Of a stretch of 64,000 nucleotides of DNA, positions 1 through 64,000 are shown piece by piece. Each line of letters starts with the position of its first letter. Positions within the stretch are counted from its first letter, which is position 1. Position numbers and translations under genes: made by a program. This stretch comes from Acidimicrobium ferrooxidans (lineage in GTDB: Bacteria > Actinomycetota > Geothermincolia > Fen-727 > Anoxymicrobiaceae): positions 1 to 64,000 of the forward strand of contig DYIU01000003.1 of NCBI GenBank assembly GCA_020723485.1, written 5' to 3'. Below the pieces are notes generated by a model. It saw only the letters and a program-made list of their open reading frames with translations. It was not told where the DNA came from and made no database searches.

Positions 1-144
1 TCTCGAGGCATCCACCGAGGAGCGGCCTGGAGCACCCCTTGATATCCCGGCGAGGAGAAAGGCACCCCGAGCCCTTTACCGGGCGAGGGGTTGGCGGTCA
101 GAATATGTGAGTAAGGATTGCCGGCGGCGGAACGTCTTTTACTT

Positions 145-708
145 ATGGAACCTGAAAGAGAAGCTCGGCTAATCGAAGAGGCGAAGAGCAGCCCTGACGC
201 ATTCGCGGTGCTGTACGACCACTTCATGCCGGTCGTGTACGGTTACGTGATGCACAGGGTATCGAACAGGGAAGCTGCCGAGGACATAACGTCCCTGACG
301 TTCGAGAAGGCGCTGCGCAACTTGAGGGGACTCCGCGAGGGGGCCTCGTTCAAGGGGTGGCTGTTCAGGATAGCCAGGAACACCATAATCGACTACTACC
401 GGTCGAGGGGCAGGCAGCAGTCCTCCAGCCTGGAGGAGGCGCCGGAGATGGCCAACGGGAAGAGCAGGAAGGCGTTCAACGGGGTGGACAACAGGGTGGC
501 CGTGATGGAGCTCCTGGAGGATCTGCCGGAGAGCCACCGCACGGCGCTGGTGCTGCACTACCTGGAGGGCCTGACCGTTGAGGAGATGGCCGAAGCGCTG
601 GGCAGTACGCCGAACGCCTGCTACATGAAGGTGTACAGGGCGACGAAGGCGTTCGCCGAACTGCTCGAGCAGAAGGGCATCAAGAGGATAGACGACTATG
701 TGGCTTAG
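145..708 (+). CDS. ECF-family RNA polymerase sigma factor
   Basis: This is an extracytoplasmic-function sigma factor of about 187 residues that would direct RNA polymerase to a small regulon. Region 2 lies near the N terminus (FAVLYDHFMPVVYGYV, then a conserved AEDITSLTFEKAL stretch). Region 4 is C-terminal (LPESHRTALVLHYLEGL, then a helix-turn-helix around EEMAEALGSTPNACYMK). An in-frame TTG at 118 would add nine residues, but AAGGA abuts it directly, so I prefer the ATG at 145. The end overlaps the ATG of the FecR-like gene at 698, implying translational coupling and a sensor-sigma pair. A similar pair lies at 27.4-29.5 kb on the other strand. Confidence 0.88.
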   Translation: MEPEREARLIEEAKSSPDAFAVLYDHFMPVVYGYVMHRVSNREAAEDITSLTFEKALRNLRGLREGASFKGWLFRIARNTIIDYYRSRGRQQSSSLEEAPEMANGKSRKAFNGVDNRVAVMELLEDLPESHRTALVLHYLEGLTVEEMAEALGSTPNACYMKVYRATKAFAELLEQKGIKRIDDYVA

Positions 709-2299
709 CAGGCGCAGGGCAAGAGAGCTGGTGGAGGCCGCCGGCCGCGACCCGCGGGAGCGTGGCGAGGTCGGTGCCGGTCTCACGCGCCTGCTCGACG
801 CCGCGGGCGTCCTGGTGGCGGCGGCGCCCGCCCCGCCGGTTCCGGACCCTCAGTTCTCCGCGAACCTGAAGGCAAGCCTTCTTTCGCGCTTCGACCAGCT
901 GGTCTCCGCCGGTGAGAGGCCGGCGCACCGGGCAGGCACCGCGCGCCGGGCGGCGTGGATCGCCCTGCCTGCGGCCGCGGCGGTCGCGGCCGTCCTCCTC
1001 GCCCTTGCCTTCTTCGTGTTCGGGCCGTCCGGGCCTGCGCCCGTTGCGCGCCTGACGGTGCAGAACGGGTACGCGAGGCTGATCACCGAGAGCGGCACCG
1101 AGAAGGTGGTCGACGAGGTAGACGTACACGAGGGTGACACGGTGTCCCTGCCCGGCGGGTCGCGCGCGACGATCACCTATGAAAACGACAACATCACCAG
1201 GCTCGAGGCGGGCTCGAAGCTGACGGTGGCGGAGTACGCGGAAGATATGGTAGCGGTTGAGCTTGAGCAGGGCAGGTCTTACAACCGGGTGATCGCGGGA
1301 ACGGCCTACTGGGTGGAATGCCGCGGGGTGACGGTGAGGTCAGCCGGTACCGCGTACGGCGTGGACGCGGTCAACGGCGAGATCTCGGTCCCGGTCTTCG
1401 AGAGCGGCGCGCGGGTCAGCTGGCCGGGAGCGGTGCCGACCCCGGTTGGCCAGGGATTCGAGGGCATCGTCACCGGCAGCCCCGGCTCCTACTCCATCCA
1501 GGTGGTCCCGCTGGACATCGCGACGCTGGACTTCTCCTGGCTGGCCTTCAACCGCGACCTGGACGAGAAGCTCGGCTTCCCCCTGGGCGTCCTGGAGAAC
1601 CTCGCCCCGACGCCTCCCCAGGGGATTGTCCCGCCGGGGACCCCCGACTCCTCGGCGCCGTCTCAGTCATCTCAGCCGACGCAGCCGGGCTCGCAGCCGA
1701 CCCAGCCCGCGTCGCAGCCGTCTTCGTCGCTAACGCTTACCGACGGCGGGCCCCCGGTCTTCATAACGTGGTCTGCCAGCAACGTCAGCGCGGCGGACAC
1801 CGTGGCGGTCCTGCGCGCGGAAGGCGGAGCGGTGCCGTCTTACCCCGCAAACGTCCTGGACGTTAGCCAGGGGTCAGGGCAGACGAGCTACCACGATGAG
1901 CAAGCCCTCCCGGGCAACCGCTATACGTACCGGGTCGCATACATCTCCGGTGGGAGCGTGCTGGTGTACAGCAATTCCGTCATGGTAACGGTGCCGCTTC
2001 CCCCGCCGAGCCTGTCCCTCGTGGGCGACCCCTCGGCGAGCAACATGTACCTGGCCTGGAACCTCTCCGGGGGCGCGGCCGCCGATTCCTTCGCGGTCCT
2101 GCGCTCCGAGGGCGGAGACCCTTCCTACCCCGGTGACGTCTACGCTACTACCGGGGGAGGCACCGGCGGCAAGTACATCGATTACAAGGTAGGGACCGCG
2201 TACACGTTCAACTACCGTGTGGTCGCCATCTCGGGCGGCCGGGTCATCGCTACAAGCAACATGGTCAGCTGGTCGCCCCAGGGCCTGGAGATCAGATAG
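698..2299 (+). CDS. FecR-like transmembrane sensor with two fibronectin-like C-terminal domains
   Basis: This is a 533-residue membrane protein, probably the sensor or anti-sigma partner of the sigma factor it overlaps. The first ~85 residues are cytoplasmic and arginine-rich. A single membrane helix spans about 87-111 (IALPAAAAVAAVLLALAFFV). A FecR-type domain follows at about 118-235, with the typical glycine-bounded run GTAYGVDAVNGEISVPVF. A Ser/Gln/Pro linker (SQPTQPGSQPTQPASQPSS) leads to two repeats of about 90 residues (about 345-430 and 438-530). Both repeats carry VLR.EGG, YPG/YPA and a final YRV.. ISGG motif, so they look like fibronectin type III folds. The stop codon TAG lies inside the left arm of an inverted repeat. 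The ligand is unknown. Confidence 0.8.
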   Translation: MWLSRRRARELVEAAGRDPRERGEVGAGLTRLLDAAGVLVAAAPAPPVPDPQFSANLKASLLSRFDQLVSAGERPAHRAGTARRAAWIALPAAAAVAAVLLALAFFVFGPSGPAPVARLTVQNGYARLITESGTEKVVDEVDVHEGDTVSLPGGSRATITYENDNITRLEAGSKLTVAEYAEDMVAVELEQGRSYNRVIAGTAYWVECRGVTVRSAGTAYGVDAVNGEISVPVFESGARVSWPGAVPTPVGQGFEGIVTGSPGSYSIQVVPLDIATLDFSWLAFNRDLDEKLGFPLGVLENLAPTPPQGIVPPGTPDSSAPSQSSQPTQPGSQPTQPASQPSSSLTLTDGGPPVFITWSASNVSAADTVAVLRAEGGAVPSYPANVLDVSQGSGQTSYHDEQALPGNRYTYRVAYISGGSVLVYSNSVMVTVPLPPPSLSLVGDPSASNMYLAWNLSGGAAADSFAVLRSEGGDPSYPGDVYATTGGGTGGKYIDYKVGTAYTFNYRVVAISGGRVIATSNMVSWSPQGLEIR

Positions 2300-2402
2300 G
2301 GTCAGACCATTTTCGTTGCGCCAGCAACATCAGCAACAGGAATAACGCGAGGATGTTGCACGTGTTGAAGATGGGGCCAGTGCAACGAAAATGGTCTGAC
2401 CC
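2299..2402. repeat. REP-like inverted-repeat element, copy 1
   Basis: Perfect 21-bp inverted arms (2299-2319 and 2382-2402; left arm starts GGGTCAGACCATTTTCGTTG) enclose a 62-bp spacer between two convergent genes. The same GGGTCAG...GTTGC core occurs at 17342 and 34303. The left arm supplies the stop codon of the FecR-like gene. It can form a long hairpin and may act as a bidirectional terminator. Such elements are known in many bacteria as mobilised by REP-associated tyrosine transposases, but no transposase is in the window. Confidence 0.85.
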
Positions 2403-2408
2403 CAATCG

Positions 2409-4049
2409 TTACTCTTCGCCGGCGAAGAGGTCCTTGTAGCGCTCGCGCAGCTCGCGCTTCAGTATCTTCATCGTCGGAGTGCGCGGCATCTCTTCCTCGG
2501 TGATCACGAGCACGCGCCGCGGGCTCTTGTACCGGGCTATGTTGTCCCTGCACCACGCGTGCAGGTCCTCCCCGGTCGTAGGAGACCCCGCCTCCAGGAT
2601 GCAGACCGCCACCGGCGCTTCCTTCTTGGTCGGGTGCGGGATGCCGACCACCGCGACGTCCACCACCGCGGGGTGCTCCAGTATCTCCTGCTCCACCTCC
2701 ACGGAGAAGACGGAGTAGCCGCCGCTCTTCACCACGTCCTTCTTGCGGTCGGCGAAGTATACGCGCCCCCAGCGGTCCTTCTTCGCCATGTCACCGGTGC
2801 GGAACCAGCCGTTACTCATGAGCTCCGCCGTCTCCTCCGGCTTGTTCCAGTACCCCTTCATGACGCACGGGCCCTTCATGGCGAGCTCGCCCACCTCGCC
2901 GGTCTTCACCTTGTTGCCGGCCTCGTCCAGTATCCTTGTGCGTATCGGCGGCATCGGGAAGCCGACGCACTTGGGAGGAAAGCTGATGCCGGGGAGCGGC
3001 AGCTTGAGGCACGCCAGGGACGACAACTCCACCATCCCGTAGGCGTCCATGAACAGCGAGTCGAAGTCGAACGGCCCCAGCTTCAGCCGGCCCCTCTTCC
3101 GGAACTCGATGGCTATCTCGTCGGGCATGGCGTCGGCCGAGCTCCCCCAGATGCGGACCCCGGATATGTCGTAATCGTCGAGGCCCGCCTCCAGCATCAT
3201 CGTATACATTGCGGGGACCCCTACGAAGATGGTGGCCTTGCTGTCCACGATGCCCTTGAGTATCCGGTGCGGGTCGAACGAGCGCACGAACATGCCGGTC
3301 AGCCCCCCGGACAGCGAGATGAGCGTGAGCCCGAACCCGAAGAGGTGGGCGAGCGGCAGTGCCATCACGCCTATGTCCTTCGAGGTCGTCGGGACGAGGG
3401 CGGCTGTGAGCCTCTGCGCGGTCAGCAGGCTGCGCGAGGTCATCATCGCGCCCTTCGGGAAACCGGTCGTGCCGGACGTGTAGAAGATACCGACCACGTC
3501 GTCAGGGTCCTTCTCCCGCGGAGGGAACGTCGGCGGAGCGGCCTCGATCAGTGGCCTCAGCTCGATGAAGTCGCCCTCCAGGCCCTCGGCGGAATCCAGC
3601 AGCGCCCACCGCTCGATGGTGGGGAACGCCGCCTGCTCCCTCATCTGGAACTCGAACACCGGCCTGTCGGTGACCGCGAGCTTCGCGCCGGAGTCGCCGG
3701 CGATGTAGGCTATCTCCTTCTGGGTCAGCATGAAGTTTATGGGAACGGCTATCGCACCTATCTTCATGAGAGCGAAGCACAGGAACGGTATCTCCATCCG
3801 GTTCGAGAGGTCCACCAGCACTCTCTCGCCCTTCTCGACCCCGAGGTCCGAGAAGACCTTCGCCGCCCTGTCGGTGAACTCACGCCACTGCCGGAAGGTC
3901 TGCTCCTTGCCGGACATGAACGAGTAGTCCATCGGGCGGTCGAGGATGAAGCAGGTCTTGTCGCCGTAGACGTCCGCGAGTTTGTCCATGAAGTTGCCGA
4001 AGGTGATGGACCGGTCCGCGGCGACCTTGATGTTGTTCCACAAGTGCAT
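2409..4049 (-). CDS. AMP-forming acyl-CoA synthetase (ligase)
   Basis: This 546-residue enzyme of the ANL superfamily activates a carboxylic acid, probably a fatty acid, to acyl-AMP and then to the CoA thioester. The AMP-binding loop YTSGTTGFPKG is at about 190-200. GWFRTGDMAKKDRWGR with the adenosine-binding Asp lies near 415-430, the hinge region DRKKDVVKSGGYSVFSVEVE at about 432-450, and the catalytic C-terminal Lys sits in RTPTMKILKREL near 530. Length is normal for the family. The ATG is the first codon after a TTGACA-type promoter at 4111. It sits next to phospholipid genes on the same strand, which suggests it feeds acyl-CoA to them. The exact substrate cannot be read from the sequence; aromatic or medium-chain acids are possible. 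Confidence 0.85.
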   Translation of the reverse strand: MHLWNNIKVAADRSITFGNFMDKLADVYGDKTCFILDRPMDYSFMSGKEQTFRQWREFTDRAAKVFSDLGVEKGERVLVDLSNRMEIPFLCFALMKIGAIAVPINFMLTQKEIAYIAGDSGAKLAVTDRPVFEFQMREQAAFPTIERWALLDSAEGLEGDFIELRPLIEAAPPTFPPREKDPDDVVGIFYTSGTTGFPKGAMMTSRSLLTAQRLTAALVPTTSKDIGVMALPLAHLFGFGLTLISLSGGLTGMFVRSFDPHRILKGIVDSKATIFVGVPAMYTMMLEAGLDDYDISGVRIWGSSADAMPDEIAIEFRKRGRLKLGPFDFDSLFMDAYGMVELSSLACLKLPLPGISFPPKCVGFPMPPIRTRILDEAGNKVKTGEVGELAMKGPCVMKGYWNKPEETAELMSNGWFRTGDMAKKDRWGRVYFADRKKDVVKSGGYSVFSVEVEQEILEHPAVVDVAVVGIPHPTKKEAPVAVCILEAGSPTTGEDLHAWCRDNIARYKSPRRVLVITEEEMPRTPTMKILKRELRERYKDLFAGEE

Positions 4050-4087
4050 TAACGCTCCTTTCCTGGTGCGTCACCTACCCGCGGAGA

Positions 4088-4116
4088 TTCTTATGCAACC
4101 GGAGCAAGGATGTCAA
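4088..4116 (-). promoter_or_regulatory. Sigma-70-type promoter for the acyl-CoA synthetase
   Basis: On the minus strand a perfect TTGACA (4111-4116) is followed after 17 bases by TAAGAA (or AAGAAT after 18), about 40 bases upstream of the ATG at 4049. The -10 box is weak, so this is a moderate prediction. Confidence 0.45.
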
Positions 4117-4136
4117 TCGAGGGTGTTGAGCGGAGG

Positions 4137-4760
4137 TCAGCCCTGTATGTCGGGATACGCCCCCCGGCACCGGCCGGCCCTGATGGCGGCCACCAGGTCG
4201 GCGTCGGTGCGGATATCGTCCTCGAAGACGGTGTAGCAGCGGCCGACCTGGAACTCGTGGTGGGCGTCACTCCCCCCGATTCCCGGCAGGCGGTGTATGC
4301 GCGCCAGATGGGCCGCTCCCTCGTTGCCGCCCGCCGTGCAGCCGCCGTTGTGGGTCTCGATTGCGTCGACGTTGCTCATCAGCCAGGTGACCTTGTCCGG
4401 TCCGTGGATGCGCTCCAGCTCGCCGGTCACCCGGCACGAGTGGGCCGGGGCGATGACGGCCCCCTGCGCGCGACAGGCCTCGAGCAGGTCCGCGAACGGG
4501 GTCTTCCATCCCGGGGCGTCCTCGTACAGCCCGAAGACGAGCATGTCACCGAACTCCGTGTATATCTCTATCCCCCTGAACACCGGGAACCCCAGCTGCC
4601 TGCCGAGCTCGCTCGTCACCTCTGCTCCAGCTATCTCGTCGTGCTCGGTCACGCAGATGGCGTCGAGACCGACCGCGCGCGCCCACTCGATCGCGCGCCG
4701 CGGGTGTATGAGACTGCACGGGGAGGAGACGGTCGTGTGTACGTGCAGGTCGATCTTCAA
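4137..4760 (-). CDS. PHP-domain metal-dependent phosphoesterase
   Basis: This is a 207-residue PHP-superfamily hydrolase. The metal-binding motifs are KIDLHVHTTVSS at the N terminus, VTEHDE around residue 42, APAHS in the middle and GIGGSDAHH near 165-175. This is the set used by stand-alone PHP phosphoesterases acting on nucleotides or other small phosphate monoesters and diesters. The reading frame runs on upstream, but the family fold begins exactly at the TTG at 4760. That TTG overlaps the TGA of the phospholipase C-like gene (TTTGA) and has a GGCGGGG ribosome site. Coupling to a phospholipase-like gene hints at headgroup or phosphoester turnover, which is inference. Confidence 0.78.
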   Translation of the reverse strand: MKIDLHVHTTVSSPCSLIHPRRAIEWARAVGLDAICVTEHDEIAGAEVTSELGRQLGFPVFRGIEIYTEFGDMLVFGLYEDAPGWKTPFADLLEACRAQGAVIAPAHSCRVTGELERIHGPDKVTWLMSNVDAIETHNGGCTAGGNEGAAHLARIHRLPGIGGSDAHHEFQVGRCYTVFEDDIRTDADLVAAIRAGRCRGAYPDIQG

Positions 4761-5671
4761 AGTGTCCCCGCCTTCGCGGAGGACGTGGACGCGGCGAAGT
4801 GCTCGATCAGCTGCGCCGTGCGTTCGGCCGCCCGGCACATCAGGTGGTTCCTGAGGGTGACCAGGTCCGCGAACCTGATCCTGGGGCTCGAGGGGAGGAA
4901 CCTGTGGTAAGGGTAGTACGGCTTCCCGATGTAGGTGCCCTGCCAACCGGAGCGCTTCCACCGGGGCTCCGTGTAGTAACGTTCGAGGACGTCCGCTATG
5001 TCGTTGCGCCTCTCGGGGTCGTCCGGCTCGCGGCCCCTGGATTCCCTGCCCACGGCCAGGAACAGCTCGAGGTGCGCGTCGTCGTGCCCGTGCTGTCGTG
5101 GCGGCTCGGGCGGCCGGAGGTAGAACCTCCGGGAGCAGGAGACCAGCTCGAGGTTGTCCGCGGTCCGGTTGGTCAGGCCGTGCATCACGCAGTGGGTATG
5201 AGCCGGCACGGCCATGTCCTGCAGGAGGTGGCAGCAGTAGCCCAGGAAAGTGAACGACTTGTAGAGGTTTCCTATGCGGTAGTGGGTGAGCGTCCTCTCC
5301 CAGAGGTCGCGGTACTCGTCGAAGGCGTTCACGAACCTGTCCTCGTCAATGCCACGCCCGGCGATCGGGTCGTAGAAGTGAGAGAACTCCCAGTCCAGGG
5401 CTCCCCCCACCCTGCCGAGGCTCTCTCCCTCGACCACGTCGAGCCGTCCGCACGCCTCCTCGATCAGCGCGCGGTTCCCTGCGACAGGCGAGCCGGCCTC
5501 TATGACGCTCTCCTTCAGCAGGTACCTCAAGGCCTGAGAAGCGAGGTTCCTGTGGTCGTCGCGGTGAAGGAGCGGTGTCCAGTAGCGCAGGTGACCGAAC
5601 CACCCGCCGGTTACGACCGTCAGGAGGCGCACTACCTGAACGGATGCGAGCATGCTATTCATGAGACCCAT
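4757..5671 (-). CDS. Zinc-dependent phospholipase C / P1 nuclease-like protein
   Basis: This 304-residue protein is probably a zinc hydrolase of the phospholipase C/S1-P1 nuclease fold. The main evidence is the helix LGYCCHLLQDMAVPAHTH near 145-162, matching the family pattern H-x3-D-x3-P-x-H. Further candidate ligands are the WGFGH-like start (GGWFGHLRYW) and the HRDDH at about 36. A hydrophobic stretch near the N terminus is too weak for me to call a signal peptide with confidence. It begins 27 bases after the PlsB-like gene and overlaps the PHP gene, so it belongs to the lipid operon. Phospholipid turnover is a reasonable role, but activity towards lipids is inferred from context. Confidence 0.66.
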   Translation of the reverse strand: MGLMNSMLASVQVVRLLTVVTGGWFGHLRYWTPLLHRDDHRNLASQALRYLLKESVIEAGSPVAGNRALIEEACGRLDVVEGESLGRVGGALDWEFSHFYDPIAGRGIDEDRFVNAFDEYRDLWERTLTHYRIGNLYKSFTFLGYCCHLLQDMAVPAHTHCVMHGLTNRTADNLELVSCSRRFYLRPPEPPRQHGHDDAHLELFLAVGRESRGREPDDPERRNDIADVLERYYTEPRWKRSGWQGTYIGKPYYPYHRFLPSSPRIRFADLVTLRNHLMCRAAERTAQLIEHFAASTSSAKAGTL

Positions 5672-5698
5672 GAGCGCTATGGTAGCGCAACAGCGGGG

Positions 5699-8176
5699 TC
5701 AGCGCACGAGGAAAGAGCGGATGCGCCGTTCCAGGGCATCCCGCTCCTCGAAGCGCGGGCCGGGAAGGACCTCGACAGACTCCTTCCCGTCAGTAGCGCG
5801 GACGCGCCGCTCCTCGATGAGCCCCATGTCCCTGAAGCACCTCAGCGCGTTCTTGAAAGCAATCCTGCAGGGAGACTCTTCGCGCAAAATCACACCGTCA
5901 GCGAGCATGACCTCCGCGCTGTCGAAGCAGGCCTCGACCTGCTCGTCGAAGCCCACGGCCTCCCCGGGCTCGAGCCGCCCCAGGGCGGCACACGCGGCCA
6001 GGTATGCTTCCAGGTACGAGTCGAGAAGAGAGCACAGGGCATCCGAGTATGCACGGTGGTCGACCTTCAGCTCCTCGTCATCGCGGTCGGGGCTGAAGAT
6101 GAACTCGTGGGCGAACAGGCGTCTCAGGAAAGCTGAAGCGTCCCGCAGAGCGGACTCGTGGTCCTCGACGGAGCCGGACGACTTCCACGCCACCGCAGAA
6201 ATCGCCGGCACGAGGAAGTGCCCGAGGAGTATGTTCTTGTTGTACTCGAGGAAGCGCCTGCCGCTGCCGGCGACACGGTAGCCCTCCCCGTCGCCCGTCG
6301 CCTCGGGCGCGACGTGCCCCTCCAGGACGAACCACTCGACGGCCGCGCGTACCCCCCGTGCGTCGGCATCCGCCGAAAGCGGAAGCCTGCGGCGCTCGCA
6401 GAAACCGAGGAGCTCCCCGGAGACCCTCTCGAACGCCTCGGAGGATACCCAGGTCGTGCCCGGCGCCAGCAGGGCACACGCTGCGATGGACCGGGCGGTC
6501 ACGGGCGTCACCCGGTTAATGCCTTCCGACACTATCTCGGCGCATCCCTGGAGGCCGTGCTCCGCGAGCAGGCCCTTCATGCTCACAGGTGTGCCGAACT
6601 TCACGTAGGCCTTTCCCAGCCTCGTGTTCATCGACTTGTATATCCTGGTGAACATCTTCATGCTCTCGGAGACCTTGCGGCCGCCGGCCATCTCCCGTAC
6701 GTGGGCGGACTCCTCGGGCACCTTGTCGTAGCCCAGGTACACGGGCACCAGGGTTATGTCGGGGCAGACCCCGGCGTTGAGAGATTCCGCGAGTATATTG
6801 AGGTACCCGGTCTTCGGTCTCTGAAGCTTGCCGTCGCGGCTTCTCGTCCCCTCTATGTAGACCACGCTCATGTAGTTCTCGGCGAGCAGGTGCCGCACGT
6901 AGGCGCAGAAGACCTCCCGGTAGAGCGTCTCGCCTGCGAATGTCCGGCGAAGGTAGAAGGCGCCCGAGTGCCGCAGGAGCCATCCCACCGGCCAGAAGTT
7001 GAGGTTGAGCCCCGCCGCCTGCTGCGGTGGCACCATGCCGGAGCGGAACAGCGAGTACCCTATCAGCAGCGGGTCCATGTAGCTCTTGTGAGAGCAGACC
7101 AGCACGATACGGGAACGGCTGTCGCACTCGGAGAGGAACCGTATGCCCTCCCGATCTACCTCGAGCCCGTCCAGGAACTTGTCGAACGCGTAATCCACCG
7201 CCCGGCAGAAGTACCTCGCGACGCCGACCCGGTAGTCGGAGGCTATCTCGTCCAGGTACTCGCGCGCCTCCGCGGCGACCGCTTCTCTCGTTGAGCGTTC
7301 CCTCAGCGCGTAGTCCTGCATGTAAGCGGTCAGTACCGGGTCGGCCAGCACACGGCGCTTCACTTCCCAGTTCGGGGCCAGCGGCGGGCCGGTGCACGCG
7401 CGGCGCTCAGACTCGATGTTGCCGTTCAACTCGATCCGCAGAGCCGACGCCTGCGCGACGAGGTCGCCGCCGGGGTGCTCTTCGAGCCAGCTGGAGAGCA
7501 CCAGCGGTTTGCAGTTCTTCACGCGGGCCGTGCGAACCGTGCGGGCCCAGTTCGTGGCTTTCCTAAGCACGCGCAGGGGATGGAGCTTGTACACGCGGGT
7601 CGCCACCGTGGTCGCGGGAGCGTCCGGCGTGAGCTGGTGGTACGCGCGGACAACCGGCACAACCGTAAGCGCGACCTCGCTCTCACGCTGGATCGCGATG
7701 AGGGCCTCCAGGTCTCGGCTGAACTCTACGTCCTCGCTCCTGAGGCGGCCCAGCAGCCCGCCTTCCCCCCGCCTGGCCAGGCGGCTTCGCCTCCTGGCGG
7801 CGGCACCCCGGCGCGGCGCGCCCCTGCGCAGCCTGCCCCTGCGCCCCTCGGGCGGGTCCTCGATCACGTTGACCGGCCCGGTGTTCCGGAGCCTTGCCGC
7901 CAGGTAGAGCTTGTGGCGGTACCCCGCCTCGGGGAGCACGAACACGGCGAGTGGAGAGGCGATGACCCAGCTGGAGCGATGAGGCTCGCCCGAGAGAGCC
8001 CTGCCCCTGTACGTCCCCTGCTCGAGGGGCCGCATGATGAGAGAGAGTGCCTTCACGGCGAGGGCGCCAAGGGGATCGGGCTTCCACGCGAAGAAGCCCT
8101 GCACTATGTCGGAGGTCTCGCGGTAATCCAGCCCCCGTGAGGTTGTGACATCGAGTTCCTTCACGATGTTACTCAA
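5699..8176 (-). CDS. PlsB-type glycerol-3-phosphate acyltransferase, copy 2
   Basis: This protein of about 825 residues should transfer an acyl group to glycerol-3-phosphate in the first step of phospholipid synthesis. The four acyltransferase motifs are present: HKSYMD (363-368), GAFYLRR (405-411), YIEGTRSRDGK (440-450) and VPVYLGYDK (about 477). Length agrees with PlsB rather than with short PlsC enzymes. I chose the TTG at 8176 because it has GGAAGG-like spacing and gives the same 15-residue lead-in to LDYRETS as the paralogue. GTG at 8164 is the alternative. An arginine-rich insert at about 111-147 replaces a lysine-rich one in the neighbour. Its start overlaps the end of copy 1. Confidence 0.84.
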   Translation of the reverse strand: MSNIVKELDVTTSRGLDYRETSDIVQGFFAWKPDPLGALAVKALSLIMRPLEQGTYRGRALSGEPHRSSWVIASPLAVFVLPEAGYRHKLYLAARLRNTGPVNVIEDPPEGRRGRLRRGAPRRGAAARRRSRLARRGEGGLLGRLRSEDVEFSRDLEALIAIQRESEVALTVVPVVRAYHQLTPDAPATTVATRVYKLHPLRVLRKATNWARTVRTARVKNCKPLVLSSWLEEHPGGDLVAQASALRIELNGNIESERRACTGPPLAPNWEVKRRVLADPVLTAYMQDYALRERSTREAVAAEAREYLDEIASDYRVGVARYFCRAVDYAFDKFLDGLEVDREGIRFLSECDSRSRIVLVCSHKSYMDPLLIGYSLFRSGMVPPQQAAGLNLNFWPVGWLLRHSGAFYLRRTFAGETLYREVFCAYVRHLLAENYMSVVYIEGTRSRDGKLQRPKTGYLNILAESLNAGVCPDITLVPVYLGYDKVPEESAHVREMAGGRKVSESMKMFTRIYKSMNTRLGKAYVKFGTPVSMKGLLAEHGLQGCAEIVSEGINRVTPVTARSIAACALLAPGTTWVSSEAFERVSGELLGFCERRRLPLSADADARGVRAAVEWFVLEGHVAPEATGDGEGYRVAGSGRRFLEYNKNILLGHFLVPAISAVAWKSSGSVEDHESALRDASAFLRRLFAHEFIFSPDRDDEELKVDHRAYSDALCSLLDSYLEAYLAACAALGRLEPGEAVGFDEQVEACFDSAEVMLADGVILREESPCRIAFKNALRCFRDMGLIEERRVRATDGKESVEVLPGPRFEERDALERRIRSFLVR

Positions 8177-10775
8177 GCGCTTCACCTTCCGAGGCCTCCG
8201 CCGGCGCAACCTCTACAAAGCCCGCTATGCGGCTCTCCAGCGCGCCGAGCTCGGCGAAGTGGTCGCCGGGCACCAGCAGCCGCTCCTTTTCGTCCTCGCC
8301 GGGCAGCTCCGCGACGAGCCCCATCTTCCCGTAGCACTTGACCGCGTTCTTGAACGCGACCCGGGACATGGATTCCTCGCGGAGGATCGAGCCGTCCTTG
8401 AGCATCCGCTCACCTTCCTCGAAGCAGAGATCGACCGCCTGTTCCACGGTCACGGGCTTTTGCCCGGAAAGCGAGCGAAGCGCGCGGCTCGCTACCATGT
8501 ACCCTTCAAGGTAGGAGTCGAGGAGTGACGCGAGCACCCCCGCATACGACTGGTAGTCGAGTTTCCAGGCCTCGTCCGCCCGGCTCGGGCTGAAGACGAA
8601 CTCCTCGGAGAAGAGGTGCCTCAGGAAGCGGAACGACTCCTCGCTCCTGGGGTCCTCCCCTTCGTCACCTGCGGCGGCGCGCTCGACGACCGCCGCTATC
8701 GCCGGCTCCAGGAAATGAGAGAGCTGTATGTTCTTGTTGTACTCCAGGAAGCGGCGGTTGTACCCCTCGATCAGGTACCCTTCCTCGCCATCCCGCTCCT
8801 CCGGCACCACGTAGCCCTCCTCGGCGTACAGGTCCACCGCGGCAAGGATGCCCTCGAAGTCGGAGTCTACCGCCATCGGAAGCCGCCGCCGCTCGCAGTA
8901 GCGCAGCAGGTCGTTCACCGCCTGCTCGCAATCCGCACGCGGCACCCATGTGGCGCCCGACGCCAGCAGCGCGCACCCCGCGAGCGACCGGGCGGTGACC
9001 ACGGTTATCCTGTTTATCTCGTCGCAGGCGACCTCTGCGGCGCCCCTCAGGCCGTACTTGTCGAGCAGCCCCTTGAAGCTCATAGGCGTGCCGAACTTGA
9101 CGTAGGCTTTCCCCAGCCTGGTGCGCTGGGAGGAGATCATGCGCGTGAAGACGCCCATGGTCTCGGAGACCTTCCTCGTGCCGGCCATCTCCCTTACGTG
9201 TGACGCCTCGTCGGGGATCTTGTCGAAGCTCATGTATACCGGGACGAACGTGATGTCCGGGCAGATGCCTATACGGAGTGCGTCCTCCAGTATGCCGAGG
9301 TAGCCTATCTTGGGCTTGGCGAGCTTGCCGTCACGGCTGCGTGTCCCCTCGATGTAGACGACGCTCGTGTAGTTCTCCGCGAGCAGGTACCGGACGTAGG
9401 CGCAGAAGACCTCCTTGTAGAGGGTCTCGCCCATGAACGTCCGCCGGATGTAGAACGCCCCGGAGTGCCGGAGCAGCCAGCCCATCGGCCAGAAGTCCAT
9501 GTTCTGCCCGGCCGCCTGCTGCGGCGGGACCATCCCGGAGCGGAACATGGTGTAACCGATGAGCAGCGAGTCCGCGTAGCTCTTGTGGTCGCAGACGATC
9601 ACTATCCGTGAGCGGTTGTCGCATTCCGCGAGGAACCTGATGCCCTCCCGGTCGACGTCCACCCCCGTTGTCAACCTGTCGAAAAGGTAGTCGACCACCT
9701 TGCAGAAGTACCGGGCGACCCCCACCCTGTACTCCGACATGATCTCCTCGACAAACCCCCGGGCCTCGGACAGCACGGCTTCCCTGGTCATGCCCTCCCG
9801 TATCGCGAAGTCCTGCATGTACGCGGCCAGCACGGGATCGGCCAGGACGCGCTGCTTGACCTCCCACTTGGGCGGCAGCGGAGGTCCGGTGCACGCCCGG
9901 CGCTCGGACTCGATGTGGCTCATCAGCTCGATCCTCAGGGTGGATGCCTGGGCACAGAGGCTTTCGTCGGCCTGACCTTCGAGCCAGGCCGAGAGCACGA
10001 TGGGGCTGCAGTTCTTGACCCTCGCCGTGCGGACGGTGCGGGCCCAGTTCGTGGCCTTCCTGATGAGGTGCATCGGGTGGAACCGGTAGGCCTTGGAAGC
10101 CATGGTCGTCCGCGGAGCGTCCGGGATCAACTGGTGGTACGTCCTCGTCACCGGGACCACGGTCAGGGCGACCTCGCTCTCTCGCTGCAGCGCGATGAGG
10201 GCCTCGAGGTCGTAGTCGCAGCCGTCTCCGCCGCCCTCGTGGCGGTACGCCCGCGAGAGCCCGGCCTTGGTGAGCCTGCCGGCGTCGGGGCGCGGCTCCT
10301 CCTTCACCTTGCGCCGGCTGCGCTTTCCCCTGCCGTCACCTTCCCCGTGGCCGGCCGCCCCGCCCTCCGCGGCGGCCTTCTCCTTCTTCTTTGCGGACTT
10401 GTTGCGGTCCTTGCCTTTCGCCTTTTTCGCGCTCGCCCTCTGCACCTGCGGAGGGTCCTCGATTATGTTGATGGGGCCGGTGCTCCGGAGCCTCGCGGCG
10501 AGGAAGACCTTGTTGCGGTACTTCACCTCCGGAAGGACGAAGACCGTGAGCGGAGAGGCGATGACCCAGCTCGAGCGGTGAGGCTCACCGGAGAGGGCCC
10601 GTCCGCCGTACGTCCCCTGCTCGAGCGGCCGCATGAACGCCGACAGCGCCTTCACCACTACGGAGCTCACCGGGCCCGGTTTCCACGCGAAGAAGCCCTC
10701 GAGTATGTTGGACGTCTCCTGGTAGTCCAGCTTGTCCCGGGTCTCCCTTTCCTGGTCCACCACTTTCGATCTCAT
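8169..10775 (-). CDS. PlsB-type glycerol-3-phosphate acyltransferase, copy 1
   Basis: This 868-residue protein is a close paralogue of the next gene; more than half the residues are identical by eye over the full length. Acyltransferase motifs are HKSYAD (397-402, catalytic His and Asp), GAFYIRR (439-445), YIEGTRSRDGK (474-484) and VPVYMSFDKI (511-520). Residues about 112-165 form a lysine- and arginine-rich, probably disordered insert (KKAKGKDRNKSAKKKEKAA). The ATG at 10775 has a GGGGG ribosome site and lies 12 bases after the HgdB-like gene. Two tandem copies may differ in acyl donor, position or membrane site; the sequence does not decide between these. Confidence 0.86.
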   Translation of the reverse strand: MRSKVVDQERETRDKLDYQETSNILEGFFAWKPGPVSSVVVKALSAFMRPLEQGTYGGRALSGEPHRSSWVIASPLTVFVLPEVKYRNKVFLAARLRSTGPINIIEDPPQVQRASAKKAKGKDRNKSAKKKEKAAAEGGAAGHGEGDGRGKRSRRKVKEEPRPDAGRLTKAGLSRAYRHEGGGDGCDYDLEALIALQRESEVALTVVPVTRTYHQLIPDAPRTTMASKAYRFHPMHLIRKATNWARTVRTARVKNCSPIVLSAWLEGQADESLCAQASTLRIELMSHIESERRACTGPPLPPKWEVKQRVLADPVLAAYMQDFAIREGMTREAVLSEARGFVEEIMSEYRVGVARYFCKVVDYLFDRLTTGVDVDREGIRFLAECDNRSRIVIVCDHKSYADSLLIGYTMFRSGMVPPQQAAGQNMDFWPMGWLLRHSGAFYIRRTFMGETLYKEVFCAYVRYLLAENYTSVVYIEGTRSRDGKLAKPKIGYLGILEDALRIGICPDITFVPVYMSFDKIPDEASHVREMAGTRKVSETMGVFTRMISSQRTRLGKAYVKFGTPMSFKGLLDKYGLRGAAEVACDEINRITVVTARSLAGCALLASGATWVPRADCEQAVNDLLRYCERRRLPMAVDSDFEGILAAVDLYAEEGYVVPEERDGEEGYLIEGYNRRFLEYNKNIQLSHFLEPAIAAVVERAAAGDEGEDPRSEESFRFLRHLFSEEFVFSPSRADEAWKLDYQSYAGVLASLLDSYLEGYMVASRALRSLSGQKPVTVEQAVDLCFEEGERMLKDGSILREESMSRVAFKNAVKCYGKMGLVAELPGEDEKERLLVPGDHFAELGALESRIAGFVEVAPAEASEGEALE

Positions 10776-10787
10776 CGAATGACCCCC

Positions 10788-11909
10788 TCAAGCTCCTGCT
10801 GCCGCCCGGGCGTGGGCGCCCCGGGCCAGCTTTCTTTCCCTGTTGCTCCACGCCAGGTCGACGAGCGCCTCGAGCCTGGTCTGCATCCCGGCGCGCCCGG
10901 TCTGCTCGTCGATCGAGATCGAGAGGATCGGCATCTCGAACTCGCCGGCTATGCGCACGAAGACCGTCTTCGCGATGACCTCGGGCAGGCAGGTGAACGG
11001 GAAGAAGTGCACTACCGCGTCGAAGCCCCGGCGGGCGTAATCCGCGGTCGCGGCGACATTCACGTGGCCGTGACCGCCTATCTCGTGGCACACGTACGGT
11101 GAAGCCGCACTCTCTATCATCCGGTCATCGAAGCCCAGGACGGGGTGGCCGCCCGGCGTGAATATGTCCGAGGTGTAGAGCGAGCGCTCGACCGCCGCGT
11201 CCCTCCTCGCGAGCCAGTTCAGTATGTCGAAATTGAAGTACGGTTCCATGCTCACCAGCATCTCGCCGACCACTCCCACGCGAAGGTGGGGTCTTTCGTC
11301 GTCGAGGGCCACCCGGCCGAACAGACGCCTGGCCAGAACCCCGGCTTCCTCGATCTCGGCTTTGCTGATGGCAGCCGATAGCGCTTCCCTCGACTCCGCC
11401 GCGGCCTGGTCTACCGCCCCCTCCTCGGCCTCGAGGGCGCGCAGCGCCATGGCCCGCTTCTCTATCTCGTCCAGGGCCCTCCCCTTGCGGAGCGCCAGCG
11501 CCACCTGGCGGAGCATGCCCACCAGCCCGGTTCGGGACTCCGGCAGGAGCGCCCGCAGGTTGTTGTAGAACTCGCGGGGGGTATCCCGCGGCGAGTCGAA
11601 CGTCAGGAGCCGGAACCTGTACCCCTCCCTCTCGAGAATCCTCTTCTGTATCTCGGCGAAGTAGTTGAACCGGCACGGGCCGTACCCCGCCACCATGACC
11701 AGGGTATCCGCCCCGCTCTCCAGGGCCTCGACCGCGCTGCCGATGAGGACCTTCATGGGGAAGCAGACGAGCTCCGGGGCGAGAGTCACCCCTATCTCGA
11801 CGGTCCGCTCGCTGTACTCCGGCGTCTCCACGTAGCCGAGCCCAAGCCTGTCGCAGAGGTCCCTGGCCATGAACTGGAGGCTGCCGCACCTCGGCACGTT
11901 TATGTTCAC
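10788..11909 (-). CDS. HgdB/COG3581-type putative iron-sulfur protein, copy 1
   Basis: This 373-residue protein resembles the D-component (HgdB-like) part of 2-hydroxyacyl-CoA dehydratase and activase fusion proteins (COG3581 type). Three cysteines shared with the second copy are C49 (LVCFPMK), C79 (GYGPCRFNYF) and C307 (FPFTCLPEVIAK); they are likely ligands of a [4Fe-4S] cluster. A GTG start overlaps the TGA of the DUF2229-type gene and has a GGAGGTG ribosome site. Neither this gene nor its partner carries the BadF/BadG ATPase domain that normally precedes them in single-chain proteins. The position between gpsA and two acyltransferase genes points to lipid modification rather than amino acid fermentation. 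Confidence 0.75.
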   Translation of the reverse strand: MNINVPRCGSLQFMARDLCDRLGLGYVETPEYSERTVEIGVTLAPELVCFPMKVLIGSAVEALESGADTLVMVAGYGPCRFNYFAEIQKRILEREGYRFRLLTFDSPRDTPREFYNNLRALLPESRTGLVGMLRQVALALRKGRALDEIEKRAMALRALEAEEGAVDQAAAESREALSAAISKAEIEEAGVLARRLFGRVALDDERPHLRVGVVGEMLVSMEPYFNFDILNWLARRDAAVERSLYTSDIFTPGGHPVLGFDDRMIESAASPYVCHEIGGHGHVNVAATADYARRGFDAVVHFFPFTCLPEVIAKTVFVRIAGEFEMPILSISIDEQTGRAGMQTRLEALVDLAWSNRERKLARGAHARAAAGA

Positions 11910-12853
11910 GGCCCACCTCCGCGCGGACGACGTCCCGGGGGGGCCGTCCTGGAGATGTGCTTCAGCATGTCGAGGAAAGCCTCGATCCTGGTGAGCAGTC
12001 CCGCCTCGGCGGAATGCTCGTCGAGCGTGACGCTCATCAGTGGGATTGACGGCCTCCGGGAGAACTCGTCCTCGATCAGGGCGCCTATCATGGACCCAGG
12101 CCCGCAGGCGAACGAGTTGACGTAGACCACGCCTTCCACCGAGGCGGTGCGGCTCCAGTGGAGCACGGCCCCCACGATACGGTTCTCGAAATCCCAGCGT
12201 ATCTTGCGGTCGAGCGTCCTCAGCTGCCGCCTCACGTCCCGCCTGGGGACCTGCTCCACCGTCACCGGCTCCGCTCCCATGCTCCGGACGCGGTCGAGCA
12301 GGCCCAGCGAGACCCGCTCGTCGTACACGTTGTACAGGTGGCCTGCGACCCCGACCGGGAACCCCGTCGGCTCACCGGCCGAGCGCTGAGGCTCCAGCGG
12401 CCTCAGGGAGTCAAGCATCCGGCTGACCGCTTCCGCGGCGGCCTTTCCCGTCGCCCCGAGGTCACGCGCCAGGCGGCGCCATTCCTCCGTCCACCGCCCG
12501 CGCCGGTCCGCGAGGTCCATCAACGGTGAGAGCACGGGCGGGAGCTCGCCGCCCATGGAGCGCGCCATGTCGGGAAGTCCCAGGTACTTGGGGCACGCCT
12601 TGGTCCCCCGGTGCTGGCTGATCACCCGGGGCACCAGCACGGCGTCCACTTTTTCTCTGAGCTCGAGAAGGTGGCCCGTGAACACCTTGACCGGGAGGCA
12701 CGTCTCGTTATCGGCGTGGACCGCTCCGGACACCACGACCTCACCGGTCGTCGAGGCGGAGATCACGGGCTCGATGCCTATCGAGTCCAGGAACGAGGTC
12801 CAGCCCTCACCGTAGTGGTGGAACAGAAGCGCCCTGGGCAGGCCGACCTTCAA
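11906..12853 (-). CDS. DUF2229/COG3580-type activase-related protein, copy 1
   Basis: This 315-residue protein matches the domain (DUF2229, COG3580) that in fused activase proteins lies between the BadF/BadG ATPase and the HgdB-like part. Conserved features are the start MKVGLPRALLFHHYGE, the motif HADNETCLPVKVFTGH with C52, KACPKYLGLPD with C87, and NSFACGPGSMIG with C250. Three cysteines again suggest a metal cluster. The start is a TTG (12853) preceded by GGGTGGGCG. It is coupled to the following HgdB-like gene by a GTGA overlap. The same gene pair occurs upstream, so this pair is a tandem duplication. Substrate unknown. Confidence 0.75.
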   Translation of the reverse strand: MKVGLPRALLFHHYGEGWTSFLDSIGIEPVISASTTGEVVVSGAVHADNETCLPVKVFTGHLLELREKVDAVLVPRVISQHRGTKACPKYLGLPDMARSMGGELPPVLSPLMDLADRRGRWTEEWRRLARDLGATGKAAAEAVSRMLDSLRPLEPQRSAGEPTGFPVGVAGHLYNVYDERVSLGLLDRVRSMGAEPVTVEQVPRRDVRRQLRTLDRKIRWDFENRIVGAVLHWSRTASVEGVVYVNSFACGPGSMIGALIEDEFSRRPSIPLMSVTLDEHSAEAGLLTRIEAFLDMLKHISRTAPPGRRPRGGGP

Positions 12854-12973
12854 CGAACGCCCACCCCCAGTCTCGCGATTGTCCTCTTGACGCCAACCAT
12901 CATAACACCCCGCTGCCCGCTGAAGCCCCGACCCTCCCGTGCTTAGATCGCGGCCTGACCCTGGTTTAAGGTC
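12854..12973. other. Intergenic gap inside the lipid operon
   Basis: This 120-base gap separates the two HgdB/DUF2229 gene pairs. On the minus strand it contains TATGAT (12899-12904), a possible -10 box, but no convincing -35 box at the right distance. A GCCTGACCCTGGTTT stretch near 12952 resembles half of the GGGTCAG element, without a second arm. No gene is visible. Confidence 0.35.
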
Positions 12974-14089
12974 TCACGCCCGGGCCCGGGACTCCGCCAG
13001 GCCGCGGACGAACTTTCTCTTGCTCCAGGCCAGGTCGAGCAGCGCCTCCAGCCTGGTCTCGACCCCGGCCCTGCCGGTCTGCTCGTCGATGGAGAGGGAG
13101 AGTATCGGGACGTCGAGCTCGGCGGCCACCCGGCTCAGGACCCCCTTGGCGATGACCTCCGGCATGCACGTGAACGGCAGGAAGTGAACGATCGCGTCGA
13201 ACCCTCTCCTGGCGAATATGACAGATGCTCCGACCGTGAGCAGCCCGTCCCCGCCGACCTCGTGGCTGAGGTACGGCTCCGCCGCCTGGGCGACTGCCTG
13301 CTCCGTGTAGCCGAACACCGGGTTCCTCCCCATCGGAACCACGGTGTCCGCGATGTTCACGGCGCGCTCCACCACCACTCCCCGCCGTCCCATCCAGTGC
13401 TCGATGTCGAAGTTGAAGAACGGCTCGAGGACCACGAATATCTCACCCACCAGCCCCACCCTGAGGTACGGCCGCGCGTTGTCGACCGGGACCTGCCGCA
13501 TGCGCTCCTCGGCCTCGAGCCTGGCCACCTCGATCTCTTTGCGCGTATAGGCCCCGGACACTATTCCCTGCGCCTCCGCCAGGGCCTCGTCAGTGGCCCC
13601 CGGCTCCGTCTCCAGGCCGCGGAGCGCCATGGCCCTCTTCTCGAGCTTGTCGAAGACCACCACCTTAGACATGGTCCTGGCAAGCTCATTCAAGAGCACG
13701 CCCAGCCTGACGTGCTCCCTGGGCAGTAGAGACCTGAGGCTGTCATGGAACGCCTTGATACCTACCGACGGGGGCTCGAGGACCACCATTCTGAAGCTCT
13801 TACCCTCACGCTCCAGGATCCGCCGCTGTATCTCGCCGTAGTAGCCAAAGCGGCAGGGACCGTGGCCGCCGCCGGTCACCAGCGTGTCGGCCCCCAGCTC
13901 GAGCACCTGGACGAAGCTCCCCAGCACCGCCTTCAGGGGAAGGCAGGCGAACTCCGGCGCCAGCGCGGAGCCGATCTCCATGGTCTCCTCGCTGAACACC
14001 GGGGTCTCGACCGTCTCGAGGCCCAGCCGCCACGCGAGGTCACGAATGATGAGAGAGAGGTTGCCCATCCTGGGAACGGCTATCTTCAC
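12974..14089 (-). CDS. HgdB/COG3581-type putative iron-sulfur protein, copy 2
   Basis: This 371-residue paralogue of the gene at 10788 is colinear throughout. It keeps the three cysteines C49 (FACLPLK), C79 (GHGPCRFGYY) and C308 (LPFTCMPEVIAK) and the central PFFNFDIEHW motif. The GTG start overlaps the TGA of the DUF2229-type gene upstream. Divergence from copy 1 is substantial (roughly half identical by eye), so the duplication is old and the two pairs probably have different partners or substrates. Like copy 1 it lacks an ATPase domain, so any ATP-dependent electron activation must come from another gene. Confidence 0.74.
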   Translation of the reverse strand: MKIAVPRMGNLSLIIRDLAWRLGLETVETPVFSEETMEIGSALAPEFACLPLKAVLGSFVQVLELGADTLVTGGGHGPCRFGYYGEIQRRILEREGKSFRMVVLEPPSVGIKAFHDSLRSLLPREHVRLGVLLNELARTMSKVVVFDKLEKRAMALRGLETEPGATDEALAEAQGIVSGAYTRKEIEVARLEAEERMRQVPVDNARPYLRVGLVGEIFVVLEPFFNFDIEHWMGRRGVVVERAVNIADTVVPMGRNPVFGYTEQAVAQAAEPYLSHEVGGDGLLTVGASVIFARRGFDAIVHFLPFTCMPEVIAKGVLSRVAAELDVPILSLSIDEQTGRAGVETRLEALLDLAWSKRKFVRGLAESRARA

Positions 14090-15045
14090 GAGCGCACCCC
14101 CTGGGCGCCCCCGACAGAGAGGCCTCCGGGCGAAGACCGCCTGGCCCTCCTGAGCATGTCTATGAAAGCCTCCAGCCTCGTTATGAGGCCGGCCTCAGCC
14201 GCGTGCTCGTCCAGGGTTATCGTCATGAGGGGGACCGAGCCCTCGCGCCCCAGCTGGTCCTCCAGCAGCGCGCCGACTATCGACCCGGGGCCGCAGGCGA
14301 ATGACGTCACGTAGAGTATCCCCGCCACCGAGCGCGTGCGGCTCCAGTGGAGGACGGCGCCCGCCAGCCTGCTCTCGTAGCCCCAGAATATCCGCCTGGA
14401 GAGGGTCTCGGCCTGCATCCTGGCCCGGCTCGGGACGACCTGGTCCACCGTTACCGGATTGGCTCCCATGCTCTTCACCCGGTCCAGGAGGCCGAGCGAC
14501 GCCCTGGAGTCATGCACGTTGTACAGGTGCCCGGCCACCCCAACCGTCATCCCCTCGGCCGCGGGTCTGGCCCTCGCCTGGACCCTGTGTTTCTCGAGCC
14601 CGTACAGGAGCCCGGCAACGGCCGACGCGGACGCGAGCCTCGTGCCTCCCAGCGCGCGTGCCACGGAGTACCACTCTCGGGCCCACAGGTATCGGCGGTC
14701 GGCAAGGTGGATCCTCGGCGCGAGGACGGGTGGAAGGTCCGGGTCGAGCGCCCGGGCCAGGTCGGGAAGGCCCATGAACTTGGGGCATGCCAGTGTGCCG
14801 TACTGCTCGCTCACCACCCTCGGCACCAGGACCACATCCACCCGTTCCTTCAACCATATTATGTGACCGGAGAACACCTTCACCGGCAGGCAGGTCTCGT
14901 TGTCGGCGTGCACCGCGCCGCTCGTGATGATGTCGGGCGTGGTCGCCTCCGACACGACGGCCTCCACGCCCAGCGTCTCCAGGAAGTTCAGCCAGTACTC
15001 ACCGTAGTGGTGGAAGAGCATTGCTCGCGGTATCCCCACCTTCAT
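14086..15045 (-). CDS. DUF2229/COG3580-type activase-related protein, copy 2
   Basis: This 319-residue protein is a paralogue of the gene at 11906, with MKVGIPRAMLFHHYGEYW at the start, HADNETCLPVKVFSGH (C52), LACPKFMGLPD (C87) and TSFACGPGSIVG (C251). An in-frame extension to 15093 exists, but the conserved family start is the ATG at 15045, which overlaps the TGA of gpsA (ATGA). It is therefore translationally coupled to glycerol-3-phosphate dehydrogenase. That coupling is the strongest local evidence that these activase-like proteins serve glycerolipid chemistry. Confidence 0.75.
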   Translation of the reverse strand: MKVGIPRAMLFHHYGEYWLNFLETLGVEAVVSEATTPDIITSGAVHADNETCLPVKVFSGHIIWLKERVDVVLVPRVVSEQYGTLACPKFMGLPDLARALDPDLPPVLAPRIHLADRRYLWAREWYSVARALGGTRLASASAVAGLLYGLEKHRVQARARPAAEGMTVGVAGHLYNVHDSRASLGLLDRVKSMGANPVTVDQVVPSRARMQAETLSRRIFWGYESRLAGAVLHWSRTRSVAGILYVTSFACGPGSIVGALLEDQLGREGSVPLMTITLDEHAAEAGLITRLEAFIDMLRRARRSSPGGLSVGGAQGVRS

Positions 15046-16151
15046 TCCGAGGCCACCCCCATCCCGCGTCGGAGGCCCAGCGAGGCCGCCCACTGCTCAC
15101 CCCGTCGTTGCCTCCCACGCTCCCCGGCCTGCTCGAGGCTGCAGGCGGCATCGAGGATTGCCCTCGGCTGGTCCGCTCCCGCCATCACCGACCACACGGC
15201 CTCGAGCAGGCGAAGCCTGAGGCCGAGGGCGCGGCTCCTGCGGACCGCCTCCTGCGCGGTCTGCGCTCCCTCCCGGACCCCCCGCACTTCCTCCCTGCTC
15301 CCCGCGCCGCCGGCGAGTATGCGCCCGAGGTCGTGGTTCCTGCTGAGCGGCGAGCCGCATGTCGCAACGAAGTCTCCTACACCGGCCGGCGTCATCACCA
15401 CGCCGGGGTCGCCCCCGACGGCCTCCGCGAAAACTGATGTCTCATCGAGCCCCCGCCAGATGAGGGTCCCCATCACGTTGTCCCCCCACCCCATGCCCGC
15501 CGCAAGCCCGCAGCCGACGGCGTAGACGTTCTTGAGGGCGCCCGCAGCCTGGGCTCCAAGGGGGTCATGGTGACCGCGAAGGCTCAGCAGTGGGTGCGAC
15601 AGTGCGGTGACCGCGCTCCTCACGTCCGCGGGCTCCACTCCGGCCAGCAGGGACACCGCCGGCATCCCCGCGCATATCTCGCGGGCGAGGTTCGGCCCGG
15701 AGAGCACCATCGCGTCACGGCAGGTCCGCCTCCCCTGAGAGCCCATTTCCTGTCGCCAGACCTCTATGCTCAAGAGCCCGCTGCCGACCTCCAGGCCCTT
15801 GGTCGCAAGGACAGTTGGCAGCCTTTCGGCGAAGAGGCCCTTCATGCTGCGGGCGACCTCCCGGGCCGCTTGCGAAGGCACCGCCACTATCACCCAGTCA
15901 GCTCCGTCGAGAGCGCGCTCGAGGGCGGTCGTCGGGAAGACGTTGGGCGGGAGCCTGAAATCGTCCAGGTACCGCTCGTTGGAGTGGAAACGCGTTATCT
16001 CCTCGCAGCTGTCGACCTCGGGGGTGTACAGGTTGACGCGGCGGAAGTTCTCCGCCTGGAGCGCGGCCAGGGTCGAGCCCCAGCACCCCGCGCCTATCAA
16101 GGCAAGGGTCGACCGCGCGCCGTCCGTTTGTTCGTCGTTTCTACCGCTCAT
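15042..16151 (-). CDS. gpsA: NAD(P)-dependent glycerol-3-phosphate dehydrogenase
   Basis: This enzyme of about 369 residues reduces dihydroxyacetone phosphate to sn-glycerol-3-phosphate, the backbone for phospholipids. The nucleotide-binding motif LIGAGCWGSTLA is near residue 18. ATKGLE, SGPNLAREI and the substrate-binding GALKNVYAVGCGLAAG motif follow in family order. I take the ATG at 16151 (MSGRNDEQ) because the dinucleotide fold starts soon after and GCAGGTG precedes it; the frame is open to 16259. It differs from typical GpsA in GWGDN for GLGDN and in a longer, Arg-rich C terminus. It lies 61 bases downstream of an anti-sigma gene and overlaps the DUF2229 gene. Confidence 0.88.
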   Translation of the reverse strand: MSGRNDEQTDGARSTLALIGAGCWGSTLAALQAENFRRVNLYTPEVDSCEEITRFHSNERYLDDFRLPPNVFPTTALERALDGADWVIVAVPSQAAREVARSMKGLFAERLPTVLATKGLEVGSGLLSIEVWRQEMGSQGRRTCRDAMVLSGPNLAREICAGMPAVSLLAGVEPADVRSAVTALSHPLLSLRGHHDPLGAQAAGALKNVYAVGCGLAAGMGWGDNVMGTLIWRGLDETSVFAEAVGGDPGVVMTPAGVGDFVATCGSPLSRNHDLGRILAGGAGSREEVRGVREGAQTAQEAVRRSRALGLRLRLLEAVWSVMAGADQPRAILDAACSLEQAGERGRQRRGEQWAASLGLRRGMGVASE

Positions 16152-16212
16152 CGTGCACCTGCTGTAGAAGTCCGGCCGGCCCGCTTCTCCCTTGAAGCCG
16201 GCCGCGCCGGTC

Positions 16213-16611
16213 TCAGGCGGAACCGGCGGGCGCCAGTCCGTCGTCGTTCTCGCGTCCAAGGACCCACCGGACTATAGCCAGCGCGACGGCCACCGCCACC
16301 CCGAAGCCCGCCGCGCCCGCGACGAGGATGAGGTTGCGCCGACCGTGCTCCTCGGCCTCCGCGTGCTGTTCAACCGCGTTTATCCCTGTCACCAGACAGG
16401 CCATGACCAGGTCGACCAGGTCGGCCGGAGGAGGTACCTGGTCGAGCTCGGCCAGCGCCTGCACGACGGCTTCCATCCTCCTGAGCCTGGAGCCGCACGG
16501 GTCGCACTTCCTGGCGTGGCGGCGCAGCAGCAGCCACTTGACGCGGCCCAGCTCGCCGTCCCCGAGCTCCTCTATGGCGTCGATAGCCCGCACGCAATCG
16601 GTGTCCATCAA
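16213..16611 (-). CDS. Zinc-finger anti-sigma factor with one membrane helix
   Basis: This protein of about 132 residues should hold the adjacent sigma factor inactive. The N-terminal part has the anti-sigma zinc finger signature HARKCDPCGSRL (H-x3-C-x2-C) at about 32-43. A C-terminal hydrophobic segment (LILVAGAAGFGVAVAVALAI, about 94-113) would anchor it in the membrane with a short outer tail. The start could be TTG 16611 (nine bases after GGAG) or the adjacent ATG 16608. It starts directly after the stop of the sigma gene, the usual arrangement for an ECF/anti-sigma pair. Confidence 0.8.
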   Translation of the reverse strand: MMDTDCVRAIDAIEELGDGELGRVKWLLLRRHARKCDPCGSRLRRMEAVVQALAELDQVPPPADLVDLVMACLVTGINAVEQHAEAEEHGRRNLILVAGAAGFGVAVAVALAIVRWVLGRENDDGLAPAGSA

Positions 16612-16612
16612 G

Positions 16613-17230
16613 CTAGACCACTCCTTCCAGGGTCTCGCAGAGGAGTCCCCTCGCCCGGTGCCCCCAGGTCTTCGCGGTGTTCCGCGGCACCCCCAGCACC
16701 TTCCCGATCTCGGAGTAACTCAAGCCTTCCATATGGTGCAGTACGATTACCGCCCTGTAGTTATCCGGCAGTCCGTCGAGGGCATCCCACACGATGCCGG
16801 CCGTCTCACGCGACAGGCTGACGTTCTCCGGAATGTCCTCTTCCGACCCCCGCAGCTCGATCACCACGCCCATGCCGCCGCCTCCACGGGGAGCCTCCCC
16901 CGCCGCAACGGCGATCTCGACAGGCACGTCGGTGAACCTGCCCCTGCGCCGCAGGTGGTCGATCGCCGCGTTGGTCCCGATGCGGTAAAGCCAGGACCTA
17001 AAGGACATGCGCGTGTTGAACGTCTCGATCCCCTCGTACGCCCTGACGAACGTCTCCTGGGCCAAGTCCCTGGCCTCCTCTCGGTCTCCGACCATCCGGT
17101 AAGCGATGCTGTAGACCGGGCCCTGGTACCTGCGTACCAGCTCCTCGAACGCGGAGTTGTCGCCCTCCCGGCATCTCTTCACCAGGCGGACGTCCTCGCG
17201 CCCGTCCCGGGACAACCTCGAATTAGGCAT
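16613..17230 (-). CDS. ECF-family sigma factor (RpoE/SigW-like)
   Basis: This sigma factor of about 205 residues has region 2 motifs FEELVRRYQGPVYSIAYRMV and ARDLAQETFVRAYEGIETF with SWLYRIGTNAAIDHLRRR, and a region 4 helix-turn-helix (LSYSEIGKVLGVPRNTAKTW). The linker between the two is unusually long, with a glycine run (GEAPRGGGGMG). The ATG at 17230 has AAAGGAC just upstream and is preferred over ATG 17260. It is the first gene of the minus-strand run that continues into gpsA and the acyltransferases, so membrane stress may control lipid synthesis here. The stimulus is not visible. Confidence 0.88.
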   Translation of the reverse strand: MPNSRLSRDGREDVRLVKRCREGDNSAFEELVRRYQGPVYSIAYRMVGDREEARDLAQETFVRAYEGIETFNTRMSFRSWLYRIGTNAAIDHLRRRGRFTDVPVEIAVAAGEAPRGGGGMGVVIELRGSEEDIPENVSLSRETAGIVWDALDGLPDNYRAVIVLHHMEGLSYSEIGKVLGVPRNTAKTWGHRARGLLCETLEGVV

Positions 17231-17265
17231 GCCCGTCCTTTTTTCCCGACCTGTAAGCATTGCTC

Positions 17266-17294
17266 TATTCTTGCTATACGCAGACCCGTGTCAA
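17266..17294 (-). promoter_or_regulatory. Possible promoter of the sigma/anti-sigma/lipid operon
   Basis: A perfect TTGACA on the minus strand (17289-17294) is followed at 17 bases by AGAATA, a poor -10 box. Alternatively the operon may use an ECF promoter that I cannot recognise. Weak prediction. Confidence 0.28.
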
Positions 17295-17341
17295 GTGGTT
17301 TCAAATTCCCCGAAACAACCCGAAAACCTGCGCTGCACAGA

Positions 17342-17419
17342 GGGGTCAGGTCACTTTGTTGCGTTTGATGCTTCCGCTCGGTCGCACACCCTGAAAACGC
17401 AACAAAGTGACCTGACCCC
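17342..17419. repeat. REP-like inverted-repeat element, copy 2
   Basis: Perfect 25-bp arms (17342-17366 and 17395-17419; left arm begins GGGGTCAGGTCACTTTGTTG) flank a 28-bp spacer between the divergent sigma-factor and glpD genes. Both arms differ from copy 1 in matching positions, so pairing has been kept while the sequence changed. Unlike the other two copies, it lies between divergent genes, so a terminator role is unlikely here. Confidence 0.88.
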
Positions 17420-17502
17420 GATGTTGCATTATGATTGTTTCGTGGCCGGAAACGGGTACGTTTCCAGGGCCCGCCATGTGACACCACTGGAGGTGCAGAT
17501 AA

Positions 17503-19149
17503 ATGGAGAGATCCAGGGAAGACAACATCAGGAAGCTGAAGACAACGGGATATGACGTCCTTGTGATAGGAGGCGGGATCACAGGGGCCTGCATCGCCCG
17601 CGACGCGGCGCTGCGGGGTTTCTCGGCCGCCTGCGTAGACAAGAACGACTGGGCCTGGGGCACCAGCAGCCGCTCGTCCAAGATGATTCACGGGGGCATA
17701 CGTTACCTCGAGATGTTCGACTTCAAGCTCGTCTTCGAGGCGTGCCGCGAGAGGCGCCAGCTTCTGTTGAACGCCCCCCACCTGGTCTACCCGCAGCCGT
17801 TCTTCTTCCCCATCTACAAGGGAGACAAGAACGGCATCTTCATGATCGAATCCGGGTTGATACTCTACGACATCCTGGCCCTCTTCAGGAACGTGAAGCC
17901 GCACAGGATGTACCTGCACGACCGGGCCATGGAGCTCGAGGAAGGGCTCGACTCAGATACGCTGAAGGCAGCGGGAATCTTCTACGACTGCTCCACGGAC
18001 GACGCGCGCCTGACGCTGGCGTTCGCCCTGACCGCCCTCGACGACGGAGCGGACGGCGCGAACTACGTCGAGGTGACGAGCCTCCTCAAGGAAAAAGAGT
18101 GCGTGCGGGGAGCGCGGGTCCGGGACGTGCTCTCCGGCGACGAGTTCGATATCGAGGCCAGGGTCGTGGTCAACGCATCCGGGGCATGGGGGGACCAGGT
18201 ATGCGGCCTGGACGAGCCGGGAGCCCCGGAGAAGCTCCAGCTCACAAAGGGCTCGCACATAATGGTGCCCCGCGCCAGGGCCCGCACCCGGAACGCCCTC
18301 CCGATAGTCTCCCCCGAGGACAAGCGGATGATGTTCCTCATCCCGAGGGGCCAGTTCTCGCTCATCGGGACCACGGACATCTACTACCACGAGGACCTCG
18401 ACAACCCGTACGCGACCCGGGACGAGGTCGAGTACATACTGGAGGCCGCGAACACCGCGATGCCGCGCGCCCACCTCGACAAGGCGGACATCGTAAGCAC
18501 CTACTCCGGCCTGAGGCCGCTCGCCATGCAGGAAGGCGGCGAGGACGTGGCCGCGAGCGCCGTCTCCCGCGAGCACCGCATCTACGCCGGGCACTCCGGG
18601 CTTCTAACGATAGCCGGCGGCAAGCTCACGACCGCCCGCTCGATGGCGGAGGAGATGGTGGACATGGTAGCGCGCAAGCTCTTAAAGGAATTCGGCGTAA
18701 AGGCGAAGACCGGCTGCCGGACAATGAACAACCCGATACTCGGGACCCCCGCGCCCGACACGGTCGCCCGGGTCCGGGCGCTGTCGGCGAAGCTCAAGTT
18801 CGACGATGACGTGCTCACGGGGCTGCTGAAGCAGGGCACCGACGCTCTCAAGGTGCTCGCCCTCTGCGACGAAGACCCGGCTCTCGCCGAAAGGCTCGCA
18901 CCCGAGGCCCCGCACATAAAGGCTCAGGTGCGCTTCGCCGCCGAGAGCGAGATGGCGCACACGCTGGACGACTTCCTCGTCCGGCGCACCGAGATCTACT
19001 ACACCGCCACAGACCAGGGCCTCTCCGTCGCGGAGGAGGTAGCGCGCCTGATGGGCGAGTACCGCGGCTGGGACGCGTCGGAGCGCGAGCGCCAGGTGGA
19101 AGCCTACAGGGCCACCGTCGCCCTCTCCAGGCGTTACGCCGAGGGTTAG
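17503..19149 (+). CDS. glpD: FAD-dependent glycerol-3-phosphate dehydrogenase
   Basis: This 548-residue flavoprotein oxidises glycerol-3-phosphate to dihydroxyacetone phosphate and passes electrons to the quinone pool or another acceptor. The FAD-binding motif VIGGGITGACIARDAA is at about 21-36. The family stretch SSKMIHGGIRYLE is near 63-75, and the second motif IYAGHSGLLTIAGGKLTT lies before the C-terminal domain. Length is normal. GGAGGTG lies 7 bases before the ATG. Together with GpsA on the other strand the cell can move carbon both ways between glycolysis and the glycerol phosphate pool. It could have the anaerobic or aerobic electron acceptor; the sequence does not settle this. Confidence 0.92.
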   Translation: MERSREDNIRKLKTTGYDVLVIGGGITGACIARDAALRGFSAACVDKNDWAWGTSSRSSKMIHGGIRYLEMFDFKLVFEACRERRQLLLNAPHLVYPQPFFFPIYKGDKNGIFMIESGLILYDILALFRNVKPHRMYLHDRAMELEEGLDSDTLKAAGIFYDCSTDDARLTLAFALTALDDGADGANYVEVTSLLKEKECVRGARVRDVLSGDEFDIEARVVVNASGAWGDQVCGLDEPGAPEKLQLTKGSHIMVPRARARTRNALPIVSPEDKRMMFLIPRGQFSLIGTTDIYYHEDLDNPYATRDEVEYILEAANTAMPRAHLDKADIVSTYSGLRPLAMQEGGEDVAASAVSREHRIYAGHSGLLTIAGGKLTTARSMAEEMVDMVARKLLKEFGVKAKTGCRTMNNPILGTPAPDTVARVRALSAKLKFDDDVLTGLLKQGTDALKVLALCDEDPALAERLAPEAPHIKAQVRFAAESEMAHTLDDFLVRRTEIYYTATDQGLSVAEEVARLMGEYRGWDASERERQVEAYRATVALSRRYAEG

Positions 19150-19216
19150 AGGATACCCCCGCGCCGCGCCGAAGATAGACGGCGCATCAACTCGACCCGG
19201 CGGAACGGGGTGACAA

Positions 19217-19870
19217 GTGGACGGCGCCATCTTCACCGACAGGCTCGATGCCGGCAGGCTGCTGGCAGAGGCCTACCGCGGTCCGCGAGATGGAGTGGTG
19301 GTCCTTGGAATCGCCCGGGGAGGAGTCCCGGTCGGCTTCCCCATCGCGAAGCACCTCGGTGCTCCCCTCGACGTAGTCACCGCCCGCAAGCTTCCTGTAC
19401 CGTGGAGCCCGGAGACCGGCTTCGGCGCCGTCGCGCCGGACGGAAGCGTGGTGCTGAACGAGGAGCTGCTTCCAGCCCTGCGCCTGTCCCGCCCGGAGAT
19501 AGACGCCATCGTCTCCGATGTGCTGGCCGAGGTGCGCCGGCGCGAGAAGGTCTACCGGGGAGACATGCCGCCCGCTCCCCTGGAGGACAGGAACGTCATC
19601 CTCGCAGACGACGGCCTGGCAACGGGTTACACGATGATAGCTTCGATAGAGATGGCGCGTAACGCCGGGGCCGCCTCCATAACGGTCGCCGTCCCCGTCA
19701 GCCCTGCCGACACCGCCCGCCGCATCGAGCCTATGGTGGACAAGCTGCTGCTCATCCACGTCGCGCATACCTACTCTTTCGCGGTGGCGAGCTTCTACAG
19801 GGACTTCCATGACATGGAGGACTCGGAGGTGCTGGACCTCCTCGAGGAGGCTCGGGCCTGGAGCGCCTGA
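19217..19870 (+). CDS. Phosphoribosyltransferase-domain protein
   Basis: This 217-residue protein has the type I phosphoribosyltransferase fold. LGIARGGVPVGFPIAKHLG is at about 30-48, and the PRPP-binding loop VILADDGLATGYTM is at about 117-130. The first part matches the COG1926 family of predicted phosphoribosyltransferases, which stand alone and have no assigned base. It starts with a GTG after GGGGTGA, 67 bases after glpD, and may share its transcript. The C-terminal half contains FYRDFHDMED, which I also associate with this family. Substrate unknown. Confidence 0.8.
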   Translation: MDGAIFTDRLDAGRLLAEAYRGPRDGVVVLGIARGGVPVGFPIAKHLGAPLDVVTARKLPVPWSPETGFGAVAPDGSVVLNEELLPALRLSRPEIDAIVSDVLAEVRRREKVYRGDMPPAPLEDRNVILADDGLATGYTMIASIEMARNAGAASITVAVPVSPADTARRIEPMVDKLLLIHVAHTYSFAVASFYRDFHDMEDSEVLDLLEEARAWSA

Positions 19871-19880
19871 GGTCCGGTTC

Positions 19881-20537
19881 CTAACGGGAGGGCTGCCCCT
19901 CCAACCTCGCAATAGAGAGGATACGCTTGCTCGCGGAGAACCTGGGGTGACACGCCATTAGGGTCACCCTCGGCTCACCCTCCTGCTCGAGGACGCTCAT
20001 GTCGTCGGGCTCGACTATGCGCTGGTCGTAGACCGTGTAGACGTGCCGACCGTCCGCCGTCACGAGCACGACCTCGTCCCCGTCCTTCAGCTCGTCTATC
20101 CTCCCGAAGGGGGCGCCGTACGTGGTGCGGTGGCCGGCGATGAACACGTTGCCCTCCGTGCCCGGGTACGCGGTACCGGGCACGTGACCCGGGCCGCGGT
20201 TCAGGTTTTCGCGGTCGTCCATGTCTGCAAGCTCCACCACTATCGAGTCAAGCCCGAGGCGCGGCACGATCAACCTCGCCACCGGCGCCCCGGCGGCTAT
20301 CCGGGCGGCCGTCGTGTCCGCCACGTCCAGGGGCGCGCTCTTCCACAACTTCCGCAGTTCCGCCTGCGCGCTGCGGGTGAAGTTGTCGGTGTATCGCACG
20401 TAGACAGCCACCCCGGCCAGCACCAGGATGCCGAGGACGAGCAGCGAGACGCCGGCTATGACCAGGTACAGCCAGGTCCTGGAGCCGCTCCGTTCTACTG
20501 TCCCTTCCTCTGAAAGTCCACTCGTTTGCTCTGTCAT
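19881..20537 (-). CDS. srtE: Class E sortase
   Basis: This 218-residue cysteine transpeptidase should cut a sorting signal and join the surface protein to the cell wall. It has a short cytoplasmic N terminus and one membrane helix (about 22-46). The sortase fold follows with the catalytic triad H136 (FIAGHRTTYG), C196 (TLMACHPRF) and R205 (SASKRILSI). The TYPGTEGNVFIAGH context and N-terminal anchor fit class E enzymes of actinobacteria. ATG 20537 is preceded by AGGA; a GTG at 20564 is possible. Its likely substrate, with an LPVTG signal, is the gene immediately upstream. Confidence 0.87.
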   Translation of the reverse strand: MTEQTSGLSEEGTVERSGSRTWLYLVIAGVSLLVLGILVLAGVAVYVRYTDNFTRSAQAELRKLWKSAPLDVADTTAARIAAGAPVARLIVPRLGLDSIVVELADMDDRENLNRGPGHVPGTAYPGTEGNVFIAGHRTTYGAPFGRIDELKDGDEVVLVTADGRHVYTVYDQRIVEPDDMSVLEQEGEPRVTLMACHPRFSASKRILSIARLEGQPSR

Positions 20538-20638
20538 CACATTCCTGTCACGAAGCCCCGGCACTCCGGCGCAGCGGCGGCCACTGTGATTTGGACGGCC
20601 GCGCCCGCGCGCGCGTTTCCGGGTCCTCGAAAAGCGAG

Positions 20639-20660
20639 GTCCCCCACTGCCGTGGGGGAC
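20639..20660 (-). terminator. Hairpin after the sortase substrate gene
   Basis: A perfect 9-bp stem with a 4-base loop (GTCCCCCAC-GGCA-GTGGGGGAC on the minus strand) follows the surface-protein stop by about 50 bases. It is followed by a small CTCGCTTTTCGAG hairpin rather than a clean T run. It may end or reduce transcription into the sortase gene. Confidence 0.45.
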
Positions 20661-20712
20661 CCCCCTGCTCTATCTGTCAGACCGCCCCTCACCAGGGAGT
20701 GACGTGCGTTTG

Positions 20713-22944
20713 CTATTTCCAGGTCCTGCCCGACACGGGACCGGGCGCGCCGTCCGGCACCGGGCGCCTCCGCCGCAGGAGCACACCTGCGCCGAGCAGG
20801 CCCAGTCCGGCAAGCACCGCGAGGCCCGCCGCGACCCTGTAAGGCACCTGGTTCATACCCGTGACCGGCAGCGTGCCGCTGGGTGCCGCGCTCGTCGGCT
20901 GCGGAGTGCCCGGGTCAGGCGGTGTCGGCGGGTTCGGCGGGTTCGGCGGCTCGGGATTTCCAGTGGGCACGTTGAAGAAGTCAACGTCGGCCAGTGCCTC
21001 GCCGGGGACAAGAGTGACGTCGACGCTCTCAGGCGATACTGCACTCATGTTGATAGGGACGATCTCCGAGACCGTGTATTCGCCAGCCTTCAGCCCCTCG
21101 AACTTGTAGGTGCCGTCACTGGCGGTCAGCGTCTCCATGGTCACCGTCTCGCCGTCCAGCGACGTCACACCTGTCAGCTGGATGGTCACGCCGGCCACCG
21201 GGACCTCGTCGCCGTCCGCGATGCTGTTCTGGTTCGTGTCTTCCCACTTGGTCCCGGCGATGGAGCCGAAAGGCGCGTTGCCGAAGTAGACAGTGGTCTC
21301 ACCCCCGGCGGCCACCTCCACCGTCAGGATTATCGGGGTCGTCGGGTAGTAGCCGGGGGCGGTCGACTCGTCGACCGCGACCACGTGCTCGCCCGGAAGG
21401 ACCTCGAAGCTGAAGTACCCGTCCGCGTCAGTGACAGCCATGTCCTCGCCGCCGTCCAGTATTATGCTCACGCCCTCGAGTCCGAGCTCGCCGGGATCCA
21501 TCTCGCCGTTCTCGTTGAGGTCGATGAACTTGTAGCCCTGGAGTCTCCCCTTCGTCCGGGCGTTGAAGAAGTCAACGTCGGTGACGTTCTCCCCCGGCTC
21601 GAGGGTGACGTCGATCGTTATGTCTGATGTCGCCTCCCAGTCGGCGGGGACGACCTCGGTCACCTGGTAGGTGCCCGCCTTCAGGTTCGTGAACGAGTAG
21701 GAGCCGTCAGCGCCGGTTACGGTCTCCAGGCTTACCGGATCACCCTTGGTGGTGGTGCCGGTGAGCTTGATGGTGACGCCGGCAAGCGGCGGCTCGCCGT
21801 CGTCCAGGTTGCCGTCCCTGTTCAGGTCTTCCCACTTGTGGCCCGAGATCGAGCCGTAGGGCGCGTTGCCGAAGTAGACGGTCTTCTCCTCGCCGCAGGT
21901 GACCTCGACATCCAGGGACGTCGGTGTAGTGGGGTAATAACCCGGCGCGGTCGACTCGTCCACCGCAACGGTATGGGTCCCTGGCATTACCTCGAAGCTG
22001 AAGAACCCGTCGGCGTTGGTATTCACCGAGTCGGCGCCGTGGTCGAGCACGATCAGGACGCCCTGCATCCCCGCCTCGCCCGGGTCCATGACCCCGTTCT
22101 CGTTCAGGTCGGCGAACTTGTAGCCCTGTATCTTGGCCTTGCGACCGAGCAGGAACCCGTCTTCCCCGTAGAAGAACCTCCACCAGCAGAACGGGTGGCC
22201 TATAGTCTGCGCCCAGACGCGACCGATGCGGACAGCCCCGTGTCCGGTAGCGAAGTACCCGGGCGGCGGCACCATCTCGAGGACGTAGTCCACGTAATCC
22301 AGCTCGCCGTTCCCGGCGGGCAGGTTGTTCCATCCGACCCACCCGTGCGAGTAACCGAACGGCGGCGGCTGGTAGATGCCGAAAGGCCCGTAAGCGCCCG
22401 GGCCGCTTACCGTCGAGCCTATGAACGTCCAGCTGGAGTCTGTTTCGAGCCGGTAGAGGTTGACGGTTACGCCGTCGAGCAGCGCGTCCGGACTCTCGTC
22501 GCCGACCCCGTTGCAGTTAGTGTCTTCAGAGACAAGCGCCTCGACGACGGCGTTGCTCGACCAATCGGCCTGAGGCTCGTCGGCCGGCGCCGGGGCGGCC
22601 AGGGCGTCAGCGGCCTGTTCGGCCGGCGCATCCGACAGCGGCATGAAGGCGGCCTCCGGCGGCTCCTCGCCCGCGGGAGCATCTTCCTCGGCAACCTCTT
22701 CAGCGGGAACCTCTGCGTCATCGAGCGCACCGGTCGTCTCCGCCGGCTCGGGCTCCTCGACGAGTTCCGGCTCCTGCTCGGGAGCGGGTGGCTCGACCTC
22801 CGGCGCCGCTGGTTCCGTCACCTGGGTGTCGGACTGCGGAGCGCCCGTGTCGTCGCCGAACGCGCCCAGCACGCCGGACGATACAGTCAGGAGAACGAGG
22901 AGCGCTATCAGCGCTAGAACCTGAAGCTTTATCGCCCTTCTCAT
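20713..22944 (-). CDS. LPXTG-anchored surface protein with four SdrD B-like domains
   Basis: This 743-residue secreted wall protein has a signal peptide at about 1-28 (LIALLVLLTVSSGVLGAF). A Pro/Glu/Ala-rich stalk follows to about residue 130. A unique domain with several Trp residues runs to about 285 and ends in HPFCWWRFFYGEDGF. Four B-like repeats of alternating type follow. They start GYKFADLNENG, GHKWEDLNRDG, GYKFIDLNENG and GTKWEDTNQN, each with the Asp-rich calcium-type loop and the GSYSF or GYFSF strand. A Pro-rich linker precedes the sorting signal LPVTG (692-696), a membrane helix and RRRR. The 20-residue tail after the membrane helix is longer than usual. The neighbouring sortase is the obvious partner. 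Confidence 0.88.
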   Translation of the reverse strand: MRRAIKLQVLALIALLVLLTVSSGVLGAFGDDTGAPQSDTQVTEPAAPEVEPPAPEQEPELVEEPEPAETTGALDDAEVPAEEVAEEDAPAGEEPPEAAFMPLSDAPAEQAADALAAPAPADEPQADWSSNAVVEALVSEDTNCNGVGDESPDALLDGVTVNLYRLETDSSWTFIGSTVSGPGAYGPFGIYQPPPFGYSHGWVGWNNLPAGNGELDYVDYVLEMVPPPGYFATGHGAVRIGRVWAQTIGHPFCWWRFFYGEDGFLLGRKAKIQGYKFADLNENGVMDPGEAGMQGVLIVLDHGADSVNTNADGFFSFEVMPGTHTVAVDESTAPGYYPTTPTSLDVEVTCGEEKTVYFGNAPYGSISGHKWEDLNRDGNLDDGEPPLAGVTIKLTGTTTKGDPVSLETVTGADGSYSFTNLKAGTYQVTEVVPADWEATSDITIDVTLEPGENVTDVDFFNARTKGRLQGYKFIDLNENGEMDPGELGLEGVSIILDGGEDMAVTDADGYFSFEVLPGEHVVAVDESTAPGYYPTTPIILTVEVAAGGETTVYFGNAPFGSIAGTKWEDTNQNSIADGDEVPVAGVTIQLTGVTSLDGETVTMETLTASDGTYKFEGLKAGEYTVSEIVPINMSAVSPESVDVTLVPGEALADVDFFNVPTGNPEPPNPPNPPTPPDPGTPQPTSAAPSGTLPVTGMNQVPYRVAAGLAVLAGLGLLGAGVLLRRRRPVPDGAPGPVSGRTWK

Positions 22945-23100
22945 TTTGCCCCCCTAAACAAAGAGCCCGACTGCATCAGCCGGGCCGGTTTCACCACTGG
23001 CTCGCCGCGGGCCAGGTGACCACATTGCAGCCCGCGGGTCATAGCTTCCCTCGCGTCCCTGAAGGGACCTCAGGGTCATGACTCTCTATATCTGTTTCAA
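22945..23100 (-). promoter_or_regulatory. Structured 5' leader of the surface-protein gene, unknown class
   Basis: The leader can fold into three hairpins in order of transcription: GTCCCT-TC-AGGGAC (23055-23068), an 8-bp GC stem CCGCGGGC/GCCCGCGG with a 17-base loop (23005-23037), and the attenuator-like hairpin at 22965. The bases between the second and third hairpins could pair differently. The AGGGGGG ribosome site follows the last hairpin directly. This layout suggests a riboswitch or protein-controlled attenuator. I compared it mentally with cyclic-di-GMP, cobalamin, SAM, TPP and glycine classes and found no match. Confidence 0.4.
22965..22985 (-). terminator. Attenuator-like intrinsic terminator in the leader
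   Basis: On the minus strand GCCCGGCTG-ATG-CAGTCGGGC forms a 9-bp stem (one G-T pair) with a 3-base loop, followed by TCTTTGTTT. It lies only 20 bases before the start codon, so it would stop transcription before the gene unless an alternative fold forms. Confidence 0.55.
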
Positions 23101-23261
23101 GGATAGTAATTGAACCCCTATGTCATATATCCTACCCGGTTACTCCCGATAGGCAATAAGTATGACTCATTTTCACCCAAATGGGCTACAACTACAAATA
23201 TAGAGGTAATATTCAGTTTCGTTCAAACAGCCGCCCACGCCCCCGGATTGAGCACTATTCT
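23101..23261. other. AT-rich intergenic segment
   Basis: This stretch is far richer in A+T than its surroundings and contains no open reading frame that I can support. It probably carries the promoter for the surface-protein leader: TTCAAT and TATAGA boxes 18 bases apart occur at about 23085-23115 on the minus strand, but both are imperfect. Confidence 0.3.
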
Positions 23262-23972
23262 CTATCCCGCGGCGGCTGAGCCCCGACGTTTTTCCAGGAG
23301 CCGACCGATGGCCGGAGAGGCGCCCTGCATGGGCGCCGGGCCGTGTCCGGGGAATGCTGTTTCGAGCCCGAGTTCCGCGAGCGCCTCCTGCGAAGCGGCG
23401 ATCTCTGCGAGGCTCTCGCTGGCGGAAAGGGTGGGCATGCCGGGCCGCCCGAAGTAGTTGGATACCAGGTCGCCCGTGAAGGCCCGCCGTCCCTCGGGGT
23501 CATAGTAGGCGACGCCTCCGGGCGTGTGACCCGGAAGGGCCACGACCTCGAGCCCCAGTTCCTCTATTGCTTCACCTCCGTGAACCGGGACGTCAACACC
23601 CGCGCACTCGCATTTCTGATAGCTTTCGAGAAGCCTGGTCGGAAGCTTCGCGAGAAACCTGCCGACCCTGTTGAGGTCGCTCGGGGGAGGTACTGGCTGC
23701 GAGCCCTCTATCACCGGAACGTCCGCGGCGCCCGCGACGACGACGGCCCCCGACAGTCTCTTGAGCCTGGCCAGGTTGCCGCAGTGGTCGAAGTGGTGGT
23801 GGGTTATCAGGATGAACTCTATGTCGCCCAGCGAAAGCCCGGCGCGCTGGAGCGCTTTGAGCAGCCTGCCCCAGCCGGCGGGCGCCAGTGTATCGACCAG
23901 CGCGATCCTCCTGCCCCTTATGAGGTAGGCGTTCACGATGCCGCTCCTGATGACGTCGACGTCGAATCGCAT
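23262..23972 (-). CDS. Metallo-beta-lactamase-fold hydrolase
   Basis: This 236-residue hydrolase with a binuclear metal site has the motif THHHFDH (H58, H60, D62, H63). Further ligands sit in LPGHTPGG (about 150-157), AFTGDLV (about 167) and FPGHGPAP (about 209). This is the glyoxalase II-like group, which cleaves thioesters, lactones or phosphodiesters; the substrate cannot be predicted. The ATG has GGGGAGGACG upstream. It is transcribed away from the L,D-transpeptidase gene and looks like a single-gene unit. Confidence 0.84.
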   Translation of the reverse strand: MRFDVDVIRSGIVNAYLIRGRRIALVDTLAPAGWGRLLKALQRAGLSLGDIEFILITHHHFDHCGNLARLKRLSGAVVVAGAADVPVIEGSQPVPPPSDLNRVGRFLAKLPTRLLESYQKCECAGVDVPVHGGEAIEELGLEVVALPGHTPGGVAYYDPEGRRAFTGDLVSNYFGRPGMPTLSASESLAEIAASQEALAELGLETAFPGHGPAPMQGASPAIGRLLEKRRGSAAAG

Positions 23973-24013
23973 TTTCGTCCTCCCCGCGAGAGTCTCCCTG
24001 GAATGCTTCTGAT

Positions 24014-24019
24014 ATTATA
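24014..24019 (-). promoter_or_regulatory. Possible -10 box for the metallo-hydrolase gene
   Basis: A perfect TATAAT on the minus strand lies about 42 bases upstream of the ATG at 23972, in an AT-rich divergent intergenic region. No good -35 box is seen at 16-18 bases. Confidence 0.35.
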
Positions 24020-24081
24020 GGTTTTTGTCGAAACAAGATACGTGAAACTCGTTTGGATACTGTTCGAACGGAGAACCTGAG

Positions 24082-26154
24082 ATGAGATACACGCGCCCGC
24101 CGTCGTCCGGTCACGCCTTCCATAACGGCCTTCCGCGCCTGGTGGCGCTCATGGCGGCCGTCGTGCTGACGTGCCTCCTGGCAGCCCCGGCGCTGGCGGC
24201 CGGCGCCGCGGGTCCCGAGCCCCCGGAAGGCCTGGAGGTGTTCCCCCGCCAGGAGGACCTCGGCCTGCGTATCACCATCTCCTGGAACCACAGGCCAGGG
24301 TGCGCGGGATACAGGGTCTACCGCTCCGGCGACCCCGACGGGCCTTACGAGCTCATCGGCGGCCTTTCCGCCGAGTCCATGGAGGAGTTCCCCTTCTTCC
24401 TGGACGACGGAGCCGCCGGGGGCTGCACGTATTTCTACAGGGTCTCGGCCCTCGACTCCGCGTGGCAGGAGGGGCCGCGGAGCGCGCCGGTCGAAGCGCG
24501 GGCGAGAAAGGTGCGCCGCGCTGACGCCGTCAGCAAGAACATACTCGTATCGCTCGCGGACCAGCGCGCCTACTTCTTCGAGAGCGGCGTCATCGTCAAT
24601 ATCCTCAGGTGCAGCACGGGGACGGGCGGAACCCCCACCGGCAACTACAGGATACTCGCCCACCGGGGAACGGTGAGCGGCTGCAACTACTGGATGGACT
24701 GGAGACCCAACTACGGTATGCACTCCTGGCCGAGCTACCTCGGCGCCTACGAGGAGAACCTCGGGGTTCGCCCGTGCTCTCACGGGTGCATAAGGCTTCA
24801 CCCGCTGGAAGCCTACTGGCCTTACCAGTGGGCGCCCGACGGCACCCCCCTGACCATCATCCCAGGCTCTTACGGCAGGCTGCCGCTGAAGGGCGCGAGC
24901 TGCACGGCGGGCGCGCCGGCGCTCTCGGAGACGTGGCATTTTCCCGAGGGATACGTCGACGCGGAGTTCATAGAGTACCTGACGTTCTTCAACCCGGGTG
25001 CCGACCCGGTGAACGCGAAGACGACGTATTTCCCGGAGGGGCACGACCCGCTCACCGAGACTTACAACCTTCCCCCCGGGAGCAGGAGGACGATCTCGGT
25101 GAACGGCGTAACGGGCATGCCGTTCTCCTACGGGCACTCCATCACCGTCGAGGCCGACGGGCCCGTGGCGGTGCAGCAGTCTGAGTACTACAACATGGCC
25201 AACCGGCGCGGCGGGCACTCCACTCTGGGCGCGACCCGGCCGTCTCGGACGTGGCTCTTCGCCGAGGGGTACACCGGGAAGTTCTTCAGCACCTACCTGG
25301 TCCTGTCCAATCCGGACGACAGGACGGCGAGGTGCCACGTCACCTACTTCGTGGCCGGCGAAAACTCCTACTTCCACGATTTCACGATGCCGCCTCACAG
25401 CCGGGGGACCACGCTGGTCAACGGCCTCCCGGGGCTCAACGGGAAAGAGGTCACGATGAGGGTCGACTCCAGCGTCCCCCTCGTGGCCGAGCGCGTCGTC
25501 TACTTCGACTGGACAGGCAACCCCAACTACGTGAACGGCGGCGACGCGGCGATCGGCGTCACGGCCGGTTCGAAGACGTGGTACCTGGCAGAGGGCTGCA
25601 CTGGTCATTACTTCGACGAGTACATCCTCGTCCTCAACCCGACCGGCGAGGCCGCGTCGGTGGCCCTCGAGTTCTGCACGTCGAGCGGTCCGTACGTCCA
25701 TCGCATCACCGTACCTGCCTACGCCCGGTCGACGGTGGCGGTGGACTCGATCCTCTCCAACGCGGACACCGGGGCTATTATTACGTCCGACAGGGACGTC
25801 GTGGTGGAGCGTGCGATGTACTACGCGAGGGACTCGAGGCGCGGGGGCCACGCGGCCGTCGCCGTGGACGAGCCGTCCAAGGACTGGTACTTCGCCGAAG
25901 GTTACACCGGCGGTACGTTCGACGAGTACATCGCCGTGATGAACCCGGGCGTCGATCCCGTGACGGTGAACTTCCTGTTCCACCTGGAGAACGGGGCAGA
26001 CGTGGGAGCCACCTTCGGGATCGCCCCCAAGAGCAGGTTCACGCTCCACGCGGACGCCGTCGCGGGAGTCGAGTGGACCGCCAGCGCCCTCGAGGTCCAC
26101 GCGGACAGGCCCGTGGTCGCCGAGCAGGCGCACTATTTCTGTATCCCACGTTGA
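24082..26154 (+). CDS. Secreted L,D-transpeptidase with four WYLAEG-type repeats
   Basis: This is a 690-residue exported protein. A signal peptide ends near residue 41 (LLAAPALAAGAA). A fibronectin-like domain occupies about 48-140. A YkuD L,D-transpeptidase domain follows at about 150-262 with H214 and the catalytic motif SHGCIRLH (C236). The rest consists of four repeats of about 105 residues beginning TWHFPEGYVD, TWLFAEGYTG, TWYLAEGCTG and DWYFAEGYTG, each ending near a YY or YF motif. The repeats also occur in the protein at 40214. L,D-transpeptidases make 3-3 peptidoglycan cross-links or attach proteins, so this may tether the repeat array to the wall. RBS GGAG precedes the ATG. Confidence 0.85.
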   Translation: MRYTRPPSSGHAFHNGLPRLVALMAAVVLTCLLAAPALAAGAAGPEPPEGLEVFPRQEDLGLRITISWNHRPGCAGYRVYRSGDPDGPYELIGGLSAESMEEFPFFLDDGAAGGCTYFYRVSALDSAWQEGPRSAPVEARARKVRRADAVSKNILVSLADQRAYFFESGVIVNILRCSTGTGGTPTGNYRILAHRGTVSGCNYWMDWRPNYGMHSWPSYLGAYEENLGVRPCSHGCIRLHPLEAYWPYQWAPDGTPLTIIPGSYGRLPLKGASCTAGAPALSETWHFPEGYVDAEFIEYLTFFNPGADPVNAKTTYFPEGHDPLTETYNLPPGSRRTISVNGVTGMPFSYGHSITVEADGPVAVQQSEYYNMANRRGGHSTLGATRPSRTWLFAEGYTGKFFSTYLVLSNPDDRTARCHVTYFVAGENSYFHDFTMPPHSRGTTLVNGLPGLNGKEVTMRVDSSVPLVAERVVYFDWTGNPNYVNGGDAAIGVTAGSKTWYLAEGCTGHYFDEYILVLNPTGEAASVALEFCTSSGPYVHRITVPAYARSTVAVDSILSNADTGAIITSDRDVVVERAMYYARDSRRGGHAAVAVDEPSKDWYFAEGYTGGTFDEYIAVMNPGVDPVTVNFLFHLENGADVGATFGIAPKSRFTLHADAVAGVEWTASALEVHADRPVVAEQAHYFCIPR

Positions 26155-26243
26155 GGGTCGATGTCTGATACTCCCCGTGAGTAAGCCGGGCTGGCGCCCG
26201 GGGCCCACTGCAGGTAGACGGCACATGTGGAGGTTGCGCGCGT

Positions 26244-27329
26244 ATGGAATGCAGTTTCTGCGGAGAAGAGATATCAGAGGGTGCGCTCGCGTGCCCGCGC
26301 TGCGGCAGCCCCGCTCCGAAACAGCCTGCGACCGGACAGCAGTCGTCCGGCGCAGCCGTCCCTCCCCCGCCCGGCGACACGCCTGTGAGAAACGCCGCGT
26401 CTCCCCCCTGGGAACAGCCCGCGCCGCCGGTGCCCCCAGGGGTGCCTCCGGCGCCTGAGGCCCCACCACCTCAGCCGGCGGTTCCACCCTGGGAACAGCC
26501 GGCCCCCCCTCCGGCAGGGGCTCCCCAATGGGATTCAACTGCGCCACAGGCCGCGCCTCCGGGGACGGCGGACGCGCCTCTGGCAAGACAGGAGGAGGAC
26601 TTCATAGCGCTGGCGGAGGAGATGGTCTCCGCTGACCGGCTCGAGGGCCCACCGCGAGATGACACTCCCACGCCGGCCGGGGTGGTAGACCCGGGGGTGC
26701 CCGATGAAAGGGTGGTCCTCGACGGAACCCTGACGGGCGGCTTCAAGGGCGAGACCTCAGGGGGGGCCTCGGTCGCGGGTGCCGGGGCGCAGACCGCGGA
26801 CGACCCGTTCGGGCTCAACATCACCGAGACCGCGCCCCCTGTCGCGGCCGAGGCCGCCGAGGGCAGGCGCTTCAACTTCAGGAGCTGGTGGAACGTCCTC
26901 ATGATGTTCGTCGCCCTGCTCGTGGCCGGAGCGGTCGCGTTCGTCGGCCTGTACTTCGGTTTCCTTCGCGAGAAGAGCCTCTCCCCCAAGGAGCCGGTCG
27001 CCGCGGTCCAGGAGTACGTGCGCCAGGTGGTGTCGGGTGACACGTCGATGCTCAGCAAGGTCTCGGTCCCGGGCTCCGTCTACCAGTCTGAGATAGCGAA
27101 CGCCCTCAAACCTTACGAGAAGCAGGGTGTCATCTCGGTGAAGGAGTTCGACGCTGAGACCACGAGCATGAACGACACGGCCGCCGCCGTGGCCATCAGA
27201 AAGCTGGTCGTCGAGATACTGACCACCGGGGACACCACCGAACGCGTGGACCTGCTCGCCGTTCAGCCGCCGCTTCGGAACACGGTGAACCTCGTGAGGC
27301 AGAACGAGAAGTGGCTCGTCAGCAACTGA
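26244..27329 (+). CDS. Zinc-ribbon membrane protein of unknown function
   Basis: This 361-residue protein starts with a zinc ribbon (C3, C6, C17, C20: CSFCGEEI...CPRCG). A long Pro/Ala-rich linker with repeated PPWEQPAPP units runs to about 100. A charged region follows, then one membrane helix at about 215-238 (WWNVLMMFVALLVAGAVAFV) and a C-terminal domain of about 120 residues. That domain carries VAAVQEYVRQVVSGDTSML, similar in feel to small extracytoplasmic lipoprotein-like domains. GGAGG lies 10 bases before the ATG. Nothing identifies a substrate. Its position between a wall enzyme and a FecR-like sensor suggests an envelope role. Confidence 0.72.
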   Translation: MECSFCGEEISEGALACPRCGSPAPKQPATGQQSSGAAVPPPPGDTPVRNAASPPWEQPAPPVPPGVPPAPEAPPPQPAVPPWEQPAPPPAGAPQWDSTAPQAAPPGTADAPLARQEEDFIALAEEMVSADRLEGPPRDDTPTPAGVVDPGVPDERVVLDGTLTGGFKGETSGGASVAGAGAQTADDPFGLNITETAPPVAAEAAEGRRFNFRSWWNVLMMFVALLVAGAVAFVGLYFGFLREKSLSPKEPVAAVQEYVRQVVSGDTSMLSKVSVPGSVYQSEIANALKPYEKQGVISVKEFDAETTSMNDTAAAVAIRKLVVEILTTGDTTERVDLLAVQPPLRNTVNLVRQNEKWLVSN

Positions 27330-27356
27330 CCTGACCGCATCGCGGCCGCGGACCTT

Positions 27357-28868
27357 TCAGGGCTTGACCTCGAGGGTCACCGGCCTCGAGTAGGCCATGA
27401 CCGTCCCGTTCACCACCAGGCCCACCCTGTAGGTGTATGCATGTCCTCCCGCCACCGAGTTGTCCACGAAGGTGAAGAACACGTTACCCGATTCGAACCT
27501 CCTGCTGGTGGAGCTTCCCGCAGGTGTCGCCGAGCCGCCGGGTGCCCTCTCCACGACCCGCTCCAGGACAAAGCCCGTGAACCGGGACGCCCCGGCGACG
27601 CTCCACTCGAGGGAGACTCCCCCGGGATGTGACGTCCCGCTCAGGCTGATGGAGACAGGCTCCGGCCTGGAGGCCGGCTTTTCGAACGAGATGACGAGGG
27701 TGTTGCTGTAAGCCGTCAGCTCGCCGGACGGGCCCAGCGCCGCAAGGCGGTACTGGTAGGTCCGGCCATTCTCGGCGCTGTCGTCCGTGGCCGAACTGAT
27801 AGAGGCATCCGTGTAGCGCGCGATCTCGTCATCGGGGAAGACCGGTTCCGAGACCTCCGCTCTCAGCAGGACCAGGCTGCCGTACTCCAGGTCATCGGCC
27901 ATTGTCCATTCCAGGTCGGCTCCGCTCTCGGACGCCGCTCCAGCAAGGGTGATCGGATAATCCTCGGTACCCTCTTCGGCTTCCTGACCCTCCTCGGCTA
28001 TTGATACGTCGAGCTTTTCGTATATGCCGGAGGAATATCCCTCCTCGACGTCTTTCCTGACGCTGTCGCACAGCCTGCTTTCCGCGAGGCGCTCGCGGGA
28101 GACCGGGCGCTTGACCGCCTTCCTGGCCTCCTCCATCGACACCACCATCACCTCGCCCTCAGCGACCTTGATCGGCTCGTGCTCGCTTATCTCAACCTCG
28201 ACCGCGCTCTCGACCGTGAGTATCTCCAGGTCACCGGTCTTCCTGTTCTCAACATTGAACGCCGTCCCGAGCGCGCGGGAGGTAACGTCGCTGTTAGACA
28301 CCGTGTAACGGGTTCCCGGGCGTACCCTGTGGTACGTGCCGCCCGAGACGTGGACCACGGATACGGAGCCGTCCTCTACTCCCTTTATCACCGCTTCGCT
28401 GTCGTCGGTCACCCTCATGATGCTCCGGTCCGGGAAGACCACGGAAACTGTGGAAGCTTCGCCTGTCCTCACCCTGGAGCCGGCGGCCAGCTTCCTGTCG
28501 CCGGTCGCGGAGCGCCAACCGCCGCTGGGGTTCATGACGTCGACCTGTCCACGTACCGATTCCAGCCGCGCGAACGTAGTTGGAGCCGAGGAGCCCGAAC
28601 CCCGGTAGAGCGGTACGAGCACCGCCAGCGCGATGATCGCCGCCATGACGAGCGCGCCCGCTCCGACGACCGCGGGCCTGAGGCGGGGCCTTGCTCGGCG
28701 GCGGCTCCTCCTCGCGCTCCTCCGGGCTTCCATTGCCCGCGCCATGAAGCGGTCACGGGCATCAGCGCTCATCGGCTCGTCCGGGGGCAGGAGCGAACGT
28801 ATCGCCTCGGCCACCGGGTGGCCCTCGTCGAATCCCTCGTCTATGGTCTGCCTTCTTCTCCGGTTCAT
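27357..28868 (-). CDS. FecR-like transmembrane sensor with two fibronectin-like domains
   Basis: This 503-residue protein has the same architecture as the one at 698. Its N terminus is cytoplasmic and Arg-rich, with a membrane helix at about 66-88 (VVGAGALVMAAIIALAVLVP). A FecR domain spans about 95-225 (GDRKLAAGSRVRTGEASTVS; SRALGTAFNVENRKTGDLEI). A charged Glu-rich linker leads to two fibronectin-like domains (about 305-395 and 402-500) ending TYQYRLAALG and AYTYRVGLVV. Its ATG overlaps the TGA of the sigma gene (ATGA). The linker sequence is quite different from the Ser/Gln/Pro linker of the first copy. It is probably a signalling partner of that sigma factor. Confidence 0.8.
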   Translation of the reverse strand: MNRRRRQTIDEGFDEGHPVAEAIRSLLPPDEPMSADARDRFMARAMEARRSARRSRRRARPRLRPAVVGAGALVMAAIIALAVLVPLYRGSGSSAPTTFARLESVRGQVDVMNPSGGWRSATGDRKLAAGSRVRTGEASTVSVVFPDRSIMRVTDDSEAVIKGVEDGSVSVVHVSGGTYHRVRPGTRYTVSNSDVTSRALGTAFNVENRKTGDLEILTVESAVEVEISEHEPIKVAEGEVMVVSMEEARKAVKRPVSRERLAESRLCDSVRKDVEEGYSSGIYEKLDVSIAEEGQEAEEGTEDYPITLAGAASESGADLEWTMADDLEYGSLVLLRAEVSEPVFPDDEIARYTDASISSATDDSAENGRTYQYRLAALGPSGELTAYSNTLVISFEKPASRPEPVSISLSGTSHPGGVSLEWSVAGASRFTGFVLERVVERAPGGSATPAGSSTSRRFESGNVFFTFVDNSVAGGHAYTYRVGLVVNGTVMAYSRPVTLEVKP

Positions 28869-29485
28869 AGCAGCTCTTCCAGCGGTCCGCCGCGAGAACG
28901 CGAGCGGAGCTCCTCCAGTCCCCGCAGCACCCTCTTTGACGCGGCGCTCTCGGTGATGCCGAGCGTCTCTGCCACCTCTCCGACGCGCATGTCCGCGAAG
29001 TACCTGAGGGTCACCGCCTCCCGGTACTTGGCGGGCAGCTGCTCCAGGAGGTCCAGCAGCGCGATGTGCAGGTCCATCCGCTCGAGATCGGAGATGCCCT
29101 CCCGCCTTCCGGCGACGTCGCCGTCTTCCAGCGGGGCCTCCTTCTTCCTGGACCTGCTCCTGTAGAAGTCGGTCACGCAGTTCATCGCTATGCGGTAGAT
29201 CCAGGTGGAGAAGGACGCCTTCGACTCGTCGAAGGTGTCAAGCTTCAGGATCACCTTCTCAAAGACGACCGAGGTTAGGTCTTCGGCGTCCTCGACCCGT
29301 CCTACCCTTTTCAAGATGAAGCTGTAGATGCGTGGGGCGTAGTGGCCGCAGAGCTCCTCGAGGGCTTCCGTCGAGTCGAGCGCCTCACTGACCCTGGAAT
29401 CGGGAAAACCGGCGCGGCCTTCGACGACCCTCAATGGACCCGTCCGCATCCTCTTCTTCGGTTGTTGTATACGCTCGTCGGCCAT
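28865..29485 (-). CDS. ECF-family sigma factor
   Basis: This sigma factor of 206 residues has region 2 at about 55-120 (CGHYAPRIYSFILKRVG, AEDLTSVVFEKVILKLDTF, STWIYRIAMNCVTDFYRSR) and region 4 near the C terminus (VGEVAETLGITESAASKRV). The open frame extends to 29800, but that part is low-complexity Arg/Ala/Gly. The ATG at 29485 (MADERIQQ) is the sensible start and leaves a divergent intergenic region to the hydrolase gene. It pairs with the FecR-like gene through an ATGA overlap, exactly as at the left end of the window. Confidence 0.87.
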   Translation of the reverse strand: MADERIQQPKKRMRTGPLRVVEGRAGFPDSRVSEALDSTEALEELCGHYAPRIYSFILKRVGRVEDAEDLTSVVFEKVILKLDTFDESKASFSTWIYRIAMNCVTDFYRSRSRKKEAPLEDGDVAGRREGISDLERMDLHIALLDLLEQLPAKYREAVTLRYFADMRVGEVAETLGITESAASKRVLRGLEELRSRSRGGPLEELL

Positions 29486-29595
29486 CAAACCGCCCAGCCG
29501 TGATACGCCGCTCGTGCCGGCCTTCTCTCCCACACGCCCGCTTAATGAGTATACTAGCTGAAGACGGGGCCGTCGGCGTTTCGAGGAGTCGGGTG

Positions 29596-30363
29596 ATGGA
29601 CGAGGAGAGCCTGGCAAGCCTGCTTTACTACCCCGAGCGCCTGCCCCTCGAGATGCCGCCGCCCAGGTGGGCGCCCGGCGCAGAGGAGGTCTGGATGCGG
29701 ACCGACGACGGTACGCGCATCCACGGGTTGTGGTGGCCTGGACCGGCCGACCGCCCCGCGGTCCTGTTCCTGCACGGCAACGCCCAGGAAGTGTACTCAT
29801 GGTCGCTCGTGCATGAGGACCTGGCGGCCCTCGAATGTCGCCTCCTCCTCATCGATTACCACGGTTACGGCAAGAGCGAGGGGACTCCCCACGAGCAGGG
29901 GCTCTACTCGGATGGGCGCGCCGCGCTCTCCTGGCTCGCCGGCAACGGTGTCCCGCCCTCGAGCACCGTGGTCTTCGGCAAATCGCTGGGAGGCGCGGTT
30001 GCCTGCGAGATATCCAGGGGCCTCGACCTGATGGGCCTCGTGCTCGAATCCACGTTCAGGTCGCTCGCGTCCGTCGCGCGCCAGCTGTTCCCGTTCGCCC
30101 ACCAGTGGATGCCGGACATGGAGGTGTACGACTCGATCGGCAAGCTTCCCGAGATCCACTGCCCGGTCCTGGTCATACACGGTGAGGGCGACATGCTCAT
30201 TCCCGTCGAGGAGGGCCTCGGGCTCTTCGAGGCCGCGAACGAGCCCAGGGAGCTCTACGTAGTCGAAGGCGCCGGCCACAACGACGTCTCGCTCTTCGCC
30301 GGACGGAGGTACGGTGCTTTCATACGTGCCTGGCTCGACGCGGCGGGCGGCAAAGCCTCGTAG
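29596..30363 (+). CDS. Alpha/beta hydrolase
   Basis: This 255-residue serine hydrolase of the alpha/beta fold has the oxyanion region VLFLHGNAQEVYSW, the strand LLLIDYHGYGKSEGTP, and the nucleophile elbow FGKSLGGAVA at about 132-141. The acid lies in VIHGEGDMLIP and the catalytic His in GAGHNDVS near 232. This matches the group of the eukaryotic ABHD13/BEM46-like esterases and many bacterial hydrolases of unknown substrate. The ATG at 29596 with GGAG is preferred over an ATG at 29545 that lies in a TATACT-containing promoter-like stretch. Confidence 0.82.
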   Translation: MDEESLASLLYYPERLPLEMPPPRWAPGAEEVWMRTDDGTRIHGLWWPGPADRPAVLFLHGNAQEVYSWSLVHEDLAALECRLLLIDYHGYGKSEGTPHEQGLYSDGRAALSWLAGNGVPPSSTVVFGKSLGGAVACEISRGLDLMGLVLESTFRSLASVARQLFPFAHQWMPDMEVYDSIGKLPEIHCPVLVIHGEGDMLIPVEEGLGLFEAANEPRELYVVEGAGHNDVSLFAGRRYGAFIRAWLDAAGGKAS

Positions 30364-30455
30364 CTCGCTTTACAATCCGCTGTACAGCAAGTATATTGAG
30401 ACTCACTGGTCATTAGGGCTATCCATATTAGCGACGCCGGTCAGGAGTGGCCCGG

Positions 30456-31280
30456 TTGAAGGTGCTGGCGCTGTACGAATCCATAACCGGCAACACTGCA
30501 TTCGCGGTGGAAGCCGTGAGGCTCGTGGTCGAAGGCCTCGGGCACGAGTGCACTGTTGCGCGGTACTCGAAGACCTCACCACGCGACCTCGCCGGGCAGG
30601 ACCTCTACTGCTTCGCCACCCCCGTGATGAGCTTCGCTCCGCTGGCCCCCGTCTGGAGGTTCCTCGGCCGGACGGCTGACGCCGGTGGCGCTCCCGCCTT
30701 CTTCGTGACCACCTGCGGAGGCTGGCCGGGCGCGGCGCACTCCCTGCTGGGATACAGGCTCCGTACCAGGGGATTCAGGGTGCTCGGCGACCATTACATG
30801 ACCTGCGCTGACAGCTGGCCGGTGTCACGCACTGCCTTCCGCCGGCTGTACGGCCGCCTCGACCTGCCGGGGCGGGCCTCCCTGTTGAAGCTCGCTGACT
30901 TCACCGGGGAGATGTGCGGGAGGGCGGAACGCCTGCACGTGGGTGCGCACGTCGAGTTGCCCCGGTACAGGCCGCGCCCCACTCTGACGCTCCCCCTCGC
31001 GCTCAACGCCCTCGGCGGAGGGCTTCGCCGCTCGTTCGGCAGGCGCACGGTCGACGCCGCCTCGTGCAACCGCTGCGGCCTTTGCGTGAAAGCGTGCCCG
31101 GTCTCCGCGGTCACACTCGAGGATGTCCCGGTCTTCTCCAGGTACTGCATAGGGTGCTGGGGATGCTTCAACGCTTGCCCGGAATCGGCGATAAGGTCCA
31201 GCCTGGCCGCCGCCTCGAGCCGCTATGCCGGTATCGCCGACGTGAAAGGCAGGCTGAGAGAGGCGGGCCTTCTCCCGTAG
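30456..31280 (+). CDS. Flavodoxin-ferredoxin fusion protein (EFR1-like)
   Basis: This 274-residue electron carrier has a flavodoxin-like domain with ALYESITGNTAFAVEAV at the start (FMN phosphate loop) and FFVTTCGGWPGAAHSLLGY. A C-terminal double [4Fe-4S] ferredoxin with CNRCGLCVKACP and CIGCWGCFNACP follows. This arrangement is the EFR1 ferredoxin family of anaerobes. I chose TTG 30456, eight bases after AGGAG, because a GTG at 30447 falls inside that ribosome site. Partners are not apparent. Confidence 0.83.
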   Translation: MKVLALYESITGNTAFAVEAVRLVVEGLGHECTVARYSKTSPRDLAGQDLYCFATPVMSFAPLAPVWRFLGRTADAGGAPAFFVTTCGGWPGAAHSLLGYRLRTRGFRVLGDHYMTCADSWPVSRTAFRRLYGRLDLPGRASLLKLADFTGEMCGRAERLHVGAHVELPRYRPRPTLTLPLALNALGGGLRRSFGRRTVDAASCNRCGLCVKACPVSAVTLEDVPVFSRYCIGCWGCFNACPESAIRSSLAAASSRYAGIADVKGRLREAGLLP

Positions 31281-31313
31281 AGCGACAAGGCATTCATCGG
31301 CCGGGAGCCGGCG

Positions 31314-31682
31314 CTACGCGTCTGCTGTCAGCCGCGGAACGGGGACGCCGCACAGGAACCTGAAGGGCTCGTTACCAGCGTTCCTGTACTGGTGCCTGAC
31401 GCCCGGCGGGACGAAGACGACGTCGCCTTCAGAGAGCGGGTGCCAGTCCCCGTCGATCATCACCTCTCCAGAGCCGCTGAAGATGAAGTTCTCGTGTTCG
31501 TTCGCGTGCGCGTGGTCCGGCGTGCTGCCACCCGGCGCGATCTCGAGCATGCGGAGGTTGTAGAACGGAGCGCCGTCGAATTCCTCGTCTATCATCCTGC
31601 GGATGGTCACCCCGGGGGCTTCGTCGCCGAACGTCACGGCTTCGATGTCCTCGTAGCGCGCCACCTTCCACCTGGGCTCCAT
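31314..31682 (-). CDS. Cupin-domain protein
   Basis: This 122-residue single-domain cupin has the two metal-binding motifs in order: DHAHANEHENFIFSGSG at about 53-69 and GDVVFVPPGVRHQYRN at about 84-99. The four ligands would be His, His, Glu and His. Such small cupins can be isomerases, dioxygenases or sensors. The ATG at 31682 follows AAAGGTGAAAG and a TATAAT box at 31732. It is divergent from the metal transporter gene. I cannot assign a substrate. Confidence 0.82.
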   Translation of the reverse strand: MEPRWKVARYEDIEAVTFGDEAPGVTIRRMIDEEFDGAPFYNLRMLEIAPGGSTPDHAHANEHENFIFSGSGEVMIDGDWHPLSEGDVVFVPPGVRHQYRNAGNEPFRFLCGVPVPRLTADA

Positions 31683-31731
31683 GTCTTTCACCTTTCGCTT
31701 TGACGGACTCGCGTCAGGTCCCCGCGCGTCA

Positions 31732-31783
31732 ATTATAAACGAGCGCCAACCAGGAATGGGGCCGGTGCCGTTCAAGCTATAAT
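31732..31783. promoter_or_regulatory. Divergent -10 boxes for the cupin and CDF genes
   Basis: TATAAT occurs on the minus strand at 31732-31737 (towards the cupin gene) and on the plus strand at 31778-31783 (towards the CDF gene). The -35 boxes are not recognisable in either direction, which may mean activator-dependent expression. Confidence 0.4.
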
Positions 31784-31819
31784 AGGCGCATAGTCGGCAT
31801 CCGAGGAGGGACGCCCGGC

Positions 31820-32767
31820 GTGGCGCCGGGGACGTTCATGGCAGGCGAAAGAACCCATAAGAGCGACGAGCATTACCGCTCCACAAAGCGCAGGCTCTGG
31901 CTGGGGATAATCCTCGGCCTGGTCCTGGTAGCTGCCGAGGCCGTCTTCGGCATCATCACCGGCAGCCTCGCCCTTTTGACCGACGCCGCTCACAACACGG
32001 CGGACATACTCGCGGTGGGGCTTTCCCTGTTCGCCGTCTACATGATGGCGCGGGAGCCAACCGAGCGCCGGACCTACGGCTTCGGACGAGTCGGGATATT
32101 GACGGCGCTCGCCAACTCCGTGGGCCTCGTGGTCCTTGCCTGCATACTCGGCTACGAGGCGGTGCGCCGCCTCCAGCACGTGGAGCCTGTGAGTGGTTAC
32201 GCCGTATTCGTCGTCGCCCTGGTGGCGCTGGTCATAAACACCGTTGTCGCGCTGACGCTCTTCTCACACCGCCACGACCTCAACGTGAAGAGCGCGTTCC
32301 TCCACATGGTTATGGACGCGGCCGTGTCGCTCGGAGTGCTTGCGGCCGGGATAGTGATAATACTCACTGACTGGTATTACGCGGACCCCGTAGCAGCCCT
32401 GCTCATCAGCGTCTTCATCGTCTACGCGGCGTGGGGCATCATCAAGGAGGCCACGGACGTCCTCCTCGAATCTGTGCCGCGGGGCATTGACGCTTCGGCG
32501 GTCCAGGCCGCGGTGGAATCAATCCCGGGCGTGGAGGCCGTCCACCACCTGCACATATGGGAGCTGGGCTCCGGCGTCTACGCCATGAGCGGGCACGTGG
32601 AGGTCGAGGACCAGCGGGTCAGCCAGTGCTCGGGGATGATGGAAGAGATCGATCGGATGCTCAAGGACGAGTTCAACATAATCCACCCCACCATCCAGAT
32701 AGAATGCGCGACCGCCTGCCCCACAGCGCCGCCGGCTCCGGCCCCGGAGGAGGACGGCAGCGGGTGA
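31820..32767 (+). CDS. Cation diffusion facilitator family metal transporter
   Basis: This 315-residue inner membrane metal/proton antiporter exports divalent metals such as zinc. Six membrane helices are visible, with the metal site pairs in LTDAAHNTADILA (helix 2) and FLHMVMDAAVSLGV (helix 5). A C-terminal cytoplasmic domain carries AVHHLHIWELGSGVYAMSGHV. The C terminus ends with a cysteine pair (IECATACPTAP) and a Pro tail. The GTG at 31820 lies 10 bases after GGAGG; ATG 31838 is the alternative. It overlaps the following iron-sulfur gene by GTGA, so the two are coupled. Confidence 0.88.
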   Translation: MAPGTFMAGERTHKSDEHYRSTKRRLWLGIILGLVLVAAEAVFGIITGSLALLTDAAHNTADILAVGLSLFAVYMMAREPTERRTYGFGRVGILTALANSVGLVVLACILGYEAVRRLQHVEPVSGYAVFVVALVALVINTVVALTLFSHRHDLNVKSAFLHMVMDAAVSLGVLAAGIVIILTDWYYADPVAALLISVFIVYAAWGIIKEATDVLLESVPRGIDASAVQAAVESIPGVEAVHHLHIWELGSGVYAMSGHVEVEDQRVSQCSGMMEEIDRMLKDEFNIIHPTIQIECATACPTAPPAPAPEEDGSG

Positions 32768-33567
32768 GCCGGGGAAGGCTCTCGTACTGGCTTACCCTCA
32801 AGCTGTGGCCCCTCGGCCGCCTCGAGAAGAAGCTCGCGAGCCTGCCGGGCCTCTCGCGCGCGGTCGGCCCTATGCTGTGGAACGAGAGGAACCTGGACGC
32901 CACCTACGTCCCCATAGGCGAAGCGGTAGACGTCGAGCCGGGCAGCGTCGTCCCGTATCAGCTCATCACCGAGCTCGTGAGCAGGGCCTCTCACCGGTTC
33001 ATCCTCAGCGGCTGCCTCTGCAGGACAGCGGCGAACTGCGAGGATTTTCCACCCGGTGTTGGCTGCGTCTTCCTCGGGGACGCTGCGGCCGACATAAGCC
33101 CCGAGCGCGGCCGCCCCGCGCGGGTCGAAGAAACCCTGGAGCACGTCTCGAGAGCCCGTGAGCTCGGCCTGATGCCCTGCATCGTGCACTCGACCTTCGA
33201 CGCCAGGTTGTTCGACATAGATTACCGGAGGATGCTCGCGATCTGTTTCTGCTGCAACTGCTGCTGTACCTTCCGCACCGGCATGGTCGGGGGGCCCGGG
33301 GCCTACAGGGACCGCATAGTGAGGCTGCCGGGCCTGACGATGCGCGCGGTCGGCGACTGCTCGGGCTGCGAGAAGTGCGCGCGGGCCTGCTTCCTGGGCG
33401 CAATAAGCGTGACACGCGACGGCCCGTCTTTCGCCGACTTCTGCAAGGGATGCGGGCGCTGTGCCGCGGCCTGCCCGCGCCGCAACATCCGGGTGGCCTT
33501 CGAGCCGGGCGTCGACACCCGGCAGGTCCTGTTCGACAGGATAAGCTCGCGGACCGATATCGAGTAG
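32764..33567 (+). CDS. Cysteine-rich ferredoxin-like protein, copy 1
   Basis: This 267-residue protein has 18 clustered cysteines. C84, C86, C92 and C101 form the N-terminal group (CLCRTAANC). ICFCCNCCC places six cysteines at 161-168. Two C-terminal [4Fe-4S] motifs (C199, C202, C205, C209 and C227, C230, C233, C237) follow the ferredoxin pattern. The gene at 37651 has the same cysteines at almost identical positions. The first residues (RLSYWLTLKLWPLGRLEKK) may be membrane-facing. I do not know a characterised member. Overlap with a metal exporter gene suggests a role in metal or redox homeostasis, which is inference. Confidence 0.72.
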   Translation: MSRGRLSYWLTLKLWPLGRLEKKLASLPGLSRAVGPMLWNERNLDATYVPIGEAVDVEPGSVVPYQLITELVSRASHRFILSGCLCRTAANCEDFPPGVGCVFLGDAAADISPERGRPARVEETLEHVSRARELGLMPCIVHSTFDARLFDIDYRRMLAICFCCNCCCTFRTGMVGGPGAYRDRIVRLPGLTMRAVGDCSGCEKCARACFLGAISVTRDGPSFADFCKGCGRCAAACPRRNIRVAFEPGVDTRQVLFDRISSRTDIE

Positions 33568-33702
33568 GCAGAAAAGGTGAGCCCCGCCTCACGAGCAGGT
33601 GAGAGCATCCTCCCGCCGCGGGCGACGCATCAATAATTCGTTTTCCGGCGCGAATTCCCACAAATTGGTAATGGACGCCGGCTTCATACTCACCGATATT
33701 AG

Positions 33703-33714
33703 ACACGTACGTGT
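33703..33714. promoter_or_regulatory. Perfect 12-bp palindrome, possible operator
   Basis: ACACGTACGTGT lies 29 bases upstream of the zinc-ribbon gene, in a 176-base gap with no open reading frame. A palindrome of this length near a likely promoter is a candidate repressor site, but there is only this one copy. Confidence 0.25.
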
Positions 33715-33743
33715 AAACCGCACTGAATACCAGGGTGAGACAG

Positions 33744-34301
33744 ATGTCGCTGTGCGGACACTGCGGAGACACAGTGAACGATGGCTCCCTCAGCTGCCCG
33801 AGCTGCGGCGAGCCGATGGACAGCTCCATCCCGTGCGCCGGCTGCGGATTCCCGGTGCAGCGCGGCGCGGAGCGGTGCTCGTCGTGCGGCCGATACCTGG
33901 GCCAGCCCTACGCATACCGTACCTCGCGGCTCGAGCTCCAGAGCAGCGCGGGCGACCTGGGCGTCGAGCCGGGCTTCGGATACGACACCGCCAACGCCTG
34001 GCCGCCGTCCCGCCAGAGGAAGCGAAGTTTCGGGCTCGTGTCTCTGGGAGCCAGGAGGACCGACCCCCTCTTCCTCGTGGCTCTTCTCTGCGCTTTTGCC
34101 TCCCTGGCGTTCTCCTGGGCTCCCAGGTTCAACGTGTCACTGGCATGCGTGGCACTCTCGTTCTCGCTCATGGGTTACCAGCACTATTTCAGCTACAAGC
34201 ACCGCGGCAGGTACGGAGGCCTGTGGTTGAACTACCTGGCGACAGTTGTCGGCATATGCGCTCTCGTCGCCGCGGTCGGCGTAAGCGCTTTCCTCGTCTG
34301 A
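33744..34301 (+). CDS. Double zinc-ribbon membrane protein
   Basis: This 185-residue protein has two N-terminal zinc ribbons (C4, C7, C18, C21 and C31, C34, C45, C48) and three predicted membrane helices in the last ~85 residues (VALLCAFASLAFSWA, VSLACVALSFSLMG, LATVVGICALVAAVGVSAFL). Such proteins are often annotated as DUF4190-like or zinc-ribbon proteins and have no established role. ATG 33744 is placed after GGTGAG; GTG 33735 would add three residues. It converges on rnpB. Confidence 0.74.
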   Translation: MSLCGHCGDTVNDGSLSCPSCGEPMDSSIPCAGCGFPVQRGAERCSSCGRYLGQPYAYRTSRLELQSSAGDLGVEPGFGYDTANAWPPSRQRKRSFGLVSLGARRTDPLFLVALLCAFASLAFSWAPRFNVSLACVALSFSLMGYQHYFSYKHRGRYGGLWLNYLATVVGICALVAAVGVSAFLV

Positions 34302-34302
34302 C

Positions 34303-34396
34303 CGCAAAATCGGGGTCAGGTCGTTTTGTTGCATTTCATGAGGACTACCCGGCCTTGGATTCATATGCAACAAAACGACCTGACCCCGATTTTGCG
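34303..34396. repeat. REP-like inverted-repeat element, copy 3
   Basis: Perfect 32-bp arms (34303-34334 and 34365-34396; core GGGGTCAGGTCGTTTTGTTG) flank a 30-bp spacer. This copy begins 2 bases after the stop of the zinc-ribbon gene and ends 1-2 bases from the 3' end of rnpB. It is the longest and most perfect copy, with the outer pairing extended by CGCAAAATC. Confidence 0.9.
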
Positions 34397-34397
34397 C

Positions 34398-34770
34398 GGG
34401 GGACAGCCACCCTGTAAGCCGGATTCTGTGCCGCCCGGAAAGGGCGGCGGTGGCCATCCATCTAGGACCCGCGTTGCCGCGGGCCTCCAGCTGCCTACCC
34501 GGGAGTCGTAACGCGGCGGGCCACCGCTCCTCCCCTATTCGGCATCGCTCCGGGTGGGGCTTGCCAAGCCGGCCCGTCACCGGACCGCTGGTGGTCTCTT
34601 ACACCACCGTTTCAGCTTAACCTTCCGCCCGCGCGGGCGGCGGGTCTTTTCTTTTCTGTGGCGCTTTCCGTCGGGTCACCCCGCCTGGACGTTATCCAGC
34701 ACCCTGCCCTGTGGAGTCCGGACTTTCCTCGAGGCCGTAAGGCCTCGCGACCACCCGGATGACTGTTCCC
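34398..34770 (-). ncRNA. rnpB: RNase P RNA, bacterial type A
   Basis: The catalytic RNA of RNase P, which matures tRNA 5' ends, is about 373 nt here. On the minus strand the conserved 5' core is GAGGAAAGTCCGGACTCCAC, followed by CAGGGTGCTGGATAACGTCC and GGCGGGGTGACCCGACGGAA. The distal conserved parts are AGCTGAAACGGTGG and, at the 3' end, ACAGAATCCGGCTTACAGGG. The outer helix P1 pairs GGGAACAGUCAU at the 5' end with GUGGCUGUCCC at the 3' end, which sets the limits to within a few bases. It has its own promoter box at 34777 and abuts a long inverted repeat. Confidence 0.95.
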
Positions 34771-34776
34771 TGACCC

Positions 34777-34782
34777 ATTGTA
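34777..34782 (-). promoter_or_regulatory. -10 box of rnpB
   Basis: TACAAT on the minus strand lies seven bases upstream of the first base of helix P1 (about 34770), the expected distance from -10 box to transcription start. TTCGACA is present further upstream, but at 20-21 bases, so the -35 box is unclear. Confidence 0.6.
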
Positions 34783-34971
34783 GCACGGCGCAGGCGGCCG
34801 TTCTGTCGAAGAAACGGTCTGTGTATCCGACCAAATAGTCAATTCGGGGTATGTACGCGCCTGCTTGCATTGTGGTAATAATTCTCGTGGTACTGGATGG
34901 ATGCGCAGGTGCGGAAGCCGGCCCCTCACCGCCGGAGTGCACGGGGCGATGCTTCATAAAGGGAGGGCGCT
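34783..34971. other. Intergenic region between rnpB and the S15/CocE gene
   Basis: This 189-base segment is moderately AT-rich and holds the upstream promoter region of rnpB on one strand and that of the hydrolase gene on the other. TTGCAT and TGGTAC are 17 bases apart (about 34866-34894, plus strand) as a weak promoter. No gene is visible. Confidence 0.3.
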
Positions 34972-36840
34972 ATGCGGCGTTGCATTCGTACGGTTGTCGG
35001 ACTCATCCTCGTTATCCTTCTCGTGTTGCCGGCCTGCGGCGCGCTGGCCCGCCCCGTGAAGAAAAAGAAGCCCCCGGTGCGCAAGACCGCCGTTGCGTCG
35101 ACTTACGAGGTAAAGGTCACGACCGAGAAGTGGGCCATGCCAGACGGGGTGAAGCTGCCCGTCTCCGTCTTCTCCCCCGTTCCCTCCACCCCGGGAGAGA
35201 AGTTCCCCGTGGTGGTCTTCACTCACGGCTGGATGTTGAACAAGGTGATGTTCGAATCCCAGGCCTTGAAATACGCGAAACGCGGTTACGTGGGGGTCAC
35301 GTACACGGTCAGGGGATGGGGAGGGGCCGAAGGTGACATCGGCTGCGTCGGCCCCGACTGCGAGATGAAAGACTTGAGCAGCATCATAACCCTCGTTTCC
35401 GAGGACCCGCGTTTCCCGGTCCTCAAGGACGCCCGCGGTCCCGTGGTCGGGTCCACCGGATACTCGCTCGGGGGCCTGACCTCCTACCTGATCGCGCCGC
35501 GGAAGAACCCCAGGCCGGGAGACCCCGGAGACCCGCGTGTCCGGGCCGTGGTTCCCATGCACGGGGCGACCGACCTGCAGTACTCACTCATGCCCAACGG
35601 CGTGGGTAAAGCCTTCTGGGTCCTCATGCTGGTGGCCGGCAGCTATTTCGGCAACCTGTCGGCAACGGCGACCAACCTGATGCTCATCCTGGCCGACACC
35701 AGCACTTCCGGCTTCGAGAAGCTGCTGTCCGCCTTGAACGTCCTTTCCATCCTGTCCACCCCCATCAACCGGGTGAGCAGCGAGTTCGCACGGATCGTGG
35801 GCATCGCGCTCCAGAGACGGGTGGCAGAAATGGGCCAGTTGAAGAGTTTCCTGGACCCGCGCTCGACGAAGTGGTGGTGTGACGAAGAGAGGGACGGTGC
35901 GGTCGAGCACCCCATCACGGTGCCCACCCTGATGACCACCAGCTGGAACGACGACCTATTCAATCCCAACGAAGCGCTCTGGGCCTTCAACACGATGATA
36001 GACGCCCCGAAACGGATTATCGTAACCAGCGGCGGCCATGCCGGCGGATACCGGATGCAGTTCCCGGGAATCCAGCCCGAGCCCGATCCCGAGCTCGAGT
36101 ACGTGGAGAAGGAGTCCGAGGAGTGGTTTGACCACTTCCTCAAGGGGATAGACAACGGGGTCGAGCGCGATCCCGCGGTTTCCTACTGCCGGCTCTGGGA
36201 CAGGAGCAGCTACGGCACCTCGAGCGTCTGGCCCCCCGCGGGCACGAGCGATGTGACGCTGTACCCCGGTGGGTCCACAGGCTTCAGGGAGGGGTCGCTC
36301 TCGACTGCGCCCGCCGCCGGTTCTCCTCCCGACATCCTTGTCAACTGGGGCTTCAGCGGGTCCATCTCCCTGCCCTACTTCAACGACATGCCCAAAATGG
36401 CGGGCGTCAACCAGGAACTGAACATGCCCGAGAAAGTGGACCTCGTCAACATGCCGTTCCAGCGTTACAGCTATCTCACCGCACCCTACGACCGCGACCT
36501 CCTCATCCAGGGAACGCCTCGCCTTTCCTACAGCTATCAGTGTTCAAGCCAGTTCGCGCAGCTGATACCGAGGCTCTACGAGGTCGCGCCCGACGGCTCG
36601 CAGACCCTGATAAGCCGGGGCTGGTACGAGGGATACGGCGAGATGACAGGGACCAGGCTGGACGGCTCGGGCTTCGAGATGATGACCTGCTGCTACAAGC
36701 TCAGGGCGGGGAGCAGGTTGAAGCTGGAGATACAGACTTCGGACCTGCTGCAGAGCTGGCCCGTCTGGGGCCTCTCTTTCGTGAACATATTCCACGACGG
36801 ACCCGGCGCGACGCGCCTGGTTCTTCCAGTGGCCCCGTGA
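34972..36840 (+). CDS. Secreted S15/CocE-family hydrolase
   Basis: This 622-residue exported serine hydrolase belongs to the X-prolyl dipeptidyl-peptidase/cocaine esterase group. A signal peptide with a possible lipobox (VLPAC, Cys22) is followed by the alpha/beta domain. That domain holds VVVFTHGWMLNKVMF, the nucleophile elbow TGYSLGGLTS (S165), the acid in TTSWNDDLFN and the His in TSGGHAGGYR. A C-terminal jelly-roll-like domain is typical of the family. GGGAGG precedes the ATG. It probably releases dipeptides or cleaves esters outside the membrane; which of these cannot be decided. Confidence 0.8.
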   Translation: MRRCIRTVVGLILVILLVLPACGALARPVKKKKPPVRKTAVASTYEVKVTTEKWAMPDGVKLPVSVFSPVPSTPGEKFPVVVFTHGWMLNKVMFESQALKYAKRGYVGVTYTVRGWGGAEGDIGCVGPDCEMKDLSSIITLVSEDPRFPVLKDARGPVVGSTGYSLGGLTSYLIAPRKNPRPGDPGDPRVRAVVPMHGATDLQYSLMPNGVGKAFWVLMLVAGSYFGNLSATATNLMLILADTSTSGFEKLLSALNVLSILSTPINRVSSEFARIVGIALQRRVAEMGQLKSFLDPRSTKWWCDEERDGAVEHPITVPTLMTTSWNDDLFNPNEALWAFNTMIDAPKRIIVTSGGHAGGYRMQFPGIQPEPDPELEYVEKESEEWFDHFLKGIDNGVERDPAVSYCRLWDRSSYGTSSVWPPAGTSDVTLYPGGSTGFREGSLSTAPAAGSPPDILVNWGFSGSISLPYFNDMPKMAGVNQELNMPEKVDLVNMPFQRYSYLTAPYDRDLLIQGTPRLSYSYQCSSQFAQLIPRLYEVAPDGSQTLISRGWYEGYGEMTGTRLDGSGFEMMTCCYKLRAGSRLKLEIQTSDLLQSWPVWGLSFVNIFHDGPGATRLVLPVAP

Positions 36841-36849
36841 GGACATCCG

Positions 36850-37476
36850 TCAGGACCGCTCCCCCTCGAGGCCGTCGAGGTGGCTCCTGATGTTCATGGA
36901 CTCCATGTTCGAGAACTTGCCCATGTGATTGAGGACGGATATCGAGGCGAGGTCGACCGTCAGGCGGAAGATGTTGGAGAGCGGAAGGCCGATCACCTTG
37001 GCGAGTATCGCGCGGATGGGCCCTCCGTGGCTCGAGGCGAAGATGAAGCCGTCGGAGTTGCCGGCGCAAGCCTCGTCGTACCACCACATGGAGCGCTCCT
37101 GGACCGAGGCGAGGGTCTCCCCGTCGGGGATGGTCACCGCCTCCGGGTTCTTCGTCCACTGGCGCAGTATCTCCCCGTCCTGCTTGATTATCTCCTCGAG
37201 CATCTGGCCGTCCCACCGGCCGAGGTCTATCTCTCTCAGTCGCTCGTCGACCACGACCTCGAGCCCGTGACTCGCGGCGACCATCTCGGCGAGCGCGAGG
37301 CAGCGGGACAGCGGGCTGGAATAGACCACGTCTATCCTGCTCTCCCGCAGGTGGTCGGCGACCCGGCGGGCCTGCTCGAGCCCCAGCTCGTCGAGCGGGA
37401 CGTCGGCCGTACCGGCGTACCGGCCCTCGGCGTGCCAGGCGGTGCGCCCGTGCCTGACCAGAATGACTTTGCTCAA
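36850..37476 (-). CDS. Histidine phosphatase family protein (phosphoglycerate mutase-like)
   Basis: This 208-residue phosphatase has the phosphohistidine motif LVRHGRTAWHAEGRY at the start, SPLSRCLALAEM at about 55-66, and the second catalytic His in FASSHGGPIRAIL at about 147-159. Members act on phosphosugars, cobalamin precursors or other small phosphates. It starts with TTG 37476 after AGGAGAAACG. The C terminus contains FSNMESMNIRSHLD. It converges on the hydrolase gene and ends 10 bases away. No partner suggests its substrate. Confidence 0.85.
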   Translation of the reverse strand: MSKVILVRHGRTAWHAEGRYAGTADVPLDELGLEQARRVADHLRESRIDVVYSSPLSRCLALAEMVAASHGLEVVVDERLREIDLGRWDGQMLEEIIKQDGEILRQWTKNPEAVTIPDGETLASVQERSMWWYDEACAGNSDGFIFASSHGGPIRAILAKVIGLPLSNIFRLTVDLASISVLNHMGKFSNMESMNIRSHLDGLEGERS

Positions 37477-37544
37477 CGTTTCTCCTCTCGAACGCGGCCG
37501 GGAATAATTATATCCGACCCGGCCGGCCGGACTGTTCTTTCTTC

Positions 37545-37573
37545 TTGTAAGTGGCAGTGGTAATCAATATAAT
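37545..37573 (+). promoter_or_regulatory. Sigma-70 promoter of the redox cluster
   Basis: TTGTAA (37545-37550) is followed after 17 bases by a perfect TATAAT (37568-37573), placing the transcription start near 37580, about 70 bases before the ferredoxin-like gene. This is the best vegetative promoter match in the window. Confidence 0.7.
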
Positions 37574-37580
37574 ACCCATC

Positions 37581-37593
37581 AGTCAAATTGACT
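37581..37593. promoter_or_regulatory. Palindromic operator candidate at the transcription start
   Basis: AGTCAAATTGACT is a perfect 6-bp inverted repeat around a central A, covering the predicted start site of the promoter at 37545. A repressor bound here would block initiation. The MerR-TetR fusion at 42798 is the only regulator nearby and is a candidate, but no matching copy is seen at its own promoter. Confidence 0.45.
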
Positions 37594-37650
37594 CGCGGGT
37601 GAAGGCACCCGGGCGGTAGGCTGGGTCGGCAGGCTATCCAGGGGGGTACC

Positions 37651-38448
37651 ATGGGCAGGAGCAAGAGGAGTTTCGACAGGGTCCTTCGCCAGTACAAGCA
37701 CAAAGACTTCGTATTCAAACTGACCCGGGTCCCGGTGCTCAATACGCTCGGGCGTCTTGTCATCAAACCGAGTGAGACGACGCTCAGCTACGTGCCGGTG
37801 TACGAGAACGTCGAGCTTCCTGAAGGCACTGTTGCCCCCATCTCCGTGATAGAGCACTTCATCAACGAGGCGAGCGACCACCTCATCCTCTCGCGCTGCC
37901 CCTGCCGCAGCGAGAACGGGTGCAAGGATTTCGACCCGTATTTCGGGTGTACTTTCCTGGGCCCGGCGGTGCGCAGGGTCGACCCGGAAGTCGGCAGGCT
38001 GGTCTCCCGCGAGGAGGCTCTCGAGCACCTGCGCCAGGCAACGGAGGCCGGCCTGGTCTCCTGCCTGGGGGCTTTCAAGGGAGACGCCCTCATGATGGGT
38101 ATCAGGGACCACAAGCACCTGATGACCATCTGCCACTGCTGCCCCTGCTGCTGCATAAGCACGGCCATGCCCCTCGCAGGCAAGGAGGCGCGGGACCTCC
38201 TGGTGAGGATGGAGGGCGTCACCGTCGAGATAACGGAGGACTGCAACGGGTGCGGGCGCTGCGTCGACATGTGCATATTCGACCAGATCACCATCGTGGA
38301 CAAGAAGGCTGTCATCGGTGAGGAGTGCAAGGGCTGCGGCCGCTGCGCGATGGTGTGCAAGCGCGACGGCGTGAGGATAACGATTGAAGATCCAGACTAC
38401 GTCAACCGGTGCATAGAGCGCATCGGCTCGAAGGTGACTGTCAGGTAA
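37651..38448 (+). CDS. Cysteine-rich ferredoxin-like protein, copy 2
   Basis: This 265-residue paralogue of the protein at 32764 has all cysteine groups in register: C83, C85, C91, C100 (CPCRSENGC), then ICHCCPCCC (C161, C163, C164, C166, C167, C168), then two [4Fe-4S] motifs (C198, C201, C204, C208 and C226, C229, C232, C236). It begins with a basic segment (GRSKRSFDRVLRQYKHKDF). The GGGGGG ribosome site and the strong promoter suggest good expression. It probably feeds electrons to the FAD oxidoreductase that starts 18 bases downstream. A characterised homologue is not known to me. Confidence 0.75.
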   Translation: MGRSKRSFDRVLRQYKHKDFVFKLTRVPVLNTLGRLVIKPSETTLSYVPVYENVELPEGTVAPISVIEHFINEASDHLILSRCPCRSENGCKDFDPYFGCTFLGPAVRRVDPEVGRLVSREEALEHLRQATEAGLVSCLGAFKGDALMMGIRDHKHLMTICHCCPCCCISTAMPLAGKEARDLLVRMEGVTVEITEDCNGCGRCVDMCIFDQITIVDKKAVIGEECKGCGRCAMVCKRDGVRITIEDPDYVNRCIERIGSKVTVR

Positions 38449-38465
38449 AGCGGGGGGGGGTCCTC

Positions 38466-40016
38466 ATGCCGCCGGAGAAATACGACGTCGTTATCATCGG
38501 GGCCGGCGTCGGCGGGTTGACCTGCGCGAACTACCTGGTGCGGCAGGGCAGGAAGGTGCTGGTGCTCGAGCACGGGAAGGCCGTGGGGGGCAATATCCAG
38601 GGCATCCGGCGCAAGGGGTTCTTCTTCGATGCAGGGTCACAGTCCACCGAGAACGTTGGCATTCTCTTCCCGATCCTGGAAGAGCTCGGGCTTTACGATC
38701 CAGCGCAGTGGCACCGTGCGGACTTCCGCTGGGTGACCCCCGACTGCGATGTGGTCCTGCGCGACTTCCCGCAGATAAGGGCGGACTTCAAGGGGTTCTT
38801 CCCCGACTCCGCGGCGGACATCGACGCATGGTTCGATTTCATCGAGCCCGGGTGCGAGGTCATGCGGAACATGATGGGCGCGCTCCCGTTTCCGCTCCTC
38901 AAGCGCGGGCTCGAAAAGTACCGGGTGCTCGCCAGGATGGCCAGGGTCGGACTGCCCATGGTCAGGCTGATGCCCGGCACCCTGACCGGGCCGGGGAGCG
39001 AGAAGGGCAGGGAGATCTTCTCCGACGAGAGGCTGGCGTTCCTGTTCGGGCAGTTCGGCGACCCGAACATGCTGCTCTTCATGTACTTCTCCTTCTGGTA
39101 CAGCTTCCTGCACGATTACACGTACCCGAGGGGCGGGCTGGTCGCGCTTGCCGACATGCTGGCCGCCAGCCTGTTGGAGCACGGCGGCGAGATACGGCTT
39201 TCATCGACGGTGGACCGCGTGCTGACCTCCGGCCGGACAGCGACCGGCGTCGAGACCGACGGCGGAGAGCGCTACTTCGCGGACAAGGTGGTGAACACCG
39301 GCAATCCGAAGAGGCTCGTGACCGAGATGTGCGACCCGGCGCTTCTCCCTTCCAGGTACCGTGAGACGATAAGGAACGGACCCGTGAGCATCTCGGTGGT
39401 CACAGCGTTCCTGGGGCTCGACATGACGGACGAGGAGTTGGGCGACGCATTGAAGTCGAGCCACACTCTCTACTGGCGGGTCTATGAGACCTCCGAGAGC
39501 GTCTACGACCCCGAGATACATCGCAAGAACTGGGCGATGGTCTCCTGGGTCTCCAGGCGCGACAAGACACTCGCGCCGGAGGGCAAGAACTCTATCATCG
39601 TTCAGATACCGGTGCCCTACGACTGGATGAACGGTTGGGGTACCGGCTCGGCTGACGCCACGGCGCGCAACGAGGCTTACCGGGAGCTCAAGAAAAAGGT
39701 GCTGGACGAAATAATCGAGGACATGGAGTACCTCATCCCCGGCCTGCGCGGCAGGCTCGACCACAAGGAACTGGCGACGCCCCGCACGCTCGCGCGCTAT
39801 ACGCTCAATCCCCAGGGCTCCATCATGGGATGGTCGTACGACATGTACCGAACGCCTCTGTTCGGGCGTTTCGCCAGGTTCAAGACACCGGTAGAGAACC
39901 TCTTCCAGGCCGGCCACTACTCCATCTGGCCCGGCGGCATCGTTTTCTCCGCGCTGACCGGCAAACTGGTCGCCGAGGGAATGTACGAGGGCTTCGCGAA
40001 GGCCCTCCTCTGGTAA
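38466..40016 (+). CDS. FAD-dependent oxidoreductase, phytoene desaturase/CrtI-like, copy 1
   Basis: This 516-residue flavoprotein has the N-terminal dinucleotide fold VVIIGAGVGGLTCANYLV, the GGNIQGIRRKGFFFDAG motif seen in carotenoid desaturases and isomerases, and the C-terminal signature NLFQAGHYSIWPGGIVFSAL. Carotenoid desaturases, isomerases and retinol saturases share this fold, so it may oxidise or reduce double bonds of an isoprenoid or other lipid. ATG 38466 follows GCGGGGGGGG; the frame is open upstream, but those residues overlap the previous gene. It is more distant from the two copies at 44-47 kb than those are from each other. Confidence 0.8.
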   Translation: MPPEKYDVVIIGAGVGGLTCANYLVRQGRKVLVLEHGKAVGGNIQGIRRKGFFFDAGSQSTENVGILFPILEELGLYDPAQWHRADFRWVTPDCDVVLRDFPQIRADFKGFFPDSAADIDAWFDFIEPGCEVMRNMMGALPFPLLKRGLEKYRVLARMARVGLPMVRLMPGTLTGPGSEKGREIFSDERLAFLFGQFGDPNMLLFMYFSFWYSFLHDYTYPRGGLVALADMLAASLLEHGGEIRLSSTVDRVLTSGRTATGVETDGGERYFADKVVNTGNPKRLVTEMCDPALLPSRYRETIRNGPVSISVVTAFLGLDMTDEELGDALKSSHTLYWRVYETSESVYDPEIHRKNWAMVSWVSRRDKTLAPEGKNSIIVQIPVPYDWMNGWGTGSADATARNEAYRELKKKVLDEIIEDMEYLIPGLRGRLDHKELATPRTLARYTLNPQGSIMGWSYDMYRTPLFGRFARFKTPVENLFQAGHYSIWPGGIVFSALTGKLVAEGMYEGFAKALLW

Positions 40017-40038
40017 CCCTTAATCGGAGCTGCCGCCA

Positions 40039-40254
40039 ATAGTGTCCGTGCCCGCCCACAGCCTGTCTGGCGTGGGCGCGCCCATCCCGCCGCCCCCAAT
40101 ACGGCGGGGAGCGGCACTAGTCCGAATATCCGCCGATAGTGTCCGTGCCTGCTCACAGTCTGTCTGGCGTGGGCGCGCCCATCCCGCCGCCCCCATTACG
40201 GCGGGGAGCGGCACTAGTCCGAATGTCCACCTATAGTCCCCGTGCCCGCTCCCC
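40039..40254. repeat. 97-bp tandem repeat, 2.2 copies
   Basis: Units start at 40039, 40136 and 40233 (partial), with the period exactly 97 bp and only a few substitutions between copies. Each full unit contains TGGGCGCGCCCA, a perfect 12-bp palindrome, and a GC hairpin CCCGCCG/CGGCGGG. On the minus strand each unit also contains the last ten codons and stop of the adjacent secreted-protein gene (GTDTIGGYSD-type). Because 97 is not a multiple of three, the copies are in different frames. Confidence 0.9.
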
Positions 40255-42565
40255 TTGCGTTCCAGTACATCGCGCGCTCGACCATTATCATGCCACCGGA
40301 GGTCAGGCTCTCGACCCTGGTCGCCGCCCTGGTCGAAGGCAGGCGGTCGGCCATGTTGAAGGTCTGGCGCGAGTCCGCCTCCACGGTCTCGTCGAACGTG
40401 ACGTTGCCCGCCCCGGATTCGGTCATGTAGGTCACGCGGACCGTGACATCCGAGCCGTTCGGGTTCTGTACGCATATCCAGGTCTCCCGGCCGTTGGAGG
40501 TCTCCCCGTCCGGCAGGAAGAACATGGCGTGCGCGGAGTCCATGCCGATGGAGTCGTGGCATGCTTCGCCCGTCCCGTTGTCCCAGTACATCGCGCGCTC
40601 CGCTATGACAGGCGCGCTCCCGTCCACCTGCGTGCTGAAGTCCTCCCCGGGGAGGAAGTCGTTGACCCTGATGGTCTTTCGCGAGTTGGCGGGCATGGGC
40701 ACGGGATTCTCCGGGTGAGACACAGGGCCGCTGTCCGTCATGTAGGTGAGGTTGACCTGGACGTCGCTGTCGCCGGGATTCTGAACGCAGACGTAGGTGG
40801 TGAACCCCCAATCGGTGGTGCCCTCCGCGAGGTAGTAGCTCGCCGACGCGCCGGTCGTCCCGATCGAGTTGTGCCCTTCTCTCCTGTTGTCGCGGTACAT
40901 CGTCCTCTCGGGGATGACAGGAAGGTCTGACTCGACCTGGATGGAAGCGTCCGCCGACCCGATATCGTCGGCGACGAAGAACGTACCGCGGCTGTTCGCG
41001 CCAACCTCCTTGGACACCACCACCGGCGAGCCTCCCTCGATCATGTAGGTGATGTCACAGGTCGCCTCCGAGTCGTTGGGGTTCTGTACTGTGAGCCAGC
41101 ACTCGAAGCCCCAGTCGGTCGAGCCCTCCGGCAGGTACCAGGTCCTGGCGGGGTTGGTCACCCCCACCGTCGAATGGGCCTCCTGCGAAGATGCTCCCGG
41201 GCCGGTCCAGGTCATGGTGCGGTCCACGGCGATCGTGAGGCCGTCGAGGCTCTCCACCTTCGTGGAGAAATCGCGCTCGCCTATCACGTCGGCGGGGAAC
41301 ACGGTCGTCTGGGAGTTCGCAGGTAGCTCGAGGTCCCCGCCGTCCACCGGGCCCGTGTCGGTCATGTAGGTCACCCGGGCTGTCACGGCCGCGGAGTTGG
41401 GGTTCTGGACGGTAACGTAGGTCGAGTAGCCCCAGTCGGTCGAACCTTCAGCCAGGTACCACGTGGGGTACGTAATCGTGGTCGAGTACACCTCGGCCCC
41501 TACCAGTCCGGCGAACAGCTTGTTAGTGCCCGTGCTCGAGATGACAGCGGTCCCCCCGTCGGTCTCGAGGGCGCCCCCGGTGTTGAACCACGAAGGCGAA
41601 CCGTCCGGAGCTTCGCAGCGCCAGATCCCGCCCCCGGCGACGTTGCTCGCCAGGTACAGCACGTCGTTGCCGGCGTCGACGTAGACGCCGCAGACTGACA
41701 GCGCGTGGTAGTCATCCGGGTAATCCAGGTCCGTCCACGTCCTGGGCGGCGTGCCGTTCGGCGAGTTGCAGCGCCACGCCTCGTACCTGCCGTCAACGGG
41801 GCTCCAGGTCGTCGCGTACAGACGGTTGTTCTGTGAATCCATGGCGAGCGCGATCACCGTCAGGTCCTGCGTATCGCCGCCGGTCTTCACCCACGTGAGC
41901 GGCAGCGCCGGCTGGTTGGGATTGTTACAGCGCCATACTCCACCGCTCCCCGGGACCATCGACGAGTAAGTGATGCCGCAGTAAAGCCTGTCCTGCCCCT
42001 CGTCGTAAACGATGGAGTTGAACCACGAGCCCGCCGGCACCGGCCCACCGGTGTCACCCCAGCTGGTGGAAGTGTTGGGGTTGTGCACGCGCCAGATAGT
42101 GTCGTTGTAGAGCCCGGCGAAGAGGTCGTTGTGCTCGGGGTCGTAACCCATGGCGGTGATCCTCAGGGTGGGGAACGTGGCCCCGCTGATGTCGGTCCAC
42201 GTGGGGCCCACCGTGTTCGGCGCGCTGCGCGACCAGATCCCCTGCGTGTCGGTGCCCACGTAGAGGTAGTCCCTGACGGGGTCGTACGCCATGGCGTTTA
42301 TCTGGTCGGAGGGAAGCCCGCCCAGGACCACCGCCCAGGATGGAGAAGTAGACGCGTTCCTGCAGCGCCAGACCTGGTCGCTGCCCGTCGCCGCGTATAG
42401 CACGTCGCCGTCACTGTCGTAAGCGAGCGCCCTTATCCCGCTCGCTCCCGACGGCCCCCCCGTGCTCGTCCACGGGTAGCCGGACGCCGCGGCCGGCCCG
42501 GCCGCCGCCAGCAGGGAGACCAGCATGCACGCCGTCGCCAGGATAACTGCAGTTCGCCTTCTCAT
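40214..42565 (-). CDS. Secreted seven-bladed propeller protein with four WYLAEG-type repeats
   Basis: This 783-residue exported protein has a signal peptide at 1-28 (CMLVSLLAAAGPAAASG). Seven repeats each carry a YD..xDxLYxG core, starting ALAYDSDGDVLYAATG and ending KLFAGLVGAE, with Trp-Arg-Cys after most (VWRCRN, VWRCNN, IWRCEA). They form a likely seven-bladed beta-propeller to about residue 370. Four repeats of about 100 residues follow, starting TWYLAEGSTDWG, TWYLPEGSTDWG, YYLAEGTTDWG and FFLPDGETSNG, each ending with MYW..G.SIG. The same repeat is in the L,D-transpeptidase at 24082. There is no sorting signal. The gene ends inside a 97-bp tandem repeat. It is probably a surface or released adhesin-like protein. 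Confidence 0.84.
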   Translation of the reverse strand: MRRRTAVILATACMLVSLLAAAGPAAASGYPWTSTGGPSGASGIRALAYDSDGDVLYAATGSDQVWRCRNASTSPSWAVVLGGLPSDQINAMAYDPVRDYLYVGTDTQGIWSRSAPNTVGPTWTDISGATFPTLRITAMGYDPEHNDLFAGLYNDTIWRVHNPNTSTSWGDTGGPVPAGSWFNSIVYDEGQDRLYCGITYSSMVPGSGGVWRCNNPNQPALPLTWVKTGGDTQDLTVIALAMDSQNNRLYATTWSPVDGRYEAWRCNSPNGTPPRTWTDLDYPDDYHALSVCGVYVDAGNDVLYLASNVAGGGIWRCEAPDGSPSWFNTGGALETDGGTAVISSTGTNKLFAGLVGAEVYSTTITYPTWYLAEGSTDWGYSTYVTVQNPNSAAVTARVTYMTDTGPVDGGDLELPANSQTTVFPADVIGERDFSTKVESLDGLTIAVDRTMTWTGPGASSQEAHSTVGVTNPARTWYLPEGSTDWGFECWLTVQNPNDSEATCDITYMIEGGSPVVVSKEVGANSRGTFFVADDIGSADASIQVESDLPVIPERTMYRDNRREGHNSIGTTGASASYYLAEGTTDWGFTTYVCVQNPGDSDVQVNLTYMTDSGPVSHPENPVPMPANSRKTIRVNDFLPGEDFSTQVDGSAPVIAERAMYWDNGTGEACHDSIGMDSAHAMFFLPDGETSNGRETWICVQNPNGSDVTVRVTYMTESGAGNVTFDETVEADSRQTFNMADRLPSTRAATRVESLTSGGMIMVERAMYWNARGAGTGTIGGHSD

Positions 42566-42611
42566 CTCAACCTCCTCGCGCTGGTGTTCCTTCTATCGAC
42601 GTAAACTGCGG

Positions 42612-42698
42612 GCGCGTTAAGCGTGAGTGTAAGAACTGTAAAAAGCATGTTAACGTCGCGCATGGAGCCACGTACGCCGCGGCTCCCTGGCATGTTAA
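42612..42698 (+). repeat. Three GCRYGTTAA direct repeats, possible regulator sites
   Basis: GCGCGTTAA (42612), GCATGTTAA (42645) and GCATGTTAA (42690) occur on the plus strand in the divergent region between the propeller gene and the MerR-TetR gene, spaced 33 and 45 bases apart. They may bind a regulator. The match is short, so chance is not excluded. Confidence 0.3.
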
Positions 42699-42733
42699 GA
42701 ACCACTAACCGCCAGTGAATTCGACCGGCCAGT

Positions 42734-42762
42734 TTGACAATGGTTATGGAATTCATCATTAT
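42734..42762 (+). promoter_or_regulatory. Sigma-70 promoter of the MerR-TetR regulator
   Basis: A perfect TTGACA (42734-42739) is separated by 17 bases from CATTAT (42757-42762), with the start of transcription expected near 42769. The spacer is normal, not the 19-20 bases of classical MerR-activated promoters. Confidence 0.62.
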
Positions 42763-42797
42763 TGGTCCATGGCAGGCCAGGAGGGGAAGGCAACTTC

Positions 42798-43748
42798 ATG
42801 ACAACCACAAAAAACTCCAGGGATGAGCACGACCAGATGAAGATGAGCCAGCTGGCTGCGGCGAGCGGGCTCACGGTGAGCACCATAAAGTTCTACATGT
42901 CACAGGGGCTGCTGCCGAGGCCGAGGAAGGCCAAGCCCAACGTGGCCTTCTACGACGAGGCGTTCCTCAAGCGGCTCCTCATCATAAAGAAGATGCGCGA
43001 CGAGGGCCTCTCGGTCCACAGCATCAAGGTCATACTCGACAAGTACGCGTTCAGCAAGGTGACCGAGTGGGAGGCCTTCAAGAAGCAGGCGAAGAAGAAG
43101 GACACCCGCGACCTCGAGGAAGAGGAGCGGCTTGCAACACTCTCGGGGGAGCAGAGGCGGACCGACGCGATACTGGAGGCGGCGTTCCAGGTCTTCTCCG
43201 TGAGGGGCTACCACAACGCGACGGTGGATGACATCGCCCAGCAGGCGGGCGTGAGCAAGGGCACCTGCTACCAGTACTTCTCCGGCAAGGAGGAGATCTT
43301 CCTTGCGACGATGGACCGCACCATGGACCAGCTTTTCGCCGAGGCCGAGGCCACCGCCGCCGGGATGACCAACGCGCTGGCCCGGATGGGCATGCAGGGA
43401 CTGACGTTCGTGTCGCGGTTCAAGGAGCTTCAGTTCATGTTCTTCGGCCTGTACACCGAGGTGCTCGGGGGCAACGAGCGGCTGAAGAAGAAGGCCGGGG
43501 AGCTCTTCGACAAGGTCGCCGCCTTCATAGCGAGGGACATAGACCTGGGCATCGAGCAGAAGCTGTTCCGGAAGGTCGACCCGATGAACGTCGGATACAC
43601 CATGCTCGGCATCGCCCAGGCGGTGGGCAACCTGTCCCTGACGAACGACGACTTCGACGCGGTCGACTTCTTCGTCGGCCTTATGGATTTCATGCAGCAC
43701 GGCATAATGGCCGACAACACGCCGAAGCCCGCCAGGAAGAAAAAGTAG
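42798..43748 (+). CDS. MerR-TetR fusion transcriptional regulator
   Basis: This 316-residue regulator has two different DNA-binding domains. Residues about 16-85 are a MerR-type winged helix (MSQLAAASGLTVSTIKFYMS, GLLPRPRK, FLKRLLIIKKMRDEGLSVHSI). A charged linker then leads to a TetR-type helix-turn-helix at about 122-168 (ILEAAFQVFSVRGYHNATVD, VSKGTCYQYFSGKEEIF) and a TetR ligand-binding domain to the end. Residues before MTTT at 42798 are in frame, but the start codon has a better position there, and the frame holds one continuous protein, so this is not a frameshift artefact. It precedes two flavoprotein genes that it may regulate. Confidence 0.85.
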   Translation: MTTTKNSRDEHDQMKMSQLAAASGLTVSTIKFYMSQGLLPRPRKAKPNVAFYDEAFLKRLLIIKKMRDEGLSVHSIKVILDKYAFSKVTEWEAFKKQAKKKDTRDLEEEERLATLSGEQRRTDAILEAAFQVFSVRGYHNATVDDIAQQAGVSKGTCYQYFSGKEEIFLATMDRTMDQLFAEAEATAAGMTNALARMGMQGLTFVSRFKELQFMFFGLYTEVLGGNERLKKKAGELFDKVAAFIARDIDLGIEQKLFRKVDPMNVGYTMLGIAQAVGNLSLTNDDFDAVDFFVGLMDFMQHGIMADNTPKPARKKK

Positions 43749-43867
43749 CGAAGCCCGGTGCGCGGTCGCTCGACCGCGGGGCGCCGTTGGGGCGGCGGGC
43801 CGAAAAAAAAACACCGCGTGTCTACGATTCGGTCAGATTCACTTGCCGAAAAATAAGCCGTTTTGCG

Positions 43868-43897
43868 TTTACAACCCGGACTTTCCGTTACTAGTAT
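43868..43897 (+). promoter_or_regulatory. Promoter of the oxidoreductase/micropeptide operon
   Basis: TTTACA (43868-43873) and TAGTAT (43892-43897) are 18 bases apart, giving a start near 43904 and a leader of about 67 bases. Each box is one or two bases off consensus. Confidence 0.45.
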
Positions 43898-43932
43898 TCT
43901 ACGTATCAGTCATTCTGGCTTACTATTTGTTT

Positions 43933-43949
43933 CCGCGGGTCCCCCGCGG
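43933..43949. promoter_or_regulatory. GC-rich hairpin or operator before the ribosome site
   Basis: CCGCGGG-TCC-CCCGCGG is a perfect 7-bp inverted repeat ending 7 bases before the AGGAGGTG ribosome site of the next gene. It may be a dyad operator for the TetR half of the adjacent regulator or an RNA hairpin near the ribosome site. Confidence 0.4.
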
Positions 43950-43970
43950 CTATGCGAGGAGGTGAAGGTG

Positions 43971-45476
43971 GTGGCCGACTATGACGTTATCGTGATAGGC
44001 GCCGGGCTGGGTGGGCTGACATGCGGCTCGCTCGTTGCCAGGGAGGGTCTGAAGACTCTGGTCCTGGAACAGTCCGACATCATCGGCGGCTGCTGCTCGA
44101 CGTTCGAGGTGGACGGGTACAAGTTCGACGTGGGCGCATCGATAGTCGAGGTCATTCAGCCGCTCGAGAGGTTCTTCGAGATGATGGGCGGGAAGATATC
44201 CGACTACCTCGACCTCATCCCCTGCGACCCCATATACTCGTTCATCACCGACGACGGCAAGAGGTTCAGCGTTCCGACGGACATCGACGAGACGACCGAG
44301 CTCATCAAGCGCATCGCGCCGGAGGACGTCGAAGGGTGGAAGAGGTTCTGCAGGGTGGGCCTCGAGATGATCGAGGACATGATGGACGCCGTGATGCTCT
44401 CCCCCATGAACACGTTCTCGGAGGCCATGCTCCTCGCCGCCAGGAACCCGCAGATCATGAAGTTCGCTCCCACGTTCCTGCGGACCCACCAGGGGGTCAT
44501 CCGGTCGTTCTACAAGAACCCGGTGATGATACAGTCGGCCGCCTTCCAGTCTTACTTCGCCGGGGCGCCGCCGGAGCTCGGCAGCGGGGTGTTCGGTTAC
44601 ATCGCGCTCTCCGAGCACCTGGGTATCTACTACCCGCGCGGCGGGATGATCGGCATCCCCAACGGCATTGCAAAAGCGGGCGCCGACCACGGCATGGAGG
44701 TAAGGACCGACGTCAAGGTGGAGAAGCTCCTCATCGAGAACGGGACCGCAACGGGCGTCCGGCTCGAGGACGGGACGACCATAACCGCGAAGCTGGTGGT
44801 CTCGAACCTGAACGCCCAGGTGACCTACTTCAAGCTGGTCGGCCCGGAGAACCTGCCGAGGTGGGCCGTCAAGGCGATGGCCAGCTACCAGAACTCCATG
44901 CCCTGCCCGATGATCTACGTCGGGCTCGACAAGAAGCCCGACCTCGAGGCGCACCACACCGTGGTGACCAGCACGCTCGAGTCGATGAACAACGTCTGGA
45001 ACAACTACTACAAGCTGGGGATAATCCCCGACACCGCGATGAGCCTGGTGTGCTGGCCCACCGAGGCCGACCCATCGCTCGCGCCGGAGGGAAAGCACAT
45101 ACTGAACTTCCTGTGCAACGCACCGGCGCCGTACTCGCCCCGGGGCGACAACTGGGACAGGCTCAAGGGCTGGTACAAGGAGGCGGCGATCAAGGAGCTC
45201 GAGACCTACGTGCTGCCGGACGTCCGCGACCACATAGAGTACATCCAGGTCTCGACGCCGCTCGACTTCGAACGGAGGCTCCTGCACCCCGAGGGCGGGA
45301 TTTACGGGCTTTTCAGCGACATGACGACGCTCGCGATGTTCAGGCCGCGCTCGAGGTCCAGGGCGGTGAAGAACCTCTACCTGACCGGCAGCTCAACCCA
45401 CCTCGGGGGCGGAGTCCCCACGACGGTGGCGTCCGGAATCGTCACATCGAAGTACATCGTCAAGGACCACGGATAA
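43971..45476 (+). CDS. FAD-dependent oxidoreductase, CrtI-like, copy 2
   Basis: This 501-residue flavoprotein starts with DYDVIVIGAGLGGLTCGSLV and carries IIGGCCSTFEVDGYKFDVGA at about 40-59, a two-cysteine variant of the desaturase FAD motif that the copy at 45646 shares. The conserved end is NLYLTGSSTHLGGGVPTTVA. I chose GTG 43971, eight bases after GGAGG; GTG 43968 and 43962 are alternatives. It is closer to the copy at 45646 than to the copy at 38466. It should act on a hydrophobic substrate with conjugated or isolated double bonds. Direction (desaturation or saturation) cannot be told. Confidence 0.8.
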   Translation: MADYDVIVIGAGLGGLTCGSLVAREGLKTLVLEQSDIIGGCCSTFEVDGYKFDVGASIVEVIQPLERFFEMMGGKISDYLDLIPCDPIYSFITDDGKRFSVPTDIDETTELIKRIAPEDVEGWKRFCRVGLEMIEDMMDAVMLSPMNTFSEAMLLAARNPQIMKFAPTFLRTHQGVIRSFYKNPVMIQSAAFQSYFAGAPPELGSGVFGYIALSEHLGIYYPRGGMIGIPNGIAKAGADHGMEVRTDVKVEKLLIENGTATGVRLEDGTTITAKLVVSNLNAQVTYFKLVGPENLPRWAVKAMASYQNSMPCPMIYVGLDKKPDLEAHHTVVTSTLESMNNVWNNYYKLGIIPDTAMSLVCWPTEADPSLAPEGKHILNFLCNAPAPYSPRGDNWDRLKGWYKEAAIKELETYVLPDVRDHIEYIQVSTPLDFERRLLHPEGGIYGLFSDMTTLAMFRPRSRSRAVKNLYLTGSSTHLGGGVPTTVASGIVTSKYIVKDHG

Positions 45477-45487
45477 GAGGAGGCGAC

Positions 45488-45631
45488 ATGAAGAACATCA
45501 AGAAGGTCATGGCGGCCCTTGCCCTCATCGCCGCGGTGGCCGCCTGGTTCCAGGCGAGCGAGAGCACGCGGCGTTACCTGGTATATATCGGGAAGCAGGT
45601 CCCCTACCTGCCCTACCGCTACTTCATCTAG
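45488..45631 (+). CDS. 47-residue single-span membrane peptide
   Basis: This short gene between two flavoprotein genes encodes one N-terminal hydrophobic helix (VMAALALIAAVAAWF) preceded by three lysines, and a tail rich in aromatic residues ending QVPYLPYRYFI. GAGGAGG lies 5 bases upstream of the ATG, one of the best ribosome sites here, and the gene starts 11 bases after the upstream stop. The lysines suggest the tail faces outwards. It may anchor or regulate the two oxidoreductases at the membrane; this is inference. I know no homologue. Confidence 0.72.
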   Translation: MKNIKKVMAALALIAAVAAWFQASESTRRYLVYIGKQVPYLPYRYFI

Positions 45632-45645
45632 GACTAGGAGGGACG

Positions 45646-47157
45646 ATGTACGACTACGATGCCGTCGTGATTGGCGCCGGCCTGGGGGGCCTCTCCTCGG
45701 CCGCGATCCTTGCCAGGAACGGCTTCAAGACGCTCGTGTGCGAGAACACGAATCACATTGGAGGATGCTGCTCTACGTACGAGGAGAACGGCTACAGCTT
45801 CGACATAGGGGCGAGCATCGTCGAGCTCTCGTGGATAATCGACGAGCTGTTCGAGAAGCTGGGAAGGAAGGTGTCCGATTACATCGACTGGATACCGGTG
45901 GACCCCATATACGGCTTCCTCACCGCGGACGGCAAGCGCTTCACCTACCCGGTCGACCCGGATGAGACACGAAAGGTCATCACGGGCTTCTCCGAGGCGG
46001 ACGGCCCCAGGTGGGACCGGTTCCAGAAGCTGGGCCAGTCGGCTATTCGCGAGGCATTCGGGCGGATAATGACGACGCCTTTTGCCACGTTCGGTGACGC
46101 CATGAAGGTAATGGCCAAAGCTCCGAGTATGGTCAAGCTGGTCAAGTACATGGGGATGAACTTCGAGAGCACCCTGAAGAGCTTCTTCTCGAGCGAGCAG
46201 GTACGTGCCTCGATGAGCCTGCAGTCCTATTTCATCGGCCTGCCCCCCGCCCTCTGCCCTGGATACATCGCTTTCCTCGCCTATGCCGAGCACGAGGGGA
46301 TCTACTACCCGCGCGGCGGGATGGTGCAGATACCCGGATCGATCGCGAAGATATTCGGCGAGTACGGGGGCGAGATAAGGTTCGACACGAGGGTCAAGCG
46401 CGTTCTCATGGACGGCGGCAGGGCCGCCGGCGTGGAGCTCATGGACGGCACCCAGATAAGGAGCCGGTTCGTGGTGAGCAATATCAACGCGAAGACCCTG
46501 TACCTGGAGCACGTAGGCCGCGAGAACCTCCCGGCCTGGGCGGTGAAGGCTGTCGAGAGCTACGAGGTGTCGATACCGGCGCCGATGATAATGCTGGGGC
46601 TCGACACGAGGCCGGACCTCGACGCGCACCACACGTTCTGCTACACGACGATCGAAGAGATGAACGCCATCTGGTTCGAGGACTACGCGTCGCGGAAGCT
46701 GCCGGACCGTGGCTTCATGCTCGTCTCCTGGCCGACCCACGCGGACCCGTCGCTGGCGCCGGAGGGGCACCACTGCCTCAACATGGTCACGTTCGCGCCG
46801 TACGAGCTCGCCGACGGCGACTGGGACGACCTGAAAGAGCGCTACCTTGAGACACAGCTCGACTTCCTCGAGCACCGTTTCGGCCTGAAGGGCATCCGGG
46901 ACCACATAACAATGGCGCGGGTCAGCACCCCGAAGGACTTCGCGAGGATGCTGCTGCACCCCGGCGGCGCGGTGTACGCCCTGCAGAACGACATAATGGC
47001 AAGCGCGTTCTTCCGGCCGAGACTGCGCTCGAAGGCGGTCAAGGGGCTCTACCTGACCGGCGCCTCGACCCATTTCGGTGGCGGCGTCCCCCCCACCATC
47101 GGGTCCGGGATCGCTGCGGGAAGCCTGATGCTCGAGGACTTCGGCCGGGTGATGTGA
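45646..47157 (+). CDS. FAD-dependent oxidoreductase, CrtI-like, copy 3
   Basis: This 503-residue flavoprotein, clearly paralogous to the one at 43971, starts DYDAVVIGAGLGGLSSAAIL and has HIGGCCSTYEENGYSFDIGA and the shared middle motif EGIYYPRGGMVQIPGSIAKI. It ends GLYLTGASTHFGGGVPPTIG. GGAGGGACG precedes the ATG, and it begins 14 bases after the micropeptide. The three genes 43971-47157 therefore form one operon. Two paralogues side by side may form a heterodimer or act in sequence on one lipid. Confidence 0.82.
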   Translation: MYDYDAVVIGAGLGGLSSAAILARNGFKTLVCENTNHIGGCCSTYEENGYSFDIGASIVELSWIIDELFEKLGRKVSDYIDWIPVDPIYGFLTADGKRFTYPVDPDETRKVITGFSEADGPRWDRFQKLGQSAIREAFGRIMTTPFATFGDAMKVMAKAPSMVKLVKYMGMNFESTLKSFFSSEQVRASMSLQSYFIGLPPALCPGYIAFLAYAEHEGIYYPRGGMVQIPGSIAKIFGEYGGEIRFDTRVKRVLMDGGRAAGVELMDGTQIRSRFVVSNINAKTLYLEHVGRENLPAWAVKAVESYEVSIPAPMIMLGLDTRPDLDAHHTFCYTTIEEMNAIWFEDYASRKLPDRGFMLVSWPTHADPSLAPEGHHCLNMVTFAPYELADGDWDDLKERYLETQLDFLEHRFGLKGIRDHITMARVSTPKDFARMLLHPGGAVYALQNDIMASAFFRPRLRSKAVKGLYLTGASTHFGGGVPPTIGSGIAAGSLMLEDFGRVM

Positions 47158-47170
47158 TAGTTTCATTCTC

Positions 47171-48910
47171 ATGACTACGGGTTTTGTGCTCGAGGCCTCC
47201 CGCGGCGGCAGGAGCATTCTGGCATCCGACAGGACCTCGCTCGAACGTTCGGACTTCTCCTACGCCGAATCGGGGAGCCGCCGGGCCGTCGTGCTCGGCA
47301 GCCCCTACAGCGCCGGACCGGCCTGGGTGAGCGCGCGGGACCTGCTGGCTTCCGGCGGCGCCGGCGGGCCATCCTTCCCCCGCGACATGCACGGCTATTT
47401 CGCCCTCGTCACGGGGGACACACAGGCCGGGGAGTTCACCGTGGCAACGGACCGCTTTCGCGGCATCGATCTCTTCATGTACCGCAGGGACGGCACGGTC
47501 ATCATCTCCGACAGCGTGGAGTTGATAGCGCGCAGCGTGCCGTCCCTCCACGTTGACACGCAGGGCATGCTCGAGTTCCTGGAGCTGGGGTGTACGCTCG
47601 CCGACAGGACCCAGTTCGAGGAGATAAAGCGGATCGCGCCTGCGACCGTCATTGAGATAGCGGACGGCGGGGTCAAGCGCGAGGAGCGCTACTGGGAATA
47701 CGGCTCGCCCGCGCTCGATGCGAGCGCGCCGGACGCGATCGAGGAGGTATTCGCCGGCCACGTGCGTGAGGCGTTCCGGCTCTGCGAAACGGCCGCTGTG
47801 CCCCTTACCGGCGGCATGGACAGCAGGGCAATACTCTCGGTGTGCCCGCTCGAGGAGGGAAAGCTCCGGTGCCATACCCTTGGCAATAGTTGGAACACCG
47901 ACTCCCGGTTCGCCGCCCGGATCTGCCGGGAGCTGGATCTCGAGCATACCCTGTACCCGGTCGACGCGGATGCCCTCACCCGCCAGGGGGGCGACCTGTC
48001 CCGCTGGGCCGGGGCCTGCAGCGGCATGGTCAACTTCATCCTGCTTGCCCCGATGTTCGAGTTCTTCGAAGCCGTCTCCGAGGAGTGCGACCTGGTGCTG
48101 ACCGGCGTCGGAGGAGAGCTCATGCGAGCATGCCGGCTGTTCAGCCGGGTCGAGCCCCCCGAGACAGTCGAAGAGCTTCTCCCGGTCATGCTGGGGCACT
48201 ACGTGATGAATCCGAGCGAAGGCCTGCTCCGCTCGCACGACGGCACGAACGTCAGAGAGGAGTTGAGGCGCACTTTCGAGCACCTGCTAAAATCCGAAGA
48301 CCCGGAAGACCTCGTGCTCTCAGTCGAGCGTTTCTACATCGAGAACAGGGTCGCGAACTTCACGTCCTGCTACGCGCGGGCCGCGGGAATCGGGATGAAG
48401 ACGTGGGACCCGTGGGTATCCACAGGGATCCTGGACGCCGCGCGTCGCGTCGCGCTCGCGCGCAAGGTCGACAGGCTGGTCCACCGCGAGGTCATCACCA
48501 GTTGCAGCCCCGCACTCGCCGGTCTCCTGCTGTCCTCTGGCGACATCGTGCCTTACGGGTCACAACCGGCGTACCTGGTGGCGAGGTCGCGTGCGTTCAA
48601 AGCGGGGCAGTTCTCGCTCAAGGCCATTAACAAGATGTCCCGGGCTGCTTTCCACCGGGAGATATACAAGCCCAGCTACGTCCGCGACGTCTCTCACCTG
48701 CTCGCGAGACACCACGGCGGACTGTTCCGGCGGCGCCTGAGCTACGGGGACATGCGTCTCACGGAGTTCGTAGTACCGGCCGAACTGGAGCACGCCGTCG
48801 AGTCGTTCATGCGCGACGACAGCCGGTTCTGCTACGTGCTGACCAACCTTCTCTGCGCCGAATTGTGGCTCGAGCACCTGTCAGGGTCGACCAGGATAGC
48901 CGCGGCTTGA
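47171..48910 (+). CDS. Asparagine synthetase-like protein lacking the amidotransferase cysteine
   Basis: This 579-residue protein has the N-terminal Ntn-like domain layout of asparagine synthetase B. It begins MTTGFVLEAS with no Cys at position 2, so it cannot hydrolyse glutamine in the usual way. The C-terminal synthetase domain has the ATP-binding loop PLTGGMDSRAILS at about 212-224 and a second motif LTGVGGELMRACRLF at about 313-327. Such proteins occur in polysaccharide and natural product clusters, where they amidate a carboxyl group. Here it leads the glycan gene run, so amidation of a uronic acid sugar is plausible but unproven. Confidence 0.72.
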   Translation: MTTGFVLEASRGGRSILASDRTSLERSDFSYAESGSRRAVVLGSPYSAGPAWVSARDLLASGGAGGPSFPRDMHGYFALVTGDTQAGEFTVATDRFRGIDLFMYRRDGTVIISDSVELIARSVPSLHVDTQGMLEFLELGCTLADRTQFEEIKRIAPATVIEIADGGVKREERYWEYGSPALDASAPDAIEEVFAGHVREAFRLCETAAVPLTGGMDSRAILSVCPLEEGKLRCHTLGNSWNTDSRFAARICRELDLEHTLYPVDADALTRQGGDLSRWAGACSGMVNFILLAPMFEFFEAVSEECDLVLTGVGGELMRACRLFSRVEPPETVEELLPVMLGHYVMNPSEGLLRSHDGTNVREELRRTFEHLLKSEDPEDLVLSVERFYIENRVANFTSCYARAAGIGMKTWDPWVSTGILDAARRVALARKVDRLVHREVITSCSPALAGLLLSSGDIVPYGSQPAYLVARSRAFKAGQFSLKAINKMSRAAFHREIYKPSYVRDVSHLLARHHGGLFRRRLSYGDMRLTEFVVPAELEHAVESFMRDDSRFCYVLTNLLCAELWLEHLSGSTRIAAA

Positions 48911-49011
48911 GACCGGGGTCCCGGGGCGGTGCCACGACCCGATAGGCCCCGGACCAAATGGTATATCATATATGCGTCGTGGCGACTGGAGAGCGAGCGG
49001 GAATCGGCCCT

Positions 49012-49938
49012 ATGGCAGGCCCGGAAAAAAACGAAGAACCGGACGTTTCGGTCGTGATAATCTCAGTAGGCCGGGAGCCCCTTTATGCGCTCGTCCCGGC
49101 CGTCCTCGAGCAGGAGACCGGGTTCTCCTTCGAGGTGCTGATAGTGGCCAACGGGCCCGTGGATGAGACCCGCTTGCCCGCCGGCGGGGTAAGGGTCCAC
49201 CGCGAGGATGTAGGGCGGGGCATCCCGTATTACCGGAACGTCGGCACGGAGCTCGCCCGGGGCGGCGTCATAGTGTACATAGACGATGACGAGACGCCGC
49301 CTGACGATGGCTGGCTGGACCGGCTCGCCGAGCCGGTGGTGTCGGGCCGCGAGAAGGTGACGGTAGGCGGGGCGTACATCCCCCAGGGACAGGGCTTCCT
49401 GGCCGACCTGATAAGCCTGCTCGGCTATCCGGGCGGGGGTTCGCTGGGCTGGAGGAACGTCTGGGAGGTGGACCCGCGCGGCTACACGGACAAGCTGTGC
49501 ACCTGCAACTGCGCGGTCGAGAAGGCCGCCCTGGACGCGGTAGGAGGGTTCCACGAGGGCCTGGCCCTGGGAGCATCCGACCTTTACCTCGGAGAGGTCC
49601 TGATGGAGAACGGAGTCAGGATACTCTTCCTGGACGACACCGCCGTCCTGCACGAGGCGCGCGGCGACCTGCGCGGTTTCATCCGCTGGCAGGTCGACCG
49701 CGGGAGGTCTATCTACGACCTCAGGCGCGTGAGGCCTCTGGGGGAGTTCAGCCGGGGACACGTGAGCGGGCGTTTCAAGCGCACGTGGGTGATACTCGCC
49801 AGGACCTTCCCCACCAGGCAGTTCGCGCCTATGGTGGGGATACTGCTGGTGGAGTTCACCTGCCATGCGCTGGGATACGGGCTTCAGGCGCTGGAGGACA
49901 GGAGGGACGGCGGGGCCGGGGCCCGTCAGGCCGACTGA
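49012..49938 (+). CDS. Glycosyltransferase family 2 protein
   Basis: This GT-A fold glycosyltransferase of about 308 residues has PDVSVVIISVGREPLYALVP at the start, the metal-binding YIDDDETPPDDGWLDRL, an acceptor-side NCAVEKAALDAVGGFHEGL, and a C-terminal hydrophobic region that may sit at the membrane. I chose ATG 49012 because the fold starts shortly after; an ATG at 48958 lies in an AT-rich stretch with a TATATC box and would add 18 residues. It begins the glycan run after the asparagine synthetase-like gene. Sugar donor unknown. Confidence 0.78.
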   Translation: MAGPEKNEEPDVSVVIISVGREPLYALVPAVLEQETGFSFEVLIVANGPVDETRLPAGGVRVHREDVGRGIPYYRNVGTELARGGVIVYIDDDETPPDDGWLDRLAEPVVSGREKVTVGGAYIPQGQGFLADLISLLGYPGGGSLGWRNVWEVDPRGYTDKLCTCNCAVEKAALDAVGGFHEGLALGASDLYLGEVLMENGVRILFLDDTAVLHEARGDLRGFIRWQVDRGRSIYDLRRVRPLGEFSRGHVSGRFKRTWVILARTFPTRQFAPMVGILLVEFTCHALGYGLQALEDRRDGGAGARQAD

Positions 49939-49966
49939 CGGGAAGGAATACTCAAGGGAGAATGAC

Positions 49967-50833
49967 TTGAATATCGGGAAGGTCAGCATAGTGGTGCCGG
50001 TTTACAACGAGGAGGAGGCCATCGCCGGTGACCTTAGCACCATAACCGAGGCGATGGACTCCTCCGGCCGCGACTACGAGGTAATCGTGGTCGACGACGC
50101 CTCGACAGACGGGACCGCCTCGGTGGGCGCCGGATTCCCGGGAGTCCAGCTGATAACTCACAGGCATAACCGCGGCGGTGGCTTCTCGCGCAACACCGGC
50201 ATCAGGGCCGCGGACGGCGACGTCGTAGTCGTCACTGACGGTGACGGCACCTACCCCAACCAGGACATACCGAAGATGCTCGACATGATGGAGGCCGAAG
50301 AGCTGGACATGATCGTGGGTGCGAGGAAGAGGGAGTCGGGAACCCTCAAGTTCATAAGGGGCCCAGTCAAGTGGTTCATAAGGAAGCTCGCCGAGGTCAT
50401 GTCCGGCTTCAAGATACCGGACCTGAACTCGGGCCTCAGGGCTATCAGGAAGGATGTCTTCATGAGGTACATCGAGATACTGCCCTGGGGGCATTCCTGG
50501 GTATCCACCATCACCCTGGCGATGCTTGCCGACGGCTTCCAGGTGGATTTCATGCCGATCGATTACTACCAGCGCAAGGGGAAGTCCACGTTCCACCCCA
50601 TCAAGGACACCTCGAGCTACCTGACGCTGGTGATACGCACGGTGACGTGGTTCAACCCCCTGAAGGTCTTCATGCCGGTCGCGCTCGTCCTCGGCGGGCT
50701 CGGAACGTTCTGGCTCGTATACGACATAATCCGCTGGGACGTGAGGACCGCCACGGTGCTGCTCATACTGGCGGCGATCCAGGTGGCCGCCATCGGCCTC
50801 CTGGCAGACCTCATCTCAAAGAGGGGAAGGTAG
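49967..50833 (+). CDS. Glycosyltransferase family 2, dolichyl-phosphate mannose synthase-like
   Basis: This 288-residue protein has VSIVVPVYNEEEAIAGDL at the start, VVTDGDGTYPNQDIPKML (donor and metal site), GARKRESGTLKF and the conserved DLNSGLRAIRKDVFMRY, followed by two C-terminal membrane helices (LKVFMPVALVLGGLGTFWLV, TVLLILAAIQVAAIGLLADL). This is the polyprenyl-phosphate sugar synthase layout, which places a sugar on the lipid carrier. The start is TTG 49967, seven bases after GGGAG, 28 bases after the previous gene. Confidence 0.82.
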   Translation: MNIGKVSIVVPVYNEEEAIAGDLSTITEAMDSSGRDYEVIVVDDASTDGTASVGAGFPGVQLITHRHNRGGGFSRNTGIRAADGDVVVVTDGDGTYPNQDIPKMLDMMEAEELDMIVGARKRESGTLKFIRGPVKWFIRKLAEVMSGFKIPDLNSGLRAIRKDVFMRYIEILPWGHSWVSTITLAMLADGFQVDFMPIDYYQRKGKSTFHPIKDTSSYLTLVIRTVTWFNPLKVFMPVALVLGGLGTFWLVYDIIRWDVRTATVLLILAAIQVAAIGLLADLISKRGR

Positions 50834-50852
50834 CCGCGGCGGCGGAGCGAGG

Positions 50853-51818
50853 ATGCATTCAGGCGACATGGACCCCGACTTCTCCATAATAATCCCCGCA
50901 CATGACTCCGGGGGCACGCTCTGCTGGTGCCTCGAGGGAGTCGCGGGGCAGGAGTACGCCGGTGAATACGAGGTGCTCGTGGTGGAAAGCGGTGAAGGCG
51001 GCTACCTCGCGGAAGCCGCGGCGAGGTTCCCGCGCGTGCGTTTCATCCACGCGCCGTTCCGCCTCTTCAGCGGGCAGGCCAGGAACGTGGGGGCTCGGCA
51101 CGCGAGGGGGGGCACCCTTGCATTCCTTGACGCCGACTGCCGGCCGGTCCAGGGGTGGCTCACTGCACTGGCGGCCGGGCACGCCGCGGGATTCGCGGCG
51201 GTGTCGGGCGCCATAGGCAACGCGAACCCGGAGAGCCGGGTCGGGACGGCGGAGTACCTTGTTTCGCACAGCAGCTACTCGCCGGGAATCCCGGCGCACG
51301 AGCTCGAGGGCACCACCGCGGCATCGGGAAACATGTCGATCAGCCGTCGCCTGTTCGAGGAGTGCGGCGGCTTCCCCGGAACCGCCCGCGCCGTCGACTT
51401 CACGCTGTCGAGCCTGCTTCACGGCCGCGGCGTAAGGATTCTCTTCAGCCCGGACGCGGCCGTACTGCACCTGAACCCGTCGAGGACCCGGGATTACTTC
51501 CTGGGGCAGTACGAGCGGGGTTACTGGAACGGCAGGACCCGCATCGGGCTCGGCAGGGAGGGGTCGGTCGCCGGACGCGTGCCGCCGCTGTCGTTCGCGC
51601 TGTTCTTCCTTCGCGCCTACAGGATGATTGACCGGTGCTTCCGCTATAGAATACTCACATTGTCGGAGCTGGGGCGGGCGCTCCCTCTATGCCTGCTCGG
51701 AATCGCGGCCTGGACATGGGGATTTTTCCGGGCATCGCTCGGTACCGGAGAGACGATGGAATGCGAACCTCTCCCACCGGGATGGGAAGGGTTCGAGATC
51801 GTAGGGCCGGGGGATTGA
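50853..51818 (+). CDS. Glycosyltransferase family 2 protein
   Basis: This 321-residue glycosyltransferase has DFSIIIPAHDSGGTLCWCL, the metal site TLAFLDADCRPVQGW, SGNMSISRRLFEECGGF and a C-terminal hydrophobic helix (ALPLCLLGIAAWTWGFF). The ATG is 7 bases after GGAGCGAGG. It lies 19 bases after the polyprenyl-phosphate sugar synthase-like gene, so the three glycosyltransferases from 49.0 kb share a transcript. Donor and acceptor cannot be told. Confidence 0.8.
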   Translation: MHSGDMDPDFSIIIPAHDSGGTLCWCLEGVAGQEYAGEYEVLVVESGEGGYLAEAAARFPRVRFIHAPFRLFSGQARNVGARHARGGTLAFLDADCRPVQGWLTALAAGHAAGFAAVSGAIGNANPESRVGTAEYLVSHSSYSPGIPAHELEGTTAASGNMSISRRLFEECGGFPGTARAVDFTLSSLLHGRGVRILFSPDAAVLHLNPSRTRDYFLGQYERGYWNGRTRIGLGREGSVAGRVPPLSFALFFLRAYRMIDRCFRYRILTLSELGRALPLCLLGIAAWTWGFFRASLGTGETMECEPLPPGWEGFEIVGPGD

Positions 51819-51854
51819 GAGCGGTACAAGGCCTGTCGGGAAGAGAGGATCGAG

Positions 51855-52877
51855 ATGGCACGGACTGGCGATGACGTGAGGATCGGGATAATCGGCCTGG
51901 GTTACTGGGGCCCGAACCTGGTGCGGAACTTCGCCTCGATCGAAGGGGCACAACTCGTCAGCGTCTGCGATGCGGACCCTACCAGGATCTCGAAGGTACT
52001 GAAAGAACACCCCGGCATCAGCGGGACGCCGGACGCCGGAGAGCTTATCTCTGACGACTCGCTCGACGCGCTGGTGATCGTCTCTTCGGCCGCGACGCAC
52101 TACGAGCTCGCGGGCCGCGCGATGTCGGCCGGCAAGCACGTGTTCGTCGAAAAACCGCTCGCCCTCACGGCAGCCGAGGGTGAGGACCTGGTGCGCGTCT
52201 CCAGGGAGAAGGAGCGGGTGCTGATGGTGGGCCACCTGCTCCTCTATCATCCTGTGGTCCAGTGGATAAAGGAGTACGCCGACTCCGGCGAGCTCGGCGA
52301 CATCATGTACATGTACAGCCAGAGGCTCAACCTGGGCAGGGTCCGGCACGACGAGAACTGCCTGTGGAGCATCGGACCCCATGACGTCTCGGTGATGCTC
52401 TACCTGGTGGGAGCCGGCCCGACAGAGGTCTCCGTCCACGGGATGGATTACGTCCAGGAAGGGATCGAAGACGTCATCTTCTGCAACCTCAAGTTCCCGG
52501 ACGACGTCATCGGGAACCTGCACATAAGCTGGCTCGACCCACACAAGGAACGCCGGATGACGATCGTTGGAAAGAAGAAGATGCTGGTGTTCGACGACAT
52601 GGCCCCCTCCGAGAAGCTGCGTATCTACGACAAGGGGGTGGACGTGCCCGACGAGTACCTCTCCTTCGCCGAATCCCTCACCCTGCGGTCGGGCGACGTG
52701 GTCTCTCCCGCCATTGCCATGAGTGAGCCCTTGAGGCTGGAGTGCCTCCACTTCATAGAGTGCGTCCGCTCAGGTACCGAGCCCCTGAGCGGCGGCGGGG
52801 AGGGGTTGGCGGTTCTCCGCGTGCTCGAGGCGGGGCAGAAGTCGCTCGAGGCGGGCGGAGCCCCGATTACCATCTGA
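51855..52877 (+). CDS. Gfo/Idh/MocA oxidoreductase, WbpB-like
   Basis: This 340-residue NAD-dependent sugar dehydrogenase has the Rossmann motif IGIIGLGYWGPNLVRNF and the catalytic lysine motif FVEKPLALT. A central alpha/beta sheet with CLWSIGPHDVSVMLYLVG follows. In known pathways WbpB-type enzymes oxidise C3 of UDP-N-acetylglucosaminuronic acid so that an aminotransferase can add nitrogen. The next two genes are the acetyltransferase and the aminotransferase that would follow, which supports that role. Start ATG after GGATCGAG. It lies 36 bases after the glycosyltransferase. Confidence 0.84.
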   Translation: MARTGDDVRIGIIGLGYWGPNLVRNFASIEGAQLVSVCDADPTRISKVLKEHPGISGTPDAGELISDDSLDALVIVSSAATHYELAGRAMSAGKHVFVEKPLALTAAEGEDLVRVSREKERVLMVGHLLLYHPVVQWIKEYADSGELGDIMYMYSQRLNLGRVRHDENCLWSIGPHDVSVMLYLVGAGPTEVSVHGMDYVQEGIEDVIFCNLKFPDDVIGNLHISWLDPHKERRMTIVGKKKMLVFDDMAPSEKLRIYDKGVDVPDEYLSFAESLTLRSGDVVSPAIAMSEPLRLECLHFIECVRSGTEPLSGGGEGLAVLRVLEAGQKSLEAGGAPITI

Positions 52878-52889
52878 ACTGGAGGACCG

Positions 52890-53603
52890 ATGTGCCGTTT
52901 CATTGCTGATTCCGCCGTGGTGCCGGAGAGCTGCAAGCTGGGCGCCAACGTGGTTATCGAGGAAGGTGTGAAGATCGGCGAGGATACCACCGTGGAGCAC
53001 GGCGCTGTCATCTACAGCGGGTCCGTCATCGGGAGCCGCGTCACGATTGCCGCGAACGCGGTTGTGGGCAAGAAGCCCGCAAGCGGCGCCGCGAGCCGGC
53101 GCAAGGTCTCCGAGGTAGGACCCGTCGAGATCGGTTCCGGGTCCTCCGTCGGTGCCTGCGCGGTACTCTACGCCGGGAGCACCTTCGCCGAGGACGTCAT
53201 GGTGGCGGACCTCGCCACTGTCAGGGAAGGGTGCACCGTGGGAAGCGGGTCCATCGTCGGGAGGTGCGTGTCGGTGGAGTGCAACACCGTGATCGGGCGC
53301 CGCGTGCGCATCCAGACGGCCGCCTACATCACCGGGGACATGGTGATCGAGGACGAGGTCTTCGTGGGCCCCGGAGCGTGTTTCACGAACGACCGCAGGA
53401 TATTCGGAAGCGAGAAGCAGTACCGAGGCCCTGTGCTGAAGAAGGGCTGCGCCGTTGGCAGCAACGCGACCGTCATCGCCGGTGTGACGGTCGGCGAGGG
53501 CGCGCTGGTGGGAGCCGGGGCGGTGGTCACCGCTGACGTCACGCCGGCCGAGGTGTTCGTGGGGGTCCCGGCCCGGCCGCTCAGGAAGGTGGAGGAGAAA
53601 TGA
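52890..53603 (+). CDS. Left-handed beta-helix acetyltransferase, WbpD-like
   Basis: This 237-residue acyltransferase is made of hexapeptide repeats ([LIV]-G-x4) from about residue 15 to 215: GANVVIEEGVKIGEDTTVEH, VGSGSIVGRCVSVECNTVIG and GAVVTADVTPAEVFVGVPAR. It ends with the typical VGVPARPL signal. As WbpD it would N-acetylate the 3-amino group of the sugar. It starts 13 bases after the dehydrogenase and overlaps the aminotransferase gene by ATGA, so the three enzymes are made together. A loop between coils (KPASGAASRRKVSEVG) resembles acceptor-binding inserts of this family. Confidence 0.83.
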   Translation: MCRFIADSAVVPESCKLGANVVIEEGVKIGEDTTVEHGAVIYSGSVIGSRVTIAANAVVGKKPASGAASRRKVSEVGPVEIGSGSSVGACAVLYAGSTFAEDVMVADLATVREGCTVGSGSIVGRCVSVECNTVIGRRVRIQTAAYITGDMVIEDEVFVGPGACFTNDRRIFGSEKQYRGPVLKKGCAVGSNATVIAGVTVGEGALVGAGAVVTADVTPAEVFVGVPARPLRKVEEK

Positions 53604-54718
53604 GCCCGGAAGGCGATGCGCCGATACCCCTGGTGGACCTGACCCGCCAGCACGAAGAGCTGCGCCGGGAGATCGAGAGGGAGGTATGCGCCACGCTGGC
53701 CGGAGGGCGCTACATCCTGGGCCCCCGGGAACAGCGGTTCGAGCGCGAGTTCGCGGAGTACGTGGGCGTCGAGCACGCGGTGGGCGTGGCCTCCGGGACC
53801 GACGCCCTCTACCTGGTCCTGAAGGCGATGGGAATCGGCCCGGGCGACGAGGTGGTCACCACGCCGTTTACGTTCATCGCGACCGCCGAGGCGATCGCCA
53901 ACTGCGGGGCGGCTCCGGTGTTCGTCGATATCGACCCGGCAACATTCAACATGGACGTGTCCCTGGTCCCAGGCGCGCTCACGCCCCGTACCAGGGCGCT
54001 TCTGCCAGTGCACCTTTTCGGACAGCCGGCGGACATGAGGCCTCTGATGGAGCTGGCGGAGGAGCGGGACATACCGGTGCTCGAGGACTGCGCCCAGGCC
54101 ACGGGGGCGACCTACGACGGACGCAGGGTGGGCTCGCTGGGAACGGCCGGCGCGTTCAGCTTCTTTCCCACCAAGAACCTCTCCTGCGCCGGGGACGGCG
54201 GGATGGTCACCACAAGCGACGCCGGCCTCGCGGCCGAGGTCCGAATGCTGCGCGCCCACGGCTCCCGCACCAGGTACGTCCACGAGGCCCTGGGCGTGAA
54301 CAGCAGGCTGGACGAGCTGCAGGCGGCGCTCCTCGCGGTGAAGCTGCCGCACCTCGACCGCTGGAACGCCGAGCGCGCGAGGATTGCCGGGCTGTACGGC
54401 AGCCGCCTTGCCGGGGTGACAGTCCCCGCGCGGGCTCCCGGGAGGACGCACGTCTATAACCAGTACACCATCCGGACGCCCGGACGCGATGCGGTTGCCG
54501 GGGAGCTGTCCCGGCACGGGATCGGCCACGCCGTCTATTACGAGACCCCGCTACACCTGCAGCCCTGCTTCTCGGGCCTCGGCATCGGGGAGGGAACCCT
54601 GCCCGCGTGCGAGAAGGCTTCACGGGAAGTGCTCTCGCTCCCGATGTTCCACGGGATGACGGACGATGAAGCAGGCAGGGTCTGCGCGGTGGTGAACGAG
54701 GCTTCGGCCCGCGGCTGA
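53600..54718 (+). CDS. DegT/DnrJ/EryC1/StrS aminotransferase, WbpE-like
   Basis: This 372-residue PLP-dependent sugar aminotransferase has the N-terminal QHEELRREIEREVC and GVASGTDALYLVLKAMGIGP. The PLP motifs are LEDCAQATGATYDGRRVG and the lysine of SFFPTKNLSCAGDGGMV (Schiff base), followed by HVYNQYTIRTPGRD. It would transfer an amino group from glutamate to a 3-keto sugar. It sits in a fixed WbpB-D-E order with an ATGA overlap. The donor sugar is inferred from the neighbours. Confidence 0.87.
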   Translation: MSPEGDAPIPLVDLTRQHEELRREIEREVCATLAGGRYILGPREQRFEREFAEYVGVEHAVGVASGTDALYLVLKAMGIGPGDEVVTTPFTFIATAEAIANCGAAPVFVDIDPATFNMDVSLVPGALTPRTRALLPVHLFGQPADMRPLMELAEERDIPVLEDCAQATGATYDGRRVGSLGTAGAFSFFPTKNLSCAGDGGMVTTSDAGLAAEVRMLRAHGSRTRYVHEALGVNSRLDELQAALLAVKLPHLDRWNAERARIAGLYGSRLAGVTVPARAPGRTHVYNQYTIRTPGRDAVAGELSRHGIGHAVYYETPLHLQPCFSGLGIGEGTLPACEKASREVLSLPMFHGMTDDEAGRVCAVVNEASARG

Positions 54719-54734
54719 CGGACGGGGGATCCGC

Positions 54735-56264
54735 TTGAAGGAACGGCTGATCGAGATAGGCAGGGACTCGGCGTGGTACCTGGCATCCAACATCGCGGTC
54801 GCCGTCATAGGGTTCATAGCGATACCGATCCTCACCCGCATCTTCCCGCCCAGTCAGTACGGCATCTTCTCGCTGGTGAACACGGCGATAGCGCTCGGTG
54901 CCCCGGTGCTGTACGCATGGATGTCCCTGAGCATCATCAGGTTCTACCCGGAGCACGAGGACCGGGAAGAGCTCGATGTCTTCTACTCCACGATAATGAA
55001 CCTGATGCCGCTGTACCTGGTGTTCTTCCTGGGCATTCTCCTCCCGGTCGCCGCGTTCGTCCTGCCCCTCGGGCGGTACCGCCTCCTCGTGTGCCTCGGG
55101 ATAGTGGTCCTGGCCCTCTGGGTAATATTCAACATCGGTCTTGCCCTGATGCGAGCCCGTCAGCAGGCATGGGAGTTCGCTGCGCTCACCGTCTTCGTCG
55201 CCTTCTGCCGCTACATCGCGGGGGCCGGCATCGCGGTATGGGCGAGCCAGGGCGTCAAGGGGCCGTTCTGGGGCTGGCTGGGGGCCCTGGTGATAGCCAT
55301 CCCCCTCGAGCTCATCGCCCTGAGGGCACGTAAGTATTACCGGATAAGGAAAGGCTCCTGGGCGCTGCAGCGCGTCTTCTTCAGCTTCGGGTTCGCCCTG
55401 GTGTTCGTGACGTTCCTCTCAGAGGTCCTGTCGGCCGCGGACAGGTACATGGTCCAGGCGTTCAAGGGCTCGTACCAGGTGGGGCTCTACTCGATGGTAT
55501 ACACGCTCGTCACAAACAGCCTCGGCGTCATCTCGAGCTTCATAGCCGTCGCATCGGCCCCCGTCATCACGAAGGTGTACGAGCGCGAGGGGGAGGAGCG
55601 CACGGTGGCCCTCATAGGGAAGATCACCCGGTACACGCTGATGCTCCTGGTGCCCGCCGTTATCGGCATAGTGGTGCTCCGCGACCCGATAACCAGGGTG
55701 GTCACCTCGACCAGGTACGTCCCCGCGGAGCCTGCGTACCTGCCCATCGCGGCCGGGATAGCGTTCTTCTACGTCTCGTGGATTCCGGCGAACGCGTTCC
55801 TTCTGAAGAAGAAGACCAGGCAACCGGTGATACCCATCACCATAGCCGCCGTCGCAAACATCGTGCTCAACCTGTTGCTCATACCACCCTACGGTTTCAC
55901 CGGTGCGGCATGGGCCACGTTCATCTCCTACCTGCTCTACATGGCCATACTCATAGCGATGGCTCTCAGGCTGATGCCGTGGCGGTTCCCCTGGTGGAGC
56001 ACCCTCAGGATCTTCGCCGCCACCGCGGTGATGGCCGCGGTGCTATACGGGCTCCTCGAGGCGGGGCTGCATGGCCTCGGAGGACTCACCGCCATGCTTG
56101 CCGCCGGCACCATCACCTATTTCCTGGTGCTTCTGCTGACCGGTGAGTACTCCCGCAGCGAAATGGCGTACGTCCTCGATGTGGCCCAGCGGGCCCCCGT
56201 GATAGGGGGAGCCGTCGAGCGGCTAAGGGCCGGGCGGAAGGGCGGGGGCGCCGATGGAAGGTGA
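54735..56264 (+). CDS. Polysaccharide flippase, Wzx-like (MOP superfamily)
   Basis: This 509-residue polytopic membrane protein of the multidrug/oligosaccharidyl-lipid/polysaccharide group has about 14 hydrophobic helices. NIAVAVIGFIAIPILTRIFP and FSLVNTAIALGAPVLYAWMS lie in the first third. It would flip lipid-linked repeat units across the membrane. The start is TTG 54735 after GGGGG, 16 bases downstream of the aminotransferase, and its end overlaps the next glycosyltransferase. Its presence means the cluster makes units assembled inside and exported, as in Wzx/Wzy systems. No Wzy polymerase is recognisable in the window. Confidence 0.87.
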   Translation: MKERLIEIGRDSAWYLASNIAVAVIGFIAIPILTRIFPPSQYGIFSLVNTAIALGAPVLYAWMSLSIIRFYPEHEDREELDVFYSTIMNLMPLYLVFFLGILLPVAAFVLPLGRYRLLVCLGIVVLALWVIFNIGLALMRARQQAWEFAALTVFVAFCRYIAGAGIAVWASQGVKGPFWGWLGALVIAIPLELIALRARKYYRIRKGSWALQRVFFSFGFALVFVTFLSEVLSAADRYMVQAFKGSYQVGLYSMVYTLVTNSLGVISSFIAVASAPVITKVYEREGEERTVALIGKITRYTLMLLVPAVIGIVVLRDPITRVVTSTRYVPAEPAYLPIAAGIAFFYVSWIPANAFLLKKKTRQPVIPITIAAVANIVLNLLLIPPYGFTGAAWATFISYLLYMAILIAMALRLMPWRFPWWSTLRIFAATAVMAAVLYGLLEAGLHGLGGLTAMLAAGTITYFLVLLLTGEYSRSEMAYVLDVAQRAPVIGGAVERLRAGRKGGGADGR

Positions 56265-57612
56265 GCGCGTGAGGCCCAGGCGGGTCCTCATGGTGAGTTA
56301 CAACTACCCTCCCACCGGCGCGAGCGGGAGCATACGCACCACCAAGCTAGCGAAGTACCTCCCGTCCTGCGGCTGGCTCCCCACGGTGCTCACGGTCGGC
56401 CGCGAGAAGACCAGGTGGAGCGGGAGCGACGAGTCGGATGGGGTGCTCCCGGGAGTCACCGTGGTAAGGGCGCCGTTCCCGGACGTCCTGACCGCCGCGA
56501 AGGAGTTCCTGGTGTCCAGGGGCTTGCTGAAAGCGGGGGGGCCGGGTTCCGAAACGGTCCCGAGGCGGTCCGGAGACCCCGGGCGCGGGCCGACGGGCCC
56601 GCTCGTCCGCCTGTTCCGCTGGCTCAAGCGCTGGGCGACTTTCCCGGACAGGTACAACCTCTGGCTTCCGTTCGCGCTGGCGCGCGGTCTCAAAGAGCTC
56701 TCCACCGGGGAGTACGACGCCATATACAGCTCGTCTCCGCCGGTGGCGGACAACATCCTCGCGTTCGCCCTCCAGCGCCTGAGCGGCCTTCCCTGGCTCG
56801 CGGACTTCCGGGACCCCTGGACACAGAACCGTTACCTGGAGTTCACCGCGTTCGAGCTCAGGCTCACACGGGCTCTCGAGAAGAAGGTCCTCTCGACGGC
56901 CAGCGCCATTGTCACCGTCTCAAACCCGTTGGCCGACATGCTGTCGGACCTCCACGGCCGCGGGAAAGGGGGCGTGCGCGCTCTTTCGAACGCCTTCGAT
57001 CCCGAGGAGTTCGGCGGGTTGGTGGAGCCACTGAAAGACAGGTTCGTGGTAACCTACGCTGGAATGCTCTACGGGGGCAAGCGGAGCCCGGCGGGCTTCC
57101 TGGAAGCTGTGGAAGGGCTCATCGACAGGGGGTCGATCAGCCCGGGCGAGATACTGGTCAGGTTCTTCGGCCCGTTCGACCGGGTTCTCGACGAGGTCGT
57201 GGGGTCGCTCCGTCACCGGGGGATACTCGAGGTCAACGAGACCGTCGGCCGGCGCGAGATAATCGAGCGGGAGCGGGAATCCACCGTGCTGCTCATCCTG
57301 TCATGGGACGACCCTTACAGCGCTCTCAGCTACGGGGGAAAGGTCTTCGAATACCTGGGAGCCGGGCGCCCGATCCTGGCCTGGAACCCGAACGGCGGGC
57401 TGCTGGCCGAGCTGCTGGAAAAGACCGGGGCGGGTGAATCCGTCGCGTCCCGGGAACAGGCCATGGAAGTGCTGGAGCGGTGGATAACGGAATGGCGCGA
57501 CACCGGGGAGGTCGCGCACCGTCCGGACGAGTCGGAGGTGTCCGGTTACGGGTGGGACCTCCGTGCGAGAGATTTCGCCGCGATACTCGATGACATCACA
57601 ACCGCGGGATGA
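56254..57612 (+). CDS. Glycosyltransferase family 4-like protein
   Basis: This 452-residue GT-B glycosyltransferase has RRVLMVSYNYPPTGASGSIR at the N terminus, a linker with basic residues near 100-115, and the C-terminal donor domain with VTYAGMLYGGKRSPAGFLEA, LSWDDPYSALSYGGKVFEYL and LGAGRPILAWNPNGGLLAEL. It starts in the last codons of the flippase. The insert GGPGSETVPRRSGDPGRGPT near 100 is low-complexity and disordered. Sugar donor unknown. Confidence 0.82.
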   Translation: MEGERVRPRRVLMVSYNYPPTGASGSIRTTKLAKYLPSCGWLPTVLTVGREKTRWSGSDESDGVLPGVTVVRAPFPDVLTAAKEFLVSRGLLKAGGPGSETVPRRSGDPGRGPTGPLVRLFRWLKRWATFPDRYNLWLPFALARGLKELSTGEYDAIYSSSPPVADNILAFALQRLSGLPWLADFRDPWTQNRYLEFTAFELRLTRALEKKVLSTASAIVTVSNPLADMLSDLHGRGKGGVRALSNAFDPEEFGGLVEPLKDRFVVTYAGMLYGGKRSPAGFLEAVEGLIDRGSISPGEILVRFFGPFDRVLDEVVGSLRHRGILEVNETVGRREIIERERESTVLLILSWDDPYSALSYGGKVFEYLGAGRPILAWNPNGGLLAELLEKTGAGESVASREQAMEVLERWITEWRDTGEVAHRPDESEVSGYGWDLRARDFAAILDDITTAG

Positions 57613-57639
57613 CGGCCGCATTGAGCGGAGGATGATACC

Positions 57640-58716
57640 TTGAAAGTCGCAAGCATCGTAGGCACGAGGCCGCAGTTCGTCAAGGAGGCGGCTCTGTCGC
57701 CCTCCCTGCGGTCCCGCCACGACGAGGTCCTCATCAATACCGGCCAGCACTACGACCGCGAACTGTGCGCCGAGCAGTTCGACGCGCTGGAGATACCCGA
57801 GCCCGACTATGACCTGGACGTGGGCTCCGGCTCGCACGCGAGGCAGACAGCCGCCATGATGGTGGGCCTGGAGGATGTGCTCCGGAAGGTGAGGCCCCGG
57901 CTGGTCCTGGTTTACGGAGACACAAACTCCACGCTGGCGGGGGCCCTCTCCGCTTCCAAGCTGGGGCTGCCCGTCGCGCACGTGGAGGCGGGGCCCAGGC
58001 AGTTCGATATGGGCATACCCGAAGAGATAAACAGGGTGGTCACGGACCGCCTCTCGCGCCTGCTCTTCGCGCCGACCGCGCGTTCGGCCGAGAACCTGGA
58101 GCGCGAGGGGATCGTCCGGGGCGTCCACGTGACCGGTGACGTGATGTATGACATATTCCTCGAGGCGGAGGCGCGGGCGCGGGCCGGGCATGTGCTCGAG
58201 CGTTACGAGCTGGAGCCGGGGGGTTACATCCTCATGACGCTGCACCGCCCGCACAACTCCGACGACCCCTCGTCTCTCGGGGCGATAATCGAGGGGGCGA
58301 GGTCCGCGCCGGAGACCCTGCTCTTCCCGGTTCACCCCAGGACAAGAGCCAACCTCGAGAGGTTCGGCATGCTCGAGGAGCTGGAGAAAGACCCGGCCGT
58401 GCTCCTGGTGAAGCCCGTGCACTACCTCGACATGGTCGCGCTGACCGGGAGCGCACGGGCGGTACTGACCGATTCCGGGGGAGTCAACAAGGAAGCGTAC
58501 TTCTGTGGTGTGCCCTGCGTCTGTTTCGACCGCGTGAGCGCCTGGCCCGAGACCGTCGAAGCCGGCTGGTGCGAGGTGACCGGCGCTGATGCGCGCCTCA
58601 TCGCCCGGGCCCTATCCTCGGTTGCCCCCGGGCCTCCCCGCCCGCCCCTGTTCGGCGACGGGCGAGCGAGCGAGAAGATAGTCGAGCTGATAACGGTGTT
58701 CGGGTCCACCGCCTGA
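57640..58716 (+). CDS. UDP-N-acetylglucosamine 2-epimerase family, WecB/WbpI-like
   Basis: This 358-residue non-hydrolysing epimerase has KVASIVGTRPQFVKEAAL, LINTGQHYDRELC, VYGDTNSTLAGALSASK, HVEAGPRQFDMGIPEEINRV and the C-terminal SGGVNKEAYFCGVPCV. All are the conserved motifs of the fold, including the His and Glu residues. In WecB the family makes UDP-ManNAc; in WbpI it inverts the diacetamido uronic acid. The adjacent WbpB/D/E genes make the WbpI role attractive. The HVEAG motif continues PRQFD rather than the usual LRTG or LRSF, which may reflect substrate. TTG start after GGAGG. Confidence 0.87.
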   Translation: MKVASIVGTRPQFVKEAALSPSLRSRHDEVLINTGQHYDRELCAEQFDALEIPEPDYDLDVGSGSHARQTAAMMVGLEDVLRKVRPRLVLVYGDTNSTLAGALSASKLGLPVAHVEAGPRQFDMGIPEEINRVVTDRLSRLLFAPTARSAENLEREGIVRGVHVTGDVMYDIFLEAEARARAGHVLERYELEPGGYILMTLHRPHNSDDPSSLGAIIEGARSAPETLLFPVHPRTRANLERFGMLEELEKDPAVLLVKPVHYLDMVALTGSARAVLTDSGGVNKEAYFCGVPCVCFDRVSAWPETVEAGWCEVTGADARLIARALSSVAPGPPRPPLFGDGRASEKIVELITVFGSTA

Positions 58717-58732
58717 GCGGGCCCGTCGTCCG

Positions 58733-59233
58733 TCAGTCGGAGCCGGACCTGCTGCCTACCATCCTCGCGGGGTTGCCGGCCCAGACCTCGCCGGGGCCCA
58801 CCGGCCTGGTCAGAACGGCCCTGACCCCTATCACCGCGAAGTCCCCGATAGTCCCGACGCCGGGGAGGATGAACGCCTCCTCACCGATGAACACGTTGTC
58901 GCCTATCCGGAGGTCCCGGACGTGGATGGGGTGCGAGGTAGTGATATCGTCCACCACACCGCTCAGGTATGCGTGATTGTGGGTCATTATCTTGACGCCC
59001 CGGCTGATGACGCACCTGTCCCCCACCGTGACGTCACCGGAGCAGTCGATGCGCACGCCGGGTCTCACGCTGCACCGCTCCCCGATGGTGAACGTGCCGG
59101 CGATGCCGCCCTCCCTGTGCGGGTAGATCACCTTCGGCCTCTCGCGGTACGCGAACAGCCTTCCGAGGGTCTTGTCTCCCACGTGAAGGAGAAACGCCTT
59201 GAGCCTGCCCTGCTTTCCCGTATCGAGCTTCAC
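58733..59233 (-). CDS. Hexapeptide-repeat acyltransferase
   Basis: This 166-residue left-handed beta-helix acetyltransferase has repeats such as VRIDCSGDVTVGDRCVISRG, the catalytic-type VKIMTHNHAYLSG, and the ending VWAGNPARMVG. It belongs to the O-acetyltransferase group near maltose/galactoside acetyltransferases, and probably acetylates a sugar of the glycan. GTG 59233 follows GAGGCAGG and avoids a 20-base overlap; a GTG at 59260 would overlap. It is paralogous to the next gene (59241), and together they look like a duplicated pair. Confidence 0.8.
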   Translation of the reverse strand: MKLDTGKQGRLKAFLLHVGDKTLGRLFAYRERPKVIYPHREGGIAGTFTIGERCSVRPGVRIDCSGDVTVGDRCVISRGVKIMTHNHAYLSGVVDDITTSHPIHVRDLRIGDNVFIGEEAFILPGVGTIGDFAVIGVRAVLTRPVGPGEVWAGNPARMVGSRSGSD

Positions 59234-59240
59234 GCCTGCC

Positions 59241-59723
59241 TCAGTCCTCTTCCCGCCCACCTGTCTTACTCGCGGGCTCGCCGGCCCTGCGCCCGACCAT
59301 CTTCGCTGGATTTCCCGCCCATATCTCGTTGGGGCCGACGTCCTTCGTGAGAAGCGAGCGGGCGCCCACGATCGAGTTGTCCCCGATCTCGTTGACCTGG
59401 TCGAGTATCATCGCGTCCATGGCCACGATGACGTTGGAGCCTATCTTGAGGCCTGTTATCGTTATCCGGTGCTCCTCCACGACGTTCGGAACGTAGCCGT
59501 CGTAACAGAGGTGGTGGTGCGTCACTATCCTCACGCCCTCCGCGATTATCGTATGGTCTCCGATCTCCACGTCACCGGTGAGGTCTATCTTCGCCGTGCC
59601 GATGTCACACCCCTCGCCGACGGTCAGCGTACCTCGCCTGATAGCGCCGTGGGGATACTGGAGGACGGGCTTCTTCTTGCGCGAACGCCACTTCCGGCGC
59701 AGCTTCTTCAGGTAGTCTTTCAC
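59241..59723 (-). CDS. Hexapeptide-repeat acyltransferase
   Basis: This 160-residue left-handed beta-helix acyltransferase has TVGEGCDIGTAKIDLTGDVE, the active-site-like VRIVTHHHLCYDG, VNEIGDNSIVGARSLLTKDV and IWAGNPAKMVG. The first 20 residues are very basic (KKLRRKWRSRKKK), which could bring it to the membrane. It starts with a GTG after GGAGG and has its own promoter at 59780. It ends 8 bases before the other acyltransferase. It likely O-acetylates a glycan sugar. Confidence 0.8.
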   Translation of the reverse strand: MKDYLKKLRRKWRSRKKKPVLQYPHGAIRRGTLTVGEGCDIGTAKIDLTGDVEIGDHTIIAEGVRIVTHHHLCYDGYVPNVVEEHRITITGLKIGSNVIVAMDAMILDQVNEIGDNSIVGARSLLTKDVGPNEIWAGNPAKMVGRRAGEPASKTGGREED

Positions 59724-59779
59724 GCCGCGGATTCCTCCCTTAAAGGCCGCAGCCCGAGTTCAGAGGGGACGATGTCCCT

Positions 59780-59807
59780 ATTATATCCCTGTGTCGCGGC
59801 CTATCAA
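59780..59807 (-). promoter_or_regulatory. Sigma-70 promoter for the two acyltransferase genes
   Basis: TTGATA (59802-59807) and TATAAT (59780-59785) are 16 bases apart on the minus strand. The -10 box overlaps the stop codon of the aldo-keto-like gene, and the start lies about 50 bases before the acyltransferase GTG. Confidence 0.6.
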
Positions 59808-60656
59808 CGTGAACGTCTCACGGGCGTGCTCCACAGTAGAGACGCCGACCACCACCGAGGCGATGCCGGGAAGCGAGTTGACGTAGCGGAACGCCTCGGC
59901 CGGCTTCAGGTAGCCCGCGGCGAGCGTGCTCATCGCAACCACCTCGGCGTACCGTTCTGCGAGGGCGCGCTCGCAGGCCTCCCGCGAGGGGTTCATCTGG
60001 AACCCCGCGCTGTTGAAGGTGGTCATGACCAGCGGCCGGTCGAACCCCCATCTCCTGAATGATCCCACGAGAAGGGGAAAGTTCATGGTCACGTACCCGG
60101 GGCGCAGGCCGTACCTGCGGCGCACGAACCCGTCGAAGAACTCGAGCTGCTCGCGCGCGCCGAGCGCGAGCGCCAGGTCCACGAAAGCGTCGTGCAGGAA
60201 CACGGCCCTGGTCTCTAAGCCCTTGAACGTGAGCATCTCGATATCCACGAAAGCCCCGAGCAGCCTGGTCAGGTCTCTTCTCGCGAGACCCAGGCCGCCC
60301 TCCACGGCTATGCTCGCCCTCGTCCGCCACGGCGCGGAAAGCGCTATCTCCTTGAGCATGCCCGGCATCCCCACCGCGTTCATCCTCCGCACGTAGCCCT
60401 GCGCGAAAGGTATGAGGGGATACAGGTTCAGTGAGTCGGCCAGCCCTTCCGCCCGGAGGTAGTCGAGTATGTCGCGAGCCCGGGGGTGGCTGGAGAGCAT
60501 CATCCCGCGGACTCCCTCCGAGACACAGAACCGCAGGAGCTCCCCCACCCTCTCCAGGTCGCTGAACCGTTCAACCCTGGCGCGCGCCGCGTCCTGGCTG
60601 AGGTGGCTCACGCCGATGAACTGGTTATGCCCGAGGATTATCGGGTCGAGCTCCAT
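59781..60656 (-). CDS. Aldo/keto reductase-like TIM-barrel protein
   Basis: This 291-residue protein probably has the aldo/keto reductase barrel. LDPIILGHNQFIGVSHLSQD is at the start, GVRGMMLSSHPRARDIL follows, and the end LPGIASVVVGVSTVEHARET resembles the NADP-binding end of the family. The usual catalytic tyrosine and lysine motifs are not obvious, so it may have a different activity. ATG 60656 is 1 base after the stop of the preceding gene, so the two are co-transcribed. It probably acts on a sugar or its precursor in glycan synthesis. Confidence 0.6.
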   Translation of the reverse strand: MELDPIILGHNQFIGVSHLSQDAARARVERFSDLERVGELLRFCVSEGVRGMMLSSHPRARDILDYLRAEGLADSLNLYPLIPFAQGYVRRMNAVGMPGMLKEIALSAPWRTRASIAVEGGLGLARRDLTRLLGAFVDIEMLTFKGLETRAVFLHDAFVDLALALGAREQLEFFDGFVRRRYGLRPGYVTMNFPLLVGSFRRWGFDRPLVMTTFNSAGFQMNPSREACERALAERYAEVVAMSTLAAGYLKPAEAFRYVNSLPGIASVVVGVSTVEHARETFTLIGRDTGI

Positions 60657-60657
60657 C

Positions 60658-61689
60658 TCAGGCTGCCCCCCCTTGAACGGCGACGGTCCTCCCCGACCGG
60701 GCGGAGTCGTACATGGCGTCCGTGACTCGCTGGACCCTGCACCCATAGCCCACGTCGAGCTCCGGGGAACTACCCGCCCTCACGCACTCGATGAAGTGCT
60801 CGTCCTCGCGCGTGTACTCCGCTCCGCCGACGTACACCGGGACACCCTCGAACAGGTCCTGCTTGTAGAGCAGGTGCTGGCCCCCGTCGGAGTCGCTCGA
60901 GTACCTCAGGCAGTCCTCGTTGACCGTGAGCACACCGCCCTCGCACTGGACCGTCACCTCGATCTCGGGCAGGCGGTAGCCCCTCACGCTCCAGGAGGCA
61001 TCGAGCGGCCCCGCCAGCCCGCTCGAGAAGGTGAGGTAGGCATGGGCGAAGTCCTCCACTTCGCTGGAATAGTGCGACTTGAGCGCGCACGAGACGGATT
61101 CGACGTCACCGAAGAACCAGACCAGGACGTCCACCAGGTGCGTGGCAAGGATGTTGAGGACGCCGCCGCCGCTCGATGCCTTCTTGTACCGCCAGCCCGA
61201 CCCCCGAGCGAAGAGCTGGGACACGTACATGTGCGAAGTGACGTAGACCGGGGCCCCGAGCTTTCCGCCGTCCAGCAGGTCCTTCGCGGCGCGGAACGTC
61301 TCGAGGTAGTGCTTGCAGTAACCGACCATGTTCACCGTCCCCAGTTCGGCCGCGCGCCGCACCAGCGGCTCGCACTCGGTCGCGGAGAGACCCAGGGGTT
61401 TCTCCACGAAGAACGCGGCCCCGCTCTCGGCACAGTCGGACGCGACAGAGACGTGAAGGGCGGTCGGAGAGGTCACGAACACCGCGTCGAGACGCTCCCG
61501 CTCGAGCATCCTGCGGTAGTCGGAATAGGAGGGCACGCCCGGCAGCACGGTGCCGAGCCCTTTCCTCACGAGCGCCTGACGCTCGGCCACGGCCTTCACG
61601 GCGACACCCTCGAGCGCATTCAGGATGGCCAGGTGCGCTATTCCCATCTTTCCAAGGCCGACTATCCCGGCCGATATCTCATCGCTCAT
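60658..61689 (-). CDS. Gfo/Idh/MocA family oxidoreductase
   Basis: This 343-residue NAD(P)-dependent sugar dehydrogenase has SAGIVGLGKMGIAHLAILNA at the start, FFVEKPLGLS with the catalytic lysine, and NMVGYCKHYLETFRAAKDLL. Its C-terminal sheet carries VLNILATHLVDVLVWFFGD. It is the second enzyme of this family in the window but is not close to the WbpB-like one. Its ATG overlaps the TGA of the methyltransferase gene (ATGA). The neighbouring aldo-keto-like protein suggests that the two modify one sugar together. Confidence 0.83.
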   Translation of the reverse strand: MSDEISAGIVGLGKMGIAHLAILNALEGVAVKAVAERQALVRKGLGTVLPGVPSYSDYRRMLERERLDAVFVTSPTALHVSVASDCAESGAAFFVEKPLGLSATECEPLVRRAAELGTVNMVGYCKHYLETFRAAKDLLDGGKLGAPVYVTSHMYVSQLFARGSGWRYKKASSGGGVLNILATHLVDVLVWFFGDVESVSCALKSHYSSEVEDFAHAYLTFSSGLAGPLDASWSVRGYRLPEIEVTVQCEGGVLTVNEDCLRYSSDSDGGQHLLYKQDLFEGVPVYVGGAEYTREDEHFIECVRAGSSPELDVGYGCRVQRVTDAMYDSARSGRTVAVQGGAA

Positions 61690-62522
61690 CGAAAAGCGCG
61701 CCTCTCCCCGGCCGGGCCGTTTCCGGCCGGTTTCACGCATAAGTATATGTCAGTGGCGGTGCTGAGTCCGTACTCCCTCGACGCCTCGGGGCCCAGCCGC
61801 TCGGCGTAGGGCTCCCTGGTCACCTCGAAGCCCGCGGCCTCGAGACGCTCACCGACGTCGCGGCCGTAGGTCCGCACGTGATCGCTCTTGCCGTGGAGCG
61901 CCAGCCGCTCGGATGGCGAGCCCGCCACTCCTTCCAGGGTAGTCTCCCTGCCCCGGTCAACGGGGACCATTATGAGCGCCCATGCTCCCGGCTTCAGGAC
62001 CCGCATTATCTCACCGAGGGCCCTGCGGTCGTCGACCACGTGCTCGAGGACGTGGACGCAGATCACAGCGTCGAACCGCCCGTCCTGACTGTCGATAGCC
62101 GTGATGTCGGTCCTGATGTCCGCCAGCGGAGAGTCTATGTCCGCGGTGACATACTCGAGATTCGTGAGCTCTTTGAACGCCTTCCGGAACCAGTATTCGG
62201 GCGCAAAGTGGAGCACCACCATGTGAGAGGTGAAGATGCGGGTCTCACGGCGCAGGTAGAGCCACAGTAACCTGTGCCTCTCGAAAGACCTGCACCTGGG
62301 GCACATCGCCCCGGGCCTCCTCGAAGCTCCGTAGGCCTTGAACCTGCGAAAGCTCCCCCCACAGCATGGGCAGCTCACGTTGCTGCCGGCATAGAGAAGG
62401 GAGTTCAGCCTTCCATAGATATCGAGCGCGGGACCCAGAAGCGCCACCGGGAGAAGGCGCTTCGCCAGGGCCGCAGCCGACTCTGCGGCCGCCTGCCTGG
62501 AAATGGTGGGAGCGCGCCTCAT
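61686..62522 (-). CDS. SAM-dependent methyltransferase with a zinc-knuckle N terminus
   Basis: This 278-residue protein starts with an amphipathic segment. A four-cysteine knuckle follows (NVSCPCCGGSFRRF, then GAMCPRCRSFERHRLLW). The methyltransferase fold comes next: VLHFAPEYWFRKAFK, FDAVICVHVLEHVVDD, LKPGAWALIMVPVD and a SAM-binding Asp in the ADIDS stretch. Such proteins in glycan clusters methylate a sugar. The frame is open to 63398, but that part is only the shadow of the next gene. The true start is ATG 62522, overlapping its stop (ATGA). Confidence 0.8.
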   Translation of the reverse strand: MRRAPTISRQAAAESAAALAKRLLPVALLGPALDIYGRLNSLLYAGSNVSCPCCGGSFRRFKAYGASRRPGAMCPRCRSFERHRLLWLYLRRETRIFTSHMVVLHFAPEYWFRKAFKELTNLEYVTADIDSPLADIRTDITAIDSQDGRFDAVICVHVLEHVVDDRRALGEIMRVLKPGAWALIMVPVDRGRETTLEGVAGSPSERLALHGKSDHVRTYGRDVGERLEAAGFEVTREPYAERLGPEASREYGLSTATDIYLCVKPAGNGPAGERRAFR

Positions 62523-63490
62523 AACTCGCTTACCGTGTCCTCGATCCTGGGGGCGCGCAGCGCCCTCTCCACGGCCCACCTGGCGAGCAGAGTGCGCGGA
62601 AGCATCAGGGCGTTGAGGACGTAGGCCTTCCGGAGGGGTTTCCCCTCGAACGAGATGTCTATCATGCCGAGCCACCTCCGCTCCATCGCGAGAGCCCTGT
62701 CGCGCAGAAATCTCCAGGAGAAGTTCTTCAGGAGGAAGCGAACGCGGTTGCGGTGATAGAGGTAATAGTAACGCTTCGTGAACCTGCCGGTCGTGACCGA
62801 CTCGTGGTGGAGAACCCGGGCTCCGGGGACGTAGACCACCCTGTAACCCATCCTGCGGACGCGCAGGCAGAGGTCGGTTTCCTCGAAGTACGCGGGGTAG
62901 TACCCCGCGTCGAACGCCCCCGCTTCCGCGAACGTGCCGCGACCCACCGCGAGCGCAGCCCCGGTGACATAGAACACATCCCTGGCCTCGTCGAACTGTC
63001 CTTCGTCCCTCTCGCCGACGCCGTAGTGCATCGTGAGCCCGTTGTCCCTGACATAACCCCCGGTATGCTGGAGCGTAACGCCGTCCGGGTTGTATACCTT
63101 GCAGCCCGCTACGCCCACGGTCCGGTCGCTCAACGCTTCGACGAGGGCCGAGACCATGTCCGGGTAGACCTCGGTGTCCGGGTTGAGCAGCAGCAGCACG
63201 TCGCCCGAGGCGAGCGACGCCCCGTTGTTGACGGCACCGGCGTAGCCCACGTTCCTCGGAAGCTCGCTCACCAGGCACGCGAGACCTGACTCTGCGGCCT
63301 TCCGCCGGGCCACCATGACCGAGTCGTCCCTCGAGCCGTTGTCCACCAGGACCACCTCGACGGGACAGTAGTCCAGCGAGGCTACCGACTCCAGGCACGG
63401 CCCGATGTGCTCCGAGGAGTTATAGAGGACTATCACCACCGATACCAACGGCAGCCCGCTCTCCGTCTCACTGACCGCCGCTTCTGACAT
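62519..63490 (-). CDS. Glycosyltransferase family 2, rhamnosyltransferase-like
   Basis: This 323-residue glycosyltransferase has VSVVIVLYNSSEHIGPCLES at the start, DVLLLLNPDTEVYPDMVSAL (donor and metal site), GAALAVGRGTFAEAGAFDAG and EETDLCLRVRRMGYRVVYVP, the usual motif of rhamnosyltransferase-like enzymes. GGAAGGGGAGC precedes the ATG at 63490. It begins the minus-strand arm of the glycan cluster (63490 to 58733) and couples to the methyltransferase gene. Confidence 0.84.
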   Translation of the reverse strand: MSEAAVSETESGLPLVSVVIVLYNSSEHIGPCLESVASLDYCPVEVVLVDNGSRDDSVMVARRKAAESGLACLVSELPRNVGYAGAVNNGASLASGDVLLLLNPDTEVYPDMVSALVEALSDRTVGVAGCKVYNPDGVTLQHTGGYVRDNGLTMHYGVGERDEGQFDEARDVFYVTGAALAVGRGTFAEAGAFDAGYYPAYFEETDLCLRVRRMGYRVVYVPGARVLHHESVTTGRFTKRYYYLYHRNRVRFLLKNFSWRFLRDRALAMERRWLGMIDISFEGKPLRKAYVLNALMLPRTLLARWAVERALRAPRIEDTVSEL

Positions 63491-63588
63491 GCTCCCCTTC
63501 CTCGGTGAATTCCCGGCCGTACCCGGTGCCGGTTCGACCCGAATAGACTATCATATGACCGGAGCAGCGCAGGCGCAGGGGAGGTTTC

Positions 63589-63978
63589 ATGAGAAAGGTG
63601 CTGCCGGTGGCCGCGGCCGTCCTCGCGGTCCTGGTCCTTGCCGGCCTCGCGGGGGTGGCATGGAAGCTCGAGAAGCGCGGCCGGGAAGACCTTGGAGTGG
63701 CAATCGCGGCGGACAACGCGCAGAAGATAGCGCTCGCCCGCTCGCTCCTGCCGCTCCTCGACCGCCTGGGCACACTCCGTTACAACCTGGGCTCACTCGA
63801 GCCCGGTACGGACGCCTACGTGGAGACCGAGCGGGCGGTAACGGAGGCACAGAACCTGCTCGCCTCGCAGATGCCCGCCCTGGCCGCAGGCCGCGACCGG
63901 GACGGGAACGTCGTCCTGGTGCCACTCGACGAGGCCTGGCGCATGCTCAACGACCTGGCCTCCTGGGACAAGGGGTGA
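63589..63978 (+). CDS. Small membrane-anchored protein of unknown function
   Basis: This 129-residue protein has one N-terminal membrane helix (VLPVAAAVLAVLVLAGLAGV) and a helical outer domain with LLPLLDRLGTLRYNLGSLEP and AYVETERAVTEAQNLLASQM. The ATG is 4 bases after GGGGAGG. I do not recognise the family. It is transcribed away from the glycan cluster, and what follows lies beyond the window. Confidence 0.65.
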   Translation: MRKVLPVAAAVLAVLVLAGLAGVAWKLEKRGREDLGVAIAADNAQKIALARSLLPLLDRLGTLRYNLGSLEPGTDAYVETERAVTEAQNLLASQMPALAAGRDRDGNVVLVPLDEAWRMLNDLASWDKG

Positions 63979-64000
63979 CACGGCGGCGGGCCGGGCGTCA

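Follow-up and report, generated by a model that had tools for sequence, protein, structure and literature searches.

DUF2229-HgdB reductase pairs within a gpsA-plsB operon suggest a probable conversion of membrane ester lipids to ether lipids in an uncultured anaerobic actinobacterium

Introduction

The closest described systems to the genes reported here are PlsA/PlsR, the plasmalogen synthase, which makes sn-1 vinyl ether phospholipids, and Ger, the glycerol ester reductase, to which alkyl ether lipid formation is assigned. In clostridia, reduction occurs late, on finished phospholipids and not on early intermediates (PMC9702350). Ger has been described as homologous to PlsA, with two activation domains in the same polypeptide (PMC13274423), and the role of PlsA homologues that have no activation domain was described as unclear in the same 2026 paper. 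A literature search on DUF2229, on a link between plsA and gpsA, and on a link to spoVA found nothing relevant.

Here, we analyzed a stretch of 64,000 nucleotides (the window) in which paired DUF2229 and HgdB-type genes are embedded among genes for the entry into phospholipid synthesis. From homology and gene neighborhood we infer a chemistry by which an uncultured anaerobic actinobacterium probably converts some membrane ester lipids to ether lipids.

Results

Seven genes on the minus strand of the window, in the order gpsA, DUF2229, HgdB-type, DUF2229, HgdB-type, plsB, and plsB, were consecutive, with overlaps or short gaps between them. A preliminary description of the locus had reported this arrangement, including the overlap at gpsA, the two pairs, and the tandem PlsB genes on one strand, and the coordinates bear it out. 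The gene run opened with a SigW-like ECF sigma gene, followed by one for a putative anti-sigma factor. The features were as follows:

17277..17303, minus strand: TGAAAC-N17-CGTA, a promoter-like motif preceding the sigma gene
16613..17260, minus strand: SigW-like sigma factor of the ECF type, at the head of the run (Sigma70_r2 E 1.3e-24)
16213..16611, minus strand: putative anti-sigma factor of zinc-finger type, with a single predicted membrane helix (based on HxxxCxxC plus a hydrophobic stretch; without a Pfam match)
15042..16151, minus strand: gpsA, NAD(P)H glycerol-3-phosphate dehydrogenase (Pfam domains E 8e-36 and 1e-31)
14086..15045, minus strand: DUF2229-a, PlsA-DUF2229-like [4Fe-4S] reductase subunit (Pfam DUF2229, PF09989, E 7.5e-33)
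12974..14089, minus strand: HgdB-a, PlsR-like [4Fe-4S] reductase subunit (profile comparison and structure)
11906..12853, minus strand: DUF2229-b, second pair (PF09989, E 6.8e-31)
10788..11909, minus strand: HgdB-b, second pair (53% identity to HgdB-a, three Cys kept)
8169..10775, minus strand: PlsB1, glycerol-3-phosphate acyltransferase type (GPAT_C, motif blocks)
5699..8209, minus strand: PlsB2 (GPAT_C, motif blocks; TTG start uncertain)
4757..5671, minus strand: probable zinc-dependent phospholipase-C-like protein, a weak assignment (PF00882 below cut-off); conserved downstream neighbor
4137..4769, minus strand: PHP-domain metallohydrolase, conserved downstream neighbor
2409..4049, minus strand: long-chain acyl-CoA ligase type, conserved downstream neighbor
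17503..19149, plus strand: glpD-type FAD glycerol-3-phosphate dehydrogenase, divergent neighbor kept in the family (NCBIfam 328 bits)

Overlaps of 4 nt joined gpsA to DUF2229-a, DUF2229-a to HgdB-a, and DUF2229-b to HgdB-b, while 120 nt separated HgdB-a from DUF2229-b and 12 nt separated HgdB-b from PlsB1. The two PlsB genes overlapped by 41 nt, provided that the TTG start of PlsB2 is correct. The preliminary description was silent on the sigma, anti-sigma, phospholipase-C-like, PHP, acyl-CoA ligase, and glpD genes.

Invariant cysteines were located at C52, C87, and C251 in DUF2229-a and at C49, C79, and C308 in HgdB-a. All three were retained in both DUF2229-b, which had 59% identity to DUF2229-a, and HgdB-b. 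In profile comparisons (hhalign), the DUF2229 part matched the DUF2229 region of PlsA over its full length (99.9%, E 6.5e-37) and the HgdB-type part matched that of PlsR over 339 columns (99.7%, E 3.7e-25), with three collinear Cys in each case. No Pfam family reached its cut-off for the HgdB-type proteins, so that they were assigned from profile comparison and structure. The curated HGD-D cut-off (28.4 bits) was not reached by DUF2229-a and DUF2229-b (22.6 and 27.3 bits), and the scores of HgdB-a and HgdB-b were lower. For the AF2 models (pLDDT 92), the confident PDB matches were essentially enzymes of the benzoyl-CoA reductase/2-hydroxyacyl-CoA dehydratase (BCR/HAD) type, namely DCCP, HadBC, BzdNO, and MbdON, and the solved structures of this type shared 9-17% identity with the window proteins. 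In the phylogenetic reconstruction, the window genes nested in a clade of 'split' homologues that also held triads of many anaerobes, while the fused PlsA references formed their own clade (UFB 100); references came from Listeria, Fusobacterium, Collinsella, and further homologues from plasmid-collection records. Judged by sequence, the window genes are thus not PlsA/Ger orthologues, and we regard DUF2229 and HgdB as presumptive subunit pairs. The proposal in the preliminary description that these are split PlsA/GeR parts holds for whole-length homology to PlsA/PlsR parts, but the genes belong to the 'split' clade and are not a split-up PlsA or GeR.

The window gpsA was the only clear copy in the genome, with the remaining matches at E 2.6e-6 or weaker. 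In PlsB1 four motif blocks (HKSYAD, GAFYIRR, EGTRS, VPVY) were intact, as they were in PlsB2, which was 62% identical to it. Both proteins contained the acyltransferase and GPAT_C domains (the latter at E 2.7e-36 and 6.4e-36) and scored under the NCBIfam PlsB equivalog cut-offs. These motif blocks are common to acyltransferases that use glycerol-3-phosphate and those that use DHAP (GNPAT). Among 31 genomes of the class, PlsY was missing from exactly the eight that had window-type pairs of the host family, while the single family genome without a window-type pair had PlsY and no PlsB; PlsB therefore appears to have taken the place of PlsY in the pair-bearing genomes. With respect to the flanking genes, four orthologues of the phospholipase-C-like protein matched PF00882 at E 0.01-0.15, all under the cut-off, and SHxxDP and HLLQDMAVPxHT were conserved among the orthologues. 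The acyl-CoA ligase had 80-82% identity to counterparts in two family members (G210 and G080), and the glpD-type protein, whose score was below the GlpD cut-off of 360 bits, had 75-83% in L071, L077, and L234.

The top NCBIfam match of the ECF sigma factor was SigW, at 154 bits, with the equivalog cut-off of 209 not reached. A putative anti-sigma gene beside the sigma gene was a conserved feature of the family. The SigW consensus served as reference for promoters. We rejected the number of matches in the window as evidence, as TGAAAC-N17-CGTA with up to one mismatch was found once and 1.18 sites were expected by chance; the weight of the motif therefore lies in its conservation. A -35 element containing TGAA and a CGTA -10 element, 17 nt apart, were located directly upstream of the sigma gene in all seven family sequences compared. 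The SigW-like factor probably drives its own operon.

No BadF gene was present in the window, and the genome contained no fused or double activase on DUF2229. A lone BadF-type ATPase gene was found on a different contig (C5:917669-918655), and its product was 31% identical over 319 aa to the second ATPase domain of Listeria PlsA, including the Cys-rich tail. The expectation in the preliminary description that an ATPase would be encoded elsewhere was thus confirmed. The gene was present in all nine family genomes, with 80-89% identity in the other eight, and is the putative partner of the window pairs. Many canonical HGD-D proteins were present at other loci of the genome. Homology to ATPase-bearing activases of amino acid fermentation operons, named earlier as contrary evidence, was not found, the amino-acid/aromatic HGD-D enzymes and their activases being at separate loci.

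All six complete relatives examined in the family retained the gpsA-plsB cluster, and five of them had a pair in between; the exception, G210, kept sigma, gpsA, and PlsB, with pair a absent from that place. Counting the present genome, gpsA, the pair, and PlsB occurred together in six of the seven family clusters that were complete from gpsA to plsB, and one further cluster with gpsA-DUF2229-HgdB-PlsB ended at a contig edge. The arrangement is more than chance, because five further complete clusters of the family have it, as does the one cut at the contig end. The relatives' gpsA, DUF2229, and HgdB proteins had 58-73% identity to those of the window. In sister families, the orthologous pair was located downstream of an acyl-carrier-protein (ACP) gene and another ECF sigma factor, and in Bacillota the same triad was found within spore operons. 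Split triads adjoined spoVA, heat-shock, NfnAB-like, or glycosyltransferase genes. A dnaK-clpB linkage was considered as functional proof for the triads and rejected, given a gap of about 0.9 kb in L106 and that it may be inherited synteny.

Discussion

On balance, and with modest confidence, we favor the interpretation that the window pairs are a variant of the PlsA/Ger-type glycerol-ester reductase in a phospholipid-entry operon and that the organism converts some of its membrane ester lipids to ether lipids, perhaps under envelope stress. GpsA would supply sn-glycerol-3-phosphate, which PlsB1 and PlsB2 would acylate, and each DUF2229-HgdB pair would act as a two-subunit [4Fe-4S] enzyme of BCR/HAD type, with electrons energized at the expense of ATP by the stand-alone BadF-type ATPase. 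The pair may then reduce the carbonyl of an acyl ester in a glycerolipid to an alkyl ether, or to a vinyl ether via dehydration, and envelope stress would raise ether lipid output through the SigW-like sigma factor. Both the substrate and the product of the pairs are predicted. Because clostridial reduction acts late (PMC9702350), the gpsA/plsB neighborhood does not prove the substrate. We counted against an ether-forming role that not one split-type pair has a known product, that the window genes fall outside the fused PlsA clade, that the Bacillota triad in spore operons could indicate a different function, and that G210 is without pair a between gpsA and PlsB. It is unlikely that ether formation is built into an obligatory start of phospholipid synthesis, with PlsB in place of PlsX/PlsY, two pairs matched to two PlsB copies and two ester positions, and a stress sigma factor that exchanges ester for (di)ether lipids in the membrane.

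Alternatively, the pairs could be lipid-pathway enzymes that form no ethers and instead reduce (by radical chemistry) or dehydrate an acyl-ACP or acyl-CoA chain later used by PlsB, for example with altered unsaturation, an aldehyde, or an alcohol as the outcome. The ACP gene immediately upstream of the orthologous pair in sister families, the acyl-CoA ligase gene downstream in the window, and a fold family that acts mostly on acyl-CoA thioesters would all fit, but the proteins match PlsA and PlsR over their full length, whose known substrate is the glycerolipid ester, and the operon has no other fatty-acid synthesis gene, such that we consider this role rather improbable. Ether lipids might also arise by an AGPS-type route, via an alkyl-DHAP synthase and a PlsB/GNPAT-like DHAP acyltransferase, with the pairs doing something else. 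The genome encodes a full-size AGPS homologue (E 1e-86 to Dictyostelium AGPS versus 3e-25 to the best non-AGPS protein), as do 29 of the 31 class genomes, and PlsB and GNPAT belong to the same acyltransferase family. However, AGPS is unlinked to the operon and equally present in genomes without pairs (G123, with none, and G304, without the window type), and AGPS homologues are also found in actinobacteria that are not known to contain ether lipids; we doubt this route strongly.

Highly improbable, in our judgment, is that the pairs simply belong to a 2-hydroxyacyl-CoA dehydratase or aromatic-CoA reductase of the usual kind, serving amino-acid or aromatic catabolism and lying beside lipid genes by chance. 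The superfamily and fold are shared and the genome has many canonical HGD-D proteins, but the HGD-D scores of the window proteins are under the cut-off, the canonical sets lie at other loci and have HgdC/Bcr-type activases of their own, and the gpsA-plsB neighborhood is kept through the family. The reading as a catabolic dehydratase operon was rejected, as canonical loci exist separately.

Regarding PlsA homologues without an activation domain, the locus offers a testable genetic answer to the question raised for them (PMC13274423), with the parts split and the activase a separate gene. Within one family, the split reductase is connected with the first steps of phospholipid synthesis and with an ECF sigma factor. 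If ester-to-ether reduction by the pairs is true, uncultured anaerobic actinobacteria would have to be counted among the possible producers of ether lipids in bacteria, a point that bears on the origin of such lipids in anoxic settings.

Comparison with known systems

With PlsA/PlsR of Clostridium perfringens, and the fused PlsA of Listeria and others, the window pairs share full-length DUF2229 and PlsR-type parts, six collinear Cys, and a BadF activase bearing the same Cys-rich tail. Unlike in these systems, the window parts are separate genes, with BadF activation not fused to DUF2229, and one ATPase domain on another contig accompanies two pairs, which are outside the fused PlsA clade and inside a gpsA-plsB operon whose first gene encodes an ECF sigma factor. 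Ger of Thermotoga maritima and Desulfatibacillum alkenivorans, which we compared by its description only (PMC13274423), is of the same superfamily and has the same proposed ester-to-ether reduction, but possesses two fused activation domains versus one separate activase here.

Among BCR/HAD enzymes with solved structures, DCCP/DCCP-R, HadBC/HadI, and BzdNOPQ resemble the window pairs in fold, three-Cys cluster sites, and an ATP-driven activase, and differ in acting on CoA-ester or small-molecule substrates without lipid genes. The 2-hydroxyacyl-CoA dehydratase (HGD-D) sets differ from the window pairs, whose neighbors are lipid genes, without an activase of their own or catabolic genes. In the split DUF2229-HgdB-BadF triads of Bacillota and Actinomycetota, annotated as acyl-CoA dehydratase activase-related protein, 2-hydroxyacyl-CoA dehydratase, and activase, the subunits are orthologous (HgdB about 37-47% identity), the activase has 65-70% identity in most actinobacterial triads, and the window genes nest in their clade. 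The window cluster departs from these triads in that it has no activase gene, its pair is doubled, and it adjoins gpsA and plsB.

Organization and conservation of the operon

The source genome (3.36 Mb, 11 contigs, 95% complete), from an uncultured actinobacterial family, carries a continuous row of twelve genes on the minus strand of the window (contig C11:1-64000), from 17260 to 2409. The row begins with an ECF sigma factor, a putative anti-sigma factor, gpsA, DUF2229-a, HgdB-a, DUF2229-b, HgdB-b, plsB1, and plsB2, and ends with a phospholipase-C-like protein, a PHP protein, and an acyl-CoA ligase. The preliminary description had recognized the gpsA, DUF2229-HgdB, and PlsB arrangement correctly, and its limits can be extended to all twelve genes. 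Overlaps of 4 nt connect gpsA to DUF2229-a and the two members of each DUF2229-HgdB pair (pairs a and b), while the remaining intergenic distances are -41 to 120 nt. Elsewhere in the window, a Class-E-type sortase lies beside a large SdrD-like repeat protein with a terminal LPVTG sorting signal (19881-22944), and a second ECF sigma-like gene precedes the gene for an apparent FecR-type regulator containing fibronectin-like repeats (118-2299).

The gpsA-DUF2229-HgdB-PlsB order was retained in six other family members (loci L071, L073, L074, L076, L077, and L078, the last of which stops at a contig end inside PlsB), with 58-73% protein identity to the window across the first three genes. L077 has two pairs and two PlsB copies, matching the window. 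A seventh relative (G210, locus L234) retains the sigma, anti-sigma, gpsA, PlsB, phospholipase-like, PHP, and ligase genes without pair a; its pair b is on a different contig, and that of G080 is likewise away from the cluster (L072). All b pairs belonged to a single group within the family (UFB-100), such that one duplication would most simply account for pair b.

Relationship to PlsA and a candidate ATPase partner

Alignments of 42-43 homologues revealed three invariant cysteines in DUF2229 (C52, C87, and C251) and three in HgdB (C49, C79, and C308). In profile comparisons, DUF2229 and HgdB matched the corresponding PlsA-type parts over nearly their full length (E = 6.5e-37 and 3.7e-25, respectively), with all six cysteines aligned. 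The references were fused PlsA-type proteins of Listeria, Collinsella, Haliovirga, and Acetoanaerobium, plus the two-gene Fusobacterium form; Listeria is a fair reference because plasmalogens have been reported in L. monocytogenes (PMC9702350).

The genome encodes four BadF-type proteins, and the earlier expectation that the ATPase must be encoded outside the window was borne out by one of them, a lone PlsA-type BadF protein (C5:917669-918655; L036:7667-8656) located amid replication and ribosomal genes. It has a C-terminal CxxCxxxC...C tail, aligns with Listeria PlsA from the second ATPase domain through the tail (31% over 319 residues), and is 65-70% identical to the BadF directly following DUF2229-HgdB in most triads (the three as separate genes) of other actinobacterial classes. 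This BadF type was present in 9/9 family and 26/31 class genomes, and was missing from both class genomes without any DUF2229-HgdB pair (G123 and G322).

A third DUF2229-HgdB pair (C3:615319-617396; L035:5311-7403) forms a separate orthologous group and could share this activase; the two are on different contigs, neither with lipid neighbours. The genome also has a possible aromatic-CoA reductase cluster on contig C2 (L038:3112-8743), in which a BzdN/DCCP-like protein is encoded together with two BadF activases and two long HGD-D paralogues.

Role and regulation of the operon

The window holds the only clear gpsA of the genome, every other match having E = 2.6e-6 or weaker. PlsY was missing from 8/9 family genomes, the very eight that carry a- or b-type pairs. 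The remaining family genome (G304) encodes PlsY and lacks both PlsB and either pair type. All 22 class genomes outside the family have PlsY, and PlsB (GPAT_C) is confined to this taxonomic order among class genomes. The resulting 2x2 table of pairs against PlsY absence (8/0/0/23; 31 class genomes) gives a formal p of 1e-7, which overstates independence because the genomes are related. We infer that phospholipid synthesis in the family starts mainly through this operon.

The sigma gene had SigW as its top NCBIfam match, under the equivalog cut-off. In seven family sequences, one of them the window, the region upstream of this gene has a TGAAAC-like box separated from a CGTA box by exactly 17 nt:

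17277-17303, promoter-like motif (TGAAAC-like/CGTA) upstream of the sigma gene, with conserved spacing

This motif resembles the Bacillus subtilis SigW promoter. In B. subtilis, SigW alters fatty-acid composition under membrane stress (PMC8144471). Autoregulation by the sigma factor and stress induction of the operon would be consistent with these features. In sister families (L079-L090), their other ECF sigma gene is preceded by a conserved GGTAACCA ... GTGTTTATAAT block, a candidate for a second autoregulated promoter. Between the sigma gene and glpD (17337-17424) lies an inverted repeat with 30 nt arms and core GGTCAGGTCACTTTGTTGCGTTT, which may be a dispersed repeat, since the motif recurs at L233:12971.

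Wider genomic context

In sister families, orthologous pairs were preceded by an ECF sigma factor, a short protein, and an acyl carrier protein, the last in 12/12 loci from two combined neighbourhood surveys (PP-binding E = 2.4e-11). In Thermoleophilia-type MAGs, a family-4 glycosyltransferase, a polysaccharide deacetylase, and an LPG_synthase_TM protein directly preceded the triad (L168:5851-12498 and eight similar loci), a possible glycolipid link. Triads of other actinobacterial classes had heat-shock and NfnAB-like genes in their neighbourhood. Themes of membrane and stress came up repeatedly, but direct lipid links are limited to the family and its sister families.

In Bacillota, the triad adjoined spoIIA-sigF and/or spoVA genes in 19/25 loci, which suggests a role for the split reductase in spores, perhaps on spore membrane lipids. 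These loci (L206:9200-12279 and 18 others between L189 and L216) encode DUF2229-HgdB-BadF, or in some the pair alone, beside spoIIAA-spoIIAB-sigF and/or spoVAC-AD-AE-AF, and often upstream of lysA. In the collection of papers searched, none dealt with both spoVAF and 2-hydroxyglutaryl-CoA dehydratase.

Proposed reaction and comparison with known enzymes

No fused PlsA or Ger (glycerol ester reductase) was found in the window's genome. The window pairs have the PlsA catalytic parts and cysteine pattern, but are not fused to an ATPase and fell outside the PlsA clade in the tree. We therefore file the pairs as a split-type PlsA/Ger-like reductase rather than as PlsA or Ger. The best reading of their role is reduction of a glycerolipid ester, which would yield an alkyl or alkenyl ether. 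The link to gpsA does not imply an early substrate, given that clostridial plasmalogen formation acts on finished phospholipids (PMC9702350). Alternatively, the pairs could act on acyl-ACP or acyl-CoA. An AGPS homologue, found in 29/31 class genomes, may provide a second ether route. The homologue in the window's genome (L233:6756-8456, contig C2) is full size relative to eukaryotic alkyl-DHAP synthase and is near HgdC-type activase, acyl-CoA ligase, and HGD-D genes.

AlphaFold2 models of DUF2229 and HgdB (mean pLDDT 91.7 and 92.7) matched mainly DCCP, HadBC, BzdNO, and MbdON in the PDB. Enzymes of this type are ATP-activated iron-sulfur enzymes, most having two catalytic subunits with one cluster bound per subunit; a DUF2229-HgdB pair would supply two subunits of this kind.

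Follow-up and report, generated by a model that had tools for sequence, protein, structure and literature searches.

Which reactions anaerobes can couple depends on their electron carriers, and among described carriers it is the 2[4Fe-4S] ferredoxins that come closest to the two proteins considered here, q1 and q2, encoded in the window (the whole 64,000-nucleotide stretch of DNA analysed). The likeness covers the C-terminal ~55 residues of q1 and q2 with their two CxxCxxC...C motifs, and the clostridial 2[4Fe-4S] ferredoxin (1fdn/1fca) superposes on this part with an rmsd of 1.2–1.3 Å over 54 residues; in contrast, ferredoxins lack the ~190-residue N-terminal region of q1 and q2, with its ten further conserved cysteines. 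The multi-copy family to which both belong is named by its ferredoxin tail only and, because no match to the N-terminal domain was found in the domain and structure libraries searched, any N-terminal cofactors have been invisible to genome annotation.

The q1 and q2 genes and their neighbours

The q1 gene (37651..38448, forward strand, as are all features below; ATG start) encodes a putative short-form multi-cysteine Fe-S protein of 265 aa with 20 Cys, and q2 (32764..33567; GTG start) a product of 267 aa with 19 Cys. The initial annotation had called the two paralogues, and they are homologous end to end (33% identity, E = 1e-46). It had also counted 18 shared cysteines in register; the sharing stands, but a recount gives 19 (four N-terminal, C138/C139, six in the block described below, eight in the ferredoxin part), against a chance expectation of ~1.4 such pairs for 19–20 Cys per ~266 residues, and 18 of the 19 are conserved across the family in a 51-sequence alignment. 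Orthologues of q2 occur at 52–69% identity in five other genomes.

Three elements recur in both proteins. In q1, the N-terminal motif C83-x-C85-R86 ... C91 ... C100 (37897..37950) consists of invariant columns of the 51-sequence alignment and is followed by the block C161-x-C163-C164-x-C166-C167-C168 (CHCCPCCC, 38131..38154) and the C-terminal 2x[4Fe-4S] ferredoxin part (38230..38385); the q2 counterparts are C84-x-C86-R ... C92 ... C101, aligned with q1 (33013..33066), CFCCNCCC (33244..33267) and the ferredoxin part (33346..33501). The peptides ICFCCNCCC and ICHCCPCCC do lie at residues 160–168, as first read, and the two ordinary ferredoxin motifs are real in both proteins, the PF00037 match spanning residues ~194–245 at 30.6 (q2) and 31.5 bits (q1) with a cut-off of 21.1. 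The AlphaFold2 model of full-length q1 (pLDDT 90.8, pTM 0.88) has structure matches restricted to about residues 183–254 (Foldseek, VIA).

Gene order at the two loci differs. A CDF-family cation exporter (31820..32767; PF01545, E = 3.5e-42; TIGR01297) is translationally coupled to q2, the GTG start of which overlaps the exporter stop by 4 bp (GTGA), and this order is conserved at loci L009/L164 and L155/L165. The proposed metal exporter link is thus correct for the overlap itself and does not extend to the wider family: adjacency was seen in three genomes of the q2 family only, and the q2 orthologue in genome G090 has no exporter. Metal export as a general family function was rejected on the ground of this confinement to one q2 clade. 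Two frames of 582 aa (L009, L155) considered as exporter–q2 fusions were rejected, as they contain no Pfam exporter domain and are long open frames in GC-rich DNA. Directly 3' of q1, as initially reported, is a flavoprotein gene, an FAD-dependent oxidoreductase of the Amino_oxidase/CrtI type (38466..40016; PF01593, E = 4.8e-27), with its ATG at 38466 and a gap of 17 bp. The pair recurs at L014 (68% identity) and, nearby, in L017/L111. Also in the q1 neighbourhood are a MerR-TetR double-domain regulator (42762..43748; orthologues beside q1-type genes in L009, L017 and L026) and two more Amino_oxidase-type flavoproteins (43863-45476 and 45646-47157; orthologues near q1-type genes at L010, L014, L015, L017, L018, L023 and L026).

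Cysteine conservation and co-loss in the N-terminal domain

No Pfam model and no PDB sequence relative was found for the N-terminal domain. A profile of the full alignment matched the PDB in the ferredoxin part only, and the matches of the N-terminal profile to PPR proteins were dismissed as meaningless, being repeated 4-bit matches to one helix. A model of the isolated domain, of medium quality (pLDDT 80.6), gave a best Foldseek E of 0.58 and no VIA Z ≥2. The block was said at the outset to fall outside the ferredoxin pattern, and the curated libraries indeed recognise the ferredoxin part alone; a known family or solved structure that would account for it was sought in Pfam, NCBIfam, PDB profile, Foldseek and VIA searches, and none appeared. 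No relevant paper emerged when full texts were searched for the motif or for the corresponding peptides, and literature searches on double-cubane and uncharacterised Fe-S families, on the Geothermincola/Solincola class and on Desulfatibacillum returned nothing on the q1/q2 family.

Ten family-conserved cysteines mark the domain, arranged as CxCR-x4-C-x8-C plus CxCCxCCC. The six in the block are invariant in the 51-sequence alignment and present in all ~66 short-form relatives from the class, recovered by a search that was not motif-seeded; the search for relatives' loci was seeded partly on CHCCPCCC, and block conservation is instead quoted from the non-seeded searches. Conservation of the block, as originally claimed, is thereby confirmed, and where loss was looked for, close relatives keep the block, variation being patterned and confined to distant ones.

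That pattern was examined in 259 non-redundant members, a set deliberately enriched for forms that lack what we call site B, so that its percentages for C91, C164, C166 and C167 (q1 numbering) do not reflect how often these residues occur in nature; the tree-based pairs test is independent of them. Six cysteines (C83, C85, C100, C161, C163 and C168) form a near-invariant core, each kept in 97–100% of members (C83 and C85 in 259/259, C100 in 252/259), and C91 is kept in 231/259. Exact four-way loss of C91, C164, C166 and C167 occurs in 22 of the 259. Co-loss of C91 and C164 is highly significant (Fisher p = 8e-25; range for the accessory cysteines against C91, 8e-25 to 7e-15), and the tree contains about six independent C91/C164 changes, all in the same direction (median p 0.031). 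In about ten members the cysteine scored as C91 may be another one beside C100, a bias that runs against the correlation.

Because C91, C164, C166 and C167 are lost together and the other six cysteines stay, the block appears to interleave two putative metal sites, each completed by N-terminal cysteines. Site B (C91 with C164, C166 and C167) would offer exactly as many ligands as a standard [4Fe-4S] cubane takes, and where 166 or 167 alone is replaced, the new residue is mostly Asp, His or Ser, any of which is tolerable at one cubane corner. The core (C83, C85 and C100 with C161, C163 and C168), a second predicted metal site, comprises two similar half-motifs, CxC...C and CxC....C, plus the conserved Arg86. 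Core cysteines are retained even in members without site B, and ferredoxin-less stand-alone forms keep five of the six, without C100; two rare lineages (L207, L203) lose C161 and C168, so the core is not absolutely fixed. What is new here is this co-loss across 259 members, which suggests that the six-cysteine run does not form a single unit and yields a sharp prediction of which cysteine binds which cluster. The extra metal originally proposed for the block is probably there, though a single six-cysteine cluster is not supported.

Family distribution and candidate functions

The family has ~20 copies in this genome. Copy numbers are also high in Desulfobacterota (25 in Desulfatibacillum alkenivorans) and Asgard archaea (16 in a Lokiarchaeote), and Actinomycetota, Chloroflexota and methanogens have members too; those hosts for which a name is listed are anaerobes with many Fe-S enzymes. 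In nearly all members the ferredoxin module is in frame. The N-terminal domain stands without it in three Chloroflexota genomes of 1.4–1.5 Mb (L302, L304, L306), carries an N-terminal winged-helix-like extension in long forms, and is fused to NAD-dependent epimerase/3beta-HSD (L220, L241) or a PLP racemase-like domain (L243). The existence of ferredoxin-less, extended and fused forms makes the N-terminal domain autonomous. A Y1_Tnp fusion (L244) may be chance read-through and is excluded from the argument. A qualitative survey found CrtI/amine-oxidase-type, GMC, FMN and GlcD-type flavoproteins and SDRs to be the commonest enzymes beside members, but the most frequent Pfam family accounted for only five of 106 immediate neighbours and no single partner is conserved family-wide. 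A TfrB gene (Fer2/Fer4/CCG) lies upstream of a member in Methanobrevibacter, a CCG protein lies near members at several Actinomycetota loci, and TetR and MerR-TetR regulators adjoin some members.

We consider it fairly probable that q1 and q2 are cytosolic multi-cluster electron carriers of anaerobes, with two interleaved metal sites in the N-terminal domain. The C-terminal third would be an ordinary 2[4Fe-4S] ferredoxin, site B would most likely hold one further [4Fe-4S] cubane, dispensable in some lineages, and the core beside Arg86 would bind a further Fe-S cluster. The data directly show the sequences, their conservation, the autonomy of the domain, the joint loss of the two cysteine sets' accessory members and the gene order; Fe-S binding, electron transfer, its direction and the partner are inferred. 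Electrons could then move among a partner oxidoreductase, the N-terminal clusters and the ferredoxin clusters, the last passing them on to the cell's ferredoxin pool. The partners of proteins of this type would be flavin or NAD oxidoreductases, in the case of q1 most probably the FAD enzyme encoded next to it, and the genome may contain about twenty of these carriers, with different oxidoreductases nearby. As there is no single conserved partner, the carrier role is drawn from the overall pattern of diverse oxidoreductases. This explanation does not account for a core of six cysteines instead of four, which counts against it.

The initial annotation had suggested that the CxCCxCCC run could hold an unusual Fe-S or other metal cluster, read here as one six-cysteine Fe-S or mixed-metal cluster within the run itself. 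All six cysteines are invariant in close relatives and the block matches no known pattern, yet its third, fourth and fifth cysteines are repeatedly and independently lost with the distant C91 and the first, second and sixth stay with C83/C85/C100; a single cluster would not drop half its ligands in this way, and we regard this reading as very improbable. More room is left, though still at low probability, for a core that is itself catalytic: a non-standard cluster, either a double-cubane [8Fe-9S] or a non-cubane [4Fe-4S], would receive electrons from the ferredoxin clusters and site B and use them to reduce a substrate. Six near-invariant cysteines in two similar half-motifs with a conserved Arg would suit it, as would the persistence of the core after loss of site B and in ferredoxin-less forms lacking only C100; however, no relationship to CCG/HdrB shows in the sequence, Pfam gives no match to the double-cubane HGD-D, neighbour diversity points to a carrier, and C100 or the C161/C168 pair is dispensable in a few members. 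Similarly doubtful is a bolder version in which the N-terminal domain adopts a novel fold, with a non-standard cluster in the six-cysteine core for two-electron or very-low-potential chemistry and, woven into the same nine-residue block, a cubane site B that is detachable.

Two further readings depart from electron transfer, and we consider each quite unlikely. The N-terminal domain could be a Zn/Cu/Cd metallochaperone, sensor or store, with q2 serving the overlapping exporter. The GTGA overlap and the adjacency in three genomes fit, and metallothioneins likewise have closely packed cysteines, but the exporter is confined to one q2 clade and absent beside the G090 orthologue, most members adjoin redox enzymes, and the in-frame ferredoxin module of nearly all members and the anaerobic hosts rich in Fe-S enzymes likewise count against it. 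Alternatively, N-terminal clusters might gate DNA or protein binding in an Fe-S redox sensor or regulator, as the TrmB and MarR_2 matches in the long-form extension (L092, L102) and the regulators beside some members would allow. Those matches score under the Pfam cut-offs, and neither the window proteins nor any short form has the extension, which therefore fails to account for the shared domain. The carrier explanation remains the one we favour.

Comparison with known systems

The best NCBIfam match is the EFR1 family ferrodoxin (NF038196), which likewise consists of two domains and ends in a ferredoxin pair. Membership failed, at 38.4 and 34.7 bits against a cut-off of 75 (242-position model), and the match is limited to residues ~191–244 (model positions ~179–231). 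The gene at 30447, a neighbour, does encode a genuine EFR1 protein (77.6 bits). For the mercury-methylation ferredoxin HgcB (NF040864), q1 reaches only 20.6 bits against an equivalog threshold of 99, and HGD-D, of the double-cubane family, gave no Pfam match with q1, q2 or 50 N-terminal domains. The CCG domain of HdrB/HdrD/TfrB (PF02754) is likewise cysteine-rich, takes part in anaerobic electron transfer and is a frequent genomic neighbour, but the cysteine spacing of this non-cubane [4Fe-4S] domain is unrelated to that of q1 and q2; a relationship was rejected, with no PF02754 match in 50 members and an hhalign probability of 0.2% (E 0.34).

The family is large and common in anaerobic bacteria and archaea, undescribed and annotated only as '4Fe-4S protein'. 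Proteins listed as '4Fe-4S binding' or '4Fe-4S dicluster-binding', such as WP_240221497.1 of Cetobacterium somerae, belong to the same superfamily as q1 and q2; they are ~350–430 aa long with an N-terminal extension, are named after the ferredoxin part alone, with no function given in their annotation, and carry the motifs ICNCCGCCC and CxCR...C...C.

The q1 and q2 genes and their relatives

The two genes singled out by the initial annotation for a CxCCxCCC cysteine block, q1 (37651–38448, +; 265 aa) and its paralogue q2 (32764–33567, +; 267 aa), are both real and as described. Their products align over the full length (33% identity, E = 1e-46) with cysteines in register, as had been claimed, the actual count being 19 rather than 18; 18 of these 19 are family-conserved. 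Both proteins give a Fer4 match above cut-off in the C-terminal part, and residues 1–190 had no meaningful match in Pfam, NCBIfam or the PDB sequence set. A true EFR1-family protein (30447–31280, +; 77.6 bits vs a cut-off of 75) is encoded 1.5 kb upstream of q2.

The window's genome carries 11 close copies, including q1 and q2, plus about a dozen others that are longer or more divergent. In searches run without the motif as seed, 14 of 198 genomes of the phylum had short forms, every one in the window's own class, and all six block cysteines were kept in all of the ~66 short-form proteins retrieved. Relatives were found in Anaerolineae, Desulfobacterota, SAR324, KSB1, Lokiarchaeota, Methanobrevibacter, Methanomethylophilaceae, Cetobacterium and Acetoanaerobium; in the phylum of Desulfatibacillum the family is present in 36 of 59 sampled genomes, at up to 30 copies per genome. 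Where annotated at all, members are called ‘4Fe-4S binding protein’.

The family unit reads, from N- to C-terminus, CxCR–(loop)–C...C, ~60 residues, CxCCxCCC and a 2[4Fe-4S] ferredoxin, and in long forms this unit is preceded by a region that resembles a winged helix and has weak TrmB/MarR matches. That the cysteine-rich part forms a domain of its own follows from its occurrence both in ferredoxin-less stand-alone forms and in in-frame fusions of the unit with NAD-dependent epimerase/3beta-HSD and PLP racemase-like domains. The stand-alone versions at L302, L304 and L306 (193–225 aa, ~1399–1977, +), from 1.4–1.5 Mb single-contig Chloroflexota genomes, lack C100 (q1 numbering throughout) and offer a small target for structural work. 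At another locus (L244:3306–4952, −; 549 aa) an IS200-type Y1 transposase domain is in frame with the cysteine-rich domain and ferredoxin, which could be a chance fusion.

AlphaFold2 modelled the full-length protein confidently (pLDDT 90.8, pTM 0.88), with PDB structural neighbours for the ferredoxin part only; the N-terminal domain folded alone (pLDDT 80.6) returned no PDB structural neighbours.

Two co-varying cysteine sets

Each cysteine was scored in 259 members, retained at <80% identity from 329 aligned. All 259 have C83, C85 and C163; C161 is found in 257, C168 in 253 and C100 in 252, and an Arg beside this core is conserved in 185 of 191. C91, C164, C166 and C167 (site B) vary, and do so in concert: among the 28 members without C91, C164 is missing in 27 (p = 8e-25), C166 in 27 (p = 2e-17) and C167 in 23 (p = 7e-15). 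Twenty-two members (e.g. CNCDRWHC, CNCHPDTC, CSCESPEC) keep the complete core and lack all four site-B cysteines; they belong to Desulfobacterota, SAR324, Asgard archaea and Actinomycetota. Chloroflexota cases of site-B loss show mixed patterns. Single substitutions in site B are for the most part Asp, His or Ser. On trees (FastTree; IQ-TREE with a site-mixture model) built excluding the scored cysteine columns, C91 and C164 gave about six independent same-way contrasts and no opposite changes (median p 0.031); correlations with 166 and 167 ran mostly in the same direction and were not significant.

Because of this co-loss pattern, CxCCxCCC is best read as two putative interleaved half-sites, block positions 1, 3 and 8 probably going with C83/C85/C100 and positions 4, 6 and 7 with C91. 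The latter set would supply four putative ligands, the standard cubane number; the former would supply six, plus the conserved Arg, and we give a minority chance to this core being a new cluster site. Joint loss of C161 and C168 in two Anaerolineae members (L207:2989–3978, −, GNCCACCS; L203:2979–3989, −, GNCHPAYS) is a hint that the two are paired inside the core. In variants at L295, L296, L297 and L300 the block is of the CNCDRADC type and there is a CQFCHQHGEGKKWYL-like motif at the N-terminal end.

Gene surroundings and a possible electron route

Both gene contacts proposed earlier were borne out. The GTG start of q2 overlaps the stop codon of a gene for a CDF cation exporter (GTGA), a pairing kept in three genomes of one family, and 17 bp separate q1 from an FAD oxidoreductase gene (ATG at 38466). 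Loci of q1 type in related Actinomycetota (L009, L010, L014, L015, L017, L018, L023, L026, L027) carry varying combinations of amine-oxidase/CrtI-like flavoproteins, a GlcD-type FAD protein with a CCG protein, and a MerR-TetR regulator; the window's regulator (42762–43748, +), with a MerR DNA-binding domain at its N-terminus plus a TetR one, is conserved beside q1-type genes. The Methanobrevibacter family member is encoded two genes downstream of tfrB. Immediate operon neighbours vary widely across the superfamily, the most common being flavoproteins, SDRs, thiolases and TetR regulators; this is consistent with, though no proof of, a role as dedicated electron carriers that serve many different oxidoreductases.

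Elsewhere in the window, two tandem gene pairs (10791–15093, −), each a DUF2229 (CoA enzyme activase-related) protein with an unmatched ~370-aa partner, make up a duplicated 2-hydroxyacyl-CoA-dehydratase-activator-like set. Beside them (5702–10775, −) lie two adjacent genes for similar proteins of ~840–870 aa, the one at 8172–10775 having acyltransferase and GPAT_C domains.

What the data show is the domain composition, the conservation, the two co-varying cysteine sets and the gene order; the Fe–S identity, the electron flow and the partner we infer. Most likely, electrons would move between a partner flavoenzyme and the cluster of the core or of site B, and from there through the ferredoxin clusters to soluble ferredoxin or a different carrier; the chain would be shorter in members that lack site B.

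No description of the N-terminal domain was found in the domain libraries, structure libraries and open-access papers searched, though databases already contain its sequences, generically named. There is nothing unusual about the ferredoxin part, and the proteins are of the multi-cluster ferredoxin-like kind.
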